Origin: Candidatus Accumulibacter necessarius
GTDB lineage: Bacteria > Pseudomonadota > Gammaproteobacteria > Burkholderiales > Rhodocyclaceae
Assembly (NCBI GenBank): GCA_017302435.1
Contig: JAFLDL010000036.1
Coordinates: forward strand, 1 to 49,047
Reading direction: 5' to 3'
Length of the DNA stretch: 49,047 bases
Of the stretch, positions 1 to 49,047 are shown piece after piece (the stretch's first letter is position 1; each line of letters opens with the position of its first letter). The notes beneath the pieces are model-generated. The model searched no databases. It saw only the letters and a program-made list of their open reading frames with translations, and had not been told where the DNA came from. The position numbers and the translations under genes were made by a program.

Positions 1-76
1 CGCGTTTGGTGATCAGGGCCGCAACCACGTGGCTCTCTGCCATGGAAAAGGCTCCCGTTCGTTGAAAACAGGGCCA

Positions 77-127
77 TTTTCGTCGAGCAGGGGGTCAGGC
101 GCTCGGGGTGGTTGCTCCATAATGCCG
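77..127 (-). repeat. 51-bp inverted repeat, left copy
   Basis: Read on the minus strand, this segment matches 1752-1802 on the plus strand at 45 of 51 positions by eye. The pair is inverted and flanks the BNR/MoaD-like gene pair. It contains an ATG that opens a 35-codon frame starting MEQPPRAPDPLLDEN. The differences between copies fall mostly at first and second codon positions, so the match looks like a DNA repeat rather than a selected peptide. No transposase lies nearby. Confidence 0.7.
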
Positions 128-178
128 ATAATGTGCGTAGTGAGTGATCGAGCCGACGTAAGTAAATGGGGGAATCCA

Positions 179-1363
179 ATGTCTGACATGATTCTGTTGG
201 GTACGCGGAAGGGCACCATCATCTTCGACCGTATCCATGCAAACTGGCGTCCGCGCCCCATCGTGCATGCGGGAATTCCCGTTTGTTACGCGGCGCGCGA
301 TCCGCGTGATGGCACACTGTGGGCTAGTCTGGATCATGGCCACTGGGGGCCCAAGCTGGCACGTTCGCGTGACGGCGGCGCAACCTGGGAGGATGTGACG
401 GCGATAAAGTATCCCGCGGGCGCACGCTATATCGTCAAGTACCTGCCTACCCCGGATTTCGATCCGGCCGCACCGTCCGCCCGGCCCGAGTATGCCAATG
501 CTAGCGTCTACAAGATCTGGACGATTGCCTTTGGCCCTGCCAGCCAGCCGGGCAGGCTGTATGCCGGTACGATCCCTGGTGGGTTGTTCGTCAGTGACGA
601 TGGCGGCGATAACTGGGAACTCAACCGACCGTTGTGGAACCACGAGAGTCGCGGCGGCGATTTATTCGCCGGCGATGCGACGACTGAAAACCGTTGGCAT
701 GGAACGCCCGCGAGCATCGATTACGGCGTGTTCGAACCCGGCATTCATTCCATCCTGGTCGATCCGCGCGATGCTGATCATGTCCATGTCGCGGTATCGA
801 CCGCCGGTGTCATCGAGACCACCGATGGCGGACGAACCTGGGCGGCCCGTAATCGCGGCATGTTGATGGATTATCTTCCGAACGCGGCAGCGGACTGGGG
901 CCACGACCCGCATTTTGTGACCGGCTGCCCCGGGCAGCCGGATCATCTCTGGCAGCAAAACCACTGCGGTGTTTTTTACAGCGACGACGCAGCCCGCAGC
1001 TGGAAGAAAGTCAGCATGCCCGATGCGGGTGTGCATTTCGGTTTTCCGATCGCGGCGGATGCGCATGACGGGCGTACGGCGTGGGTCGTGCCGGCACGCG
1101 CGGATTCGGAACGTATGGCGATCGAGGGCGGTTTGTTCGTTGCCCGGACAACCGATGGCGGGCAGTCATGGCAAGCTCTTCGCCAAGGTCTGCCGCAGGC
1201 GAATACCTACGACATTGTCTTGCGGCATGGCCTCGATGTGGCGGGCGATCGTTTGTGCTTTGGTAGCTCGACGGGGAATGTCTATGTGTCGGAAGACCGT
1301 GGCGAATCCTGGCAATGCCTCGGCAACAATCTGCCGCCGGTGTACTCGGTACGATTCGGCTGA
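179..1363 (+). CDS. BNR/Asp-box beta-propeller (exo-alpha-sialidase-like) protein
   Basis: This encodes a 394-aa protein. Six Asp-box-like segments (S/T-x-D-G-G-x-T/S-W and variants such as SRDGGATW, SDDGGDNW, TTDGGRTW, TTDGGQSW, SEDRGESW) are spread along it, which is the signature of a sialidase/VPS10-type beta-propeller. No signal peptide is visible, so the protein is probably cytoplasmic. Sialidase activity is not implied: the propeller fold is shared by many non-glycosidases, and I see no convincing catalytic arginine triad. The ATG at 179 is chosen because a GGGGGA ribosome binding site lies 5 bases upstream; the frame stays open further upstream without a good site. The MoaD-like gene starts 5 bases after the stop, so the two are probably co-translated. 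Confidence 0.85.
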   Translation: MSDMILLGTRKGTIIFDRIHANWRPRPIVHAGIPVCYAARDPRDGTLWASLDHGHWGPKLARSRDGGATWEDVTAIKYPAGARYIVKYLPTPDFDPAAPSARPEYANASVYKIWTIAFGPASQPGRLYAGTIPGGLFVSDDGGDNWELNRPLWNHESRGGDLFAGDATTENRWHGTPASIDYGVFEPGIHSILVDPRDADHVHVAVSTAGVIETTDGGRTWAARNRGMLMDYLPNAAADWGHDPHFVTGCPGQPDHLWQQNHCGVFYSDDAARSWKKVSMPDAGVHFGFPIAADAHDGRTAWVVPARADSERMAIEGGLFVARTTDGGQSWQALRQGLPQANTYDIVLRHGLDVAGDRLCFGSSTGNVYVSEDRGESWQCLGNNLPPVYSVRFG

Positions 1364-1368
1364 ACGCC

Positions 1369-1647
1369 ATGCCTGTTGTTCAGATGACGCAACATCTCTA
1401 CCGGTTCTTCCCGCAACTGGCGAACCGGACGATTACGGTGCCCGCCGGGTCAATAGCCGACGTTTTGCGCGCCGTCAACGAGATGGCCCCGGGTTTTGCC
1501 GATTACGTGCTCAACGAACATGGGGCGTTGCGTCGGCATGTGACGCTCTGCATCGATGACACGATCGTGATTGACCGAAAGACTCTCTCGGATCGTGTCC
1601 CCGAAAGCGGGACGGTTTACATCTTCCAGGCCTTGAGCGGGGGCTAG
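1369..1647 (+). CDS. MoaD/ThiS-family ubiquitin-like sulfur carrier protein
   Basis: This 92-aa protein has the MoaD/ThiS pattern: an N-terminal beta-strand stretch, a central helix (SIADVLRAVNEMAPGF), the strand HVTLCIDDTIV, and a C-terminus ending SGG. A terminal Gly-Gly is the feature that is adenylated and thiocarboxylated in sulfur carriers and in ubiquitin-like modifiers. The start is the ATG 5 bases after the upstream stop; an upstream in-frame ATG lies inside the propeller gene and is unlikely. No E1-like MoeB/ThiF gene or molybdopterin synthase large subunit is in the window, so the partner is unknown. Tight coupling to a beta-propeller gene suggests a role specific to that pair (inference). 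Confidence 0.8.
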   Translation: MPVVQMTQHLYRFFPQLANRTITVPAGSIADVLRAVNEMAPGFADYVLNEHGALRRHVTLCIDDTIVIDRKTLSDRVPESGTVYIFQALSGG

Positions 1648-1751
1648 GAAGTGATTTGGGAACTACCCTGTTTCCCTCGCGGCCACTGCGTAGGCGAAAA
1701 CCAGGCCAACAGGAGCCAAGCTCGGTTTGTTTCGATAGCCCCAAAAAAGAG

Positions 1752-1802
1752 CGGCATCATGGAGCAAGCACCCCAAGCGCCTAACCGCCAGCTCGACGAA
1801 AA
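1752..1802 (+). repeat. 51-bp inverted repeat, right copy
   Basis: Partner of the inverted copy at 77-127, with 45 of 51 positions identical. Its ATG at 1759 opens a frame beginning MEQAPQAPNRQLDEN that runs into the 3' end of the opposite-strand reductase gene. I do not call that frame a gene, because it has no good ribosome binding site and the two copies diverge mainly at amino-acid-changing positions. The rest of the 1648-1856 gap holds nothing recognisable. Confidence 0.7.
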
Positions 1803-1856
1803 CCGACAGGCTGAATCGCAAGTCCAGATGCTGGCGCCTCTGATTTGCCGTCATTT

Positions 1857-3146
1857 CTATTCGAAACTCTCGTACTGTACGCGACTGGCCGGGATTCCGA
1901 GTTGGCTTGCCGCCGCTCGGGCAGCCTCGATCAAGCGACCAGGACCACAGACGTAAAACAGCGCGCTTGGCGGGGCCGACGCCAATGTCGCTTGAAGATC
2001 AAGGCGGGTTCCGCCCGGCGTACGCGTGAAATACAGGTGCAAGTGCCCGGGAAACTCGATCGCCAGCTGGTCCCGGTAGGCCATTTCGGCGGCAGTCCTG
2101 CCGCTGTAGTGGAATTCGAATGAACTGCCCCGCGCCTTGAGGGCCTGGGCCATGGCCCTGATAGGCGTGATCCCTATGCCGCCGGCGACCAGCACGGCGT
2201 GACGATCATCATTATGGAGCGGGAAGTGATTGACCGGAGGCTCCAGTGCGAGCCGGGTCCCGATCTGCCATGTGGCGTGGATGGCAGCAGACCCGCCGCG
2301 TCCGGCTTCCTCGCGCAGGACGGCAATCTCGTACATGTCTCGCCGCTGCGGATGCGAGGCCAGCGAATACTGTCGGGTGACTTGCGAGCCGTCAGCCAGC
2401 CGCACCGGCACGGCGAGATGCGCGCCCGCGGTGACGGGCGGCAGGTCGCTCCAGTCGAGTGCCCGCAGTTGATAGGCTCGCACGCGCGGTGTCATCTGGC
2501 ACATGCCGGTGACGACAAGCTTGAGCGCGCCGCTGCCGATTTCTGCGACGGTTGTGGCGGCGCTCTCGACGTGTCCGACTTCCGGCTTCCAGTCGTTGGC
2601 ACGGTCACGGACTTCCCGCTCGGTGAAGCGCGGCGTGATGTATTTCGGGCAATTCCAGTCGAATGCCTCCACCGTAATGATCACAGCGCGTTCGACACGC
2701 GCCCGATAGTCGGGCAACTCAACGCTGGCAACGAGGGCCGGCTCCTTGTCTTCGTCAACCAGTCGTGCCCGGCCCCAGATCTTGAGCCGCCGCTGGCCGG
2801 GATAGTCCATCAGGAACAGGCTGACCCGGTCATCTCCGTCGAGGTTGCCGACCGAGATGTACTGACGGTTGCCGGTGAAATCGGCATAGCCGATCGTCTG
2901 CGGACCCAGGACCTTCAGGAAGCCGGTGGGACCACCGCGGTGCTGGACGTAAGGCCAGCCGTTCTGGCCTACGGTGCCCTGGTAAAAGCTGTCACGAGCC
3001 CCGATGAATTCGACTTCGTAGGGGCCAAGTTCGACCACTTCGGCATCACCCAATTCAGCCGTGCGGTAGGCGTCGCGACTGCCCATCCGCACTTGCGCCG
3101 CTTGAACGTTCGGGGTGAAGGCTATCTTGGCAAAGGCACGGGCCAT
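1857..3146 (-). CDS. Flavo-reductase: PNPOx-like FMN domain fused to FAD/NAD(P) reductase domain
   Basis: This is a 429-aa two-domain protein. Residues 1 to about 190 resemble the pyridoxamine-5'-phosphate-oxidase/FMN-binding split barrel. Residues about 200-429 are a ferredoxin-reductase-type module with the flavin motif RQYSLAS (258-264), the nucleotide-binding segment AGGIGITPIR (321-330) and YVCGPGRLI (398-406). Related proteins often carry a C-terminal 2Fe-2S ferredoxin domain; here the chain stops at VQYESFE, immediately before where that domain would begin. The start at 3146 is preceded by AAAGGAG at good spacing. The gene lies 50 bases downstream of the AhpD-like gene on the same strand and is probably in its operon. 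The substrate cannot be read from the sequence; a role in electron transfer or detoxification is inferred. Confidence 0.85.
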   Translation of the reverse strand: MARAFAKIAFTPNVQAAQVRMGSRDAYRTAELGDAEVVELGPYEVEFIGARDSFYQGTVGQNGWPYVQHRGGPTGFLKVLGPQTIGYADFTGNRQYISVGNLDGDDRVSLFLMDYPGQRRLKIWGRARLVDEDKEPALVASVELPDYRARVERAVIITVEAFDWNCPKYITPRFTEREVRDRANDWKPEVGHVESAATTVAEIGSGALKLVVTGMCQMTPRVRAYQLRALDWSDLPPVTAGAHLAVPVRLADGSQVTRQYSLASHPQRRDMYEIAVLREEAGRGGSAAIHATWQIGTRLALEPPVNHFPLHNDDRHAVLVAGGIGITPIRAMAQALKARGSSFEFHYSGRTAAEMAYRDQLAIEFPGHLHLYFTRTPGGTRLDLQATLASAPPSALFYVCGPGRLIEAARAAASQLGIPASRVQYESFE

Positions 3147-3196
3147 GAGGAATCTCCTTTCTGCCGGGGGCATCGCCCCGGGATCGGGCTAAGGAA

Positions 3197-3742
3197 TCAG
3201 GCGGCAAGCTTCAATTCGACTTTCGGAAAGTCGATGTCGACGCGCCCGGCCTTGCCCAGCAGGTTGGTCAGGATGTTCATACCGACGTGGGTAATGACTT
3301 CGACAATGTCGGATTCGCTGTATCCGGCCGTGCGCATTTCCAGCAGTTCGGCGGTGGTGACTTCGCCCATGTGGGCAACCAGGGAGCGGGCAAACCTGAC
3401 GGCGACTGCCGCCTTTTCATCCCGGCTGGTGCCGGAGCGGTTGGCTTCGACCTCGGCGCCGTCAAGGCCCGCCTTGCGGCCGATCGCCGTGTGCGCCGAC
3501 AGGCAGTACTCGCAACTGTTCTGCTGGGCCAGGGCAAGGGCGATGCGTTCGCGCGTCTGCGGGTCGAGCGAACCGTCGCTTGCGATGCCATGCAGGCCCA
3601 GGAAGGCCTTGAGGGCGGCCGGCGAGTTGGCAAAGACCTTGAGGAAGTTGGGCACCATGCCAAGCTGGGCATGGATGGCGTCGTAAAGGGCCTGCTGTTC
3701 CGGATTGGCCGATTCGGCGGTAACGATGTTGATGCGTGCCAT
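3197..3742 (-). CDS. Carboxymuconolactone decarboxylase/AhpD-like protein
   Basis: This 181-aa all-alpha protein has the AhpD-type redox motif CEYC at residues 77-80 followed by His84 (CEYCLSAH). In this family the two cysteines and the histidine support peroxidase or thiol-disulfide chemistry. The C-terminal helices (DIVEVITHVGMNILTN) are typical of the CMD fold. The ATG at 3742 is preceded by AGGAG, whereas an upstream in-frame ATG lacks a site. It is the first gene of a two-gene unit with the flavo-reductase and is divergent from a LysR-family regulator, the usual arrangement when the regulator controls its neighbour. Peroxide or quinone stress defence is plausible but inferred. Confidence 0.87.
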   Translation of the reverse strand: MARINIVTAESANPEQQALYDAIHAQLGMVPNFLKVFANSPAALKAFLGLHGIASDGSLDPQTRERIALALAQQNSCEYCLSAHTAIGRKAGLDGAEVEANRSGTSRDEKAAVAVRFARSLVAHMGEVTTAELLEMRTAGYSESDIVEVITHVGMNILTNLLGKAGRVDIDFPKVELKLAA

Positions 3743-3867
3743 GATGTTTCTCCTGTTTGGGGTTGGGTGTGACGACGTGGTGTCGACGGTTGCCAATTTA
3801 CGGAATTCCCCGCAGAAGAAGAATAGCTATAGAATGCAATTCACTGTTTCATTGACAGGAATAATCT

Positions 3868-4767
3868 GTGGATCGATTCCATCTCATGATGGTGTTTGTT
3901 GCCGTGGCGGAAGAGGAGGGCTTTGCGGTCGCGGCGCGGCGGCTGCGCATGTCCCCACCGGCCGTGACCCGGGCCATTGCCGTCCTTGAGGAACGACTGG
4001 GCGTGCGGCTGCTCACACGCACCACGCGTCTGGTGAGGACCACCGATGCCGGCGCCCGCTACCTGGAGGACGCGCGCCGCATCCTGCTCGAGGCCGACGA
4101 GGCAGACGAAGCGGCGGCCGGCGTCAATGCCACGCCGCGCGGACATCTTGCGGTCACAGCGCCGGTGCTGTTCGGGAGGATCTACGTAATGCCCGTGATC
4201 ACGGCTTACCAGATGACATACAAGGAAACCACGGTGTCAGCGCTGTTCATCGATCGCCTGGTCAACCTGGTGGAGGAAGGTCTTGATGTCGGTATCCGCA
4301 TTGGCCCGTTGCCCGATTCTTCGCTGCGGGCAATTCGCGTCGGCCAGGTGCGTCGTGTCGTCTGCGCATCACCGGCCTACCTGAAGGCGTACGGCAGCCC
4401 CACCTCTCCTGCGGACCTTGCGCGGCATTCGATCATTGCCGCCACATCGGTGTCTGCCGGTTCGGAATGGGCGTTCGCCAAGGGGAAAGAAAGGATCGGC
4501 GTCCGGCTAAGTCCACGCATTCTGGTGAATACCAATGACGGCGCGCTCGAAGCCGCCAAGAGCGGGTTTGGCCTGACACGGCTGCTGTCGTATCAGGTGG
4601 CGAACGAACTGGCAGCAGGCGCGCTACAGACGGTGCTGACGGAGTTTGAAGAGGCTTCGCTGCCGGTCCACGTGATTAATCGCGAAGGTCGCCACGGATC
4701 AGCCAAAGTCCGGAGCTTTGTCGATCTGGCCGTCGAAAAGCTCAGGGCACATACGGCATTGCGGTGA
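3868..4767 (+). CDS. LysR-family transcriptional regulator
   Basis: This 299-aa protein has an N-terminal winged HTH (residues 1-60, with the typical AARRLRMSPPAVTRAIAVLEERLGV pattern split by the recognition helix) and a substrate-binding domain from about residue 90 to the end. It starts at GTG 3868, with AGGA 8 bases upstream. It is divergent from the AhpD-like gene across 125 bases containing the AT-rich palindromic stretch ATAGCTAT, where a LysR box would be expected. It probably controls the divergent AhpD/flavo-reductase unit. The effector is unknown; the closest named groups are the AaeR/DsdC-like LTTRs with short linkers. Confidence 0.9.
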   Translation: MDRFHLMMVFVAVAEEEGFAVAARRLRMSPPAVTRAIAVLEERLGVRLLTRTTRLVRTTDAGARYLEDARRILLEADEADEAAAGVNATPRGHLAVTAPVLFGRIYVMPVITAYQMTYKETTVSALFIDRLVNLVEEGLDVGIRIGPLPDSSLRAIRVGQVRRVVCASPAYLKAYGSPTSPADLARHSIIAATSVSAGSEWAFAKGKERIGVRLSPRILVNTNDGALEAAKSGFGLTRLLSYQVANELAAGALQTVLTEFEEASLPVHVINREGRHGSAKVRSFVDLAVEKLRAHTALR

Positions 4768-4812
4768 AGTCGCGTACCGCGCGCCGCGCTGATCCAGCCC
4801 CTCGCCAGCCGA

Positions 4813-6288
4813 TCACAGCGTCTTCAGATACTCCACCAGAGCCTCCTTCTCGGCCGCCGATAACTGGCTGCCGAACTCGTGTCCCTGGTTGCCACCGCCC
4901 TTGCTGCCGGTGTCCAGCCGGGTACCGATGCGCTGCGCCTCCGGGGTGTCGCTGACAAAGCCGACCTTGATCGGGTCGTACAGGTCGTAGCCACGCCAGA
5001 ACACCGTCGGGCGAGCAGCTGCGGGTTCGAGCAGGTCGCGCAGCGTCGGCACCGAGCCGTTGTGCAGGTAGGGGGCCTTGAGCCAGATGCCATCCAGGAA
5101 GGGAACGATATAGCCTTGCAGGTCTTCCTCGACCAGACCGCGGCGTTCGAGGCCCATCTCCTTGACGACCTGATTGGCCTTGATCGCGGCGCCCTTATTC
5201 CACGAATCAAGGCGGCCGCGGTCGGTGCCGACGTCAGCCAGCGGCAGCGGCCGGCCAGTCAGTTCACTGGCATGGCAAGCCGCGCAGTTGGCTGCGAACA
5301 GCGCTTTGCCGGTCTCTGCCCTGGCGGCGTCGATCGGGAACGGATACTTCGGCGGCGGCAACTCCGAGAGGTAGCCGTGCAGCCACTTGACCTGGCCGAC
5401 GAAGTCCTCCTTGCTGGCCGGTGCAGCGCCGAGCAGGCCGAGAGCGGAATCCATGATCACCGAGTAGGCGTCGTGACTGTCGCCGGCGTAATTCATGCGG
5501 TGTCCCCGGTCCCAGACGTACTTCTTGAGGTTCCACAGCGACGGCATGTCGGTGGGACCGAAGGTGTCGTCCATCGGGGCGCGGATCATGAAGTACTTGG
5601 TAAGGTTCATGGCGTCGTCGCGGCCGCGGCCCCAGTCCGGGAAATCCGGGCGGTAGATCCAGGCGAACTGTGTTTCGCGCTCGAGCAGGCGCTTCTTGGT
5701 GATCGGAATGATCAGGAAGCGGTAGAGCAGCTTGTCGATCAGGTCGAGCTCGGTGACACGGTTGATTTCGGCCATCAGGATGTCGGCGTTGAAGCGTGGA
5801 TCCTTGGCGCAGTCGATCAGATAGCGGAAGAAGCCCTCGACGTTGGTGGTGTGCGCAGGGCCACCGACGACGAGCACCGGGTTGGCTTCGGACGACACGC
5901 GGTAGCTGGTGGTGTGGCAGACCGCGCAGTTGTTGGCGACGCGCGGGAAGCCGATGGTCTTCTTGGTGAAGCCCACCGGCAACTCCTGGCCTTGCTCCCA
6001 CGGCACGCCCAGGGCAGCGTAGCCGCCGGGAATGACCTTGCCGTCCTGGGTCAGCTTTTCGGGAAAGATTCGCGGCAGTACGTAGAAAATCCAGTAGGGC
6101 ACGCCGGCGTCGTGCTCGGCGCCGATTGAGCCGTACTTGAAGCGCATTTCCGGCGTGGCGGTCACCCAGTCGGGCTGCGGATGTTCACGGAAACCGCGCT
6201 GGTAGCCGATGATCGCGCCGACGATGCCGACCACGATGACGACGATGGCGATGACACTGAACCAGGTCTTGCGGGAAGCGTAGCTCAT
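4813..6288 (-). CDS. Membrane-anchored RoxA-like diheme c-type cytochrome (paralogue 2)
   Basis: This 491-aa protein has an uncleaved-looking N-terminal membrane segment (residues 9-28), so it should face the periplasm. Two haem c attachment sites are present: CAVCH (121-125) and CAACH (335-339). The C-terminal motif KAPYLHNGSVP (404-414), followed by RPTVFWRGYDLYDP, is characteristic of the RoxA/RoxB rubber-oxygenase-like and MauG-related diheme proteins. It is shorter than RoxA (about 680 aa). It is the last gene of a five-gene operon, 10 bases after its paralogue, with a GAGGA site before the ATG. Haem-based oxygenation, peroxidase activity or electron transfer are all possible. Rubber cleavage is not supported: RoxA itself is secreted, not anchored. 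Confidence 0.85.
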   Translation of the reverse strand: MSYASRKTWFSVIAIVVIVVGIVGAIIGYQRGFREHPQPDWVTATPEMRFKYGSIGAEHDAGVPYWIFYVLPRIFPEKLTQDGKVIPGGYAALGVPWEQGQELPVGFTKKTIGFPRVANNCAVCHTTSYRVSSEANPVLVVGGPAHTTNVEGFFRYLIDCAKDPRFNADILMAEINRVTELDLIDKLLYRFLIIPITKKRLLERETQFAWIYRPDFPDWGRGRDDAMNLTKYFMIRAPMDDTFGPTDMPSLWNLKKYVWDRGHRMNYAGDSHDAYSVIMDSALGLLGAAPASKEDFVGQVKWLHGYLSELPPPKYPFPIDAARAETGKALFAANCAACHASELTGRPLPLADVGTDRGRLDSWNKGAAIKANQVVKEMGLERRGLVEEDLQGYIVPFLDGIWLKAPYLHNGSVPTLRDLLEPAAARPTVFWRGYDLYDPIKVGFVSDTPEAQRIGTRLDTGSKGGGNQGHEFGSQLSAAEKEALVEYLKTL

Positions 6289-6298
6289 GATCCGGTCC

Positions 6299-7816
6299 TC
6301 AGAAGGTCTTCAGGAATTCGAGCAGGGCAGTCTTTTCCGCGGCGCTGAGTTCGGTACCGTAGGACTTGCCTTCGTGCCCGACGTTGGCGTTGCCGGGTAA
6401 GGCGGTGTCGAAGCGGAAGAAGTGGCGACCACCGGCTTCGGCCTGATCAGAAACGAAGCCGACCTGGACCGGGTCGTAGACGTCGTTGCCGCGATAAAAG
6501 GTGGCGGGCCGGCTCGCCGCCGGCTCGAGCAGGGCACGCAGGCTGGGCACCGAGCCGTTGTGCAGGTAGGGCGCCCGCAGCCAGAGGCCGTCGAGCGGCA
6601 GGTTGGCGTAACCGTGGGTCTTCTGGAAATGCGTGAAGCGCCAGGGGTAGCCGGCGTACAGCGTGGCCTGGTTCACCGCCAGGGTATGGGTGTAGGAATC
6701 GAGCCGACGGCGGTCGGTGCCGATTTCGTCCAGCGGCGTGACCTGGCCGACGTACTCACCGCTGAAATCGCTGCCGGATGCGCCGTGGCAGGCAGCGCAG
6801 TATTCCTGGTAGATCGGGGCACCACTTGCCGCCAGTTTCTCGTCGATCGGGAAGAACTGGCCGAAGGCCGGCGGCGTGACATCCATGATCCACGCCTCGA
6901 CGCGAGCGATACGCGCGAGGTCGATCGTCGGCGGCGTCGTGCCGGTGCCGAAGGCGGCGCTCTTGTTGCGCTCTTCGACGGTGGTGTTGTTGCCATCCCA
7001 GTGCAGCTGCATCTCGCGCGGCTCTTTGCGCTGACGCTGGCGCCAGAGCGAGGGAAAATCGGCTGGGGCGTCGAATTCCTTCGGGTCGAGGTGGGCCATC
7101 GGGAAGTTGAAGATGACCTTTGCCGAGTTGAAAGTGTCGACCCGCCCAGGACCCCACTCGTGCTGATCGAAGACCCACTGGAAGCGCCCGGCCAGCGCGA
7201 GTACACGGTCACGCATGATGGCGATCGCCAGCGGGTAGACCAGATAGCGGTCGAGCAGATCGAGTTCGCCACCCTGGCGCTCGATTTCGGGCAGGATGTA
7301 TTCCTTGGCGAATTTTGGATCGGCGGCGCAGCGGAAGAAGAACTCCTCGAAGCCCTTCATGTTGAAGGTGGCAGCCGGCATGCCGAGGACGATCGTCGGC
7401 GGCTGCCCGGCAGCAGTGCGCACCGTACTGGTGTGGCAGACGGCGCAGTTGACGAAGACGCGGTCGATGCCCTGGTAGCGCCGCTGTGAGGTGCCGATCG
7501 GCAGATCGCGGTCGCTGCCGTCGGCATTCCTTTCGTAGACCATGCCCAGCGACTGGTAGCCCTTGCCGGGCAGGTACTGTGGGCAGACTGCCGGCAGGAC
7601 GCGCCAGATCCAGTAAGGGAATCCCATTTCGTGTTCGCCGCCGGTCGAGCCATACTTGAAGTGCTCGACCGGGCTGTCATAGTCGACCGGCACGTCGCCG
7701 CCGAAACGTATCGCCAGCCACCCCACAAGGATGACCGGGATGGCCACGATGACCAGGAGCAGGAGCAGGAAGCGCCGCTTCCAGCGGCTTTCCGTCGGGG
7801 TTTGCACGTCATTCAT
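6299..7816 (-). CDS. Membrane-anchored RoxA-like diheme c-type cytochrome (paralogue 1)
   Basis: This 505-aa paralogue of the downstream gene shares the same layout: N-terminal membrane anchor (about residues 15-37), CAVCH (124-128), CAACH (340-344), and APYLHNGSVP (415-424) followed by RPATFYRGNDVYDP. Shared short stretches such as KYGS-GEHxxGxPYWI near residue 55 and the ending LSAAEK-ALLEFLKTF point to an old tandem duplication. The start at 7816 is preceded by AAGGAGG; an in-frame ATG further upstream overlaps the gap region and has no site. It lies 22 bases after the 724-aa diheme gene. It probably forms a periplasm-facing complex with the other operon products (inference). Confidence 0.85.
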   Translation of the reverse strand: MNDVQTPTESRWKRRFLLLLLVIVAIPVILVGWLAIRFGGDVPVDYDSPVEHFKYGSTGGEHEMGFPYWIWRVLPAVCPQYLPGKGYQSLGMVYERNADGSDRDLPIGTSQRRYQGIDRVFVNCAVCHTSTVRTAAGQPPTIVLGMPAATFNMKGFEEFFFRCAADPKFAKEYILPEIERQGGELDLLDRYLVYPLAIAIMRDRVLALAGRFQWVFDQHEWGPGRVDTFNSAKVIFNFPMAHLDPKEFDAPADFPSLWRQRQRKEPREMQLHWDGNNTTVEERNKSAAFGTGTTPPTIDLARIARVEAWIMDVTPPAFGQFFPIDEKLAASGAPIYQEYCAACHGASGSDFSGEYVGQVTPLDEIGTDRRRLDSYTHTLAVNQATLYAGYPWRFTHFQKTHGYANLPLDGLWLRAPYLHNGSVPSLRALLEPAASRPATFYRGNDVYDPVQVGFVSDQAEAGGRHFFRFDTALPGNANVGHEGKSYGTELSAAEKTALLEFLKTF

Positions 7817-7838
7817 GGGATTTCCCTCCTTGGCTGAT

Positions 7839-10013
7839 TCATTGCGGCGGGAGACAGGGTCGCAAGGCTTCATAGCCCGCGCTCAGCAGCGACTTGAGCT
7901 GCGGACGCTGACCGGTTTCGGCGCGCAACCAGCCCTCCACCTGCGCCAGCAGCGCCGCCCGCAGCGGGCTGCTGCGCCAGGCTTGCGCGCTGCTGGCGAA
8001 AGCCGGCAACACACTTTCCGGTGGCATCGGCGTCTTTTCGCGCTGTTCGGGGGCCACATCGGCCATCGCCAGACGCACGTATAGCCGCGGCGCACAGTGG
8101 CGCAGTCGGGCGACCACTTCGGCCGGGCTGCCCTGGAGAAAATTCGGCGGGAAAGTCTCGGCTGTCTGGTGACAGGCGGCGCAGTAGGGCTGGAAGCTGC
8201 GCTGCGCCGTGTCATTGGCAGCCGCCGGCGGCATTGCGGCGGCGGCTGGCTCAGCGGGGGCGACGGCGGGTACTTCGAGCTGCGGTGGCGGCAGGGCGCG
8301 CGCAGCCTGGCAGCAGCCTGTGCCGCCGCGCGCACCGGCAATGCCCAACTCGCCGAACAGCGCCGCGAAGAGCGGCTCGCGCGGGAAGGGTGCCGGTGCG
8401 AAAAGCGCCGCCGCCTGCGGCCCGCTGACCAGGCGGTCGACGGCCTGCTGGACGATGGCGAAATCCTGGCGGACTTCGATCATGACCTCGCCGTGATCGT
8501 TGCCGGCAGGGCGCCGGACCTCAATGACGGCGATGGCGTTGCCAGCAGCGGTGCGCGCTGCACGGCCGTCCACAAGCGGCTGCAGTTTCATCACGGCAGG
8601 CGTCGCGTGGCCGGCGGGGCGCAGTCTGGCGGCGTTCAACGCCGTACCGTCGGCCAGCGTCAGTCGCGTCAAATCGCCATCAACGAGTCGCCCGGCCTGC
8701 CAGGCGAGCGTTCCTTCGAGCAGCGTGCCGACGGGCGCGACGCAGCGCAGCGAGGCGCGCGACGCTGTGCTACTCGCCGCGAAGCGACAGGGCGCCGTGA
8801 CGCGCACGACCGGCACCGTCGCCGGCCGCGCCAGCACCGCGTCGAGCTGGGCGAGGTCAGTGGCGGCGACAAACTCGCTGAGTCCGGCGAGTAGCTTGCG
8901 CATCGCGTCGGGCGCATCGGCCCGCCAGACTTCGCGTGATGGTCGTGGCAGCAGCGGGTCGAAAAGCACGGCGACGTGCGAAAAGCCTACTCGGGCGGCG
9001 CTGTCAGCCGGCCAGTGGCGCATGCCCTGCAGGGGATTGCGGTTGGCGATGTCGGGATTGCCGATCGCCAGCCCGCCGGGCCAGCGACGGCGAGCTTCGG
9101 CGCGCAGCGGCGCGGCCACCGCCTGCTCGAAGTCCGCATCGGCTGTCCAGCTCTGGCCACCGGCAAGCGCGTGGCGCAGGGTGGCGGCGAACAGACCGGC
9201 GCGGCAGCGATGGGCGGTGACATCGTTGCCGCCGCAACCTTCTAGCCACAGCCGCTGGGTCAGCGCGAAGCCGTTTGCCCGCTCGCTGGCGTTGTCGATG
9301 GCGTAAGGGACGTCGACCCCACGCTCGACAGGGATGCCGTAGAACCGGCGGCCGCTGGCGAGCAACAAGGCAGCGACCTGCGGATTGGCGTTGCTTTCGT
9401 CCCACAGCGCGCGCGAGAAGATCGGCGCACCATTCTGGTGGCAGGCGAAGCAGAGCGTGCGGGGAGCGTAAACCACCTTCGGCTTGCCGCCCGCCCGGTA
9501 GTCCTTGACCAACTGGAACTCGAAGCGACCGGCTGCCTCGTTGTAACTGATGACTTCGAGCACCGCTGACTTTTCCTGATAGCCCAAGTAGAGGCGATCC
9601 TTGAGCAGCGGCGCGCCGGCCGCCGGCGATGCGTCGACGGCGACGACCACCCGCGGGTAGGCAAAGTAGTCGGGCGCGGCAGCGGTCCGCTGCAGGGAGC
9701 GACCGAGCGGGATCAGCACGCGCTTCGCCGGTGGCAGCGGGCTGGTCGGCTCGCGCTGCAGTTGCCCATCGAGCCTGGCGAGCAGGGACTCGAACGGGAA
9801 CGGCAGTTCGATTTCCGCCTGCCCGCCGCGCTGCACGGCGAATACCTGATCGAACAGCGAGCGCCCGACGCCGGGCAGGTTCTCACCGGGTAGTGCGGGG
9901 TCAACCACCCAGGTCGGCGCCGGGGCCCCAGCCGCCTGGGCATGGCTTGCCGGGCCGCAGGTGAAACCGAGCAGCAGCGCCGGCAGGAGCAGCAGAACCC
10001 GGGACCGGCTCAT
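7839..10013 (-). CDS. Exported diheme c-type cytochrome, 724 aa, unknown family
   Basis: A signal peptide (residues 1 to about 27, cleavage near SHAQA-AG) directs this 724-aa protein to the periplasm. It has two CXXCH sites far apart: CFACH (188-192) in the context HQNGAPIF, and CAACH (611-615) after an Ala/Pro-rich linker (about 575-602). The region between, about 400 residues, has no motif I recognise and contains extra cysteines (for example 260, 270, 409, 424 and a CC pair at 567-568). The C-terminal part looks like a separate small cytochrome domain. It lies within the cytochrome operon, 37 bases after the lipoprotein gene. The ribosome binding site is weak (GAAAG), which fits coupling to the upstream gene. 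The function is unknown. Confidence 0.82.
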   Translation of the reverse strand: MSRSRVLLLLPALLLGFTCGPASHAQAAGAPAPTWVVDPALPGENLPGVGRSLFDQVFAVQRGGQAEIELPFPFESLLARLDGQLQREPTSPLPPAKRVLIPLGRSLQRTAAAPDYFAYPRVVVAVDASPAAGAPLLKDRLYLGYQEKSAVLEVISYNEAAGRFEFQLVKDYRAGGKPKVVYAPRTLCFACHQNGAPIFSRALWDESNANPQVAALLLASGRRFYGIPVERGVDVPYAIDNASERANGFALTQRLWLEGCGGNDVTAHRCRAGLFAATLRHALAGGQSWTADADFEQAVAAPLRAEARRRWPGGLAIGNPDIANRNPLQGMRHWPADSAARVGFSHVAVLFDPLLPRPSREVWRADAPDAMRKLLAGLSEFVAATDLAQLDAVLARPATVPVVRVTAPCRFAASSTASRASLRCVAPVGTLLEGTLAWQAGRLVDGDLTRLTLADGTALNAARLRPAGHATPAVMKLQPLVDGRAARTAAGNAIAVIEVRRPAGNDHGEVMIEVRQDFAIVQQAVDRLVSGPQAAALFAPAPFPREPLFAALFGELGIAGARGGTGCCQAARALPPPQLEVPAVAPAEPAAAAMPPAAANDTAQRSFQPYCAACHQTAETFPPNFLQGSPAEVVARLRHCAPRLYVRLAMADVAPEQREKTPMPPESVLPAFASSAQAWRSSPLRAALLAQVEGWLRAETGQRPQLKSLLSAGYEALRPCLPPQ

Positions 10014-10050
10014 CGGGGACTTTCATTGCCGGCCGGCCACCACGCACCGA

Positions 10051-10941
10051 TCAGGAAGCCGCGGCCGCGAGTGTCCGCGTTTGCGTCCCTGGCCAGCATT
10101 CTTCCTGCACCTTGCCGGTCTTGACGAAATCTTCCCTCGCTTTATCGTCGGTGGCCTTGTCGTAGAGCGTGAAATTGAGGGCAAAACCGCGGTCCAGATA
10201 GGCACGGCCAAGGTAGAAACCCGGCCGGATCATGCGAATCTCGTCGCGCACGCGCAGGCCTCGGCGACCGGCGAGGTAATCCGGCTTTTCCTGGTAGCCG
10301 GCGATTTCATCGCTGAAGAAGTAGTCGATGATGACCGATTCCCGGCGGGCGTCGAGCAGACTCTGGCCACAGTACAGTTTGGCAGGGAACAGTAGCCAGG
10401 TCTCCTTGCCGCCGTAACTCATCTTCTTCGGCTCGCCTTCAACCAGGCCGGCCTTCTTCAGCAGCGACAGATCCTCGATGCGATTGCGCAACACCCGCTC
10501 GTCACGAAAGAAGACCTTGCCCCGCCAGAGGGTTTCGCCCACTTCCTCGATCACCAGCCCCTTGAGGTGCAGCGCCGTACCGGTGAAGCCGCCGACGATT
10601 TCGGACAGCCGGAACTTGCCGCTCTCGCCGCGCGGCAACAGGATGCGGCCATCGAAGGCGCCGTCGGGGATCGGCCCGGCAGTCAGGCGGGCGTAGAGCT
10701 GGTCGAGCTGCTCCTGGTCGAGCTTCGCCAGGTAGTCGGGAGTGATTTTCGCCAGTTCGGCCGCTGCGATCGGGTATTTGTAATCCACCTGTGCCAGGTC
10801 CATCTTCGACTGGTGGCTCTTGTCGTAGGGTGCGAAGCCGATTTTCGGTGGCTCCGGCTTGCCGCACGCGGCCAGGGTGAGGGCGAGAGCGGCGGGGACC
10901 AGGGCACCGGTGCGCAGTAGAGAAATCTTGGGCAGTCTCAT
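10051..10941 (-). CDS. Predicted lipoprotein in the cytochrome operon
   Basis: This 296-aa protein begins with a lipoprotein signal: a basic start, a hydrophobic run, and the lipobox LTLAAC with Cys at about residue 26. It therefore should be lipid-anchored in the periplasm. There is no CXXCH, so it is the only operon member without haem. The body is soluble and charged (for example the DQEQLDQLYARL segment and repeated DYLAK/DYLAG stretches). I recognise no domain. CGGAGA precedes the ATG. It sits between two diheme cytochromes with gaps of 19 and 37 bases, which suggests an assembly, docking or substrate-binding role in the same complex (inference). Confidence 0.78.
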   Translation of the reverse strand: MRLPKISLLRTGALVPAALALTLAACGKPEPPKIGFAPYDKSHQSKMDLAQVDYKYPIAAAELAKITPDYLAKLDQEQLDQLYARLTAGPIPDGAFDGRILLPRGESGKFRLSEIVGGFTGTALHLKGLVIEEVGETLWRGKVFFRDERVLRNRIEDLSLLKKAGLVEGEPKKMSYGGKETWLLFPAKLYCGQSLLDARRESVIIDYFFSDEIAGYQEKPDYLAGRRGLRVRDEIRMIRPGFYLGRAYLDRGFALNFTLYDKATDDKAREDFVKTGKVQEECWPGTQTRTLAAAAS

Positions 10942-10960
10942 GTCTATTCTCCGGGTGGCC

Positions 10961-13573
10961 TTAGAGCGTGGCGAGGAAGGCCGTCAGCGCCTTCTTGTCC
11001 GCTGCGGAAAGATCCTCGCCAAAACGATGGCCCTCGTTCTCGATCTCCTGCGTGCAGGTCTGGTAGTTGGCGCTGATGAAGTCGCGCCGCTCGCGCAGGA
11101 TGTCGACGAAACGCGAGGGCTGCTTGAGGATCTCGTCGGCCATCGCCTGCAGCACGGGCACCTGATCCTTTTTGCCGACCGATTCGAGTTTCGCCGGATC
11201 CCGCTTGGCGAGAAACAGATCGCCGACCAGTTGCTTGTGCGTCAACCCGTTGAGGAAGCCGGCGCTGGTACCCGCCGGGACCTTCACCTGGCCGAAGCCG
11301 AACAGTGGCTTTTCGGTCTTGCCGTCAAGCGGCCGCACGCCGACGTCGATCAGCAGGTCGGCGTTGGTCAGCGTGCGCTTGAAGCCCCTTTCCTTCGGGT
11401 GCAGCAGCTCGAACATCGAACGCTTGTAGAGCTCGAAGCGTCCCTCGACGCTCGGGTCGTAGCGCAGGCAGTCGGGTTGTTGATCGAGCGGCTTGCCGCT
11501 GGCGTCGACATAGCGGGCGCGGTGGAAGTCGTTGGCCTTGTTGGCCGGCTTGCCGCAGATTTCGGGACCGATGGCATTGTTGTGCATGAACGGCGCTGTC
11601 GCCCAGACATTGACCAGCGAGATGTTGCGGTAATAGCCGCGACCGCCGTCCTTGAGCTCGTTACGTTCCGGGATGTCGGCGACCACCGGCTGCTTGCGCA
11701 GCGTGTCGGAAGCGTATTCCATGTACAGGTGGCCGGCCTTGTGATTCGAGTGCAACGCCCGGCAGCGGAAGGTGCCGACCTCGGTGACCGGTGTCGGCTG
11801 GTCGTTGCCGAGGAAATCGGCACGCACCTGGCGCGGGTGCTGCGGGTTGGCAGCCGCGAAGTCGCGGTTCCTGAACGCCCCGCCTTCGCTTTCCGGGATG
11901 CTCGAATGGCAACGCGCGCAGTTCTCCGCGAACACCGTTTGCCCGCGCGTGACAGCGCCTTTGCCGAACTCCTGTTCCAACTCGAAGACGAAATCGGCGC
12001 GGCTGTAGCTCGCGGCCGGACTCGCCGCCTGACGGGCCCTGGCCCGGGCGGCGGCGAGGTCGGTCTGGTCCGACTCGGCGGAGGCAAAGAAATCGAGCAG
12101 ATTCTGCAGGCGATCCTCGATGGCCCGGAAGTTCGGGCAATCACGCCGGCACTGCCCGATGTTGAATGGCGTCTGGCCAAAGCCGCGTTGCTCCGGGTCG
12201 ACCTGGCGCATGTCGGAGAAGTGATTGACCCAGCACTGCTCGGCGCACGAGCCGATGTTGAAGTAAACACGCTGGATCGCTTCGTGCGCGCCGATCGAAT
12301 CCTCGCCACCCTTGAGGATGCGGTGCACGCCGGGCAGCACGACTTTCTGGCCGCCGAGGTTGACGACCGTCGTGTCGTCCTCACGCGTGCTCTTCTGCCA
12401 GCACTTGCCGTTGCGGCCAGGTTCGCACCAGCACTTCTCCTCGTCCTTCTCGGCGCCACAGGAGCTGGCCTTGCGCCACTTGGTGACCATTTCGCTCTTG
12501 AATACGGGCCGCTGGGCCACGTTGATCAGGGCGTTGATCGTGCCCGGGTTGTTGATCTGGTCGTGCGAGATTGCCGAGGTGTCGGTGACACCCGGCCGGG
12601 CGTGGGCAAACATCTGGTATTCCAGGCTGCTGATCGGCATCCCCGACCCCAGCAGTTCCGACATGCGCGTGTACTGATTGCCGATCAGGCCCTTGATGTT
12701 CTCCCACTTCGGATGCGCCGGGTCAGCCGGCGGGTTGAGCGGATCAAAGGCGATATGGCAAGAGCCACAGGAGGTGCCAATCAGGAAGGGCGGCTCGACC
12801 GAGGCGTCGGCCAGCTTGCTCACTCGCTGATCCGATTCGATGCCGGTGGTCGCGGCCAACGTGCGGCTGTAGCCGGACCACGCCGCCGTGCCGCCGTTGA
12901 GCTGCGTCCACTTGGCGGCGTCAAAGCGCGGATTGGGAAACTTGCGAATGCCTAGCGCGCCGGTCGAGGTCCCGAACTTGAGATCGCAGGCCGAGTGTCG
13001 CTGGTCGGCCGTGCCACCCTGGCTATGCGGATCGTCGACGTCCAGCGTCGCATCCTTCAGACTACAGGCGGGATCGATGTAGCCCGGCTTGCCGACGTAC
13101 TTGAGCAGCACGTCGTCACCTGGGCACCAGTCGAAGCCGTAGGTTTCCTCGACCGAGCGGGCCGGGCAGTCGGGCTCGCCGGGCTTGCAGCACGCCGGAT
13201 CGTTGATGATTCCCCAGGCCCAGAAGCGATCATCGCGCTGGTCGGCCCGTAGAACGCGGAACCAGTCGACCAGGACGCCGATGCGCTGCTGGAAGGTGTA
13301 GGTATGGAAGCGGTCGTTACCGGCAGTGGCCTTGAACCAGATCAGCCGCCCGACGCACTCGGACTCGTTCAGTCCCTCGCGGGCACAGGCCTCGCGGTAG
13401 GGGGCATCCTGATCGACGCTGGACGCTTCGGGAAGCGGCTGCCCGGGCGGGGCGACGGCGGCAGCCGGCGCGCTCTGGGCGTAGGCGTCCCCGGCCGTTC
13501 GCTCGTGAAAGACGCCAATGCCGGCGCCAACCATGACCAACGCCGCCACTGCGGCAAGCAGAGCACGTTTCAT
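10961..13573 (-). CDS. Large exported Cys-rich diheme c-type cytochrome, 870 aa
   Basis: This is the first gene of the five-gene operon. An N-terminal signal peptide (about residues 1-32, ending AYAQS) is followed by a long periplasmic chain with CGSCH at 269-273 and CARCH at 552-556. The motif APFMHNNAIG (660-669) resembles APYLHNGSVP of the two RoxA-like members, so this may be a distant, enlarged relative. About twenty other cysteines lie outside the haem sites (for example CC at 128-129, CWC at 381-383, CAEQC at 443-447, C475/C479), suggesting several disulfides or another metal site. AGGAGG lies just upstream of the ATG. A TTGACA at 13617-13622 on this strand might be a -35, but I see no convincing -10. 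The function is unknown; a MauG/cytochrome-peroxidase-like redox enzyme is the nearest guess. Confidence 0.82.
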   Translation of the reverse strand: MKRALLAAVAALVMVGAGIGVFHERTAGDAYAQSAPAAAVAPPGQPLPEASSVDQDAPYREACAREGLNESECVGRLIWFKATAGNDRFHTYTFQQRIGVLVDWFRVLRADQRDDRFWAWGIINDPACCKPGEPDCPARSVEETYGFDWCPGDDVLLKYVGKPGYIDPACSLKDATLDVDDPHSQGGTADQRHSACDLKFGTSTGALGIRKFPNPRFDAAKWTQLNGGTAAWSGYSRTLAATTGIESDQRVSKLADASVEPPFLIGTSCGSCHIAFDPLNPPADPAHPKWENIKGLIGNQYTRMSELLGSGMPISSLEYQMFAHARPGVTDTSAISHDQINNPGTINALINVAQRPVFKSEMVTKWRKASSCGAEKDEEKCWCEPGRNGKCWQKSTREDDTTVVNLGGQKVVLPGVHRILKGGEDSIGAHEAIQRVYFNIGSCAEQCWVNHFSDMRQVDPEQRGFGQTPFNIGQCRRDCPNFRAIEDRLQNLLDFFASAESDQTDLAAARARARQAASPAASYSRADFVFELEQEFGKGAVTRGQTVFAENCARCHSSIPESEGGAFRNRDFAAANPQHPRQVRADFLGNDQPTPVTEVGTFRCRALHSNHKAGHLYMEYASDTLRKQPVVADIPERNELKDGGRGYYRNISLVNVWATAPFMHNNAIGPEICGKPANKANDFHRARYVDASGKPLDQQPDCLRYDPSVEGRFELYKRSMFELLHPKERGFKRTLTNADLLIDVGVRPLDGKTEKPLFGFGQVKVPAGTSAGFLNGLTHKQLVGDLFLAKRDPAKLESVGKKDQVPVLQAMADEILKQPSRFVDILRERRDFISANYQTCTQEIENEGHRFGEDLSAADKKALTAFLATL

Positions 13574-13909
13574 GTCTTCCCTCCTGATGTCCAGACACTT
13601 TGAGGCGCCGCGGTCTTGTCAATTCCTGTTTGCTCGCGCGGCCCTTCCCGGTGGCCACGTTAGCCTCGTGTTAATCAGAACCGGCTTGAACCGGCGCGGT
13701 TCCATAGAGTTGCCGAATGCGCGCCTCCGAAGACCATTCACCAGGTGAATGCGACGCTGGCTGCGGCGGGATGGCCGGAGGTCGCCTGTTTGCTGGCATC
13801 GATCGCGTGCGCACGCGTGCGGCCAACTGGCGGACACGACGTTTGCCGGGGCAGTCTTGCGCCTGCGGCATGCTAGAATCGCGCCCCGATCCAGCCCCGC
13901 CCGCCGGCG
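13574..13909. other. Divergent intergenic region between cytochrome operon and rep
   Basis: This 336-base gap separates the minus-strand cytochrome operon from the plus-strand rep gene and must carry both promoters. An extended -10-like element for rep is listed separately. On the operon side only a TTGACA hexamer and a strong AGGAGG site are visible. I see no convincing gene in it. Confidence 0.6.
13871..13879 (+). promoter_or_regulatory. Possible extended -10 promoter element of rep
   Basis: TGCTAGAAT combines an extended -10 TG with a TATAAT-like hexamer (TAGAAT), 31 bases before the rep ATG. No good -35 is seen 17 bases upstream, which an extended -10 promoter can tolerate. Confidence 0.4.
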
Positions 13910-15904
13910 ATGTCCGCGATATCCGTGCTGAACCCCCCGCAACGTGAAGCGATCCGCTACCTCGACGGACCCCTGCTGGTCCTCGCCGGTGCCGGCTCGG
14001 GCAAGACGCGCGTGATCACCGAGAAGATCGTGTACCTGATCGAGTCCTGTGGCTTCCGCCCGAGCAATATCGCAGCGATCACCTTCACCAACAAGGCGGC
14101 GCGCGAAATGCAGGCGCGGGTGAGCAGGCTACTTGCTGGCAAACCTTCACAAGGCCTGACAATCTCGACCTTTCACGCGCTCGGGGTGCGTATCCTGCGC
14201 GAGGAGGCCGACAGCGTCGGCTACAAGCCCGGCTTTTCGATCCTTGACTCGACCGACTGCTTCGGGATCGTTTCGGAACTCGCCGGCAGCGCCGACAAGG
14301 CCACCATACGCAGGCTGCAGTGGCTGATCTCGAACTGGAAGAGCGCCCTCGTCTCACCGGACGAAGCGCGGAAGAATGCGCAGAACGACAGCGAGGCTCT
14401 CGCCGCCAATGCTTTCGACAGTTATGCGGCGACTCTGAAGGCGTACCAGGCGGTCGACTTTGACGATCTGATCGCGATTCCCGTGGCGCTCTTCGAAAGC
14501 CAGCCGGCCATCCGCGATAAATGGCAGAACCGCCTGCGCTATCTGCTGATCGATGAATACCAGGATACCAATGTCAGCCAGTACCAGTTGCTCAGGCTCC
14601 TGGCCGGCCCGCGCGCCGCGTTCACCGCCGTCGGCGATGACGATCAGGCAATCTATGGCTGGCGCGGCGCCGATATCGCCAATCTGCGCGGACTGCCGCG
14701 CGACTACCCGAACCTCAAGGTGATCAAGCTCGAACAGAACTACCGCTCGACGATCCGCATCCTCAAGGCGGCCAACGCCCTGATCTCGCACAACGAAAAG
14801 CTGTTCGACAAGAAGCTCTGGTCAGAGTTGGGCCACGGTGATCCGATCACCGTCCACACCTGCCCGGACAAGGAGAAGGAGGCCGAGGCGGTGGTCATGA
14901 AGCTGCAGGCACACCGCTTCGAGCATCAGGGAAAATTCCGGGATTATGCGATCCTCTATCGCGGCAATTTCCAGGCGCGCGCGATCGAGCAGTTCCTGCG
15001 CAACCAGCGCATTCCCTATCTCTTATCCGGCGGGCAGTCCTTCTTCGAAAAGGCTGAGATCAAGGACATCACTTCCTACCTCCGCCTGCTGGCAAACAAC
15101 GACGATGACCCGGCTTTCATCCGTGCTGTCAATACGCCCCGGCGAGGCGTCGGTACCGGCACGTTGCAGGCGCTGGGCACCTATGCCGGCGAACGCCAGA
15201 TTTCGCTCTTCGCTGCCGCCTTCGAGCAGGGCTTCGCAGCGCGCGTCCAGACACGCCAACTCACCCCCCTGCTCGAGTTCTGCGAGTTCGTCAAACGACT
15301 GCAAGCGCGCGCCGGCAGAGAACCGGCAGCACAGGTGATGGCCGATCTGCTCACCGCCATCGCTTACGAGCCCTGGTTGTACGATCAGGACGAAGCGCGG
15401 ACAGCCCGGATCAAGTGGGGAAACGTTCAGGAGTTCTGCGACTGGTTGAGCCGCAAGGGCGAGGAGGAGCAGAAGACCTTGATCGACCTCACCCAGACCA
15501 TTGCCCTGATCAACATGCTCGACCGGGAGGATAGCGAGGTCGACGCCGTGCAACTGTCGACGCTGCACGCCGCCAAGGGACTGGAGTTCAAACACGTCTT
15601 CCTGATCGGCGTCGAGGAAGGCGTGCTGCCACACCGAGAAGCGCAGACTGATGGCCGCATCGAAGAGGAGCGTCGCCTGATGTACGTCGGCATCACCCGT
15701 GCGCAGCGCTCGCTGCACCTGAGCTACGCGGAGAAGCGTCAGCAGGGTCGCGAAGTGATCCCCTGCGAGGCGTCGCGCTTCATTGCCGAGATGGGTAGCG
15801 ATGACCTGCGCTTCTCTGGCGGCAGGGCAGAGAGCCCGCCGGACAGGGCGATCAATGCCGATCGCTTTTCTGCTCTCAAGGCGATGCTTGGCAAGGTGAA
15901 GTAA
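13910..15904 (+). CDS. rep: ATP-dependent DNA helicase Rep
   Basis: This 664-aa superfamily 1A helicase carries the Walker A motif GAGSGKT (27-33), motif Ia TFTNKAA, the DEYQDTN Walker B, motif III GDDDQAIYGWRGA, motif IV QNYRS, motif V STLHAAKGLEF and motif VI YVGITRAQ. Its length and lack of an extended C-terminal RNAP-binding domain fit Rep rather than UvrD. Rep unwinds DNA 3' to 5', restarts forks and clears proteins ahead of the replisome. It starts at the ATG at 13910; the upstream promoter element is weak. It is a stand-alone gene with no terminator seen directly after it. Confidence 0.95.
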   Translation: MSAISVLNPPQREAIRYLDGPLLVLAGAGSGKTRVITEKIVYLIESCGFRPSNIAAITFTNKAAREMQARVSRLLAGKPSQGLTISTFHALGVRILREEADSVGYKPGFSILDSTDCFGIVSELAGSADKATIRRLQWLISNWKSALVSPDEARKNAQNDSEALAANAFDSYAATLKAYQAVDFDDLIAIPVALFESQPAIRDKWQNRLRYLLIDEYQDTNVSQYQLLRLLAGPRAAFTAVGDDDQAIYGWRGADIANLRGLPRDYPNLKVIKLEQNYRSTIRILKAANALISHNEKLFDKKLWSELGHGDPITVHTCPDKEKEAEAVVMKLQAHRFEHQGKFRDYAILYRGNFQARAIEQFLRNQRIPYLLSGGQSFFEKAEIKDITSYLRLLANNDDDPAFIRAVNTPRRGVGTGTLQALGTYAGERQISLFAAAFEQGFAARVQTRQLTPLLEFCEFVKRLQARAGREPAAQVMADLLTAIAYEPWLYDQDEARTARIKWGNVQEFCDWLSRKGEEEQKTLIDLTQTIALINMLDREDSEVDAVQLSTLHAAKGLEFKHVFLIGVEEGVLPHREAQTDGRIEEERRLMYVGITRAQRSLHLSYAEKRQQGREVIPCEASRFIAEMGSDDLRFSGGRAESPPDRAINADRFSALKAMLGKVK

Positions 15905-16069
15905 GGCCCGGGCAGCGTTCGGGTCACGCCCGGTTACTGCACATTACACAACTGTTGACATCTCCCCGGTCAGTCGCCGCGTTGATGGTAGCAAGGCCGC
16001 AAGGAAACGACAGAATCCGACAAAACGGCCGAGCGAACCAAAACCCCCCATCAACTCAAGGAAATCACC

Positions 16070-16423
16070 ATGTTCAAGAAGATCATCGCCATCGCCATCG
16101 CTGCTGCCTTTGGTTCCGCCGCTTTCGCGCAGGCTCCGGCGACCAGCCCGGCCAAGCCATTGGAAGCCAGCAAGCCTGCCGCCACGGCGGCTGCCGCGGT
16201 AACCCCGACGACGGTAGCGGCACCGGCCGCAGTCACTCCAGCCAAGCCGGAAGTCAAAGCGGAAACAACCAAGGTGGAGGCGAAGCCGAAAGCCGTTAAG
16301 GTTTCCAGCAAGCCTGAGAACAAGGGCAGCGAGGCCAAGAAAACCGAAGCTGCTCCCGCCACCGCGAGCATCACGCCCAGTGCCGGTAGCACCCCTACCG
16401 CAGCCCCGGCTCCGACCAAGTAA
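16070..16423 (+). CDS. Small Ala/Pro/Lys-rich exported protein
   Basis: This 117-aa protein has a clear signal peptide (MFKKIIAIAIAAAFGSAAFA, cleaved before QAPA). The mature part is low-complexity: Ala, Pro, Thr and Lys with many short AAP/KPE segments, no cysteines and no hydrophobic core. It is probably disordered in the periplasm. AAGGAAAT precedes the ATG. A perfect bidirectional terminator follows 41 bases after the stop. Such proteins are common in Rhodocyclales but have no assigned role; I do not recognise a family. Confidence 0.75.
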   Translation: MFKKIIAIAIAAAFGSAAFAQAPATSPAKPLEASKPAATAAAAVTPTTVAAPAAVTPAKPEVKAETTKVEAKPKAVKVSSKPENKGSEAKKTEAAPATASITPSAGSTPTAAPAPTK

Positions 16424-16464
16424 GCTGCGCTAGACGCGGCACCTTCGGGATAGCCTCCCGAGGG

Positions 16465-16500
16465 GCAGCAAAAAGCGGCCTTGCGGCCGCTTTTTGCTGC
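16465..16500. terminator. Bidirectional rho-independent terminator
   Basis: A perfect 16-bp inverted repeat (16465-16480 and 16485-16500) encloses a 4-base loop TTGC. The stem holds an A5 run on one side and a T5 run on the other. It sits between the convergent exported-protein gene and cytochrome c5 gene, so it can stop transcription from both sides. Confidence 0.9.
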
Positions 16501-16514
16501 CGGGCAAACCCGAC

Positions 16515-16961
16515 CTACTTGGCGAGGCCGACCAGGTGCTCCACCGCAGCCTTGATCTCGGCATCGGTCAGGTCGGCACCGCCGCCCTTGGGCGGCATCG
16601 CCCCCTTGCCATTGGTCACGCTGTTGATCAGCGCCGCGGTGCCGGTGGCAATACGCGGCGCCCAGGCCACCTTGTCACCCGCTTTCGGCGCACCCGCGGC
16701 GCCACTCGCGTGGCAGGCCATGCACACCGAGTTATAGACTGTCGCGCCGTCACGCGGCTTGCCATCCGACTTCGCCGCTGGCGCCTTGGCCAGTTCCAGC
16801 CTGGCGACCGGCTGAATGCGAGCTTCCGCCTCATCAGTACTGCCGGTCTTGACGCTGCCTTTGCCGAGCATCGAAAGCGGCCAGATGACAACGATCAGGA
16901 CGATTGCGATGACGATGGTGATCATCAGTGTCATCCGCGAAGAGTTTTGCTGTTGAGCCAT
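16515..16961 (-). CDS. Cytochrome c5-family protein, membrane-anchored
   Basis: This 148-aa protein has an N-terminal membrane segment (residues 10-31), a charged linker, and a single haem site CMACH in the c5 context (YNSVCMACHASGAAGAPK). The distal methionine is probably in GAMPPKGG. The C-terminus (LTDAEIKAAVEHLVGL) is the usual last helix of class I cytochromes. It should shuttle electrons in the periplasm, for example to a terminal oxidase. AAGGAC lies upstream of the ATG. The gene is monocistronic and shares a terminator with the convergent gene. Confidence 0.9.
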   Translation of the reverse strand: MAQQQNSSRMTLMITIVIAIVLIVVIWPLSMLGKGSVKTGSTDEAEARIQPVARLELAKAPAAKSDGKPRDGATVYNSVCMACHASGAAGAPKAGDKVAWAPRIATGTAALINSVTNGKGAMPPKGGGADLTDAEIKAAVEHLVGLAK

Positions 16962-17076
16962 ACCAAGTCCTTGATGGTGAACGGGTTAAGTAACGAATTG
17001 TACCGCCGTTTCGCAGCGCTCAAAAGCACCGGGGTGGACTACCCCGAGCAAACCGGTTAAGCTTCGCTCCCTGCAC

Positions 17077-17153
17077 GCGCCCGTAGCTCAGTTGGATAGA
17101 GTACTGCCCTCCGAAGGCAGGGGTCGGACGTTCGAATCGTCTCGGGCGTGCCA
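17077..17153 (+). tRNA. tRNA-Arg (anticodon CCG)
   Basis: The cloverleaf is complete. The acceptor stem is GCGCCCG with CGGGCGT. The anticodon stem CTGCC/GGCAG encloses loop CTCCGAA (anticodon CCG). The T stem GGACG/CGTCT holds TTCGAAT. Discriminator G is followed by an encoded CCA. The 3' end of the opposite-strand GNAT gene overlaps it. Confidence 0.95.
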
Positions 17154-17885
17154 AGTCCCCGCCTCACTGCCGACAGTCCGGGTGATGGCCGACAGGGAGA
17201 CGCGCTGATGTCCAGCGGCGTCGAAATTGGCCGGATCCAGCCAGCGTGCAAAAGCCACAGCCAGGGCCGACCATTCCTTGTCGATCACTGAATACCACGC
17301 TGTATCGCGATTGCGCCCCTTCACTACCGTCGCCTGACGAAAGATGCCCTCGAACGACAGACCAAGGCGTTGAGCTGCGGCGCGTGAATGTGCATTGAGC
17401 GCATCGCATTTCCACTCACAGCGTCGATAGCCCAGTTCGAAAGCATGTTTCATCAGCAGGACCATGGCCTCCGTGGCCGCTGGCGTGCGCTGCAGGGGTG
17501 GTGAGAAATTGAGGTGACCGACCTCAATTGAGCCGCTTTCGGGAGCAATCCGCAAGTAGCTTGCGACGCCGAGCGCCAGGCTCGATGCTTGCTCGATGAC
17601 GGCATAGAAGTGCGGGTCGCGACCACTGCAGGTTTTCTCAATCCATGATCGGTAAGCGTCGAGACTCTCGAAGGGACCATACGGCAGGTAGGTCCAGTTT
17701 CTCCCCTCAACGTCGAGGGCATTTGCCGCATACAGACTGGCCGCATGCCGCCCTGCATGTAGTCGTTCGAGGCGGACAAGACGCCCCTCCAGCACCACGC
17801 CCGACGGGGCTAGCGGGAGTTGCCAGTCAGCAAGCAATTCGCCGACCGGCTGGCCAAACTGGTTCGGGAAAGAGAGACCGCTCAC
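17088..17885 (-). CDS. GNAT-family N-acetyltransferase (RimJ/RimL-like)
   Basis: This 265-aa protein resembles the RimJ/RimL/YdaF type of acetyltransferase: an N-terminal strand with GRLVRLERL, WTYLPYGPF, a core with IEVGHLNFSP, then ATEAMVLLMKHAFELGYRR and the LNAHSRAAAQRLGLSFEGIFR segment that binds acetyl-CoA in this family. It would acetylate a protein N-terminus or a small molecule. The likely start is the GTG at 17885, which overlaps the stop of the MFS gene (TAGTG), so the two are translationally coupled. The last 22 codons read antisense through tRNA-Arg, giving a tail ending GSTLSN that is unlikely to be part of the domain. Confidence 0.85.
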   Translation of the reverse strand: MSGLSFPNQFGQPVGELLADWQLPLAPSGVVLEGRLVRLERLHAGRHAASLYAANALDVEGRNWTYLPYGPFESLDAYRSWIEKTCSGRDPHFYAVIEQASSLALGVASYLRIAPESGSIEVGHLNFSPPLQRTPAATEAMVLLMKHAFELGYRRCEWKCDALNAHSRAAAQRLGLSFEGIFRQATVVKGRNRDTAWYSVIDKEWSALAVAFARWLDPANFDAAGHQRVSLSAITRTVGSEAGTWHARDDSNVRPLPSEGSTLSN

Positions 17886-19096
17886 TATCCGCGCGCCGGC
17901 TCGGGCAGCGGCGCTTCCCTGATCGGCAGATTCAACAGCGCGGCCGCTGTTGCCAGGACGATGTCGGCGTACCACATCCATGCGTAATCACCGAACTGCG
18001 TCAGCGCAAGGCCGCCAAGATAAGCGCCCAGGAAACCCCCGATCTGGTGCGAGAGCAGCGACACGCCAAACAGTGTGCCAAGATAGCGAACGCCAAAAAG
18101 CTTGCCGACGATGGCGGCAGTCGGCGGTACGGTGGCCAACCAGGTAAACCCCAGCCCGGCGGCAAAGATGTAAAAGGTCAGTTCGGTCTTCGGCGCCAGC
18201 AGGTAGATGGCGACCATCAGCGCGCGCGAGGCGTACATCCAGAACAGGACATACTTGCTGCGATAGCGGGCAACACAGGAACCGGCATAAAGGCTGCCGG
18301 CGATGTTCGACAGGCCGATGATTGCCAGTGCCCAACTCGCGACCGAAGTCGGCAGACCGCAGAGATCCACCTCCCCGGGCAGATGGGTGACCAGAAAGGC
18401 GATGTGGAAGCCACAGGTGAAGAATCCCAGATTCAGGAACTGGTAGCTGCGATCAGCCATTGCTTCCTGCACACTCTGCCAGATCCCCACGTCACGACTG
18501 GTGGTTTTTGGCGATTGTTCGACCGGTTGCGACAACACCCGCACCAGCGGCAAGGCGGCCAGCGTCATCACCGCCAGGGACCACATGGCGCCCATCCAGC
18601 CGAAAAGCTGAATCAGCGTCTGCAGGATCGGCGCGAAAACGAACTGCCCGAACGAACCACCGGCATTGATGACACCGGAAGCGGCAGCGCGCGCTTCGAG
18701 CGGCAGGCGCTGGCTCGAAGCGCCGATCAGCACCGAAAAGCTGCCAGCGCCGGAACCGATCGCCGAGAGCAGGCCAAGCGAAAGGATCAGGCCCCAGGTA
18801 CTGCTCATGAACGGTGTCAGCGCACTCCCCAGAGCCAGCAACAATAGCCCGGCGAACAGCACGCGAGCCGGTCCGTAGCGGTCAGCGGCGGCGCCGGCAA
18901 AAGGTTGTACGGCGCCCCAGGTAAACTGCCCGACGGCCATTGCCAGGCTGATCGACGCGACGCCCAGCCCGGTGCTCGTGTTGAGCGGTGACAGGAAGAG
19001 GCCAAGCGATTGCCGGGCACCCATGGTCACCATCAGGATCCCCGCGGCTGCGAGCGTGATCGCCCAGACGGCAGGCTGATTGAGGGTACGGAACAT
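17885..19096 (-). CDS. MFS transporter
   Basis: This 403-aa integral membrane protein has about twelve hydrophobic segments. The MFS A-like loop signature between TM2 and TM3 is present (GAAADRYGPARVLFAGLLL), and the second half repeats the fold (SLYAGSCVARYRSKYVLF). It resembles the oxalate/formate or YbfB-like antiporter groups, but the substrate cannot be read. It is coupled by a one-base overlap to the GNAT gene; the pair may export or modify the same compound (inference). The 218 bases between this gene and zapD hold no recognisable gene. Confidence 0.88.
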   Translation of the reverse strand: MFRTLNQPAVWAITLAAAGILMVTMGARQSLGLFLSPLNTSTGLGVASISLAMAVGQFTWGAVQPFAGAAADRYGPARVLFAGLLLLALGSALTPFMSSTWGLILSLGLLSAIGSGAGSFSVLIGASSQRLPLEARAAASGVINAGGSFGQFVFAPILQTLIQLFGWMGAMWSLAVMTLAALPLVRVLSQPVEQSPKTTSRDVGIWQSVQEAMADRSYQFLNLGFFTCGFHIAFLVTHLPGEVDLCGLPTSVASWALAIIGLSNIAGSLYAGSCVARYRSKYVLFWMYASRALMVAIYLLAPKTELTFYIFAAGLGFTWLATVPPTAAIVGKLFGVRYLGTLFGVSLLSHQIGGFLGAYLGGLALTQFGDYAWMWYADIVLATAAALLNLPIREAPLPEPARG

Positions 19097-19314
19097 GATT
19101 CTGGCCTCGGCCGCGCGAGCAGCCTGCGTGAAAGTCCGGATTGTAGTCCGAGTTCATGCGCCAGGTAGCGTCGTAGTGACCTGATCCGCTGCTGTTTCAG
19201 GCAACGAACGTGCGGCGGCGAAGCTCAACAATGGAAAAGCCGGCATTCGTGACGCCAAGAGGATTTGTGGCGCAGGCCGCACCCGGCAGCAGTGCAATTC
19301 GTCTGGATACGTGG

Positions 19315-20070
19315 CTACAGGTTGCAGAACAGCATGTCAAACTCGACGTCGTTGTCGCAATGACGCGGCCGATGATCGCTGTCGGGACGGGTGAAGCGGA
19401 TGTTCAGCGCGTACTTGTTGGCGCTGATTTCCGGGATGTAGGGATCGTGCAGCTTGAGCGAAATGCGGACCATCTGCGAACTGCTGCCACCGAGCATCAA
19501 CTGGAAGGCACCGCCGGTGGCGACGTGATGCTCGGCTCGGCCACTGCCACGCAACAGGCGCAACACGATGCGCAGCGCATCACGCAGCGGCAGCAGGGGT
19601 TGCAGCCAGCCAAGCAAGGCATCGCGCCGGACATCGGGAGCCTGATGCCGCCAATAGTGGTAGGAAGGAAGATCAAATTCACAAACGCCACCGGGAATGC
19701 TGGCGCGGCTCTTGATGCTCATCAGCCAGTCGTTGTCGCGAAGGTGCTGGCCGATCTTGCCGGCCATGCCAAGTAGCGCCGCAGAAGCGTGCTCGATCTC
19801 GTAGAGGGCGCCGGAAAGCGCCTCTTCCGAAATCGCCGGATTGTTCCGGAAAACCAGCAGGCTCTGGCGCTGCCGCTCGAGTTCCTGAATCAGATCCATC
19901 TTCAGGTCGGCACGCCCGGCGACATCAAGGATCTCGAACAGTGTCATCAGAACCACATGGTGCTCCTGCGACCCATCCCGCTGCATGAAGCAGCTCGCCT
20001 TGTGGAACAAGTCCTCCAGACGCAACAGCGTGCGGATGCGTTCATTGAAGGGATATTCGTATGTGATCAC
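19315..20070 (-). CDS. zapD: Cell division protein ZapD
   Basis: This 251-aa protein matches ZapD (YacF), which crosslinks FtsZ filaments at mid-cell. The family hallmarks are NERIRTLLRLEDLF near the N-terminus, HHVVLMTLFEILD, and the C-terminal beta domain (PGGVCEFDLPSYHYW, QMVRISL). The start is GTG at 20070. It follows coaE by 60 bases on the same strand, the conserved coaE-zapD order. The next gene in that order is usually yacG (gyrase inhibitor, CXXC zinc finger). I searched the downstream gap for its CPTCGK motif and did not find it. Confidence 0.93.
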   Translation of the reverse strand: MITYEYPFNERIRTLLRLEDLFHKASCFMQRDGSQEHHVVLMTLFEILDVAGRADLKMDLIQELERQRQSLLVFRNNPAISEEALSGALYEIEHASAALLGMAGKIGQHLRDNDWLMSIKSRASIPGGVCEFDLPSYHYWRHQAPDVRRDALLGWLQPLLPLRDALRIVLRLLRGSGRAEHHVATGGAFQLMLGGSSSQMVRISLKLHDPYIPEISANKYALNIRFTRPDSDHRPRHCDNDVEFDMLFCNL

Positions 20071-20130
20071 ACGGCCGCCAGGGTCGGAAACGGGGATTTT
20101 CCATGATTCTGAATCATTTGCAGCAAAACC

Positions 20131-20754
20131 TCAACGGCCAGCATGAGGTTTGGCCCTGGCCAGATCAAGATAGCGCAGGTGCAAACCTTCGACCTGCGGC
20201 AGCAGGGCTTCCAGCCCGCCCTCGTTGAGCACCACATCGTCCGCCACCGCCCGCCGCTCGGCCCGCGAAGCTTGCGTTGCCATGATCGCCTTGACGGCGT
20301 CGGCGGCAAGACCGCTACGCGCCATGACGCGGGAAATCTGCACTGACTCGTCGCAGTCGACGACCAGCACCCGATCCGCACGCTGACGATAACTGCCCGT
20401 CTCGACCAGCAAGGGCACCACCAGCAGGACGTAGGGGGCACTCGTGGCAGCCTTGCAGCGAGCCGCGCTCTGCTGTCGGATCAACGGATGCAGAATGGCT
20501 TCGAGCCTCGCCTTGGCGGAGCGGTCGGAGAAAACCACGGCGCGCATCGCAGCCCGGTCCAGACCACCGTCCGGACGCAGCACAGCGGCGCCAAAAGCGG
20601 CAGCAATCGCGGCCATGGCGGCGCCCTGTGGCGCGGTCAGTTCATGGGCGATGGCATCCGTATCCACCAGCGCTGCACCCCGTCGGGCAAAGAGATCGGC
20701 AACCGTGGTCTTTCCGCTGCCGATGCCGCCGGTCAGACCCACAATGAAGCTCAT
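20131..20754 (-). CDS. coaE: Dephospho-CoA kinase
   Basis: This 207-aa protein starts with the P-loop [17 protein letters not shown] and the following [10 protein letters not shown], the CoaE signature. It phosphorylates the 3'-OH of dephospho-CoA, the last step in coenzyme A synthesis. [25 protein letters not shown] forms the lid and CoA-binding region. Its ATG overlaps the stop of the SPOR gene (ATGA), so it is translated as part of a trpB2-SPOR-coaE-zapD unit. Confidence 0.96.
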
Positions 20755-21449
20755 GGCGTAGACTCGGCCTTTGCCCGGCAGGCCCCGGGACTGGCCTTAG
20801 GCAGCAGCGCGACAACCGCCTGACGCAGCGCTTCAGCCTGCCCTTCGGGGCCATGGATTTCGAGCATGGCCAAGGCCGGTCTTCCCGTGCGCTCGCCCAT
20901 TCGGGCAGACTTGACACCCTTGGCGCGCAAGGCTTCGAGTCCCGCGCTGGCGGCTTCCGCGGTGCGGTAGGTGCCAAGCGATATGGCCAGCTGGTTGGGT
21001 CCACTGGCCTGGACGACGAAGTAATCCTCGACCCCGAGTTCCTTCAGTTCCGCCGTCTTCTTGCTCACCTCCTCCTTGTTGGCGAGCGGCGGCACGAAGA
21101 CCCAATAGCCAGTATTCTCCGACACGGAGCGTCGTGTCACCTTGAAGGCAGCGAATTTCTCGCTCAACAGGCGCTCGACCCTGTCTGCATCGGCGCTGGC
21201 CAGATCAGTCCATGATTGACAGCTGTCAGCACTCTTCCTGTCGCCGGCTTTTTCCGCGTCCTGTCTGGTGTTGCCTGCACCTGGCGGCTCGCCGCGCGAA
21301 ACGACCAGCACCTGGTCGGCCAGCAGTTGCTGCTCGGCTCGGCGCGCGTCCGGATTGGCTGGTGTGCCCAAGTAGCCCCGGGTCCAGACAAAGAAAAGCA
21401 GGTTGGCCAGGACGAGAAGGAAAACGGCAATCCGCATCGAGGCAATCAT
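20751..21449 (-). CDS. SPOR-domain membrane protein
   Basis: This 232-aa protein has an N-terminal signal-anchor ([18 protein letters not shown]) and a C-terminal SPOR-like repeat ([40 protein letters not shown]). SPOR domains bind denuded peptidoglycan at the septum. The ATG at 21449 overlaps the trpB2 stop (ATGA); a second ATG four codons later is an equal alternative. Its position next to coaE-zapD fits a cell-envelope or division role (inference). Confidence 0.82.
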
Positions 21450-22810
21450 CCGACCTTGGGCAGATGTTCCAGAGAGGCCCGAATGGCTTCGGCCGGATAC
21501 TCGAAATCCTCCAGTTCACCAGCAAAATAGCGGTCGTAGGCAGCCATGTCGAAGTGCCCGTGCCCGGTGAGATTGAAGAAGATCGTCCGCGCTTCGCCAC
21601 TCTGCTTGCAGCGTAGCGCTTCGTCGATCGCCGCCCGAATTGCGTGATTGGACTCCGGCGCAGCAATGATGCCTTCGGCGCGAGCAAACATGACGCCGGC
21701 TTCAAAGGTCGCCAACTGCGCAACGGCCACGGCCTCGACCAGGCCTTCATGGTAGAGCTGTGAAACCAGCGGGGAATCCCCGTGATAGCGCAGCCCCCCG
21801 GCGTGAATACCCGGTGGCATGAAATCATGACCGAGCGTGTACATCTTCATCAGCGGCGTAAAGCCCGAGGCGTCGCCGAAGTCGTAGGCGTAGCAACCCT
21901 TGGTCAGCGTCGGGCAGGAAGTCGGCTCGACGGCAACCAGTCGCGTCGGCTTGCCGTTTCGGCCGCCTGCTGCATTGTCGGCAAGGAAGGGAAATGCCAC
22001 CCCGGCAAACGACGAGCCACCACCGCAGGGCGCAAAAATGACATCCGGCCAATCGCCGGCCTTCTCGAACTGCTTTTTCGCTTCCTGGCCAATGATCGTC
22101 TGATGCAGCGCCACGTGATTGAGCACCGAGCCCAGGGCATAACTGGTGTCGGCCCGCGAAGCGGCCTCCTCGACGGCTTCGGAAATGGCGAGACCGAGCG
22201 AACCCTGACTCTCGGGATCCTTGCTCAGCAGGTCACGGCCAGTCTGGGTCATGGTCGACGGGCTGGCGAACACTTCGGCGCCCCAGGTCTGCATCATCGA
22301 GCGACGGAAGGGTTTCTGCTGGTAGCTGATCTTGACCATATAGACCCGCACCTCGAGGCCAAACATCTGGCCAGCGAAGGCCATTGAACAACCCCACTGC
22401 CCGGCCCCGGTCTCGGTCGTGATGCGCTTGATACCCGCCTGCTGGTTGTAGAAAGCCTGCGGCACGGCGGTATTGGGCTTGTGCGAACCGGCGGGAGAAA
22501 CGCCTTCGTACTTGTAGTAGATCCTGGCCGGGGTGCCGAGCACTTCTTCCAGCCGCCGGGCACGAATCAGCGGTGTCGGACGCCACAGCCGATAGACCTC
22601 GCGCACCCGCTCGGGGATCGGAATCCAGCGCTCGGCCGACATCTCCTGCTCGAGGATCGCCATCGGAAAGATCATCCCCATCTGCTCCGGCGACACCAGT
22701 TTGCCGTCCGGGCCCAGCGGCGGCAGTGGCGGATTGGGCATGTCGGCGACCACGTTGTACCAATGGGTCGGGATCTCGGACTGTTCGAGCGTGATGCGAA
22801 GCGATTCCAC
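21446..22810 (-). CDS. TrpB2-type tryptophan synthase beta-like PLP enzyme
   Basis: This 454-aa protein is of the TrpB2 group, which is longer at the N-terminus than canonical TrpB. The PLP lysine is Lys111 in SHKPNTA; the phosphate loop is CGGGSSFAG (262-270); HTIIGQEAKKQ-like and GLRYHGDSPL segments also match. TrpB2 makes tryptophan from serine and free indole, often without a TrpA partner, and none is seen here. I chose the GTG at 22810, which follows GGGAGG by 4 bases; an ATG five codons upstream lies inside that binding site. A TATACT on this strand at 22848-22853 may be the -10. Confidence 0.9.
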   Translation of the reverse strand: MESLRITLEQSEIPTHWYNVVADMPNPPLPPLGPDGKLVSPEQMGMIFPMAILEQEMSAERWIPIPERVREVYRLWRPTPLIRARRLEEVLGTPARIYYKYEGVSPAGSHKPNTAVPQAFYNQQAGIKRITTETGAGQWGCSMAFAGQMFGLEVRVYMVKISYQQKPFRRSMMQTWGAEVFASPSTMTQTGRDLLSKDPESQGSLGLAISEAVEEAASRADTSYALGSVLNHVALHQTIIGQEAKKQFEKAGDWPDVIFAPCGGGSSFAGVAFPFLADNAAGGRNGKPTRLVAVEPTSCPTLTKGCYAYDFGDASGFTPLMKMYTLGHDFMPPGIHAGGLRYHGDSPLVSQLYHEGLVEAVAVAQLATFEAGVMFARAEGIIAAPESNHAIRAAIDEALRCKQSGEARTIFFNLTGHGHFDMAAYDRYFAGELEDFEYPAEAIRASLEHLPKVG

Positions 22811-22847
22811 ACAGCCTCCCTGCACTTATTGTCGATATGAGGCGCGA

Positions 22848-22853
22848 AGTATA
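22848..22853 (-). promoter_or_regulatory. Possible -10 element of the trpB2 operon
   Basis: TATACT on the minus strand lies 38 bases before the trpB2 GTG. The hexamer 17 bases upstream does not match a -35 well, so this is a weak call. Confidence 0.3.
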
Positions 22854-22869
22854 CCCCGTGACCCGGTCG

Positions 22870-23280
22870 CTAATCACTTCCAACGGAGGGGAGTAAGACC
22901 CCGGCAAGGTCCGGAACACCTCGTTCCAGTTCGCGTCGGACCAATCGCCCGGGAACAAAGGCGCCGATCAATCGCTGGCAGGCTTTGCGTGCTGCCGTGC
23001 TGTTGTCCTGGCTGAAATTGCAGACATAGAGGTCAAGCGTTACCGCCTTCGCTTCAGGCCAGGTATGCACGGCGAGATGTGACTCGGCGAGAATCACGGC
23101 GCCAGTCGCACCAGCCGGCCCCAACTCGCTGCCGAACTGGTGAAAGACCAGGCCGACCGGCGTCAAGCCTGGTTCGGCACAGATCGCCAGGCAGAGCTCC
23201 CGCAGGGCGCCGACGTCGGCCAGCAGCCGCGGGTCGCAACTGCACTCGTAGAGCTCAGCAGTCAGATGCAATCCATGCAC
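22870..23280 (-). CDS. speD: S-adenosylmethionine decarboxylase proenzyme
   Basis: This protein of about 136 aa carries the prokaryotic SpeD self-cleavage site: Ser67 in LAESHLAVHTWPE becomes the pyruvoyl group after cleavage between Glu66 and Ser67. His72 and Cys87 (DLYVCNFS) correspond to the processing and catalytic residues. It makes decarboxylated SAM for spermidine synthesis. The family usually begins just before GLHLTAELYEC, so I chose the GTG at 23280; an ATG at 23370 would add 30 residues unlike the family. No speE is in the window. The gene is upstream of trpB2 on the same strand with a 59-base gap. Confidence 0.85.
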   Translation of the reverse strand: MHGLHLTAELYECSCDPRLLADVGALRELCLAICAEPGLTPVGLVFHQFGSELGPAGATGAVILAESHLAVHTWPEAKAVTLDLYVCNFSQDNSTAARKACQRLIGAFVPGRLVRRELERGVPDLAGVLLPSVGSD

Positions 23281-23478
23281 GGCAGATCCCCAGCTTTCGA
23301 CAAACCGGCAGATCCGCGGCCGGATCCCGATCTCTCCCACAGGTACGAGCGGCGACCAGCGACCATCCACGGCCCCCTGCAGCCAAGCGCGGCAACCGGT
23401 GCAGATCGGCCTGCCCTGCTGGTGCCATCGACTGGATGCGGCGCCAGTGATCGATTACGCCCGACACCACGGCTTTGC

Positions 23479-23967
23479 TCAGCCCTTCGGAACAAAGTTG
23501 GTGCTCGTCCCCGTCACCACTCCGTCATCATTGAAATGTACGTTGAAGTACCACTCCATGCCCGGCTCGACCTTCGTCTTCCAGTCCCAGACCGTCTCCT
23601 GCTTCAACGGGAAGCGGAGCTGGTGAGCCGGCTGGCCGAGCAGGTAGCGCACCTGGTCCCTGGTCATGCCGGGCCTGACCCTGTTGAAGTTTTCTTCAGT
23701 CAGGACCTGCCGTACCTCGCGCAGAACATGGTCGGGGCCAATGACGAGCATATAGTTCACCGTTCCCTCCGGCGTACGGGGATACTCCCAGATGCGCGTA
23801 CCGTCGGCATCCCGCCACTCGAGACTTGGATTGCCCATGATCTGTCGCACGTCGTCGGTGGTGCTGCTGCCCGGCCTGAGCTTGCTCAGCCGGTCGACAT
23901 CGCAGGCGGAAAAGGCAACCGCGATCAGAGCGGGTAGAAAGATACCGGCGAGAGGTCTAGCGAACAT
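23479..23967 (-). CDS. BamE/SmpA-like outer-membrane lipoprotein with two tandem domains
   Basis: This 162-aa protein has a lipoprotein signal with the lipobox AFSAC (Cys near residue 21). Two consecutive SmpA/OmlA-like units follow: LRPGSSTTDDVRQIMGNPS with WEY, then VRPGMTRDQVRYLLGQPA with VWDWKT. The G-x-T/S-xx-V-xx-x-x-G-x-P pattern is typical of BamE. True BamE has one such unit, so this is more likely a BamE-like paralogue than the Bam complex subunit. The start at 23967 follows AGGAAAG; the frame is open further upstream without a better site. Confidence 0.85.
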   Translation of the reverse strand: MFARPLAGIFLPALIAVAFSACDVDRLSKLRPGSSTTDDVRQIMGNPSLEWRDADGTRIWEYPRTPEGTVNYMLVIGPDHVLREVRQVLTEENFNRVRPGMTRDQVRYLLGQPAHQLRFPLKQETVWDWKTKVEPGMEWYFNVHFNDDGVVTGTSTNFVPKG

Positions 23968-24145
23968 GTCTTTCCTACCCCACTCACTGTCGCTGGAATC
24001 GTTGCGACCAAGCCCGAAGTATAGACGAAGGTAGAACAAGGAGTCCTTTGAGCCCTACCGTATCTTCCAGTTTTCCCGCACCCTGGCCGGCTGGCCGCCA
24101 CCCCGCCCGACCGGCCAGCGCAGATGGCGAACACACGGGCGAAGC

Positions 24146-25435
24146 ATGTTGAACCCGGACCACCACAGGTATCCACCGGCCGCCGTCGCCTGGAGCATAT
24201 GGGGACTGGGTGCCTTGCTCTACCTGATCGGCTTCTACCAGCGGGTCGCGCCGGCGGTGATGACCGACCGGCTGATGAGCGAGTTTGCCATTGGCGCGAC
24301 CGAACTGGGCAACCTCTCGGCCTTCTATTTCTACTCCTATGTGGCAATGCAGATCCCGACCGGGATCCTCGCCGATCGCTGGGGGCCTCGCCGGCTGCTG
24401 ACGGCAGGAGCAGCGGTGGCGGCCATCGGCACGGCCCTGTTTGCTGTCGCGGCCGATCTCTGGTGGGCCAACGCCGGACGTCTGCTGATCGGCGCTTCGG
24501 TGGCCGTAGCCTTTGTCTCGATGCTGAAGCTGGCAACGCACTGGTTTGCACCGCGCCAGTTTGCCCTGGCCTCGGGCCTGGCCCTGCTGTTCGGCGTCGT
24601 CGGCGGGGTCATCGCCGGCGTACCCCTCGGCATGCTGATCGAGGCCTGGGGCTGGCGTCCGGTGATGGGCGCTTCGGCGGCCCTCACCGCCCTGCTCTCC
24701 GTGACCATCTGGCTGCGCGTCCGCGATGATCCGCAAGACGTCGCCTACCTCAGCCACGCCCCGGCAGCAGCCACTGGCAAGACCCATACACCGATCCTGC
24801 GTGGGATGGCCGAGGTGCTCTCGTACCGAAATATCTGGATTCTGCTAATCACGCCGATTGGCATTGCCGGCGCGGTCCTCACCTTTGCCGGGCTGTGGGG
24901 CGTACCCTATCTGCGGCAGGTGCATGGCCTCGACACCAGGGCGGCGGCGGCGATCACCTCTCTACTGTTGATCGCCTGGGCGGTTGGCGGCCCCGTCCTC
25001 GGCGCCCTGTCCGAACGCATGGGCCGCCGCCGGCCACTGTATGTGGCAACCACAGCGGCGGCGCTGGCCGGCTGGGCGGTCATCATCTTCCTGCCAATAC
25101 CCGTCTGGCTGATGATCGTCACCCTGCTTTTCACCGGGTTTTTCTCGGGAAACCTGATCATCGGCTTTGCCTTCGCCAAGGAATCGGTGCCGGCGCGCCT
25201 GATGGGCACCGCCTCGGGAATCTGCAACATGGGACCGCTGCTCGGCGGCATGTTGCTGCAACCCAGCGTCGGTTGGGTTCTTGACCGCAACTGGCTAGGT
25301 GCCACGGCCGGAGGCGCCCGCATTTACGATGCCACCGCTTATCAGGCTGGATTCAGCCTGATGGCCGCCTGCCTCGTCGTCTCCCTGTGCCTGATCCCGT
25401 TTGCCAGAGAGACTTACGGCAGGCAGACGGGATGA
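24146..25435 (+). CDS. MFS transporter
   Basis: This 429-aa membrane protein has twelve predicted segments and the MFS signature GILADRWGPRRLLTAGA after TM2, with the matching second-half signature LSERMGRRRPLYVATTA. The N-terminal FYQRVAPAVM and MTDRLM sequences resemble the group that includes nitrate or organic-anion carriers. The substrate is unknown. The gene is divergent from the BamE-like gene across 178 bases and convergent with comM. The ribosome binding site is weak (GGGCGAAG). Confidence 0.87.
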   Translation: MLNPDHHRYPPAAVAWSIWGLGALLYLIGFYQRVAPAVMTDRLMSEFAIGATELGNLSAFYFYSYVAMQIPTGILADRWGPRRLLTAGAAVAAIGTALFAVAADLWWANAGRLLIGASVAVAFVSMLKLATHWFAPRQFALASGLALLFGVVGGVIAGVPLGMLIEAWGWRPVMGASAALTALLSVTIWLRVRDDPQDVAYLSHAPAAATGKTHTPILRGMAEVLSYRNIWILLITPIGIAGAVLTFAGLWGVPYLRQVHGLDTRAAAAITSLLLIAWAVGGPVLGALSERMGRRRPLYVATTAAALAGWAVIIFLPIPVWLMIVTLLFTGFFSGNLIIGFAFAKESVPARLMGTASGICNMGPLLGGMLLQPSVGWVLDRNWLGATAGGARIYDATAYQAGFSLMAACLVVSLCLIPFARETYGRQTG

Positions 25436-25518
25436 AGCTCCGGCAGGCTTAGCTACTGCTGGGTCACGATAGATAGCAGGAGGGCGCAGCAGCAGGCGAC
25501 CCCTTCGATCGAGCACCG

Positions 25519-27018
25519 TCAGTCCCTGGTGAAGCGGCGGTACTGGACGGCTTCAGCGACATGCTGCGCCTCGATAGCGTCGCAGCCAGTGATGTCGGCA
25601 ATAGTGCGCGCAACCTTGAGCAGACGATGGAAGGCACGCGCCGAAAGGTCAAAGCGGCTGATGGCGTGTTTCAGAAGTGCCGCTGCCGCTGCCTGGGGCT
25701 GGCAGTGCTGGTCGATCTCTTTGGTCGTCAGGCGAGAATTGGCCTTTCCCTGTCGCACGGTCTGTCTCTCGCGAGCCAGGGTCACACGCGCACGGACGCT
25801 GGCCGAGGCTTCGCCGTCGGGCGCCTGCTGCAGCACCTCGGCGGGTACCGCCGGCACCTCGATCTGCAGGTCGATGCGGTCGAGCAGCGGGCCGGAAAGC
25901 CGGCTGCGATAGCGCAATACCTGGTCCGGCGTGCACCGGCAACGTCCGCGAGCATCGCCGTGATATCCACAGGGACATGGATTCATCGCTGCGACCAGCT
26001 GGAATTGCGCTGGGAATTCCGCCTGCCGGGCAGCGCGTGAGATGTGAATGCAGCCCGAGTCAAGTGGCTCGCGCAGCGCTTCCAGCACCCGGCGATCGAA
26101 CTCGGGAATCTCGTCGAGGAAAAGAACGCCCTGATGTGCCAGCGAGATCTCGCCGGGCCGAGGTACGCTGCCACCGCCGACCAGTGCTGCCGAGGAAGCT
26201 GTATGATGCGGCGCACGATAGGGATGACGGCGAAAAGCCTCGGGGCAAAACTGCCCGGCCAGCGACAGCACCGCCGCCGATTCAAGCGCGGCAGCGAGCG
26301 TCATTGGCGGCAACAGGCCGGGAAGCCGACTGGCAAGCATCGATTTGCCGGTACCCGGAGGACCCGCAAACAGGATCGAATGCGCCCCCGCAGCGGCAAT
26401 CTCGAGCGCGCGCTTGGCCTGCACCTGGCCACGGACATCGGCGAGGTCGGGGTAGTCGCCGATCTCATCCGATAACCCGTCCGCCGCCTGGCATTCGGTC
26501 AGCCTGCACTGTCCGGTCAGATGCGCGCAAACCTCGAGCAAGGTACCGGCCTCAAGCACCTGCACTTTGCTGGCCAACGCCGCCTCGCGGGCGCTGCTGG
26601 CCGGCAGGACGAAACTGCGCCCCTTGCCGCCTGCGGCAAGGACCATCGCCAACGCGCCACGGATCGGCCGCAACTCGCCAGAAAGCGACAGTTCGCCGGC
26701 AAATTCATGGCCGGCCAAGGCCGTGCCCGGGATCTGACCCGAGGCGGCGAGAATGCCGAGTGCAATCGGCAGGTCGAAGCGGCCCGATTCCTTCGGCAGA
26801 TCGGCTGGCGCCAGGTTGACCGTGATGCGCTTGCGGGGAAACTCGAAACCGGAGTTCTGCAGCGCCGCCCGCACCCGATCACGCGCTTCCTTGACTTCGG
26901 TGTCGGGCAAGCCGACCAACGTGACGTTTGGCAAGCCGCCCGCCAGATGCACCTCGACTGCAACCTCGGGAGCAGCGAGACCGTCGAGGCCCCGGCTATG
27001 GACAATTGCGAGAGTCAT
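25519..27018 (-). CDS. comM: ComM/YifB Mg-chelatase-like AAA+ ATPase
   Basis: This 499-aa protein has an N-terminal Lon-like domain (LVGLPDTEVKEARDRVRAAL), the Walker A GPPGTGKS at 219-226, GVLFLDEIPEF as Walker B, and a Cys-rich insert NPCPCGYHGDARGRCRC. ComM is a hexameric helicase that extends branch migration when transformed DNA is integrated into the chromosome. It follows ubiK by 75 bases on the same strand and is probably co-transcribed with it. It implies natural-transformation potential only if other com genes are present; none are in this window. Confidence 0.95.
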   Translation of the reverse strand: MTLAIVHSRGLDGLAAPEVAVEVHLAGGLPNVTLVGLPDTEVKEARDRVRAALQNSGFEFPRKRITVNLAPADLPKESGRFDLPIALGILAASGQIPGTALAGHEFAGELSLSGELRPIRGALAMVLAAGGKGRSFVLPASSAREAALASKVQVLEAGTLLEVCAHLTGQCRLTECQAADGLSDEIGDYPDLADVRGQVQAKRALEIAAAGAHSILFAGPPGTGKSMLASRLPGLLPPMTLAAALESAAVLSLAGQFCPEAFRRHPYRAPHHTASSAALVGGGSVPRPGEISLAHQGVLFLDEIPEFDRRVLEALREPLDSGCIHISRAARQAEFPAQFQLVAAMNPCPCGYHGDARGRCRCTPDQVLRYRSRLSGPLLDRIDLQIEVPAVPAEVLQQAPDGEASASVRARVTLARERQTVRQGKANSRLTTKEIDQHCQPQAAAAALLKHAISRFDLSARAFHRLLKVARTIADITGCDAIEAQHVAEAVQYRRFTRD

Positions 27019-27093
27019 CGGGAGAGATTGCGCACCAGGGCCGCCGACAGCAATCCGGACGCTGGCTGGCGCTTGAACGCCTGCGCCTGAGGC

Positions 27094-27348
27094 TCAGGCC
27101 GCCGGGTCCGGCGGTTCCGGCGGATTTTCCAGGTGGTCAAGCCGCGCTTCAAGCGCCTTCAGCTTTTCCCTGGTGCGCTGCAGGACCTGCGTCTGGATGT
27201 CGAACTCCTCACGACTGACCAGATCGAGCTTGGCAAAGACACTGGCCAGCAGTGCGCGGGCGTTCTTCTCGATGTCGGCTGCTGGACTGGCGGCAATGAT
27301 GCTGCTCAGACGAGCACCGAGCTCTTCAAACATTTTGGGGTCAAGCAT
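27094..27348 (-). CDS. ubiK: Ubiquinone biosynthesis accessory factor UbiK
   Basis: This 84-aa protein begins with MLDPKMFEELGARL and ends in a coiled coil (REEFDIQTQVLQRTREKLKALEARL) plus a Pro-rich tail, the BMFP/YqiC layout. UbiK helps the aerobic ubiquinone assembly complex with UbiJ. The frame is open far upstream antisense to glnK, but the family N-terminus fixes the start at 27348. It is divergent from glnK-amtB, whose control region lies between. Confidence 0.9.
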   Translation of the reverse strand: MLDPKMFEELGARLSSIIAASPAADIEKNARALLASVFAKLDLVSREEFDIQTQVLQRTREKLKALEARLDHLENPPEPPDPAA

Positions 27349-27420
27349 GGTAATCACCGAATGGCGCAGAGGGTTGCAGGGCGGAACGAGTTTAGCACAG
27401 GCGCAGCGCTGAACATGAGA

Positions 27421-27437
27421 CGCACCACTTCGGTGCA
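27421..27437 (+). promoter_or_regulatory. NtrC-like binding site 1
   Basis: The dyad GCACC-N5-GGTGCA matches the NtrC consensus TGCACC-N5-GGTGCA except for the first base. It lies about 94 bases upstream of the sigma-54 -24 element, a normal enhancer distance. The second site is centred 31 bases downstream. Confidence 0.75.
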
Positions 27438-27451
27438 TTTCTTGCGATAGC

Positions 27452-27468
27452 TGCGCAATCGGAGTGCA
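27452..27468 (+). promoter_or_regulatory. NtrC-like binding site 2
   Basis: TGCGCAATCGGAGTGCA keeps TGC and GTGCA at the correct 17-bp span of the NtrC dyad, with three departures from consensus. Its centre is 31 bases from site 1, about three helical turns, so two dimers could bind on one DNA face. Confidence 0.65.
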
Positions 27469-27530
27469 ACACGCTCGGTCAGGTCGTGCCATCAGAGGCC
27501 AAGGCCGTGTTTTCTTGGAATACTTAATCC

Positions 27531-27969
<439 letters not shown>

Positions 27970-27979
27970 GGAGGAAATC

Positions 27980-29461
27980 ATGAAGCGCATATTCGCCATC
28001 CTCGCCCTGCTCGGCGCCGTCAGCATCGGCGCTCCAGCCTGGGCGGAAGAGAAACCTGCAGCTCCGGCTGCGACCACATCGGCGGCTGTCGAACCGGCCG
28101 CTGCCCCTGCCACCACGGCCACCGCCGAACCGGCTGCGGCGGCACCAGCAGCGGTCGCCAACAAGGGCGACAACGCCTGGATCATGACCAGCGCAGCACT
28201 GGTCATCCTGATGTCGATCCCCGGACTGGCGCTATTCTACGGCGGCTTGGTTCGCACCAAGAACATGCTCTCGGTGCTGATGCAGGTCTTCATTACCTTC
28301 TCGCTGATCAGCGTACTCTGGGTTGTCTACGGCTACTCCCTGGCCTTTACCGAAGGTGGCGGCTTCTTTGGCGTGCTCGACAAGATCTTCCTCAAGGGAA
28401 TCACGCCCGAATCGGTCGCGGCAACCTTCTCCAAAGGGGTGGTCGTATCCGAGCTGGCCTACGTCATTTTTCAGGGCGCGTTCGCAGCAATCACGTGCGG
28501 CCTGATCGTCGGCGCCTTCGCCGAACGGGCAAAATTCGCCGCCATCCTGGTGTTCATGGTGATCTGGTTTACGCTCTCCTACCTGCCGATGGCACACATG
28601 GTGTGGTACTGGGCCGGGCCGGATGCCTACGTAGACGCAGCAGCAGGCGAGGCGGCAGGCAAAACGGCTGGCTTCCTCTTCCAGAAAGGCGCCCTCGACT
28701 TCGCCGGCGGCACCGTGGTACACATCAATGCGGCCGTAGCCGGCCTGATCGGAGCGATCGTCATCGGCAAGCGGATTGGCTACGGTCGGGAATCGATGGC
28801 TCCGCACAGCCTGACTTTCACGATGATCGGTGCTTCCCTGCTCTGGTTTGGCTGGTTCGGCTTCAATGCCGGCTCGGCACTCGAAGCGAGCGGCGGCGCT
28901 GCGCTGGCGATGGTCAATACCTGGGTGGCAACCGCTTGCGCCGCGATGTCCTGGATGCTGGCGGAATGGATGCTGAAGGGCAAGCCATCGATGCTCGGTG
29001 CTGCGTCGGGTGCGGTGGCAGGCCTAGTGGCGATCACTCCGGCGGCCGGTTTCGTCGGCGTCGTCGGCGCCATCGTCATCGGCCTGCTGGCGGGTGTGAT
29101 CTGCCTGTGGGGCGTCAATGGCCTGAAGCGCATGCTTGGAGCTGACGATTCGCTCGACGTCTTTGGCGTCCATGGCGTCGGCGGGATTCTCGGCGCAATC
29201 CTCACCGGCGTCTTCGCGGATCCTGCGCTGGGCGGCACCGGTGTCTATGACTACGTAGCCAACGCAGTCGGCAGCTACGACATGAGCGCACAGGTGATCA
29301 GCCAGTTGTGGGGCGTCGGCACCGTGATCGTCTGGTCTGGCGTCGTTTCCCTGGTGGCGTTCAAACTGGTCGATCTGATCATCGGTCTGCGGGTGCCTGA
29401 AGAAGAAGAACGCGAAGGTCTCGACATCACGTCACACGGCGAATCAGCCTATCACTACTGA
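27980..29461 (+). CDS. amtB: Ammonium transporter AmtB
   Basis: This 493-aa protein has a cleavable signal peptide (residues 1-22, ending APAWA), an Ala/Pro/Thr-rich linker to about residue 62, then the eleven-helix Amt core beginning WIMTSAALVILMSIPGLALFYGGLVR. The twin pore histidines are in VVHINAAVAG and FGVHGVGG. It conducts ammonium across the inner membrane and is gated by GlnK. AGGAGGAAAT is an excellent ribosome binding site. The low-complexity linker is longer than in the E. coli protein. A terminator follows 36 bases downstream. Confidence 0.96.
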   Translation: MKRIFAILALLGAVSIGAPAWAEEKPAAPAATTSAAVEPAAAPATTATAEPAAAAPAAVANKGDNAWIMTSAALVILMSIPGLALFYGGLVRTKNMLSVLMQVFITFSLISVLWVVYGYSLAFTEGGGFFGVLDKIFLKGITPESVAATFSKGVVVSELAYVIFQGAFAAITCGLIVGAFAERAKFAAILVFMVIWFTLSYLPMAHMVWYWAGPDAYVDAAAGEAAGKTAGFLFQKGALDFAGGTVVHINAAVAGLIGAIVIGKRIGYGRESMAPHSLTFTMIGASLLWFGWFGFNAGSALEASGGAALAMVNTWVATACAAMSWMLAEWMLKGKPSMLGAASGAVAGLVAITPAAGFVGVVGAIVIGLLAGVICLWGVNGLKRMLGADDSLDVFGVHGVGGILGAILTGVFADPALGGTGVYDYVANAVGSYDMSAQVISQLWGVGTVIVWSGVVSLVAFKLVDLIIGLRVPEEEEREGLDITSHGESAYHY

Positions 29462-29497
29462 GCCTCCCGGTCTCTCCTGCACAGTCTCTCCCCTTTT

Positions 29498-29527
29498 GGG
29501 CGCCCTCGCGGCGCCCTCTTTTTTTCT
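29498..29527 (+). terminator. Rho-independent terminator after amtB
   Basis: The stem GGGCGCC/GGCGCCC encloses a 5-base loop and is followed by TCTTTTTTT. It closes the glnK-amtB operon. The remaining bases up to the tRNA promoter hold nothing recognisable. Confidence 0.85.
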
Positions 29528-29714
29528 CCGAGAAATGACATGTTCGTTCTAACGCCTGTCAGCAACGACCACGGGCAGCCGGGAAATTTCTGGCCAGCAG
29601 GTTGTTTGTAAGATGACTTCTGCGAGGATTCGAAAGGCGCATTAGTCATCGTTCAACGCATGAAGGAATGGACTCGGCAGTTAAGCCAACGGAATGCAGA
29701 AATGCTCGCCTGCC

Positions 29715-29743
29715 TTGACAGTCCTGATGCCCTTCCCTATACT
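29715..29743 (+). promoter_or_regulatory. Sigma-70 promoter of the tRNA-Lys pair
   Basis: TTGACA (29715-29720) and TATACT (29738-29743) are separated by exactly 17 bases, and the first tRNA-Lys begins 13 bases after the -10. This is a strong consensus promoter. Confidence 0.88.
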
Positions 29744-29756
29744 TCGCCGCTTTGCA

Positions 29757-29832
29757 GGGTTGGTAGCTCAGTCGGTAGAGCAGTGGACTTTTAATCCATT
29801 GGTCGTGGGTTCGAATCCCACCCGACCCACCA
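29757..29832 (+). tRNA. tRNA-Lys (anticodon TTT)
   Basis: The acceptor stem is GGGTTGG/CCGACCC, the anticodon loop CTTTTAA (anticodon TTT), the T loop TTCGAAT with stem GTGGG/CCCAC, and CCA is encoded. It is the first gene of a two-tRNA unit. Confidence 0.95.
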
Positions 29833-29871
29833 GTCGAAAGTGTCTTCTGCTTCTGTCGTTGGTTGCTTCGT

Positions 29872-29947
29872 GGGGCGTTAGCTCAGTTGGTAGAGCAGCG
29901 GACTCTTAATCCGTAGGTCCAGAGTTCGAGTCTCTGACGCCCCACCA
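29872..29947 (+). tRNA. tRNA-Lys (anticodon CTT)
   Basis: The acceptor stem is GGGGCGT/ACGCCCC, the anticodon stem GCGGA/TCCGT encloses CTCTTAA (anticodon CTT), and CCA is encoded. It lies 39 bases after the first tRNA-Lys. It is the last core gene before the integrase-bearing region and so the likely attachment site of the island. Confidence 0.95.
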
Positions 29948-29964
29948 GAGAAATCAAGCACTTA

Positions 29965-29996
29965 GCCTCGGTCAACAGCCGGGGCTTTTTGTTTTT
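29965..29996 (+). terminator. Rho-independent terminator after the tRNA-Lys pair
   Basis: GCCTCGG-N7-CCGGGGC (one T-G pair) is followed by TTTTTGTTTTT. It lies 18 bases after the tRNA CCA end. Just beyond is GTGTAATTCCTGTGTAAT, a short direct repeat of GTGTAAT that may be an integrase arm-type site (speculative). Confidence 0.82.
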
Positions 29997-30182
29997 GTGT
30001 AATTCCTGTGTAATCGCGCCAAGAATTCACACATCGATACGCCCCCACCTTTCACGCATTCCGCCAGTCCATCGAGTCTGTACGCGGCGTTCGCGGCGGC
30101 AAATTGCCCCGAAATGTAACAGAAGCGGGGAAGTTGATCTATACCGCCTGCTTGCCAAATGGATACCCATCGAGCGCTTCGC

Positions 30183-31256
30183 TCAGTTGCGCGCCTTCGC
30201 GCTGAAATAGTCTGCAATGGCGTCCAGCGGATTGGTCCCGTCCTCACTATCGGTTCCAAGGTCTTGCGGTGTCACGTCAGTGCTCGGAACCACGCCGTTA
30301 ATCACCCATTCGATGCATCCGAGGTCACGAATCGCGATAGCCAAGTCATCGAGTTGGCCTGCCGTCTGGCACTTCAAGAAATGGTTCAATGCGCCTGCGC
30401 AAAGGTCAGCAACCTGAATCTGCGGCAGCAGCGACGAGTCGCCTTGTGACAGCGACGTTGCCCGCAAGGGGAAATGAAACTTCCGACGGTCGTACCCCAC
30501 CAGTTGGGATTGCTCGCCGCTCATCGCCATCATGCTTTCAAACGTCTCGCAAGACGCCAGCACAGGCTTTGAGTTGTCGTGAATCACCTCGAAGCGAGTG
30601 CCCTTCCTCTTGCCCCATTCGTTGATGTGCTGGAACAAGGCCGGAATTGCTGGCTCAAGGGACATTTCGCCGACAAAGTCGAACCACGCCTGGAACAATC
30701 TCGGTTCCGTAAATGGAAACAGATCAGTCTTGAAAACCTCATGGGTCGACGATTCAACCATCGCCTTTCCCGCCTCAAAATACGCTTGGGCATGGGCTTC
30801 GGTCCTGTAGCGCAACAGGTCAACAAACGACTGTAAGAAAGCAGCCGTCCGCTCCTCTCCGCAAAAAACCGGCATGCAGCAGTGAAGCATATTCGCCATC
30901 GCGAGATTGGCACCCCGCTGGTAAAGATCGAACCCCATATCGTGAGCCAGGGTTTCGGCAATCAAGTCAACGAGCTTGGTAACCACCATGAATCGCTTGT
31001 GATACGCATCCACCAGCACCCGAAACCTGTTCAAACGCGGATCAGCCAAGAAGTTCGTCATTCGCCGAATTCCATCGGGCGACTTCCGCAGCGTCTTGAA
31101 CTTGGGCTCCGCTGCCTGTGGGGACCGGACGTGTTGAAGCAACTCGCGGGCTTCAGCGGCGCTGTAGTCGTTTGACGCCAAAACAAAAAACGGCTGGTCG
31201 TTGTCGATCAGCCGCTCGCCGGAGTTGCCGGATTCGTCGCAATAAATCGTTGCCAT
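30183..31256 (-). CDS. DUF3800 domain-containing protein
   Basis: This 357-aa protein opens with IYCDESGNSG, the hallmark of DUF3800, and ends with the second conserved block QIQVADLCAGALNHFL. The acidic D-E-S-G and Q-x-x-D-L residues suggest an RNase H-like metal-dependent nuclease (family-based inference). No signal peptide or membrane segment is seen. The ATG is 3 bases downstream of the integrase stop, so both are on one transcript. DUF3800 genes are frequent in islands and near defence genes. Its position between tRNA and integrase means it moves with the element. Confidence 0.88.
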   Translation of the reverse strand: MATIYCDESGNSGERLIDNDQPFFVLASNDYSAAEARELLQHVRSPQAAEPKFKTLRKSPDGIRRMTNFLADPRLNRFRVLVDAYHKRFMVVTKLVDLIAETLAHDMGFDLYQRGANLAMANMLHCCMPVFCGEERTAAFLQSFVDLLRYRTEAHAQAYFEAGKAMVESSTHEVFKTDLFPFTEPRLFQAWFDFVGEMSLEPAIPALFQHINEWGKRKGTRFEVIHDNSKPVLASCETFESMMAMSGEQSQLVGYDRRKFHFPLRATSLSQGDSSLLPQIQVADLCAGALNHFLKCQTAGQLDDLAIAIRDLGCIEWVINGVVPSTDVTPQDLGTDSEDGTNPLDAIADYFSAKARN

Positions 31257-31259
31257 TGG

Positions 31260-32447
31260 TCAGTTCACCTTTTTGTACCGCTCACTCAGCTTGTCCATTG
31301 CGGTCTGAATGTGCGCGCCGTTCTGGTGGCTATAGCGTTCCACCATCGACAGATTCTTGTGACCGCTGATGCGCTTCACCGTTGGCAGATCCACGCCGGC
31401 CTGCACCAGGTGCGTGATGGCGGTATGGCGCAATGTGTGGCGGACCACCTGCGTTACATCCAGGCCGGCGGCCAGCACACAGCGACGAAACGGCTTGTCC
31501 AGATTGACTGTTCGCCCCTCCTTGGCGGCTATTGAAGGGAACAGCCACGGTAAGCCGGGCTGAAGACTGGCAACATAGCTGGTGAGGTATTCGGCCAGGC
31601 TGCGCGTGATGGGTTGCTCGCGTGCGCCGGCCTTGGCCTTCGGGATGTAGATCACCATCTTTTGCACGTCGATATGCTCACGCCGGATGCTGAGGATTTC
31701 GGTCTTGCGCATCGAGGTATCGAGCCCGATGCGGATGAACGGGTAAATCTGGCGGCTTTGGTCGCCTGCCGCTTCCTTCAGGAGCCGCTCGACCTGCTCT
31801 ACGGTCAGATAGGTGATCCGCCCTGCGTGCTCTTGCAAGCGCTTGATGGTGGCGGGCTTGTGGTCGAGCCATCCCCATTCCACGGCTTTGTTGAGCAGAT
31901 GCGAGAGCGCTGCCAGTTCGCGGTTGATCGTCGCCGGTTTGGTCTCGCCGCCATAGACCGGCTTGCCACCCGGCCCGTTCGGGCGCATGACTAACTCACT
32001 GCCACGCTGCTTTTTGTAACGTTCCACGTCGAAGCTCGCGATCTTCGATAGCGGCGTCTCACCGAAAAACGGCTTCAGGTGCATATTGAAGCGGTAGCGC
32101 TTCATCGGCAAATCCTTTCCGCCCTCCTGTGCTAGTTTGGCGAGGTACTTGTCCGCCGCTTCGCTGAACGACAGCGCCAGCTTGCGACCCTTGGGCAGAT
32201 TGAGGCGCCCGGCCTTGGCGTCCTGCCGCGCCTTGTCGATGAATTCCTCCGCCTGGGTGCGCGTGGTGCCGTCCGATTCACGGCCGATGACACGGTGAAT
32301 GCGCTGGCCATCGACCATGAAGTTGACCGTGAACACCCCGTCGCCGTTAGCTTGCCGCTCAAAGGTGATGCCATGCTCGTTGAGTTTGTCGCCGGCAGCC
32401 AGCTTGCGCATATTCGGGCGAGTGAGTTTGGAAAAAGTCTTGGCCAT
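31260..32447 (-). CDS. int: Tyrosine-type site-specific integrase
   Basis: This 395-aa protein has an N-terminal arm/core-binding half and a C-terminal catalytic domain. The catalytic residues are visible: Arg247 (TSMRKTEIL), His337 and Arg340 (RHTLRHTAITHL), His363 (SGHKNLSMVERY) and the nucleophile Tyr372. It should recombine the element at a tRNA-Lys site. The start at 32447 lacks a strong ribosome binding site; an ATG 15 codons upstream overlaps the RHH gene. It follows that gene by 13 bases on the same strand. All key residues are intact, so the enzyme is probably functional. Confidence 0.92.
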   Translation of the reverse strand: MAKTFSKLTRPNMRKLAAGDKLNEHGITFERQANGDGVFTVNFMVDGQRIHRVIGRESDGTTRTQAEEFIDKARQDAKAGRLNLPKGRKLALSFSEAADKYLAKLAQEGGKDLPMKRYRFNMHLKPFFGETPLSKIASFDVERYKKQRGSELVMRPNGPGGKPVYGGETKPATINRELAALSHLLNKAVEWGWLDHKPATIKRLQEHAGRITYLTVEQVERLLKEAAGDQSRQIYPFIRIGLDTSMRKTEILSIRREHIDVQKMVIYIPKAKAGAREQPITRSLAEYLTSYVASLQPGLPWLFPSIAAKEGRTVNLDKPFRRCVLAAGLDVTQVVRHTLRHTAITHLVQAGVDLPTVKRISGHKNLSMVERYSHQNGAHIQTAMDKLSERYKKVN

Positions 32448-32460
32448 GATTGAGTTCGAT

Positions 32461-33042
32461 CTAGAAAGGAATGTCGTCTTCAAAGTCGCCAAAGCTGGAC
32501 TTGACTTCGGGCTTATCGGCTGGCTTTGCGTCTACCCATGTGGGTAACGTATCCCGTGACGCCTCACCGCGCGCGACCGCACAAAAGTCATCCCAGCGTT
32601 CCCGCAGGCGGTCAAAGCACAAGGAGTCTTCTTCCAAACGCCACGTCCACTTACCACTGTTCTTGTTTGAGTTGCCTTTCCATAGATAGCCGTTCTCGCG
32701 AATGAGCTTCCACCGCTTCTGCTCTTCGTGGCTCAGTAAATCTGGGTAGCTCAACGCAAGTTTCGCAAAACGGTCGGCATCATCAACGTCCCACAGCTTT
32801 GCCGCAACATCGGCAACGGATGTTCCAGGATCGTTACCGTATCCACCCTCCTGGAGATATACCCGACCAAGACTGTCTTCAATCGCCCATTCGATAAAGC
32901 TCGATACGGTTCGCCGCTGCTTGAGCGCGGCAAGTTCCGCCAGATAGCGGAGCTTCGGGTCCAGCCGAACCGTCACCGTCTCGGTCCGGGTCAATTTCCC
33001 GCCGCCGCCCTTGCGCTTGCTTTCCGGATTTTCGGTTGCCAT
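32461..33042 (-). CDS. Ribbon-helix-helix-like DNA-binding protein with SSB-like acidic C-terminus
   Basis: This 193-aa protein starts with a Lys/Gly-rich tail, then ETVTVRLDPKLRYLAELAALKQRRTVSSFIEWAIEDSL (residues 21-58, in pieces), the beta-strand plus two-helix pattern of ribbon-helix-helix repressors. Residues 90-160 are Trp- and charge-rich and unrecognised. It ends GDFEDDIPF, nearly identical to the last residues of bacterial SSB, the tail that recruits replication and repair proteins. It lies upstream of and is probably co-transcribed with the integrase, and is divergent from the replication module, so it may regulate both. The SSB-mimic idea is inference. Confidence 0.75.
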   Translation of the reverse strand: MATENPESKRKGGGGKLTRTETVTVRLDPKLRYLAELAALKQRRTVSSFIEWAIEDSLGRVYLQEGGYGNDPGTSVADVAAKLWDVDDADRFAKLALSYPDLLSHEEQKRWKLIRENGYLWKGNSNKNSGKWTWRLEEDSLCFDRLRERWDDFCAVARGEASRDTLPTWVDAKPADKPEVKSSFGDFEDDIPF

Positions 33043-33105
33043 GTCATGTCCTTTCGTTCAAAGATTCCATTTGGTTCCAGTAAAGACTAACATTACAATA
33101 GTTCT

Positions 33106-33135
33106 TTGACAAGCTTTGTATTGCTCTAGTAGTAT
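33106..33135 (+). promoter_or_regulatory. Promoter of the island replication module
   Basis: TTGACA (33106-33111) and TAGTAT (33130-33135) are 18 bases apart, 33 bases before the HTH gene ATG. The 125-base divergent gap is distinctly AT-rich compared with its surroundings and would be a natural operator for the RHH or HTH protein. Confidence 0.55.
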
Positions 33136-33167
33136 TGTGTTGTCTTTTCATACCTTTGAGAACAGCC

Positions 33168-33413
33168 ATGACACAAACTCCAATCACCCCCATCGAAGTC
33201 AGAACCTACCCGGACGGCCGTATGGACACGAAAAACGCCTCGACCTACACCGGTCTGTCCGAAAAGACCCTGGCCATGATGCGCTGCAACGGCAACGGGC
33301 CAAAGTACGTCAAGCGCGGTCGGATTTTCTATTTCACGGCGGACGTCGACGAATGGATGAACTCTCAGGGGCGCTTGACCAGTACCGCCCAAGCCAAGCA
33401 GCGTCCGGTTTGA
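33168..33413 (+). CDS. AlpA/excisionase-like helix-turn-helix protein
   Basis: This 81-aa protein has a MerR/AlpA-type short HTH: TKNASTYTGLSEKTLAMMRCNGNGPKYVKRGRIFYF (about residues 21-56, in pieces) then DVDEWMNS. Such proteins act as excisionases or activators in P4-like elements. The ATG at 33168 is chosen because it follows the promoter above at a normal distance. It leads the plus-strand operon with the CHC2 and DUF3987 genes and faces the integrase unit. Confidence 0.8.
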   Translation: MTQTPITPIEVRTYPDGRMDTKNASTYTGLSEKTLAMMRCNGNGPKYVKRGRIFYFTADVDEWMNSQGRLTSTAQAKQRPV

Positions 33414-33422
33414 GGGGGCGCC

Positions 33423-33737
33423 ATGCGTTACCCGATGGCAGGCATGAAGCCCAAGCGCGGCCATTTCGACCGCGCCAGCCTGCCCGATCCGCTGACCTAC
33501 TACGCCACCGAGCTTGATCACCTGCGCCCACAAGGGCGCAACGCTACGGCGCGCTGCCCGTTTCACGACGACGCTCATCCAAGCCTGACGGTGAATCTGG
33601 CCACCGGCTCATTTCGCTGCCACGTCCCCGAGTGCGGCGCACACGGTCGCAGCGTGCTGGACTTTCACATGGCCCGTTATGGCTTTGGCTTTGTAGCTAC
33701 CGCCAGAGCGCTGGGCGCCTGGAGCACCACCCCATGA
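33423..33737 (+). CDS. CHC2-type zinc-finger primase-like protein
   Basis: This 104-aa protein has the DnaG-type zinc ribbon: CPFHDDAHPSL and later FRCHVPECGAHG, giving C-x2-H and C-x-x-x-x-C ligands, and a tail DFHMARYGFGFVATARALG. In primases this motif binds single-stranded DNA. Here it is a stand-alone protein, 9 bases after the HTH gene, and its stop overlaps the ATG of the next gene (ATGA). It probably works with that primase-like protein in replication of the element. Confidence 0.85.
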   Translation: MRYPMAGMKPKRGHFDRASLPDPLTYYATELDHLRPQGRNATARCPFHDDAHPSLTVNLATGSFRCHVPECGAHGRSVLDFHMARYGFGFVATARALGAWSTTP

Positions 33738-36025
33738 CAGAACAAGAAAAAAACGCTGGAGCCTCTCCACAGCGAACTGACAGACTAGACAGACTGCTGC
33801 GCTACGCCGTGCAGAAAGGGGGCGTCAAGTCCAGCCAGATCGAACCGGCGGAAACCCGCTGGGGCGCCCTCGTGGAGCGCTTCACGCAGGTGCAGGCTGG
33901 CCCGCCCGCGGCCGACCCGGAGAGCGTGCCGGCACTGATCTATGCCAAGTTCAAGGAAGGAGCCACCCGCCGCGACATCGACGTGGTGAATATGACCGCA
34001 CTAGTGCTCGACATCGACAAGGATGGAGATCTAGACCGCACCCGCGCCGCGCTGACCGGGACGGAATGCGCGATATACACCACCAAGCGTAGTACGCCTA
34101 CAGCGCCACGCCTGCGCGTCATCTTGCCGCTTGCCGCGCCTGTTTCGGCAAGCGACTGGCCTGGAGCCTATCGACAGTTTGCCACTGCGCTGGCACTCCC
34201 CGGCTTGGACGCCTGCGCCGAAAAACTCTCGCAACCGTTCCTTACACCTCCTGGTGGCGGCCATTTCGAGCGACTGTCCGGTGAATGGCTCGATCCCGCA
34301 CCCTATATCATCGCCGCGCGCCAAGCTGAATACGACGCGCTGCCGACGCCTGAGCCGATCCGTATTACCCTGCTGCCCGTGTCGCCGCTCGACCCCGAGT
34401 TGATCCCCGCGCCGTTTCGCGGCTGGATCGCCGACATCGCCTACCGGATGCAATGCCCCATCGACTTCTGCGCCGTCGGCGCCATCGCCATTCTGGCCGC
34501 CGTGGTCGGCGCCGGCATCGGCATCAAGCCCAAGCGCAAGGACGACTGGCTGATTGTTCCCAATTTGTGGGGCGGCGTGATCGGCCCGCCGTCGAAGAAA
34601 AAGACACCGGCGCTGGCCGAAATGGTCAAGGCGTTAGCGCGATTGGAGAAACTCGCCACCGACGGCAGCCAGCAGGCGAAGGCCACCGCCGCCGACCCGG
34701 AAACGAAAGCGCGCCAGAAACTGCTCGAAGCCGAACTCAAGGATGCCATCAAGGCCGACATCCTCGCCAAACGCACCGCCAGCATGGCCACCGCCTATGC
34801 CACGGCCACCAACGGCGGCACGCCAGATAACGGGGACGCCGACGACGCCGACACGCCGCCAGCCAAGCACAAAGCGCCGTCCCGCCAGCGCCAACTTTCT
34901 CCATCGCCGCGCAGCGTGGCCGAAATCAAGCTCGAAATAGCCAGCATGAACGCACCGCAAGTCGGCGACCTGCAAGACCGTTTTCGCACCAACGACGCCG
35001 CCATTGAGGCGCTGCATGACTTACTTTCCACCAATCGGCGCGGCATTCTGGTCTTCCGTGACGAACTGGTCGGCCTGCTGCGCGGCTGGGACAAGCAAGG
35101 GCGCGAACAGGATCGCGGCTTTTACCTCGAAGCATGGAACGGCCAGGGCAGCTTTCCACTTGACCGTATCGGGCGCGGGCACGTCATCTGCGACAACATG
35201 TGTGTCTCCATTCTCGGCGGCACCCAGCCGGACAAGCTGCGCAATTACCTCTATCAGGCGCGCATCGAAAACGACGGCATGATGCAGCGCTTCCAGTTGC
35301 TCACCTATCCCGACGTGCAGCCCTTCGCGCACATGGTGGACGAATACCCCGACAGCCCGGCCCGCGAGCGCGCCTTTGCCATCATCGAAACACTGGCGCG
35401 TACGGACTTCGCGCGCATCGCCCCGCCCGGCGCCTATGACAAGACTCCCTGCCTGCGCTTTGCCGACGACGGCGCACAAGACCTGTTCATCGAGTGGTAT
35501 GAGCGCCTGCACCGAGAGAAGCTGGAAGACCCAGACGAGGCGCCGCTGATCGTCGAATACCTCTCCAAGCAGCCGAAGACGATGGCCAGCCTCGCTCTGC
35601 TGTTCCATCTGGTTGACCGGGCCGAAGCCCTCGCCGCCGGTGAATCCGCTGGCCCGGTCAGCCTGCAAGCCGCGGCGCGCGCTGCCGACTGGTGCAGTTA
35701 CCTCGAAGCGCACGCTCGCCGCATCTACGGACTGGCCGCCAACCTGCAATCACAAGCCGCCGCAGCGTTAGCCGAGCGCATCGCCAAGGGCCAGCTTGAC
35801 GACCTGGGCAGCGCAGACGGCTTCACTGCGCGCGACATCTACCGCAAACAGTGGAGTCTGCTCGACGACCGCGAAATCGTCGACCAGACTTTGACCGAGC
35901 TGGTGGACGCCGGCTGGTTGCTGCGCGACGTGCAGGCCGCCGGCTGGCAGCAGCGCGCCCATGTGCGCTATCGCGTGAATCCGAAGGCACGGCACAGAAA
36001 CGGCCTGGGTCCCGGCAATGGGTGA
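33734..36025 (+). CDS. DUF3987 protein with primase-like N-terminal region
   Basis: This 763-aa protein has an N-terminal segment with TALVLDIDKDGDL (LDID at 92-95) and TAPRLRVILPL (123-133), the acid pair and basic strand expected of archaeo-eukaryotic-type primase domains in mobile elements. The DUF3987 region follows, with VPNLWGGVIGPPSKKKTPAL forming a P-loop-like site. The C-terminus looks like a winged helix (TARDIYRKQWSLL and LTELVDAGWLLRDV). It probably primes or unwinds DNA for element replication. The ATG overlaps the CHC2 gene stop, so translation is coupled; an ATG upstream inside that gene is discounted. Confidence 0.85.
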   Translation: MTEQEKNAGASPQRTDRLDRLLRYAVQKGGVKSSQIEPAETRWGALVERFTQVQAGPPAADPESVPALIYAKFKEGATRRDIDVVNMTALVLDIDKDGDLDRTRAALTGTECAIYTTKRSTPTAPRLRVILPLAAPVSASDWPGAYRQFATALALPGLDACAEKLSQPFLTPPGGGHFERLSGEWLDPAPYIIAARQAEYDALPTPEPIRITLLPVSPLDPELIPAPFRGWIADIAYRMQCPIDFCAVGAIAILAAVVGAGIGIKPKRKDDWLIVPNLWGGVIGPPSKKKTPALAEMVKALARLEKLATDGSQQAKATAADPETKARQKLLEAELKDAIKADILAKRTASMATAYATATNGGTPDNGDADDADTPPAKHKAPSRQRQLSPSPRSVAEIKLEIASMNAPQVGDLQDRFRTNDAAIEALHDLLSTNRRGILVFRDELVGLLRGWDKQGREQDRGFYLEAWNGQGSFPLDRIGRGHVICDNMCVSILGGTQPDKLRNYLYQARIENDGMMQRFQLLTYPDVQPFAHMVDEYPDSPARERAFAIIETLARTDFARIAPPGAYDKTPCLRFADDGAQDLFIEWYERLHREKLEDPDEAPLIVEYLSKQPKTMASLALLFHLVDRAEALAAGESAGPVSLQAAARAADWCSYLEAHARRIYGLAANLQSQAAAALAERIAKGQLDDLGSADGFTARDIYRKQWSLLDDREIVDQTLTELVDAGWLLRDVQAAGWQQRAHVRYRVNPKARHRNGLGPGNG

Positions 36026-36308
36026 ATGGCTGCAACGCGCGGCGCTGATCCAGTGCCAGTCGACGTCGGCAGAGGCGGGAAAACGGGAGCGTGAACTTCT
36101 TCAACCACCCGGCGCCGACGGTGCCCAGGCCGAACCAGACTACAGACGATACCCGGACCGCTACGAACTCCCTCGCTTCGCCATCCCCACGGCCGATGGC
36201 TTGGTGGAGTTCCAGCTGGCCGTGCCCAAGGAGAAGTACGACGCCTTTGCTATTCTCGAGTTGTTCGTCAAGCACCACGGTCTGCAGGATGCCGCAGCCG
36301 GGAATTAG
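36018..36308 (+). CDS. Small hypothetical protein
   Basis: This 96-aa frame begins 8 bases before the end of the DUF3987 gene. The N-terminal half looks featureless, while the C-terminal half (RYELPRFAIPTADGLVEF, VPKEKYDAFAILELFVKHH) reads like an ordinary folded protein. A competing frame in the same place has poorer amino-acid composition. I do not recognise a family. It is convergent with the PLD-helicase gene 30 bases away, with no clear terminator between. Confidence 0.5.
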   Translation: MGEWLQRAALIQCQSTSAEAGKRERELLQPPGADGAQAEPDYRRYPDRYELPRFAIPTADGLVEFQLAVPKEKYDAFAILELFVKHHGLQDAAAGN

Positions 36309-36338
36309 TTTGCTGCACACCCACCAATCCGCAGCAGC

Positions 36339-39095
36339 TTACCAACCCGCCGACAACACCTTCTGCATCTCGGTCGCCGACAACACCCTGGCGCAGCTTT
36401 CCCAATCGAGGTTTTCGACCTTGGCATAGCGGTCGTCGAACGGGTGTGTTTGCTGAATGCCGTCGATGAGGCGTTTGGCGTCTTCGACCTCGCCTTGCGC
36501 GACATCGATCCACAATGATTCCAGTACGTCAGGAATCTGGCCAAACAGGTCGAAGATGTATTCCAGGCGGCTGGACAATAGTTGATGCACGCGGTCTTCA
36601 ACCGATCCGCGATACCGCAGATTGCACACAAACACTTCATCGCGAACCTGGCCGATGCGCTGAATGCGGCCTTTTCGCTGTTCCAGCCGCGTCGGGTTCC
36701 ACGGCAAGTCAAGGTTGATGAGTGTGCCAAGACGTTGCAGGTTGAGGCCCTCAGATGCCGCCTCGGTGCCGATCAACAGCCGGATCTCGCCATGTTTCAC
36801 CTTGCCCTTGATGTCATCGCGTAGGCACGCCTTGAACTGCCCGCCCAGCAGAATCCCAGAATTGGCCCCGCCAGCATAAATGCCGATGGGCTCGTTGGGG
36901 AAGTGCTCGCGTGACAACGATTCCGCCAGCCACCAAGCGCTATCAAAATACTGGCTGAAAATGATGCAACCTCGCGCCAGCCAGTTCTCGCCGACCAGGT
37001 AGTTGAGCACCTGCTGAAACTTCGGGTCACGGTCCTGGTTGACTTCCAGCGCCTTGAGGCAGCGCGCCAGTTCGGCCCGCTCCTGCGAAGTCAGGCTTTT
37101 CATCTCGGATTCGACGACCGCATTGCGAGGTTCGCCCTCGTTGCCATCGTCGCCGTCCGCACCGACCGCCTCGTCGCTCGCACCGCTGTTACGCTCGGCA
37201 AACAATTCGCCAGTGCCCCAGGTGGCGAGCATCTTTTCGGTAGTGCGTCGCCCGGCGTAGATCGAACTGCCCATGCGCCGCAGCAGCAGCGTCTTCAAAA
37301 ATCCGGCCCCTCTGACGCGCTGACTTAGCAGCCGACAAAACGCCTGCGCTGCGTCGTAGGCGTCCTGCAAATACGGTGGCAGCGGCACCGCCTCATCTTC
37401 TCCCTCGCCGAACAAAAGGACGCGCACCGGCTTCAGATACGGCTCACCCGTGGCAGGGTCGATGGTATCTTCCAGATATTGACGCGTGCGGCGCACGATG
37501 TGGCGAATGAATGGATTGTGGTTGCGGCCAAACTCATGCGCCACTTGGCCCAACAGGGTGCGCGAGGCGCTATTCATGCTGCTGATTAGATCGCCTGCTG
37601 CAACGTGGGTGCCATCGTCAAGATTGAGGCGCTGGCGCAGCAGTCGGAAGTTCGACCCCTCACCGCGCGGCGGCAGGGGATTGCGCACCCACGGCCACGC
37701 TTCGAACACGTCGCCGGACAAGGCCTCTTCCCCCATGACCACGGGCAGACAGCTTTCCGGCTTGCGCCATTCGCTCCAGTCGTTGCCCAGCACCGCCTCG
37801 TTGCCGGCGGAGAGAATCGCCAGCAAATCCCAGGCTTCAATCGGGTGCAGTTGTACCGGCGTCGCGGTTGCCAGCAACATGCTTTTCGTGCGTGGGCTGA
37901 TCTGCGCGAGAAAGGCCGCCAGATTGTTGTACTCCGGTCTCCGCGTGAGGTTGTTGGGATCGATCTTCTTTCGGCGTGCCCGGTGCGACTCATCGCAAAT
38001 CACGCACTCGAAGCCCATCCCCAGCAGGTAAGTGAGAATCTCGTTGCCCGCCACCACCAAGCCTTGCGAAACGATGCCGAAACGACGGGGGCAGCGCCGC
38101 ACTCCTTCCGGCCCCGTGACCGGGTGCTCGATACCCTGCTCGTCGCGCCAGGCATCGCCCAGCCACATCGCACTAGGAATTGCCAGCAGGTCACGCAGTT
38201 CGTCCTGCCATTGCAGCATCAGCGGCTTCGGCACAAGGATCAACACCGGCTTGTCGCCGGTCAGTGCCATCAGCAAAGCCGCGAGCGCCAGTTGCACCGT
38301 CTTGCCCAGTCCCACCTGATCGGCCAGAACGAACCGCGCCGTGCCCCGCCGATGGGCGTCGAACGCCAGCTTCACAAAGTATTTCTGGTGCGCCCACAGG
38401 CCAAATTCCTGCCGATACACCGGCGACTCCACGGCTGCCGATGCCGCGCTGGCCTGCGCATCGCGCCGCCAGTCATCAATGGAAGTTTCCTGCCGGTCGG
38501 CCAGCCGCTTGACGTCCTGCACGATGAAGTCCGCCAGCGGCACGGCCATCGGATGACCCCATAGCGCGTCGAATTCAGCCTGAACCCAATCCACCGCTTC
38601 GGCGCTGTCGTCTTCCCACATCAGCTCATAGTTCAGCCGCCAAGCGGAAAGACTTTCATTGACGCTGCCAAGGAAACTGGTTGCACGCCCCTCGCCGTAG
38701 CGAATTACGCCCGCCTTGCCATGCACCAGACCGAAGACACTGTCGGGGAGCACGCGCACTTCCAGCCTGCCGGAAGCCAGCAAATCAAAGAGCCGTCTGA
38801 AGCGCGGACGCCCCGCCGCGCCTGCCGCCAGTTTCTCCGGCTCTGCGGCGCACCAGGACTGCCGCATCGCCTGCTGCGCTGCCTTGGCGGTGGCGACATC
38901 GGCGGGTTCCAAATCGGAATTGCAGACCACGCGCACTTTCCCGACAACGTCTTCGATTGCCTCTCCAGCCACCTCCAGTAACGATGATCGAAAATAGCCC
39001 GCGATCCGATCGTAGCTGACGGCGTTGCTCAAGCGCGCGTTCAGGAGGGAAACGTCGAGCTTGTCGCGTCGCGAGGAATGGCGCAGGACGGTCAT
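36339..39095 (-). CDS. PLD-domain SNF2-type helicase, anti-phage-type
   Basis: This 918-aa protein fuses a phospholipase-D-like N-terminal domain (HGK at 125-127 and GSVN at 143-146, one HKD half-site) to a superfamily 2 SNF2/HepA-like motor. The motor has DQVGLGKT (259-266, Walker A), DESH (368-371), TATPVQ, and the C-lobe motifs IIFSQYFDS, GTEAASEGLNLQ and EQRKGRIQRIGQ. PLD plus SNF2-type helicase proteins occur in DISARM-like and related anti-phage clusters. Only one HKD is present, so a nuclease would need dimerisation. It is the last gene of the cluster, 63 bases after the toxin gene. Confidence 0.88.
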   Translation of the reverse strand: MTVLRHSSRRDKLDVSLLNARLSNAVSYDRIAGYFRSSLLEVAGEAIEDVVGKVRVVCNSDLEPADVATAKAAQQAMRQSWCAAEPEKLAAGAAGRPRFRRLFDLLASGRLEVRVLPDSVFGLVHGKAGVIRYGEGRATSFLGSVNESLSAWRLNYELMWEDDSAEAVDWVQAEFDALWGHPMAVPLADFIVQDVKRLADRQETSIDDWRRDAQASAASAAVESPVYRQEFGLWAHQKYFVKLAFDAHRRGTARFVLADQVGLGKTVQLALAALLMALTGDKPVLILVPKPLMLQWQDELRDLLAIPSAMWLGDAWRDEQGIEHPVTGPEGVRRCPRRFGIVSQGLVVAGNEILTYLLGMGFECVICDESHRARRKKIDPNNLTRRPEYNNLAAFLAQISPRTKSMLLATATPVQLHPIEAWDLLAILSAGNEAVLGNDWSEWRKPESCLPVVMGEEALSGDVFEAWPWVRNPLPPRGEGSNFRLLRQRLNLDDGTHVAAGDLISSMNSASRTLLGQVAHEFGRNHNPFIRHIVRRTRQYLEDTIDPATGEPYLKPVRVLLFGEGEDEAVPLPPYLQDAYDAAQAFCRLLSQRVRGAGFLKTLLLRRMGSSIYAGRRTTEKMLATWGTGELFAERNSGASDEAVGADGDDGNEGEPRNAVVESEMKSLTSQERAELARCLKALEVNQDRDPKFQQVLNYLVGENWLARGCIIFSQYFDSAWWLAESLSREHFPNEPIGIYAGGANSGILLGGQFKACLRDDIKGKVKHGEIRLLIGTEAASEGLNLQRLGTLINLDLPWNPTRLEQRKGRIQRIGQVRDEVFVCNLRYRGSVEDRVHQLLSSRLEYIFDLFGQIPDVLESLWIDVAQGEVEDAKRLIDGIQQTHPFDDRYAKVENLDWESCARVLSATEMQKVLSAGW

Positions 39096-39158
39096 GGGGC
39101 GGCGGCGATCCGGGTCAAGACCGTGACAGGGCTAGCGCACAGAACAATGGTGCCGCCG

Positions 39159-39647
39159 CTATTCACCCACGGCCTGGCACGCGGCGGCAATCACGCCCTC
39201 GGCGATGAAATAGCCCGCCACGCGCAAGGCCAGCAAATGCGGGCGCACCGCAGTAATGAGGCCACTCCGATGCGCCTCGACCAAGAGCCCTGCCGTTCCC
39301 TTCACCGGCAGCCCGTACACCTGCTGTGCGATCCGCCGCCCGCGACGCTCGTCAATGATGGCCATACACGGCGCAAGTTGCCGGGCCAGGCTGACCACCT
39401 CGGCCTCGCCGGTATCCAGTTCCATCACCAAGAGCGGGTCGGGCATCGGGGACACGCGCACGCGGCTTTGCCACTCCGCCGTCTGTAAACCACCGGCACC
39501 GGGCTTGCCGATGCCTGCTACCGCCACTTCGTTGAAAACTGCCTGCGGCACCCAGATCTCGCCAAAGAGGGCAGGCAACAGCTCAAGCTTGTCGAGCAAC
39601 GACAACGCCACCAGAGGCCCTGCATTGATCACCGCACGATCAAGCAT
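39159..39647 (-). CDS. DUF3368 PIN-like toxin
   Basis: This 162-aa protein starts VINAGPLVALSLLDKLELL, and has VPQAVFNEV, LDTGEAEVVSLA and CMAIIDERRGRRIA, the acidic and DE-x-x-x-R pattern of DUF3368, a PIN-like RNase group. Its ATG overlaps the upstream UPF0175 gene by 8 bases, the usual arrangement for antitoxin-toxin pairs. It is inserted between the methyltransferase and helicase genes of a defence cluster. Target RNA is unknown. Confidence 0.85.
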   Translation of the reverse strand: MLDRAVINAGPLVALSLLDKLELLPALFGEIWVPQAVFNEVAVAGIGKPGAGGLQTAEWQSRVRVSPMPDPLLVMELDTGEAEVVSLARQLAPCMAIIDERRGRRIAQQVYGLPVKGTAGLLVEAHRSGLITAVRPHLLALRVAGYFIAEGVIAAACQAVGE

Positions 39648-39894
39648 TCGGGACGAACTCCGCGCTCAACTCATCGTCATCGAGGGCGACCACCGGCACG
39701 CCCGCACGTCCGGCGGCCAGCAGGAATTCCACCCGGCCCATGCCGCACAGATTTCCCGCTTTGCCCGAACTCAAGCGGCCGACCTCGAACAGCTTCAATG
39801 CCAGCATGAATTTCGCTTCGCTCGCCAGCGATTCGGGCGAAGCGCCCGGCATCGCCAGCGCATCGGCAGGTAGTTCGATGATCAAGGTATTCAT
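39640..39894 (-). CDS. UPF0175 antitoxin
   Basis: This 84-aa protein has the UPF0175 pattern: LPADALAMPG, then SEAKFMLALKLFEVGRLSSGKAGNLCGMGRVEFL (in pieces), a ribbon plus HTH-like region common in antitoxins paired with DUF3368. It precedes and overlaps the toxin gene. The pair is separated from the methyltransferase gene by 85 bases and could have its own promoter, though I see no clear one. Confidence 0.85.
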   Translation of the reverse strand: MNTLIIELPADALAMPGASPESLASEAKFMLALKLFEVGRLSSGKAGNLCGMGRVEFLLAAGRAGVPVVALDDDELSAEFVPNA

Positions 39895-39979
39895 GGCTCA
39901 ACCCTCCGAAAAATTCCCAACACTGCAAGTTTACCGGGTGCAGTCACTCTCAAGTTCGTTCCGCTATCCGACGCAGAGA

Positions 39980-42900
39980 TCAATGATCGTTCTCCACTGC
40001 CCCTGCCAGCCGTTCAGCGGCATCAGCATCTTCGGCCCAGTGCGGCATGTGGCCAATATGGGCGAGCGGCTTCAAGTAGGCGAGCAGGGCCAGGATGGCC
40101 TTGCGAGTACTTCCGCTCCAGTAATCGACCGCGCCGTCGGTCTTCAGGTAATCAAGGCCGGCGCGGGCGTTTTCTTCGCGCACGGTTTCATGGATGGCAA
40201 ACAGAACGTGACGAGTTAGACTGGCCGCGAAACCTTCGCCTTCCAACTGCTGGCGCTTGAATTCGCTGGCGGTCTTGAAGCGCACGGCATTGGCTTCGGA
40301 GCGTTCATAGAGGTTGGTGTATTCGCGCACGCCAAAACCCTTGGCCAGCTCAATGTAGGCTCCGGCACGCGCCTCGCGGTGACGTTCCAGTTCCAGCCCC
40401 TTGAGGTAAAGCCGCTCATCGGCGCCCAGGCTCTTCCAGTGGAATTCGTCGAAGCCGCGCGGGATCAGGTGATTGGCGGCAATCTCCACGGCGCGGTCGA
40501 TGACTTTCTCGAACTCGGATTTTTCGTTGCGGGTGCGTTCGCGGAACAGTTCATGGCGGATGTCCATGCCCTCGATGTCGGCGAACTGGGTCAGCACGCG
40601 CAGGGCGGCGGCGTAGGCGGCCAACTGGTAGTCAGTGTCGCCGAAGTTGGGCTCGGATTCGTCGTCCAGCGTGGTCATGCTGTCGAGTTGCTGTTTGACC
40701 TCGTCTTCAATCTGCGGATAGATTTCGTCGAGCCAGGCTGAGCGTTGTTCTGTGCGTTTGCGCAGCACCAGATTGACGGTGCCTTGGACGTAGTTGCCAG
40801 TCTTGAGCCCCCCCGAAGAGGTTTCAGTGCTGATAGTCCATGCAGCAGTCACCTGGAGGCCGCTGGCCCACATGATCATGCCGAGGTCACCCCACACTGC
40901 TGGGTCTTGATGTGTGAATTGAACAAGCTGCACGCCACTGTCCGGCATTTGCTTGGCTAGCCGAGTGTAGATGGTCACCATCGAACGCTTGAAATCATCG
41001 CCAGAACCTTGAACGGACAAAGTCGCCACATCCTGGAAACACCAGTTGGGGAATGCCGTTGGCAGCAGTCGTTCGTACCATGCCAGAAAATAGTTCGTTA
41101 GCTCATGGTAATTGACTGCATCCGCATAGGGCGGGTCAGTCAGCCAAATATCGGTTTCAACCTCAACATCGCGGGCATCAATGAGTGAAACAACAGCATT
41201 GGTGTTTGCAATTGGCGCAGCAGTGAAATCAGCGCACAAAAAGTCTTTAACACCTGCCAGCGTGCGGCTACCGATAACCAGAGTCGTGTTTAGCGCCTGG
41301 TTATAAAAAACATTCACCGGCGAACCTGGTCCTTTTGATTTATGGGGATTGATTCCACAGAGTCGGCTGAGAAAGTTAGCGGCCGACCCAACCCCAACTG
41401 CCGCCACGCCTACCCGCAGCGCATTAGTCGGATCTGGTGATACGGCATTCTTGATGAAAGTACCGAGCATCAGCAGCTGGCGAGGCGTAAATAGGTGGTG
41501 CCAGTGAGTCCAGCCGCGCTCACGGAACAGCCGCGTCGTCTCTGCCCCTTGTGGTATGCGCATGCTAGGCAGGTAGCCGTTGGCTTGCCAATCGGCGAGA
41601 TTCGCCTCGACCAATTGCAGCACCTTGGTCTCGCTGCAGATGTCGGCGGTCGTAGGGGCCAGATAGACCCGGCCTGGGATTCTTGAGGCCAGCCGATCCA
41701 CATTGCCTTGGCGCTCGGCTATAACGACGGAGAGTTCCCGGACTCGGTCGACCAATTGATCCAGGATATTCTTTGCGGCTTTTGCGGCCTTGGCTACCGC
41801 GAGATTCGTCTTCGCATTCTGCAGAGCATCGTTCTCTTCCGTCCAGTTTCGCGCCCTGATATTCTGCAGGATTTCCTGATCGTTTTCGTGCAGGAACTCT
41901 CGCAAGCCGTCAATTCGCACACCGTAATATCGGAGCCCGGCCTCGTCGATTGGGGAGGACCACAGCATCCTCTGTTCCCCATGAAGCAGACTCGCCAGGT
42001 CCGGCAGAGCCCAACGCACGCAGTACAGCCGCTCTTGAAAGACGTCGTCAGGCCGTGGCACGAGATCGGCGTTCTCCCACATCCGTAGACCATAGACCGT
42101 TTCACCATTGACCCGATGGTCGCCACGCAGGTCCGCGATTGAATAACTATGGTCGGTCTCCGGGCAGACCAGGCGACTGCCCTGCATCGTGCCCTTCTTG
42201 GCCTTCGCCATCGTCGCAGCATCCGCACCGGAAATGACCTCGATGTCGTAATTTCCCTTGGCCGCGTTCTTCTTGATGACGGCGCAGATTCTGTACTTCT
42301 CCGAGATTACCCGCGATCCGGCCAGCGGCACCCACAATCCCGTGGCGGGCGACTTGGCCTCCACGACGTAATAAAGCTGCTCATGCCGCCAGCCCCTGTC
42401 GTTGGTCTCAAGCCCATGCGCATCGATTTCCTTCAGTGTGGCATCGTAGGCCGCCTGCTGGATTTCGCGCACGCGCTGGCGCGTCCTGGCGTCGCCGCCG
42501 ACCAGATGCAGCGCACCCCATGTCAGCAGTGCGGCGACCGGGCTGAGGTCGGACGCATAGGCCGCGCAGCCAATCCGCGCCGCCTCGAAGGGGATCGAGC
42601 CGCCGCCGCACACCGGATCGCCCACACGCGGAACATGACCGAAGCGACGCGCGCCCAATTGCTGCACCAGTTCCGGCAATGCCGTTGCCGTGGTTCCCAG
42701 ATGGGCGTTGATTTCTTCCCAGGCTTCGCTGGAAGGACCGGCTATCTGCTCGGGGCGCAGGCAGTAGTCGAGCTTCTCGTCGTAGTTGAGGCGATCGAAG
42801 GCCAAGCGCTGAACGAGGTCTTTCTCATGGGTGGTGAGACCCGCACCCCAGCGCGGTTTGGGGTCGCCGTTTGCATCGCGCAACCAAGTGTTGATTTCGT

Positions 42901-43204
42901 TCTCAGTCAGCAGGGATTCAAGCATTTTCTGGTCGATGAGTTTGCTTTTCCGTTGCCACAATCCCACGTCATCCATGGTCATGATCTTGAGAAAAATCTC
43001 GCGGTCACGCTTGGGGTTGTTCGACACCGGCATCAACAGCCCGATCAGGCAGGCACGCACCAGCACCAGCGGTTTGCGCCCCCACCACTTGCCAACGCCC
43101 GTCAGGGTTTGGCTGGACCCGGCGCCGGCCATCCGCTCTTTGTAGGACTCAGCGGAGACACGGGCAACTGGAAACTGCTGTTCGATGAAGCTCAGATTGT
43201 TCAT
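39980..43204 (-). CDS. DUF1156 DNA methyltransferase, anti-phage-type
   Basis: This 1074-aa protein begins with the DUF1156 block (FPVARVSAES, KWWGRKPLVLVRA). GDPVCGGGSIPFEA (195-208) followed by SDLSP is the SAM-binding site, and TDPPYADAVNYHEL (DPPY at 690-693) is the catalytic motif of N6-adenine or N4-cytosine methyltransferases. The roughly 480 residues between are probably target recognition. It would mark host DNA as self. It starts 15 bases after the DUF3780 gene on the same strand. Confidence 0.9.
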   Translation of the reverse strand: MNNLSFIEQQFPVARVSAESYKERMAGAGSSQTLTGVGKWWGRKPLVLVRACLIGLLMPVSNNPKRDREIFLKIMTMDDVGLWQRKSKLIDQKMLESLLTENEINTWLRDANGDPKPRWGAGLTTHEKDLVQRLAFDRLNYDEKLDYCLRPEQIAGPSSEAWEEINAHLGTTATALPELVQQLGARRFGHVPRVGDPVCGGGSIPFEAARIGCAAYASDLSPVAALLTWGALHLVGGDARTRQRVREIQQAAYDATLKEIDAHGLETNDRGWRHEQLYYVVEAKSPATGLWVPLAGSRVISEKYRICAVIKKNAAKGNYDIEVISGADAATMAKAKKGTMQGSRLVCPETDHSYSIADLRGDHRVNGETVYGLRMWENADLVPRPDDVFQERLYCVRWALPDLASLLHGEQRMLWSSPIDEAGLRYYGVRIDGLREFLHENDQEILQNIRARNWTEENDALQNAKTNLAVAKAAKAAKNILDQLVDRVRELSVVIAERQGNVDRLASRIPGRVYLAPTTADICSETKVLQLVEANLADWQANGYLPSMRIPQGAETTRLFRERGWTHWHHLFTPRQLLMLGTFIKNAVSPDPTNALRVGVAAVGVGSAANFLSRLCGINPHKSKGPGSPVNVFYNQALNTTLVIGSRTLAGVKDFLCADFTAAPIANTNAVVSLIDARDVEVETDIWLTDPPYADAVNYHELTNYFLAWYERLLPTAFPNWCFQDVATLSVQGSGDDFKRSMVTIYTRLAKQMPDSGVQLVQFTHQDPAVWGDLGMIMWASGLQVTAAWTISTETSSGGLKTGNYVQGTVNLVLRKRTEQRSAWLDEIYPQIEDEVKQQLDSMTTLDDESEPNFGDTDYQLAAYAAALRVLTQFADIEGMDIRHELFRERTRNEKSEFEKVIDRAVEIAANHLIPRGFDEFHWKSLGADERLYLKGLELERHREARAGAYIELAKGFGVREYTNLYERSEANAVRFKTASEFKRQQLEGEGFAASLTRHVLFAIHETVREENARAGLDYLKTDGAVDYWSGSTRKAILALLAYLKPLAHIGHMPHWAEDADAAERLAGAVENDH

Positions 43205-43219
43205 GGTCGGTCTGTTCGA

Positions 43220-43840
43220 TCAACTCATGTTCTCGGTCGGCACCAACTCGAACTCGGCCAAGCGCCGCTGGATCAGGCCTTCCGACACGGGGTTCTCAGT
43301 GAGCGCGTAACGCAGCGCCTTGCGCCAGCCCTTGCCACGGCCACTGATGGCGTGTCCGGTCGCGGCATTGGTCATGGTGTACAGCCACCAGCGCTCTTCC
43401 GGCACCAGACCCAGCCAGTTGCGAATGGCAATAGGGATCAGCGCCGGGTCGCATTCCTCGACCGCCCAGGCGAGTACGCACAGCTCCTTGCCCAGGGTTC
43501 GGTCGATGGGCACTTGGCCGGCCTGCAGCCATTTGGCAGTCTTCTGGCCATAGCTGCGCAAGCGACGGTTGAACTCGGCCTTGACGTCTTCGGCAATCAA
43601 GTCCCAGACTGCGCGACGCAGAATGACCCGTAGATGCGCATTGGTGGCATTGAGCGGCACGGGAATCGGCACTTCCTCGCTCGGCTCCAACCATTCAAAG
43701 TGCTCGGACAGGGTGACTTCAGCGCCTTCTCCCTTGCTTCGTGGCAAGGTGAGCAGAAAGTAATGCTCGGAAAGCTCCGGCTGAAAGCCGAAGCCCAGCA
43801 TCGAAGGTTTCTTGGCTGCGGTCACTTTGGGTTGTGCCAT
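43220..43840 (-). CDS. DUF3780 protein, anti-phage-associated
   Basis: This 206-aa soluble protein has the DUF3780 features: GFGFQPELSEHYFLLTLP near the N-terminus, a central AVWDLIAEDVKAEFNRRLR helix, and PEERWWLYTMTNAATGHAI with GRGKGWRKALRYALTENP. The family has no established biochemical role and is known almost only from anti-phage gene sets with DUF499 and DUF1156. Its ATG shares a base with the DUF499 stop (TAATG), and the methyltransferase follows 15 bases later. Confidence 0.88.
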   Translation of the reverse strand: MAQPKVTAAKKPSMLGFGFQPELSEHYFLLTLPRSKGEGAEVTLSEHFEWLEPSEEVPIPVPLNATNAHLRVILRRAVWDLIAEDVKAEFNRRLRSYGQKTAKWLQAGQVPIDRTLGKELCVLAWAVEECDPALIPIAIRNWLGLVPEERWWLYTMTNAATGHAISGRGKGWRKALRYALTENPVSEGLIQRRLAEFELVPTENMS

Positions 43841-46800
43841 TACTGACTGACCTCACCGGGTTGCAGGCTGCCGTGGATGGCGGCAATCCAGTCCAGCAGC
43901 AGTTGGCCGCGCTGGAAGCGAATGGTGGTGGCACTGATGGTAACCTGACTGCTGCCGACGATCTCCTGCATCTTCTTGACGGTTTCGCGCAGTCGGGGAC
44001 CGGCTACCAGCTCGTTCTCTCCCGCGATGAAAGACAGGCTCACATCGGTATTGTTGCCGGTGACATCGACGATGACTTCTCGCGCCTGGCCTTCGTGCTT
44101 TTCGAGCAGATCGACAAAGGCGAATGCGGCGGCGGCGGTGAGGTTGCGATGCGGATGTGACCACAGCGCCGGCAGCGCGGCATCGACCGCGACTTTCTTG
44201 GTGCGGTACTCGACCACGTCGATTTTCTCGACGTTGGAACGAATGTCCCCGTCTTCGGCCACGGCGAGTACGAAACGGCATTCGGCCGGCAAGGTAAATG
44301 GGGTGTCATAGGCGCCACCAGATGCTACCGGGTCGGCGCCGTTGGTGGTGTAGCGCAAATGGCCACGCGGGACGGCGTGCAGTTCGACGCGCCAGTCTTC
44401 GCCCTGCTGGAAGACCCGATACTTGACCGCCAGGGTGTTCTTCCAGGCGACGGATGGCCCCGTATCATGGTTGCCGGCGGAATCGACACAGAGGAAGGTG
44501 AGCTTCAGTTCCCGCGTGCGGAAGTTGTTGTAACCGCCTTCGGCCTCGCTGACCTTGAGCGACCCGCCGGTCGGCTGCGTATTGCCGATTTCGTAATGGA
44601 CCTTGTCGCCATTGAGCGGGGTGATCTTGAGGAAAGCCTCGCCGGTCTTGTCGTCACGCGATAGCAACCGCACCTGCACTTCGGTCCTGGGCGGCGGGAA
44701 CGGACCTTTTTCGACGGAGTCGCCCAGATCACGCCAATGGCCTTCGTTGATCGCTCTGGTCTTGAGCGCGTCGAGCGCGTCGGCCCGGTGCAATGGCCAG
44801 GCGTCGGACATGGCGGCACGGCGCTTGATTTCGCTCCACTTGGCCGTCTTCTGCCCCTGGAACAAGCGTTCTTCGCATTTGCGCCGGAAGGCATCGGTGC
44901 TGGTTTCGGTCTCGAACTTCTTGGCGTTGGTCAGCGTGTCGCGGATCAGCTTTTCACCGTCGAACTGGTTGTTCTGGAAGTTGATGCGGCAGTCCGTGGT
45001 GCGCAATTGCCCCATGCTCGGATAGACCAGCGTGGTGAAGGTTTCCTGAATCGCGGAACGTAGGCGCAGCGTAATCTGGTCGAGGTTCTGATTGGCCTGT
45101 TGTCGCTGCGGATCGCGCGTGGTTACACCGGTCGAGACCATTTCGTCGAGGATGCTCTTGATGGCTTTGTATTGTGCCGATTGTTCCAGCACATGGGTGA
45201 GCGTTTCCTGAGAGCCGGTGAGATACAGCACGCGGTTCTTGAATTCCTGATCGGTATGGAACCTGACCCATTCTTTGGGTAGCTTGGTCGCCGAGTCAGT
45301 GTCATTGCGCGGCTGCACCAGCAGGAGCGCCGTCCTGTCGGCTTCGAGGTGCACCTCGTCGAGAGCGGCGAGCATTTCGCTGCGCTGGTAGCAATCGCGC
45401 ACGCTGGGCTGGAACAAAGCTTCGAGATAGACGCGAAGCTCCTTGAGACACGTCTGCTGGTTGTATTGCCGGGCAGTGGAATGCAGCTTGGCGGCAAGGT
45501 TCTGGATGTCCTTGTAGAACAGCCGGCCGTCGTTGCTTTGATGCAGATACCAGGCTTGCGTGGGCAGGTAATCAACAATCTCTTTCTTGACCTTGGAGAT
45601 GTCGCGCCCCGGCGCGCACAGAAAAGCCATGATGTCGTTCTGGCGCAGGCCATGCGTGGCGTTCGGCACACTGGCGAGACTGGATACGAGCAACAGCTTC
45701 GACACATCCTGGGCGTCGGTGCAGTTGTATTTGGCATCGATCTCTTCGGCGACTGAATGACCGTTGTTGGCGATGTCGTGGCTGATGGCCTCGGAGAGCG
45801 ATGGGTTGATCGAGCGAATCTCAGAGACGATTTCGTCGCTGTTCAGGTCAAGGTTGTAGGGGTGAATGAGTTGCAATTTGTCGGCCTGCCCGGTTTCCCA
45901 CAGATTCGAGACGACCATGCGCATCAGGCGGATCAGGCCACGGGTTTGCTGGAAACCGGGGTTCTCCTTGAAGCGGGCATACAGATCGCGCAGCCCAAAG
46001 TGGAACGGATACGACTCCGACAACTGTGCGGCAAACGAATCCGGTGAGTGATTGGTGACATCCATTTCCCGCGCCGCTTTGACCGCCGCTGCGTAGTCGT
46101 TGGCGACCTGGGTGCGCACGGATTGGTCAGGCAGGGTCTGAAACAGGCGGGTGCGCAGGATATGGTAAAGCTCTTCACCCTGCGACGAGACTGGTTCGAT
46201 ACGCAGCGCCGAACGACTGGTTTCGTTCTTGAGATTGTCCAGAGCACTATTGAGCATCGCGCCGCCGGCGTGCCATGCGGCGGTGAGGTCAGCGATCACC
46301 ACGCAGACGTTCGATAATTCGGCCTTGTTCACGGCCACCAGCAGGTTGGCGATGGCGGTCGCCGTTACGGTGGAGAGCGTCGTCGAGCCGATGGCTTTGG
46401 CCTGCACTGCCTCCAGATAGGGGGGCAGTTCGTCGAGAAATATCAGCGTCGGTTCGCCCTTGAGCAGATTGATCCAGGCGCTTTGTCCGGGCGCCTGCAG
46501 CGGCTGGTAGTAGTCCTTGAAGACATCCTTCTTGCCAAGCTGATCCGCGAGTTCGCCCCAGATGCCGAATTGGGCATCGGTCTGCCGACCGTGGAAGCCA
46601 ATCACACGAACGCCGCCGACCTTGCTGCCGTAGCCGCCCTTCCCAAGCACCCTTTCCCGCAGAACTGGATTCTTTGCGAGCAGCCCAAGCGCGATCATGT
46701 TGTGGGTTTTGCCGCCGCCCATCGACTGCGTGAGCAGAAAGGTGCTGGCCTGGTCGCCACGATTTTCAAGGCGGGCGAAGGTCTTCTCAAACAGCGTCTT

Positions 46801-46944
46801 CATCCCGCTGGTGAGAAAGTTCTCTTCAAAGAACTTTTCACCCTCGATCTTGCCTTCCAAGAAGTCGGACAGGTCGAGGACGATATCGCGGCGGTTGCGA
46901 TCGAAAACGCTTTGGCGTGGCGTGCAGTGGGTCTTGAGAGTCAT
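43840..46944 (-). CDS. DUF499 ATPase, anti-phage-type
   Basis: This 1034-aa protein has TQSMGGGKTHNM (Walker A-like, 73-80) and PTLIFLDELPPY (Walker B, 167-172), and the PglY/BrxC-like layout of DUF499, a large P-loop ATPase. The C-terminal 300 residues (LLSRDDKTGEAFLKITPLNGD, GHLRYTTNGADP) look beta-rich and may be a carbohydrate-binding-like or chitobiase-like module. It is the first gene of the defence operon. No convincing promoter is visible in the 541-base gap upstream. The ATG follows a weak site. Confidence 0.9.
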   Translation of the reverse strand: MTLKTHCTPRQSVFDRNRRDIVLDLSDFLEGKIEGEKFFEENFLTSGMKTLFEKTFARLENRGDQASTFLLTQSMGGGKTHNMIALGLLAKNPVLRERVLGKGGYGSKVGGVRVIGFHGRQTDAQFGIWGELADQLGKKDVFKDYYQPLQAPGQSAWINLLKGEPTLIFLDELPPYLEAVQAKAIGSTTLSTVTATAIANLLVAVNKAELSNVCVVIADLTAAWHAGGAMLNSALDNLKNETSRSALRIEPVSSQGEELYHILRTRLFQTLPDQSVRTQVANDYAAAVKAAREMDVTNHSPDSFAAQLSESYPFHFGLRDLYARFKENPGFQQTRGLIRLMRMVVSNLWETGQADKLQLIHPYNLDLNSDEIVSEIRSINPSLSEAISHDIANNGHSVAEEIDAKYNCTDAQDVSKLLLVSSLASVPNATHGLRQNDIMAFLCAPGRDISKVKKEIVDYLPTQAWYLHQSNDGRLFYKDIQNLAAKLHSTARQYNQQTCLKELRVYLEALFQPSVRDCYQRSEMLAALDEVHLEADRTALLLVQPRNDTDSATKLPKEWVRFHTDQEFKNRVLYLTGSQETLTHVLEQSAQYKAIKSILDEMVSTGVTTRDPQRQQANQNLDQITLRLRSAIQETFTTLVYPSMGQLRTTDCRINFQNNQFDGEKLIRDTLTNAKKFETETSTDAFRRKCEERLFQGQKTAKWSEIKRRAAMSDAWPLHRADALDALKTRAINEGHWRDLGDSVEKGPFPPPRTEVQVRLLSRDDKTGEAFLKITPLNGDKVHYEIGNTQPTGGSLKVSEAEGGYNNFRTRELKLTFLCVDSAGNHDTGPSVAWKNTLAVKYRVFQQGEDWRVELHAVPRGHLRYTTNGADPVASGGAYDTPFTLPAECRFVLAVAEDGDIRSNVEKIDVVEYRTKKVAVDAALPALWSHPHRNLTAAAAFAFVDLLEKHEGQAREVIVDVTGNNTDVSLSFIAGENELVAGPRLRETVKKMQEIVGSSQVTISATTIRFQRGQLLLDWIAAIHGSLQPGEVSQ

Positions 46945-47485
46945 GGTCGGCGCATTGCTTTCTTGTTGTTTCCCGTGAGTTCCGCGATTCTCCGCTAGAT
47001 GCCGCCAGAATGAAAGAATCGGCGAGCCACTGCCCCTGCAATTGATTCGATGACGCCTTGGGTGCCGGCAAGGATGACGATGAGCGAATGGTTGTAGTGT
47101 GGCAAGAGTGTCAGTTCCCGTAACCGGGCTTGGATTGAATTTCGCTGCTATTCGACGGCCATTGGCTCACCATGGGATGCTGGTCGACACACCATGATCG
47201 GAACGTCAGCGGGTTCACCCCACCACAATCCATCTGCCCGCCCCCGTCACGAGCACTGCCATCAAGATCGAATGTCCCATGGCGTGACTACCGCATCGCG
47301 TACCGAACCACGCCAGAGGCTAGGCCACTGGCTTTACTACTCCCGCGATCATCGTATCGTCAGCGCCGACTTTTTTCGTCGGCCCGTTTTCTGTGGCAAT
47401 AGGCCAAGCCAATGGTTGAAGCGCACATGATAGTTTGCGACAATTATTATGTCGCGGCTGATAGCCGAGAACAATCATTTGAGCC
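46945..47485. other. Intergenic region between defence operon and right-end genes
   Basis: This 541-base gap carries no confident gene. On the minus strand a frame ending at 46995-46997 reads like real coding sequence for about 45 codons but lacks a start (see findings). GCCGAC-N7-GTCGGC (47365-47383) forms a weak hairpin, and GCGACA-N7-TGTCGC lies just before the next gene. The operon promoter must be here, but I cannot place it. Confidence 0.5.
47437..47455. promoter_or_regulatory. Inverted repeat, possible operator
   Basis: A perfect 6-bp dyad GCGACA-N7-TGTCGC with an AT-rich centre ends 30 bases before the next ATG, the position expected of a repressor operator. Confidence 0.35.
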
Positions 47486-48307
47486 ATGAGCATGTCCCTC
47501 CAAACTGTAGAAACAGCACCGGCGGTGGTTACCTTTCCGGTGGATGCGCCCGCGGCTGTACCGCCAGCCAGCTATCAGGCAGTGCGATTCAACGCCATGA
47601 AGCACGGCATCCTTTCCCGGCTGGCTGTCTTGGCGCACGAAGACCACGCCGAGTTCGACGACCTGCTGGCGGCGCTCGTCGAGGAGCACCGGCCGGCGGG
47701 AATGACCGAGCAGCATCTGATCGAGGAACTGGCCGCGATCATCTGGCGCAAGCGGCGGGTACTGATGGCGGAAGGGGCGCGGATCAACGAGGGTTTGAAA
47801 TCGGTGGTGAACAATGCAAAGTCGGTCGCCACGTCGGCCGCACCTTTTCAGCGAGGCTTGTCCGCAGAAAACGCGGATCTGCAAGACCTGATGACCGAAA
47901 CCCCGGAACAGATCGCCGAGACTCAACGCGATGCAGAGCTTGATCTGGCGGCGACCCGCCAGGCGGCGGCGATCCTGTACAAAGGCGGCCCGAACGCCTA
48001 CGAAAAGGCCCTGCGAGCGTTGCAGCAAGACTCGCGCGACTGGTGGCAAGCACAAGTCGAGGACGAGGAGCACCCGGCGACCGCGGAAGGGCTGGCGCAG
48101 TTCATCCGCGAAACGCTTGAACTGTCTTGCTGGCGCGCGGTGCGCGACGCCCAATATGCCCCGGCGATCAAGGCGCAAACCCTAGGCGAAGGGCTGAGGG
48201 CGCACCTGCTGGAGAAGCTGAACCGCTACGAAACGCACCTTGACCGCAAGTTTGAGCGGACGCTGGCCATGCTATTGAAGTTGAAACAGCTTCGTGGCGG
48301 GTCATGA
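47486..48307 (+). CDS. Hypothetical protein of the NALKHG-motif type
   Basis: This 273-aa soluble protein contains RFNAMKHGILSRLAVL, a variant of the NALKHGL motif seen in a widespread family of unknown function, followed by HEDHAEFDDLLAALVEEHRP and a helix LIEELAAIIWRKRRVLMAEG that are typical of it. The rest is mostly charged helix. I know no function for the family; it often occurs in mobile or repeated contexts. A second ATG two codons later is equally possible. It may be under the inverted-repeat operator just upstream. Confidence 0.7.
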   Translation: MSMSLQTVETAPAVVTFPVDAPAAVPPASYQAVRFNAMKHGILSRLAVLAHEDHAEFDDLLAALVEEHRPAGMTEQHLIEELAAIIWRKRRVLMAEGARINEGLKSVVNNAKSVATSAAPFQRGLSAENADLQDLMTETPEQIAETQRDAELDLAATRQAAAILYKGGPNAYEKALRALQQDSRDWWQAQVEDEEHPATAEGLAQFIRETLELSCWRAVRDAQYAPAIKAQTLGEGLRAHLLEKLNRYETHLDRKFERTLAMLLKLKQLRGGS

Positions 48308-48427
48308 CCGTAACTATCGCAACAATGTGCAAGTGCAGCGGCGGCTTGATGGTATGGGCGCTGTGCTGCACCCGCGGGCTGAATCTGTTTCGCAGAATGG
48401 CAGAAATCGGCGGATGATGCGTAGGAT

Positions 48428-48706
48428 GTGATAGCGCTACTTGGCGATAATTTTGACATTGACGCCACGGCAACAAGCACGAGCGAGCGCGCGTTTCTCA
48501 TTTCGATGGGTATGACCGAGGAAGAGGCAGATGCAGAACTTAATGCAAGCAGACAGGCGCAACCGGGTGGCGTTGGCGAGGTTCAGGCGCCAGTTGATGA
48601 AGCTCCCGCAGCAGGACCGGGCGAGGGTGGCGGCAAAGGGGTTCAAGGCGGCGAGGTTGAAGGCGCACATGCGGGCGCAGGCGGCGCAGGGAAATGTATC
48701 GCCTGA
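48428..48706 (+). CDS. Possible small protein, N-terminal part only
   Basis: From GTG 48428 this 92-codon frame begins VIALLGDNFDIDATATSTSERAF and MTEEEADAEL, which looks like real protein, but after about residue 42 it turns Gly/Ala-rich, as expected of a shadow of the overlapping frame at 48531. Either this is a short gene overlapping the next, or the two are halves of one gene broken by a frameshift. Confidence 0.35.
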   Translation: MIALLGDNFDIDATATSTSERAFLISMGMTEEEADAELNASRQAQPGGVGEVQAPVDEAPAAGPGEGGGKGVQGGEVEGAHAGAGGAGKCIA

Positions 48707-48896
48707 CATTACCGAGAAGCCGCAACTCTCCCTGCAAGCCCAAACGCCAGAAGAAATAGCGGCGGCAGAAGCGGCTGCACGCGCGGAGAAAGCCAAAAAA
48801 GCGCAAGAAGAAACAGCCGCCAAACGCAAGGAAAAGGCGGGACAGCCGCAGAAAGAGCAAGGCGGGCGTGAAGTATTACCGGGACAGTTCTATTGA
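48531..48896 (+). CDS. Hypothetical basic protein overlapping the previous frame
   Basis: This 121-codon frame reads RRNRVALARFRRQLMKLP, DRARVAAKGFKAARLKAHM and then a Lys/Glu/Ala-rich helix ending in VLPGQFY. It is strongly basic in the first half, like a nucleic-acid-binding peptide. No family is recognised. The last codons lie inside a short direct repeat (48873-48919), so the natural end of the gene may have been altered. Confidence 0.45.
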   Translation: MQNLMQADRRNRVALARFRRQLMKLPQQDRARVAAKGFKAARLKAHMRAQAAQGNVSPDITEKPQLSLQAQTPEEIAAAEAAARAEKAKKAQEETAAKRKEKAGQPQKEQGGREVLPGQFY

Positions 48897-48919
48897 CGTA
48901 TTACGGGGATAGTATATTC
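48873..48919. repeat. Two-copy imperfect direct repeat, 25-bp period
   Basis: GTATTACCGGGACAGT (48873-48888) is repeated as GTATTACGGGGATAGT (48898-48913), 14 of 16 positions identical, with AT-rich tails. The first copy overlaps the 3' end of the 48531 frame. From memory, GTATTACGGGGACAGT-like sequences flank certain transposases, including REP-associated tyrosine transposases; none is in the window. The last 128 bases hold no gene. Confidence 0.6.
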
Positions 48920-49047
48920 ATTAGTCGGCCCTGCAATAAACCTGCAGCCCGCATGAAAACTGGGTTTCTGCCCAAAACTCCCCATCGAGATCCCCGAGAA
49001 ATTAGAATAGAGGTAACCGAAACCTGAGGGAAATCGAGCGAATTGCA

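Follow-up and report, generated by a model that had tools for sequence, protein, structure and literature searches.

Five adjacent minus-strand genes, here called A to E, in a stretch of DNA from Candidatus Accumulibacter necessarius (contig JAFLDL010000036.1, positions 1 to 49,047; this whole stretch of 49,047 nucleotides is referred to below as the window) are a real unit, and the conservation of their order is not due to chance. With a probability of about 0.5, this unit is a c-haem pathway, located outside the inner membrane, that would oxygenate unsaturated fatty acids or similar lipids in the manner of oxylipin synthesis; at those same odds it would resemble the oleate-diol synthases of Pseudomonas, with new partners. 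No earlier description of this five-gene set as a system appears to exist: the initial annotation knew of none with this composition, and none turned up among the papers listed by literature searches. Nor could any of the five genes be placed, by the searches made, in a separate characterised pathway.

The cassette and its conservation

A check of open reading frames and motifs bore out the layout first proposed: five minus-strand genes with gaps of 10-37 bp (10, 22, 37 and 19 bp, counted from E to A), eight CXXCH motifs in total, spread over four proteins, and one lipoprotein. All five products are, as had been suggested, predicted to be exported or anchored, with N-terminal hydrophobic stretches in A, C, D and E and a lipobox in B; cell location is here a prediction from hydropathy and the lipobox pattern. 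The gap between A and a divergent gene that starts at 13910 (13574..13909, no strand) is presumed, by position only, to be the operon promoter region. A promoter scan found no sigma-70-like site in it, and scanning gave 1 promoter-like site against 0.7 in shuffles and 5 terminator-like sites against 7.0. Within the window, the flanks hold LysR, AhpD-like and helicase genes, which are not among the neighbours common to other loci.

That the five genes belong together follows from their order, which is intact in 63 of 80 related loci, consistent but broken by a contig end in 15, and different in 2; the co-occurrence on which the initial annotation had staked its proposal is thus found elsewhere. 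Among 61 related genomes the carriers of B are exactly the carriers of A, bar one genome with a distant A-C pair, and no sixth gene equally widespread was found within 10 kb of the cassette. Presence is patchy in one genus (15 of 28 genomes). One genome search gave eight matching genomes, including the window's own, with G325 and G327 matching A only over a 41-43-residue cytochrome stretch; a further search gave 4 of 397, the window's own again counted. In one survey the match to E consisted of fragments or short stretches only in 5 of 23 genomes, and the sole match in 14 control genomes (Thermus composti) lay below the cut-off. Genome G052 has a second A-like place.

The haem sites are retained too: among orthologue frames taken as complete, two CXXCH motifs occur in 61/61 E, 56/56 D, 56/58 C and 78/79 A, and none in 77/77 B. 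The single periplasmic redox complex proposed in the initial annotation is a candidate reading, and the parts are modular. D, E and A occur without B or C in Rhizobium (locus L095), A and C as a pair in L099/L100, and A-B-C without D-E in L066 and G050, with A present in most of the cassette variants seen. Residue conservation below refers to alignments of hand-chosen, mostly deduplicated complete orthologues (alignments A2-A5; 26, 27, 19 and 21 rows), from which genes with an in-frame stop (C of L080, A and E of L074, D of L003) were left out.

The RoxA-type proteins D, E and A

Genes D (6299..7816, minus strand; 505 aa from an inner ATG) and E (4813..6288, minus strand; 491 aa) encode RoxA-superfamily dihaem proteins that are predicted to be membrane-anchored, each beginning with a 19-residue strongly hydrophobic stretch (mean hydropathy 3.1 and 3.0). 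The longer D frame extends to 7873; because its N-terminal extension is interrupted by a stop in 17 of 57 orthologous D frames, translation probably begins at the inner ATG. The CXXCH motifs lie at 124 and 340 from that ATG (143 and 359 in the longer frame) and at 121 and 335 in E. Both proteins, the only two of the five to which Pfam or NCBIfam gives a name, pass the 150-bit cut-off of NF040606 (D 197.8 in the longer frame, E 174.6), align with the dihaem dioxygenase RoxA (4b2n; E-values 1.2e-16 for D and 1.5e-16 for gene E), contain the MauG-type motif PYxHNGSVP, and keep the equivalents of RoxA H195, H394, H517 and H641 in every row (19/19 D, 21/21 E). H394 and H641 are haem ligands in RoxA. 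D and E are an old paralogue pair, and a sequence tree separates them into two groups (support 100/99).

Gene A (10961..13573, minus strand; 870 aa) encodes a more distant member of the superfamily, with a signal-peptide-like N-terminus, 24 cysteines, CXXCH motifs at 269 and 552, and four invariant histidines (H273, H556, H664, H849; 27/27 rows). Its profile is colinear with RoxA 4b2n (E 0.009), ranked behind a cbb3 oxidase subunit (E 0.006), and matches that of D with an hhalign probability of 97.6%. Membership of the MauG or classical cytochrome c peroxidase families was rejected, since none of A, C, D and E has a Pfam match to them up to E 0.1.

The hydrophobic O2 pocket of RoxA (F301/W302/F317), described in the available text of one study as being without acid-base catalysts (PMC6797691), is absent as such from both D and E. 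In D it is replaced by H272-W273-F289 (19/19, 19/19 and 18/19 rows), and in E by N266, Y267 and L283, of which N is kept in 20/21 rows and L in 21/21, while the second position is variable (W in 5/21). Loss of W302 is not decisive on its own, since a review table includes RoxC-type entries without it (V294; PMC6311187).

The histidine of D at the position of RoxA Phe301 keeps peroxidase chemistry in play: an invariant distal His beside a Trp is peroxidase-like. In a rather unlikely alternative, D, E and A would act as periplasmic peroxidases on hydroperoxides of lipids or other organic compounds, reducing them with electrons supplied via C, while B carries or binds peroxidised lipid and the patatin found in some loci excises damaged acyl chains. 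The NCBIfam name of NF040606, di-heme-cytochrome C peroxidase, agrees with such a role, as does the invariant Met of C, which could make an electron-carrier haem. The name itself has only the standing of an annotation; of the four dihaem proteins, D and E belong to the family, and A (33.1 bits) and C (no match) fall outside it. Three enzymes and two accessory proteins would, we infer, be much for peroxide removal, and the patchy presence within one genus also argues against it.

It is improbable that the proteins cleave isoprenoids, terpenoids or hydrocarbons oxidatively to supply carbon, in the style of the rubber oxygenases. Such a role would suit the superfamily of A, D and E, the W302 and mostly retained F317 equivalents of D, and the named degraders among the hosts (for example, Aromatoleum and Zoogloea oleivorans). 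RoxA, RoxB and RoxC also share with D and E the two haems, haem histidines, C-terminal domain and PYxHNGSVP. Yet D and E reach only 40-80 bits (at best 79.9, for E against RoxC), more than tenfold short of the NCBIfam cut-offs for these three (1000/900/900); the F301 position is occupied by His in D and, in 20 of 21 E, by Asn; and D and E look like a membrane-anchored pair inside a five-gene cassette rather than secreted enzymes. No uptake or beta-oxidation neighbour is widely conserved.

To our knowledge, the relatives with a characterised activity on small substrates are PA2077 and PA2078 (FadCcp). These are a periplasmic 10S-dioxygenase and diol synthase of Pseudomonas aeruginosa with the MauG-type motif (PMC4496055), and like D and E, whose own location is predicted from their N-terminal anchors, they are tandem RoxA-related dihaem paralogues. 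According to Table 1 of that paper, PA2077 keeps the W302 and F317 equivalents (W251, F269), as do 18 of 19 D, and PA2078 has S243 in place of W302, which is also lost in 16 of 21 E. The likeness is drawn from the published description, and there are differences: the Pseudomonas proteins are longer (634 and 624 aa), E has Leu rather than Phe at F317, and the available text of the paper mentions no A, B or C partners (PMC4496055).

The partner proteins B and C

Gene B (10051..10941, minus strand; 296 aa) encodes a haem-free lipoprotein with the lipobox LTLAAC, a pattern found in 63 of 77 B orthologues. Pfam gave no match for it up to E 0.1, and the one NCBIfam match was short, below threshold and confined to the signal peptide; a PDB sequence search with its profile led nowhere, and a short relative had no match there. 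The other members of its unnamed family are shorter, at about 147-194 aa, and match B at E 1e-21 to 5e-13. Its AlphaFold model (pLDDT 85) is predicted to fold as a barrel on the strength of one structure match, 4mve (Foldseek E 3.9e-4), the sole one below E 0.001. In the comparison with lipocalins and fatty-acid-binding proteins, FABP-like matches begin at E 0.1. A reading of B as allene oxide cyclase was rejected, as that enzyme is absent from the 50 Foldseek matches listed. Plasmid searches with B and with C gave no match. A weak B relative occurs in Nocardia (profile E 3e-4) at an unannotated locus, and Pfam gave no match for a 433-aa family whose genes lie near relatives of B.

MauG acts on its amine dehydrogenase, and MbnH on MbnP. 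By analogy, the dihaem enzymes might oxidise residues of B, which has invariant aromatics such as W139 and W283, and D and E do carry the MauG-type motif. This is very unlikely: in L101 and L102 a relative of B occurs although the 19 kb examined contain no match to A, C, D or E, in L095 and L097-L100 relatives of A, D or E occur with no match to B across the 20 kb examined, and no MauG or MbnH family match was above cut-off.

Gene C (7839..10013, minus strand; 724 aa) encodes an exported dihaem protein with a signal-peptide-like N-terminus and CXXCH motifs at 188 and 611. It matched no named Pfam or NCBIfam family, and its profile aligns with those of A and D over only 16-17 residues around its second CXXCH. 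The initial description of the dihaem proteins as RoxA/MauG-type therefore stands for A, D and E, whose profiles align with RoxA 4b2n, as members of the RoxA superfamily, but not for C, a distinct unnamed protein. H192, H615 and M663 are invariant (26/26 rows), and the second, C-terminal haem is possibly ligated His/Met by H615 and M663. In the model (pLDDT 86) a barrel domain (about residues 402-515), present in 60 of 69 rows and absent from 9, sits between the two haems; its weak resemblance (probability 0.60-0.97, E 0.24-0.28) to allene oxide cyclase, AbyU and dirigent barrels offers no more than a lead. A periplasmic electron conduit or respiratory branch with no lipid substrate would explain why four proteins inherited together carry eight c haems, but is highly improbable given the kinship to RoxA-type enzymes, the differing pockets of D and E, and the lack of a widely conserved porin or multihaem partner nearby.

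Neighbours of distant relatives and the proposed pathway

The neighbours of distant relatives point to lipids; terpenoids and hydrocarbons are conceivable substrates. These loci represent few lineages, and 2 of 21 plasmid records with A were inspected. A GMC family (43-57% identity between lineages) adjoins A at L095, L096, L097, L098, L105, L117 and L118, seven of the nine distant A loci inspected, but not at L099/L100; with 32 GMC genes in 7 genomes (27 Mb), the chance of one within 5 kb is about 1%. One patatin family lies directly upstream of A in L067, L068, L069 and L071; in L098 it is less than 0.5 kb from A, and in L106 it adjoins a gene of the distant D/E type. This family had no match in the window's genome in a search run without a positive control. 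An alpha/beta hydrolase family is common to L097, L098 and L071, where it follows E. In L104 two genes stand between a D-like gene and a homologue of fatty-acid alpha-dioxygenase (4kvj, E 3.7e-109). In L107 the genes that come after a distant D/E-type gene bear the annotations catalase family and peroxidase family. The plasmid records of both loci had no match to A, B or C.

In the Rhizobium/Sinorhizobium plasmid locus the order is NADH:flavin oxidoreductase, D-like, a 143-aa protein, E-like, A-like, GMC and, in Rhizobium, a different patatin. As in the cassette, D, E and A stand together, and the D-like and E-like proteins fall in the D and E tree groups; unlike it, the locus has no C gene, no B in the stretches fetched, a different gene order, Leu at F317 in the D-like protein, and extra flavoenzymes and a phospholipase. 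Annotations of its genes read hypothetical, cytochrome c or membrane protein. In Rhizobium sp. WL3 a distant D/E-type gene stands among unrelated neighbours.

Catalase-related genes occur near B relatives in 5 of 6 loci inspected (L096, L101, L102, L117 and L118, not L103), which would suit the removal of hydroperoxides; the assignment is weak (below the Pfam cut-off in L101, no Pfam match in L107, coral AOS at E 0.42). The GMC neighbours and the animal-type haem peroxidases of the distant loci, one of which is the alpha-dioxygenase homologue of L104 (a haem peroxidase also lies near the B relative of L101), suit synthesis more than repair. L099/L100 have no lipid-theme neighbours and L108, with a distant D/E-type gene, no lipid theme.

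For lipid oxygenation, the following scheme can be proposed. The substrate would be presented by B, possibly a lipid-binding barrel, or drawn from the membrane; at the N-terminal haem, D and/or A would generate or consume an oxygenated or hydroperoxy product; a second step would fall to E, whose pocket differs, as it does to PA2078 after PA2077; and electrons would travel through C between the haems of the RoxA-type proteins and the respiratory chain. An upstream patatin-like phospholipase may, in some lineages, free the fatty acid, and a GMC flavoprotein may oxidise the resulting alcohol. Gene order, the alignment of A, D and E with RoxA, the likeness to PA2077/PA2078 and the distant-locus neighbours support lipid oxygenation. 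It is weakened by the His of D at the F301 position, a departure from RoxA, by the single structure behind the B barrel, by the weak catalase-related calls and the few distant lineages, and by the lack of a substrate clue in the window. Lipid-theme neighbours are also few among the 80 relatives: queries matched a patatin in 4 and a remote alpha/beta hydrolase in 3 more, and GMC, catalase-related and haem-peroxidase queries matched in 0 of 80.

More tentatively, and with doubt outweighing confidence, the cassette may be one form of an old, modular lipid-oxygenation pathway with c-type haems outside the inner membrane. Its building blocks, up to three RoxA-type enzymes, a barrel-inserted dihaem protein and a barrel lipoprotein, would be reassorted with phospholipases, GMC flavoproteins and eukaryote-like fatty-acid dioxygenases, and its products would be lipid mediators in floc and biofilm formers such as Accumulibacter and Zoogloea. 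With the cassette, the meaning of the annotation di-heme-cytochrome C peroxidase for NF040606 can be put to a concrete test, and B and C add two protein families that matched no named family here. Its hosts are wastewater floc formers and soil and marine bacteria. Pseudomonas oxylipins of this kind are described, in the available text of two reports, as steering biofilm formation and cell-cell signalling (PMC5155153; PMC6377657). If lipids are indeed oxygenated, the cassette would be a further bacterial c-haem system for fatty-acid oxygenation beside the Pseudomonas pair.

Organization and conservation of the cassette

The cassette consists of five minus-strand genes, in transcription order A (10961-13573; 870 aa), B (10051-10941; 296 aa), C (7839-10013; 724 aa), D (6299-7816; 505 aa) and E (4813-6288; 491 aa), separated by gaps of 19, 37, 22 and 10 bp. 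Two plus-strand genes flank it, a LysR regulator (3868-4767) on the E side and a UvrD/Rep-type helicase gene (13910-15904; named from its own sequence) on the A side, and GC content rises from 61-62% on either side to 66% within it. A, C, D and E have two CXXCH motifs each and the lipoprotein B has none; among frames treated as complete, both motifs are present in 78/79 orthologues of A, 56/58 of C, 56/56 of D and 61/61 of E. ORFs, gaps and motif counts thus bear out the initial annotation, which had described closely spaced minus-strand genes encoding four dihaem proteins. Elsewhere in the window, an AhpD-like peroxidase-related protein (3197-3796) falls just under the TIGR01926 cut-off and its gene adjoins a pyridoxamine-phosphate-oxidase/oxidoreductase-like gene (1857-3173), and the region 31260-46944 holds a phage-type integrase, a DUF3987 protein and a candidate defence cluster (PLD/SNF2 helicase, PDC-S70-like protein, DUF1156 methyltransferase, DUF3780 and DUF499).

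Peptide patterns of A, scanned against the GTDB species collection, yielded 121 confirmed relatives, and because the best 80 were kept, close relatives are over-represented. Among these best 80 of 121, A-B-C-D-E occur in order on one strand at 63 loci, and at 15 a contig end interrupts the locus, the surviving part being consistent with this order; the genes therefore do co-occur in other genomes, the check that the initial annotation had called for, and A-E are one unit with a conserved order. In one of the 63 (L068), A and B lie 2.8 kb apart. Two loci depart from the order: A-B-C stand with D-E absent within 9.6 kb (L066), and D-E precedes A-B-C in Bryobacteraceae (L081), which is the Acidobacteriota locus. 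Going by their record titles, the 63 in-order loci are from Pseudomonadota, chiefly Rhodocyclales (Accumulibacter, Dechloromonas, Zoogloea, Aromatoleum), the remainder from other Beta-, Gamma- and Alphaproteobacteria; both Nitrospira contigs end after B or C. Most of the records are metagenome bins. In one of these (L074, Chromatiales) the A frame (9875-12316) and the E frame (16883-18337) of the otherwise complete locus are each interrupted by a single in-frame stop, which may reflect assembly error, decay or frame choice, and two contigs of one Muproteobacteria bin (L063, L064) each carry an A gene, through either two copies or a mixed bin.

Within 61 related genomes, A is found in 20 (same genus 15/28; the family's other genera 0/9; rest of the order 5/24), B in 19, C in 21 (once as a 63-residue fragment) and E in 18 as long matches, or 23 counting fragments and short stretches. 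The genomes with B are those with A, except for one (G039) that carries a distant A-C pair; another (G050) has A, B and C and no long D or E match. By this distribution the cassette is accessory and is, for the most part, gained or lost as a whole. Second E-like genes occur in three same-genus genomes (G009:C20, G019:C8 and G001:C57:13846-15255), on separate contigs or more than 50 kb from the operon. When flanks of up to 10 kb were clustered from crude ORF calls, none of the 45 largest clusters supplied a sixth member in more than 16/80 loci or more than 4 divergent loci. Among the open-access matches listed, judged by title or abstract opening (subscription papers lie mostly outside this scope), we found no description of the A-E set, in agreement with the earlier statement that no such described system was known to its author.

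Relationships of the five proteins

D and E score above the cut-off of NF040606 (di-heme-cytochrome C peroxidase) and far under those of the rubber oxygenases RoxA, RoxB and RoxC. Profiles aligned to RoxA (4b2n) in colinear pieces at E 1.2e-16 for D, 1.5e-16 for E and 0.009 for A; the top match of the A profile is a cbb3 oxidase subunit (E 0.006), with RoxA behind it, and A aligns to the D profile along a portion of the C-terminal half (97.6% probability). The RoxA histidines H195, H394, H517 and H641 have invariant counterparts in D and E and, judged by motif position, also in A; H394 and H641 serve as haem ligands. The distal pocket of RoxA contains F301, W302 and F317 and reportedly no acid-base residues (PMC6797691, PMC6311187); PMC6311187 also gives the roles of H195 and H517. 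At these pocket positions D differs in having His (19/19), followed by Trp (19/19) and Phe (18/19), whereas E has Asn (20/21), a variable residue and Leu (21/21). D-like proteins of Rhizobium, Sinorhizobium and Qingshengfaniella retain His-Trp, with F317 replaced by Leu or Ile. In a 36-row tree, D and E, each with Rhizobium relatives, form two groups (support 100/99), the Qingshengfaniella protein is weakly joined to D (87/56), and Paracoccus, Methylobacterium and WL3 proteins fall outside both on long branches. The D-E pair is therefore old, and both of its members have been retained.

C matches no named family, and its model (pLDDT 86) has no significant PDB match. H192, H615 and M663 are invariant (26/26), M663 lying at a position that might correspond to the methionine of a class I cytochrome c. 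Its barrel (about 402-515) is a discrete insert of 93-165 residues in 60/69 rows and only 4-10 residues in 9/69, including the distant C proteins of L099 and L100. B has two invariant cysteines besides the lipobox cysteine (kept in 35/37); the best structural match of its model (pLDDT 85) is 4mve (Thermomonospora Tcur_1030; E 3.9e-4), followed by fatty-acid- and retinoid-binding barrels at E 0.1 and worse. Shorter homologues of B, of about 147-194 aa, occur at five loci (L096, L101, L102, L117, L118). Together with short B, the same five loci carry an unnamed family of about 433 aa, with 37-81% identity to the L096 member; in L096 and L102 it matches nothing in Pfam.

Neighbours of distant relatives and a possible role

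Profile searches of 397 Pseudomonadota genomes, including the window's own, found A in 8 (in 2 of them only as a short cytochrome stretch) and B in 4; 148 genomes of one order gave 3 matches, and plasmid records gave A in 21 and D-type genes in 65, of which 7 regions were examined. Rhizobium johnstonii pRL11 and Sinorhizobium fredii share NADH:flavin oxidoreductase, D-like, 143-aa, E-like, A-like, GMC and patatin genes (the S. fredii patatin is under the Pfam cut-off). A adjoins GMC in L096, L117 and L118 (with short B, the 433-aa family and, about 3 kb further, a catalase-related gene), in L097 (with 318-aa and alpha/beta hydrolase genes) and in L098 (with divergent patatin and alpha/beta hydrolase genes). 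Short B is accompanied in L101 by catalase-related, haem peroxidase and 433-aa genes, and in L102 by GMC, alpha/beta hydrolase, 433-aa and catalase-related genes. L104 has a D-like gene with an FAD protein and an alpha/beta hydrolase and, past the FAD gene on the opposite strand, a full-length match to plant fatty-acid alpha-dioxygenase (E 3.7e-109). Distant D/E-type genes lie beside an annotated catalase-family protein (no Pfam hit) and a Pfam haem peroxidase in L107, a cytochrome P450 and a patatin in L106, and unrelated genes in L108. L099 and L100 hold A, C and a one-CXXCH protein, with no lipid genes recognised.

The L106 patatin belongs to the family whose genes precede A in L067-L069 and L071 and which, by alignment, also takes in the L098 protein. 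Pfam supports patatin in L071 (barely over the cut-off), L095 and L098, places L067 and L068 barely under it and gives no hit in L069. Among the 80 A relatives, patatin queries match 4, one of which (L071) has the L097/L098-type hydrolase; 3 others have remote hydrolase matches, and GMC, catalase-related and haem-peroxidase queries match none. GMC genes number 32 in 27 Mb (seven genomes), or about 1 per 0.84 Mb, so that the placing of GMC next to A in four lineages exceeds chance by a wide margin; these lineages are few in number, and L099 and L100 are without GMC.

Together these neighbours (lipases, a fatty-acid dioxygenase homologue, haem peroxidases, catalase-related proteins, GMC and other flavoproteins) form a lipid-oxidation theme. 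Judging by PMC4496055, the nearest RoxA-superfamily enzymes of known function on such substrates are PA2077 and PA2078, the oleate-diol synthase pair of Pseudomonas aeruginosa. With His in its pocket, D could as plausibly carry out a peroxidase or peroxygenase step as form a RoxA-like O2 adduct, and for this reason the main rival is reductive removal of lipid hydroperoxides, which we consider rather unlikely. The substrate, the direction of electron flow and the physical association of A-E are what we infer. Given the neighbours' theme and PA2077/PA2078 as the nearest characterised enzymes, the cassette may, with a probability of about one half, be a periplasmic lipid-oxygenation pathway.
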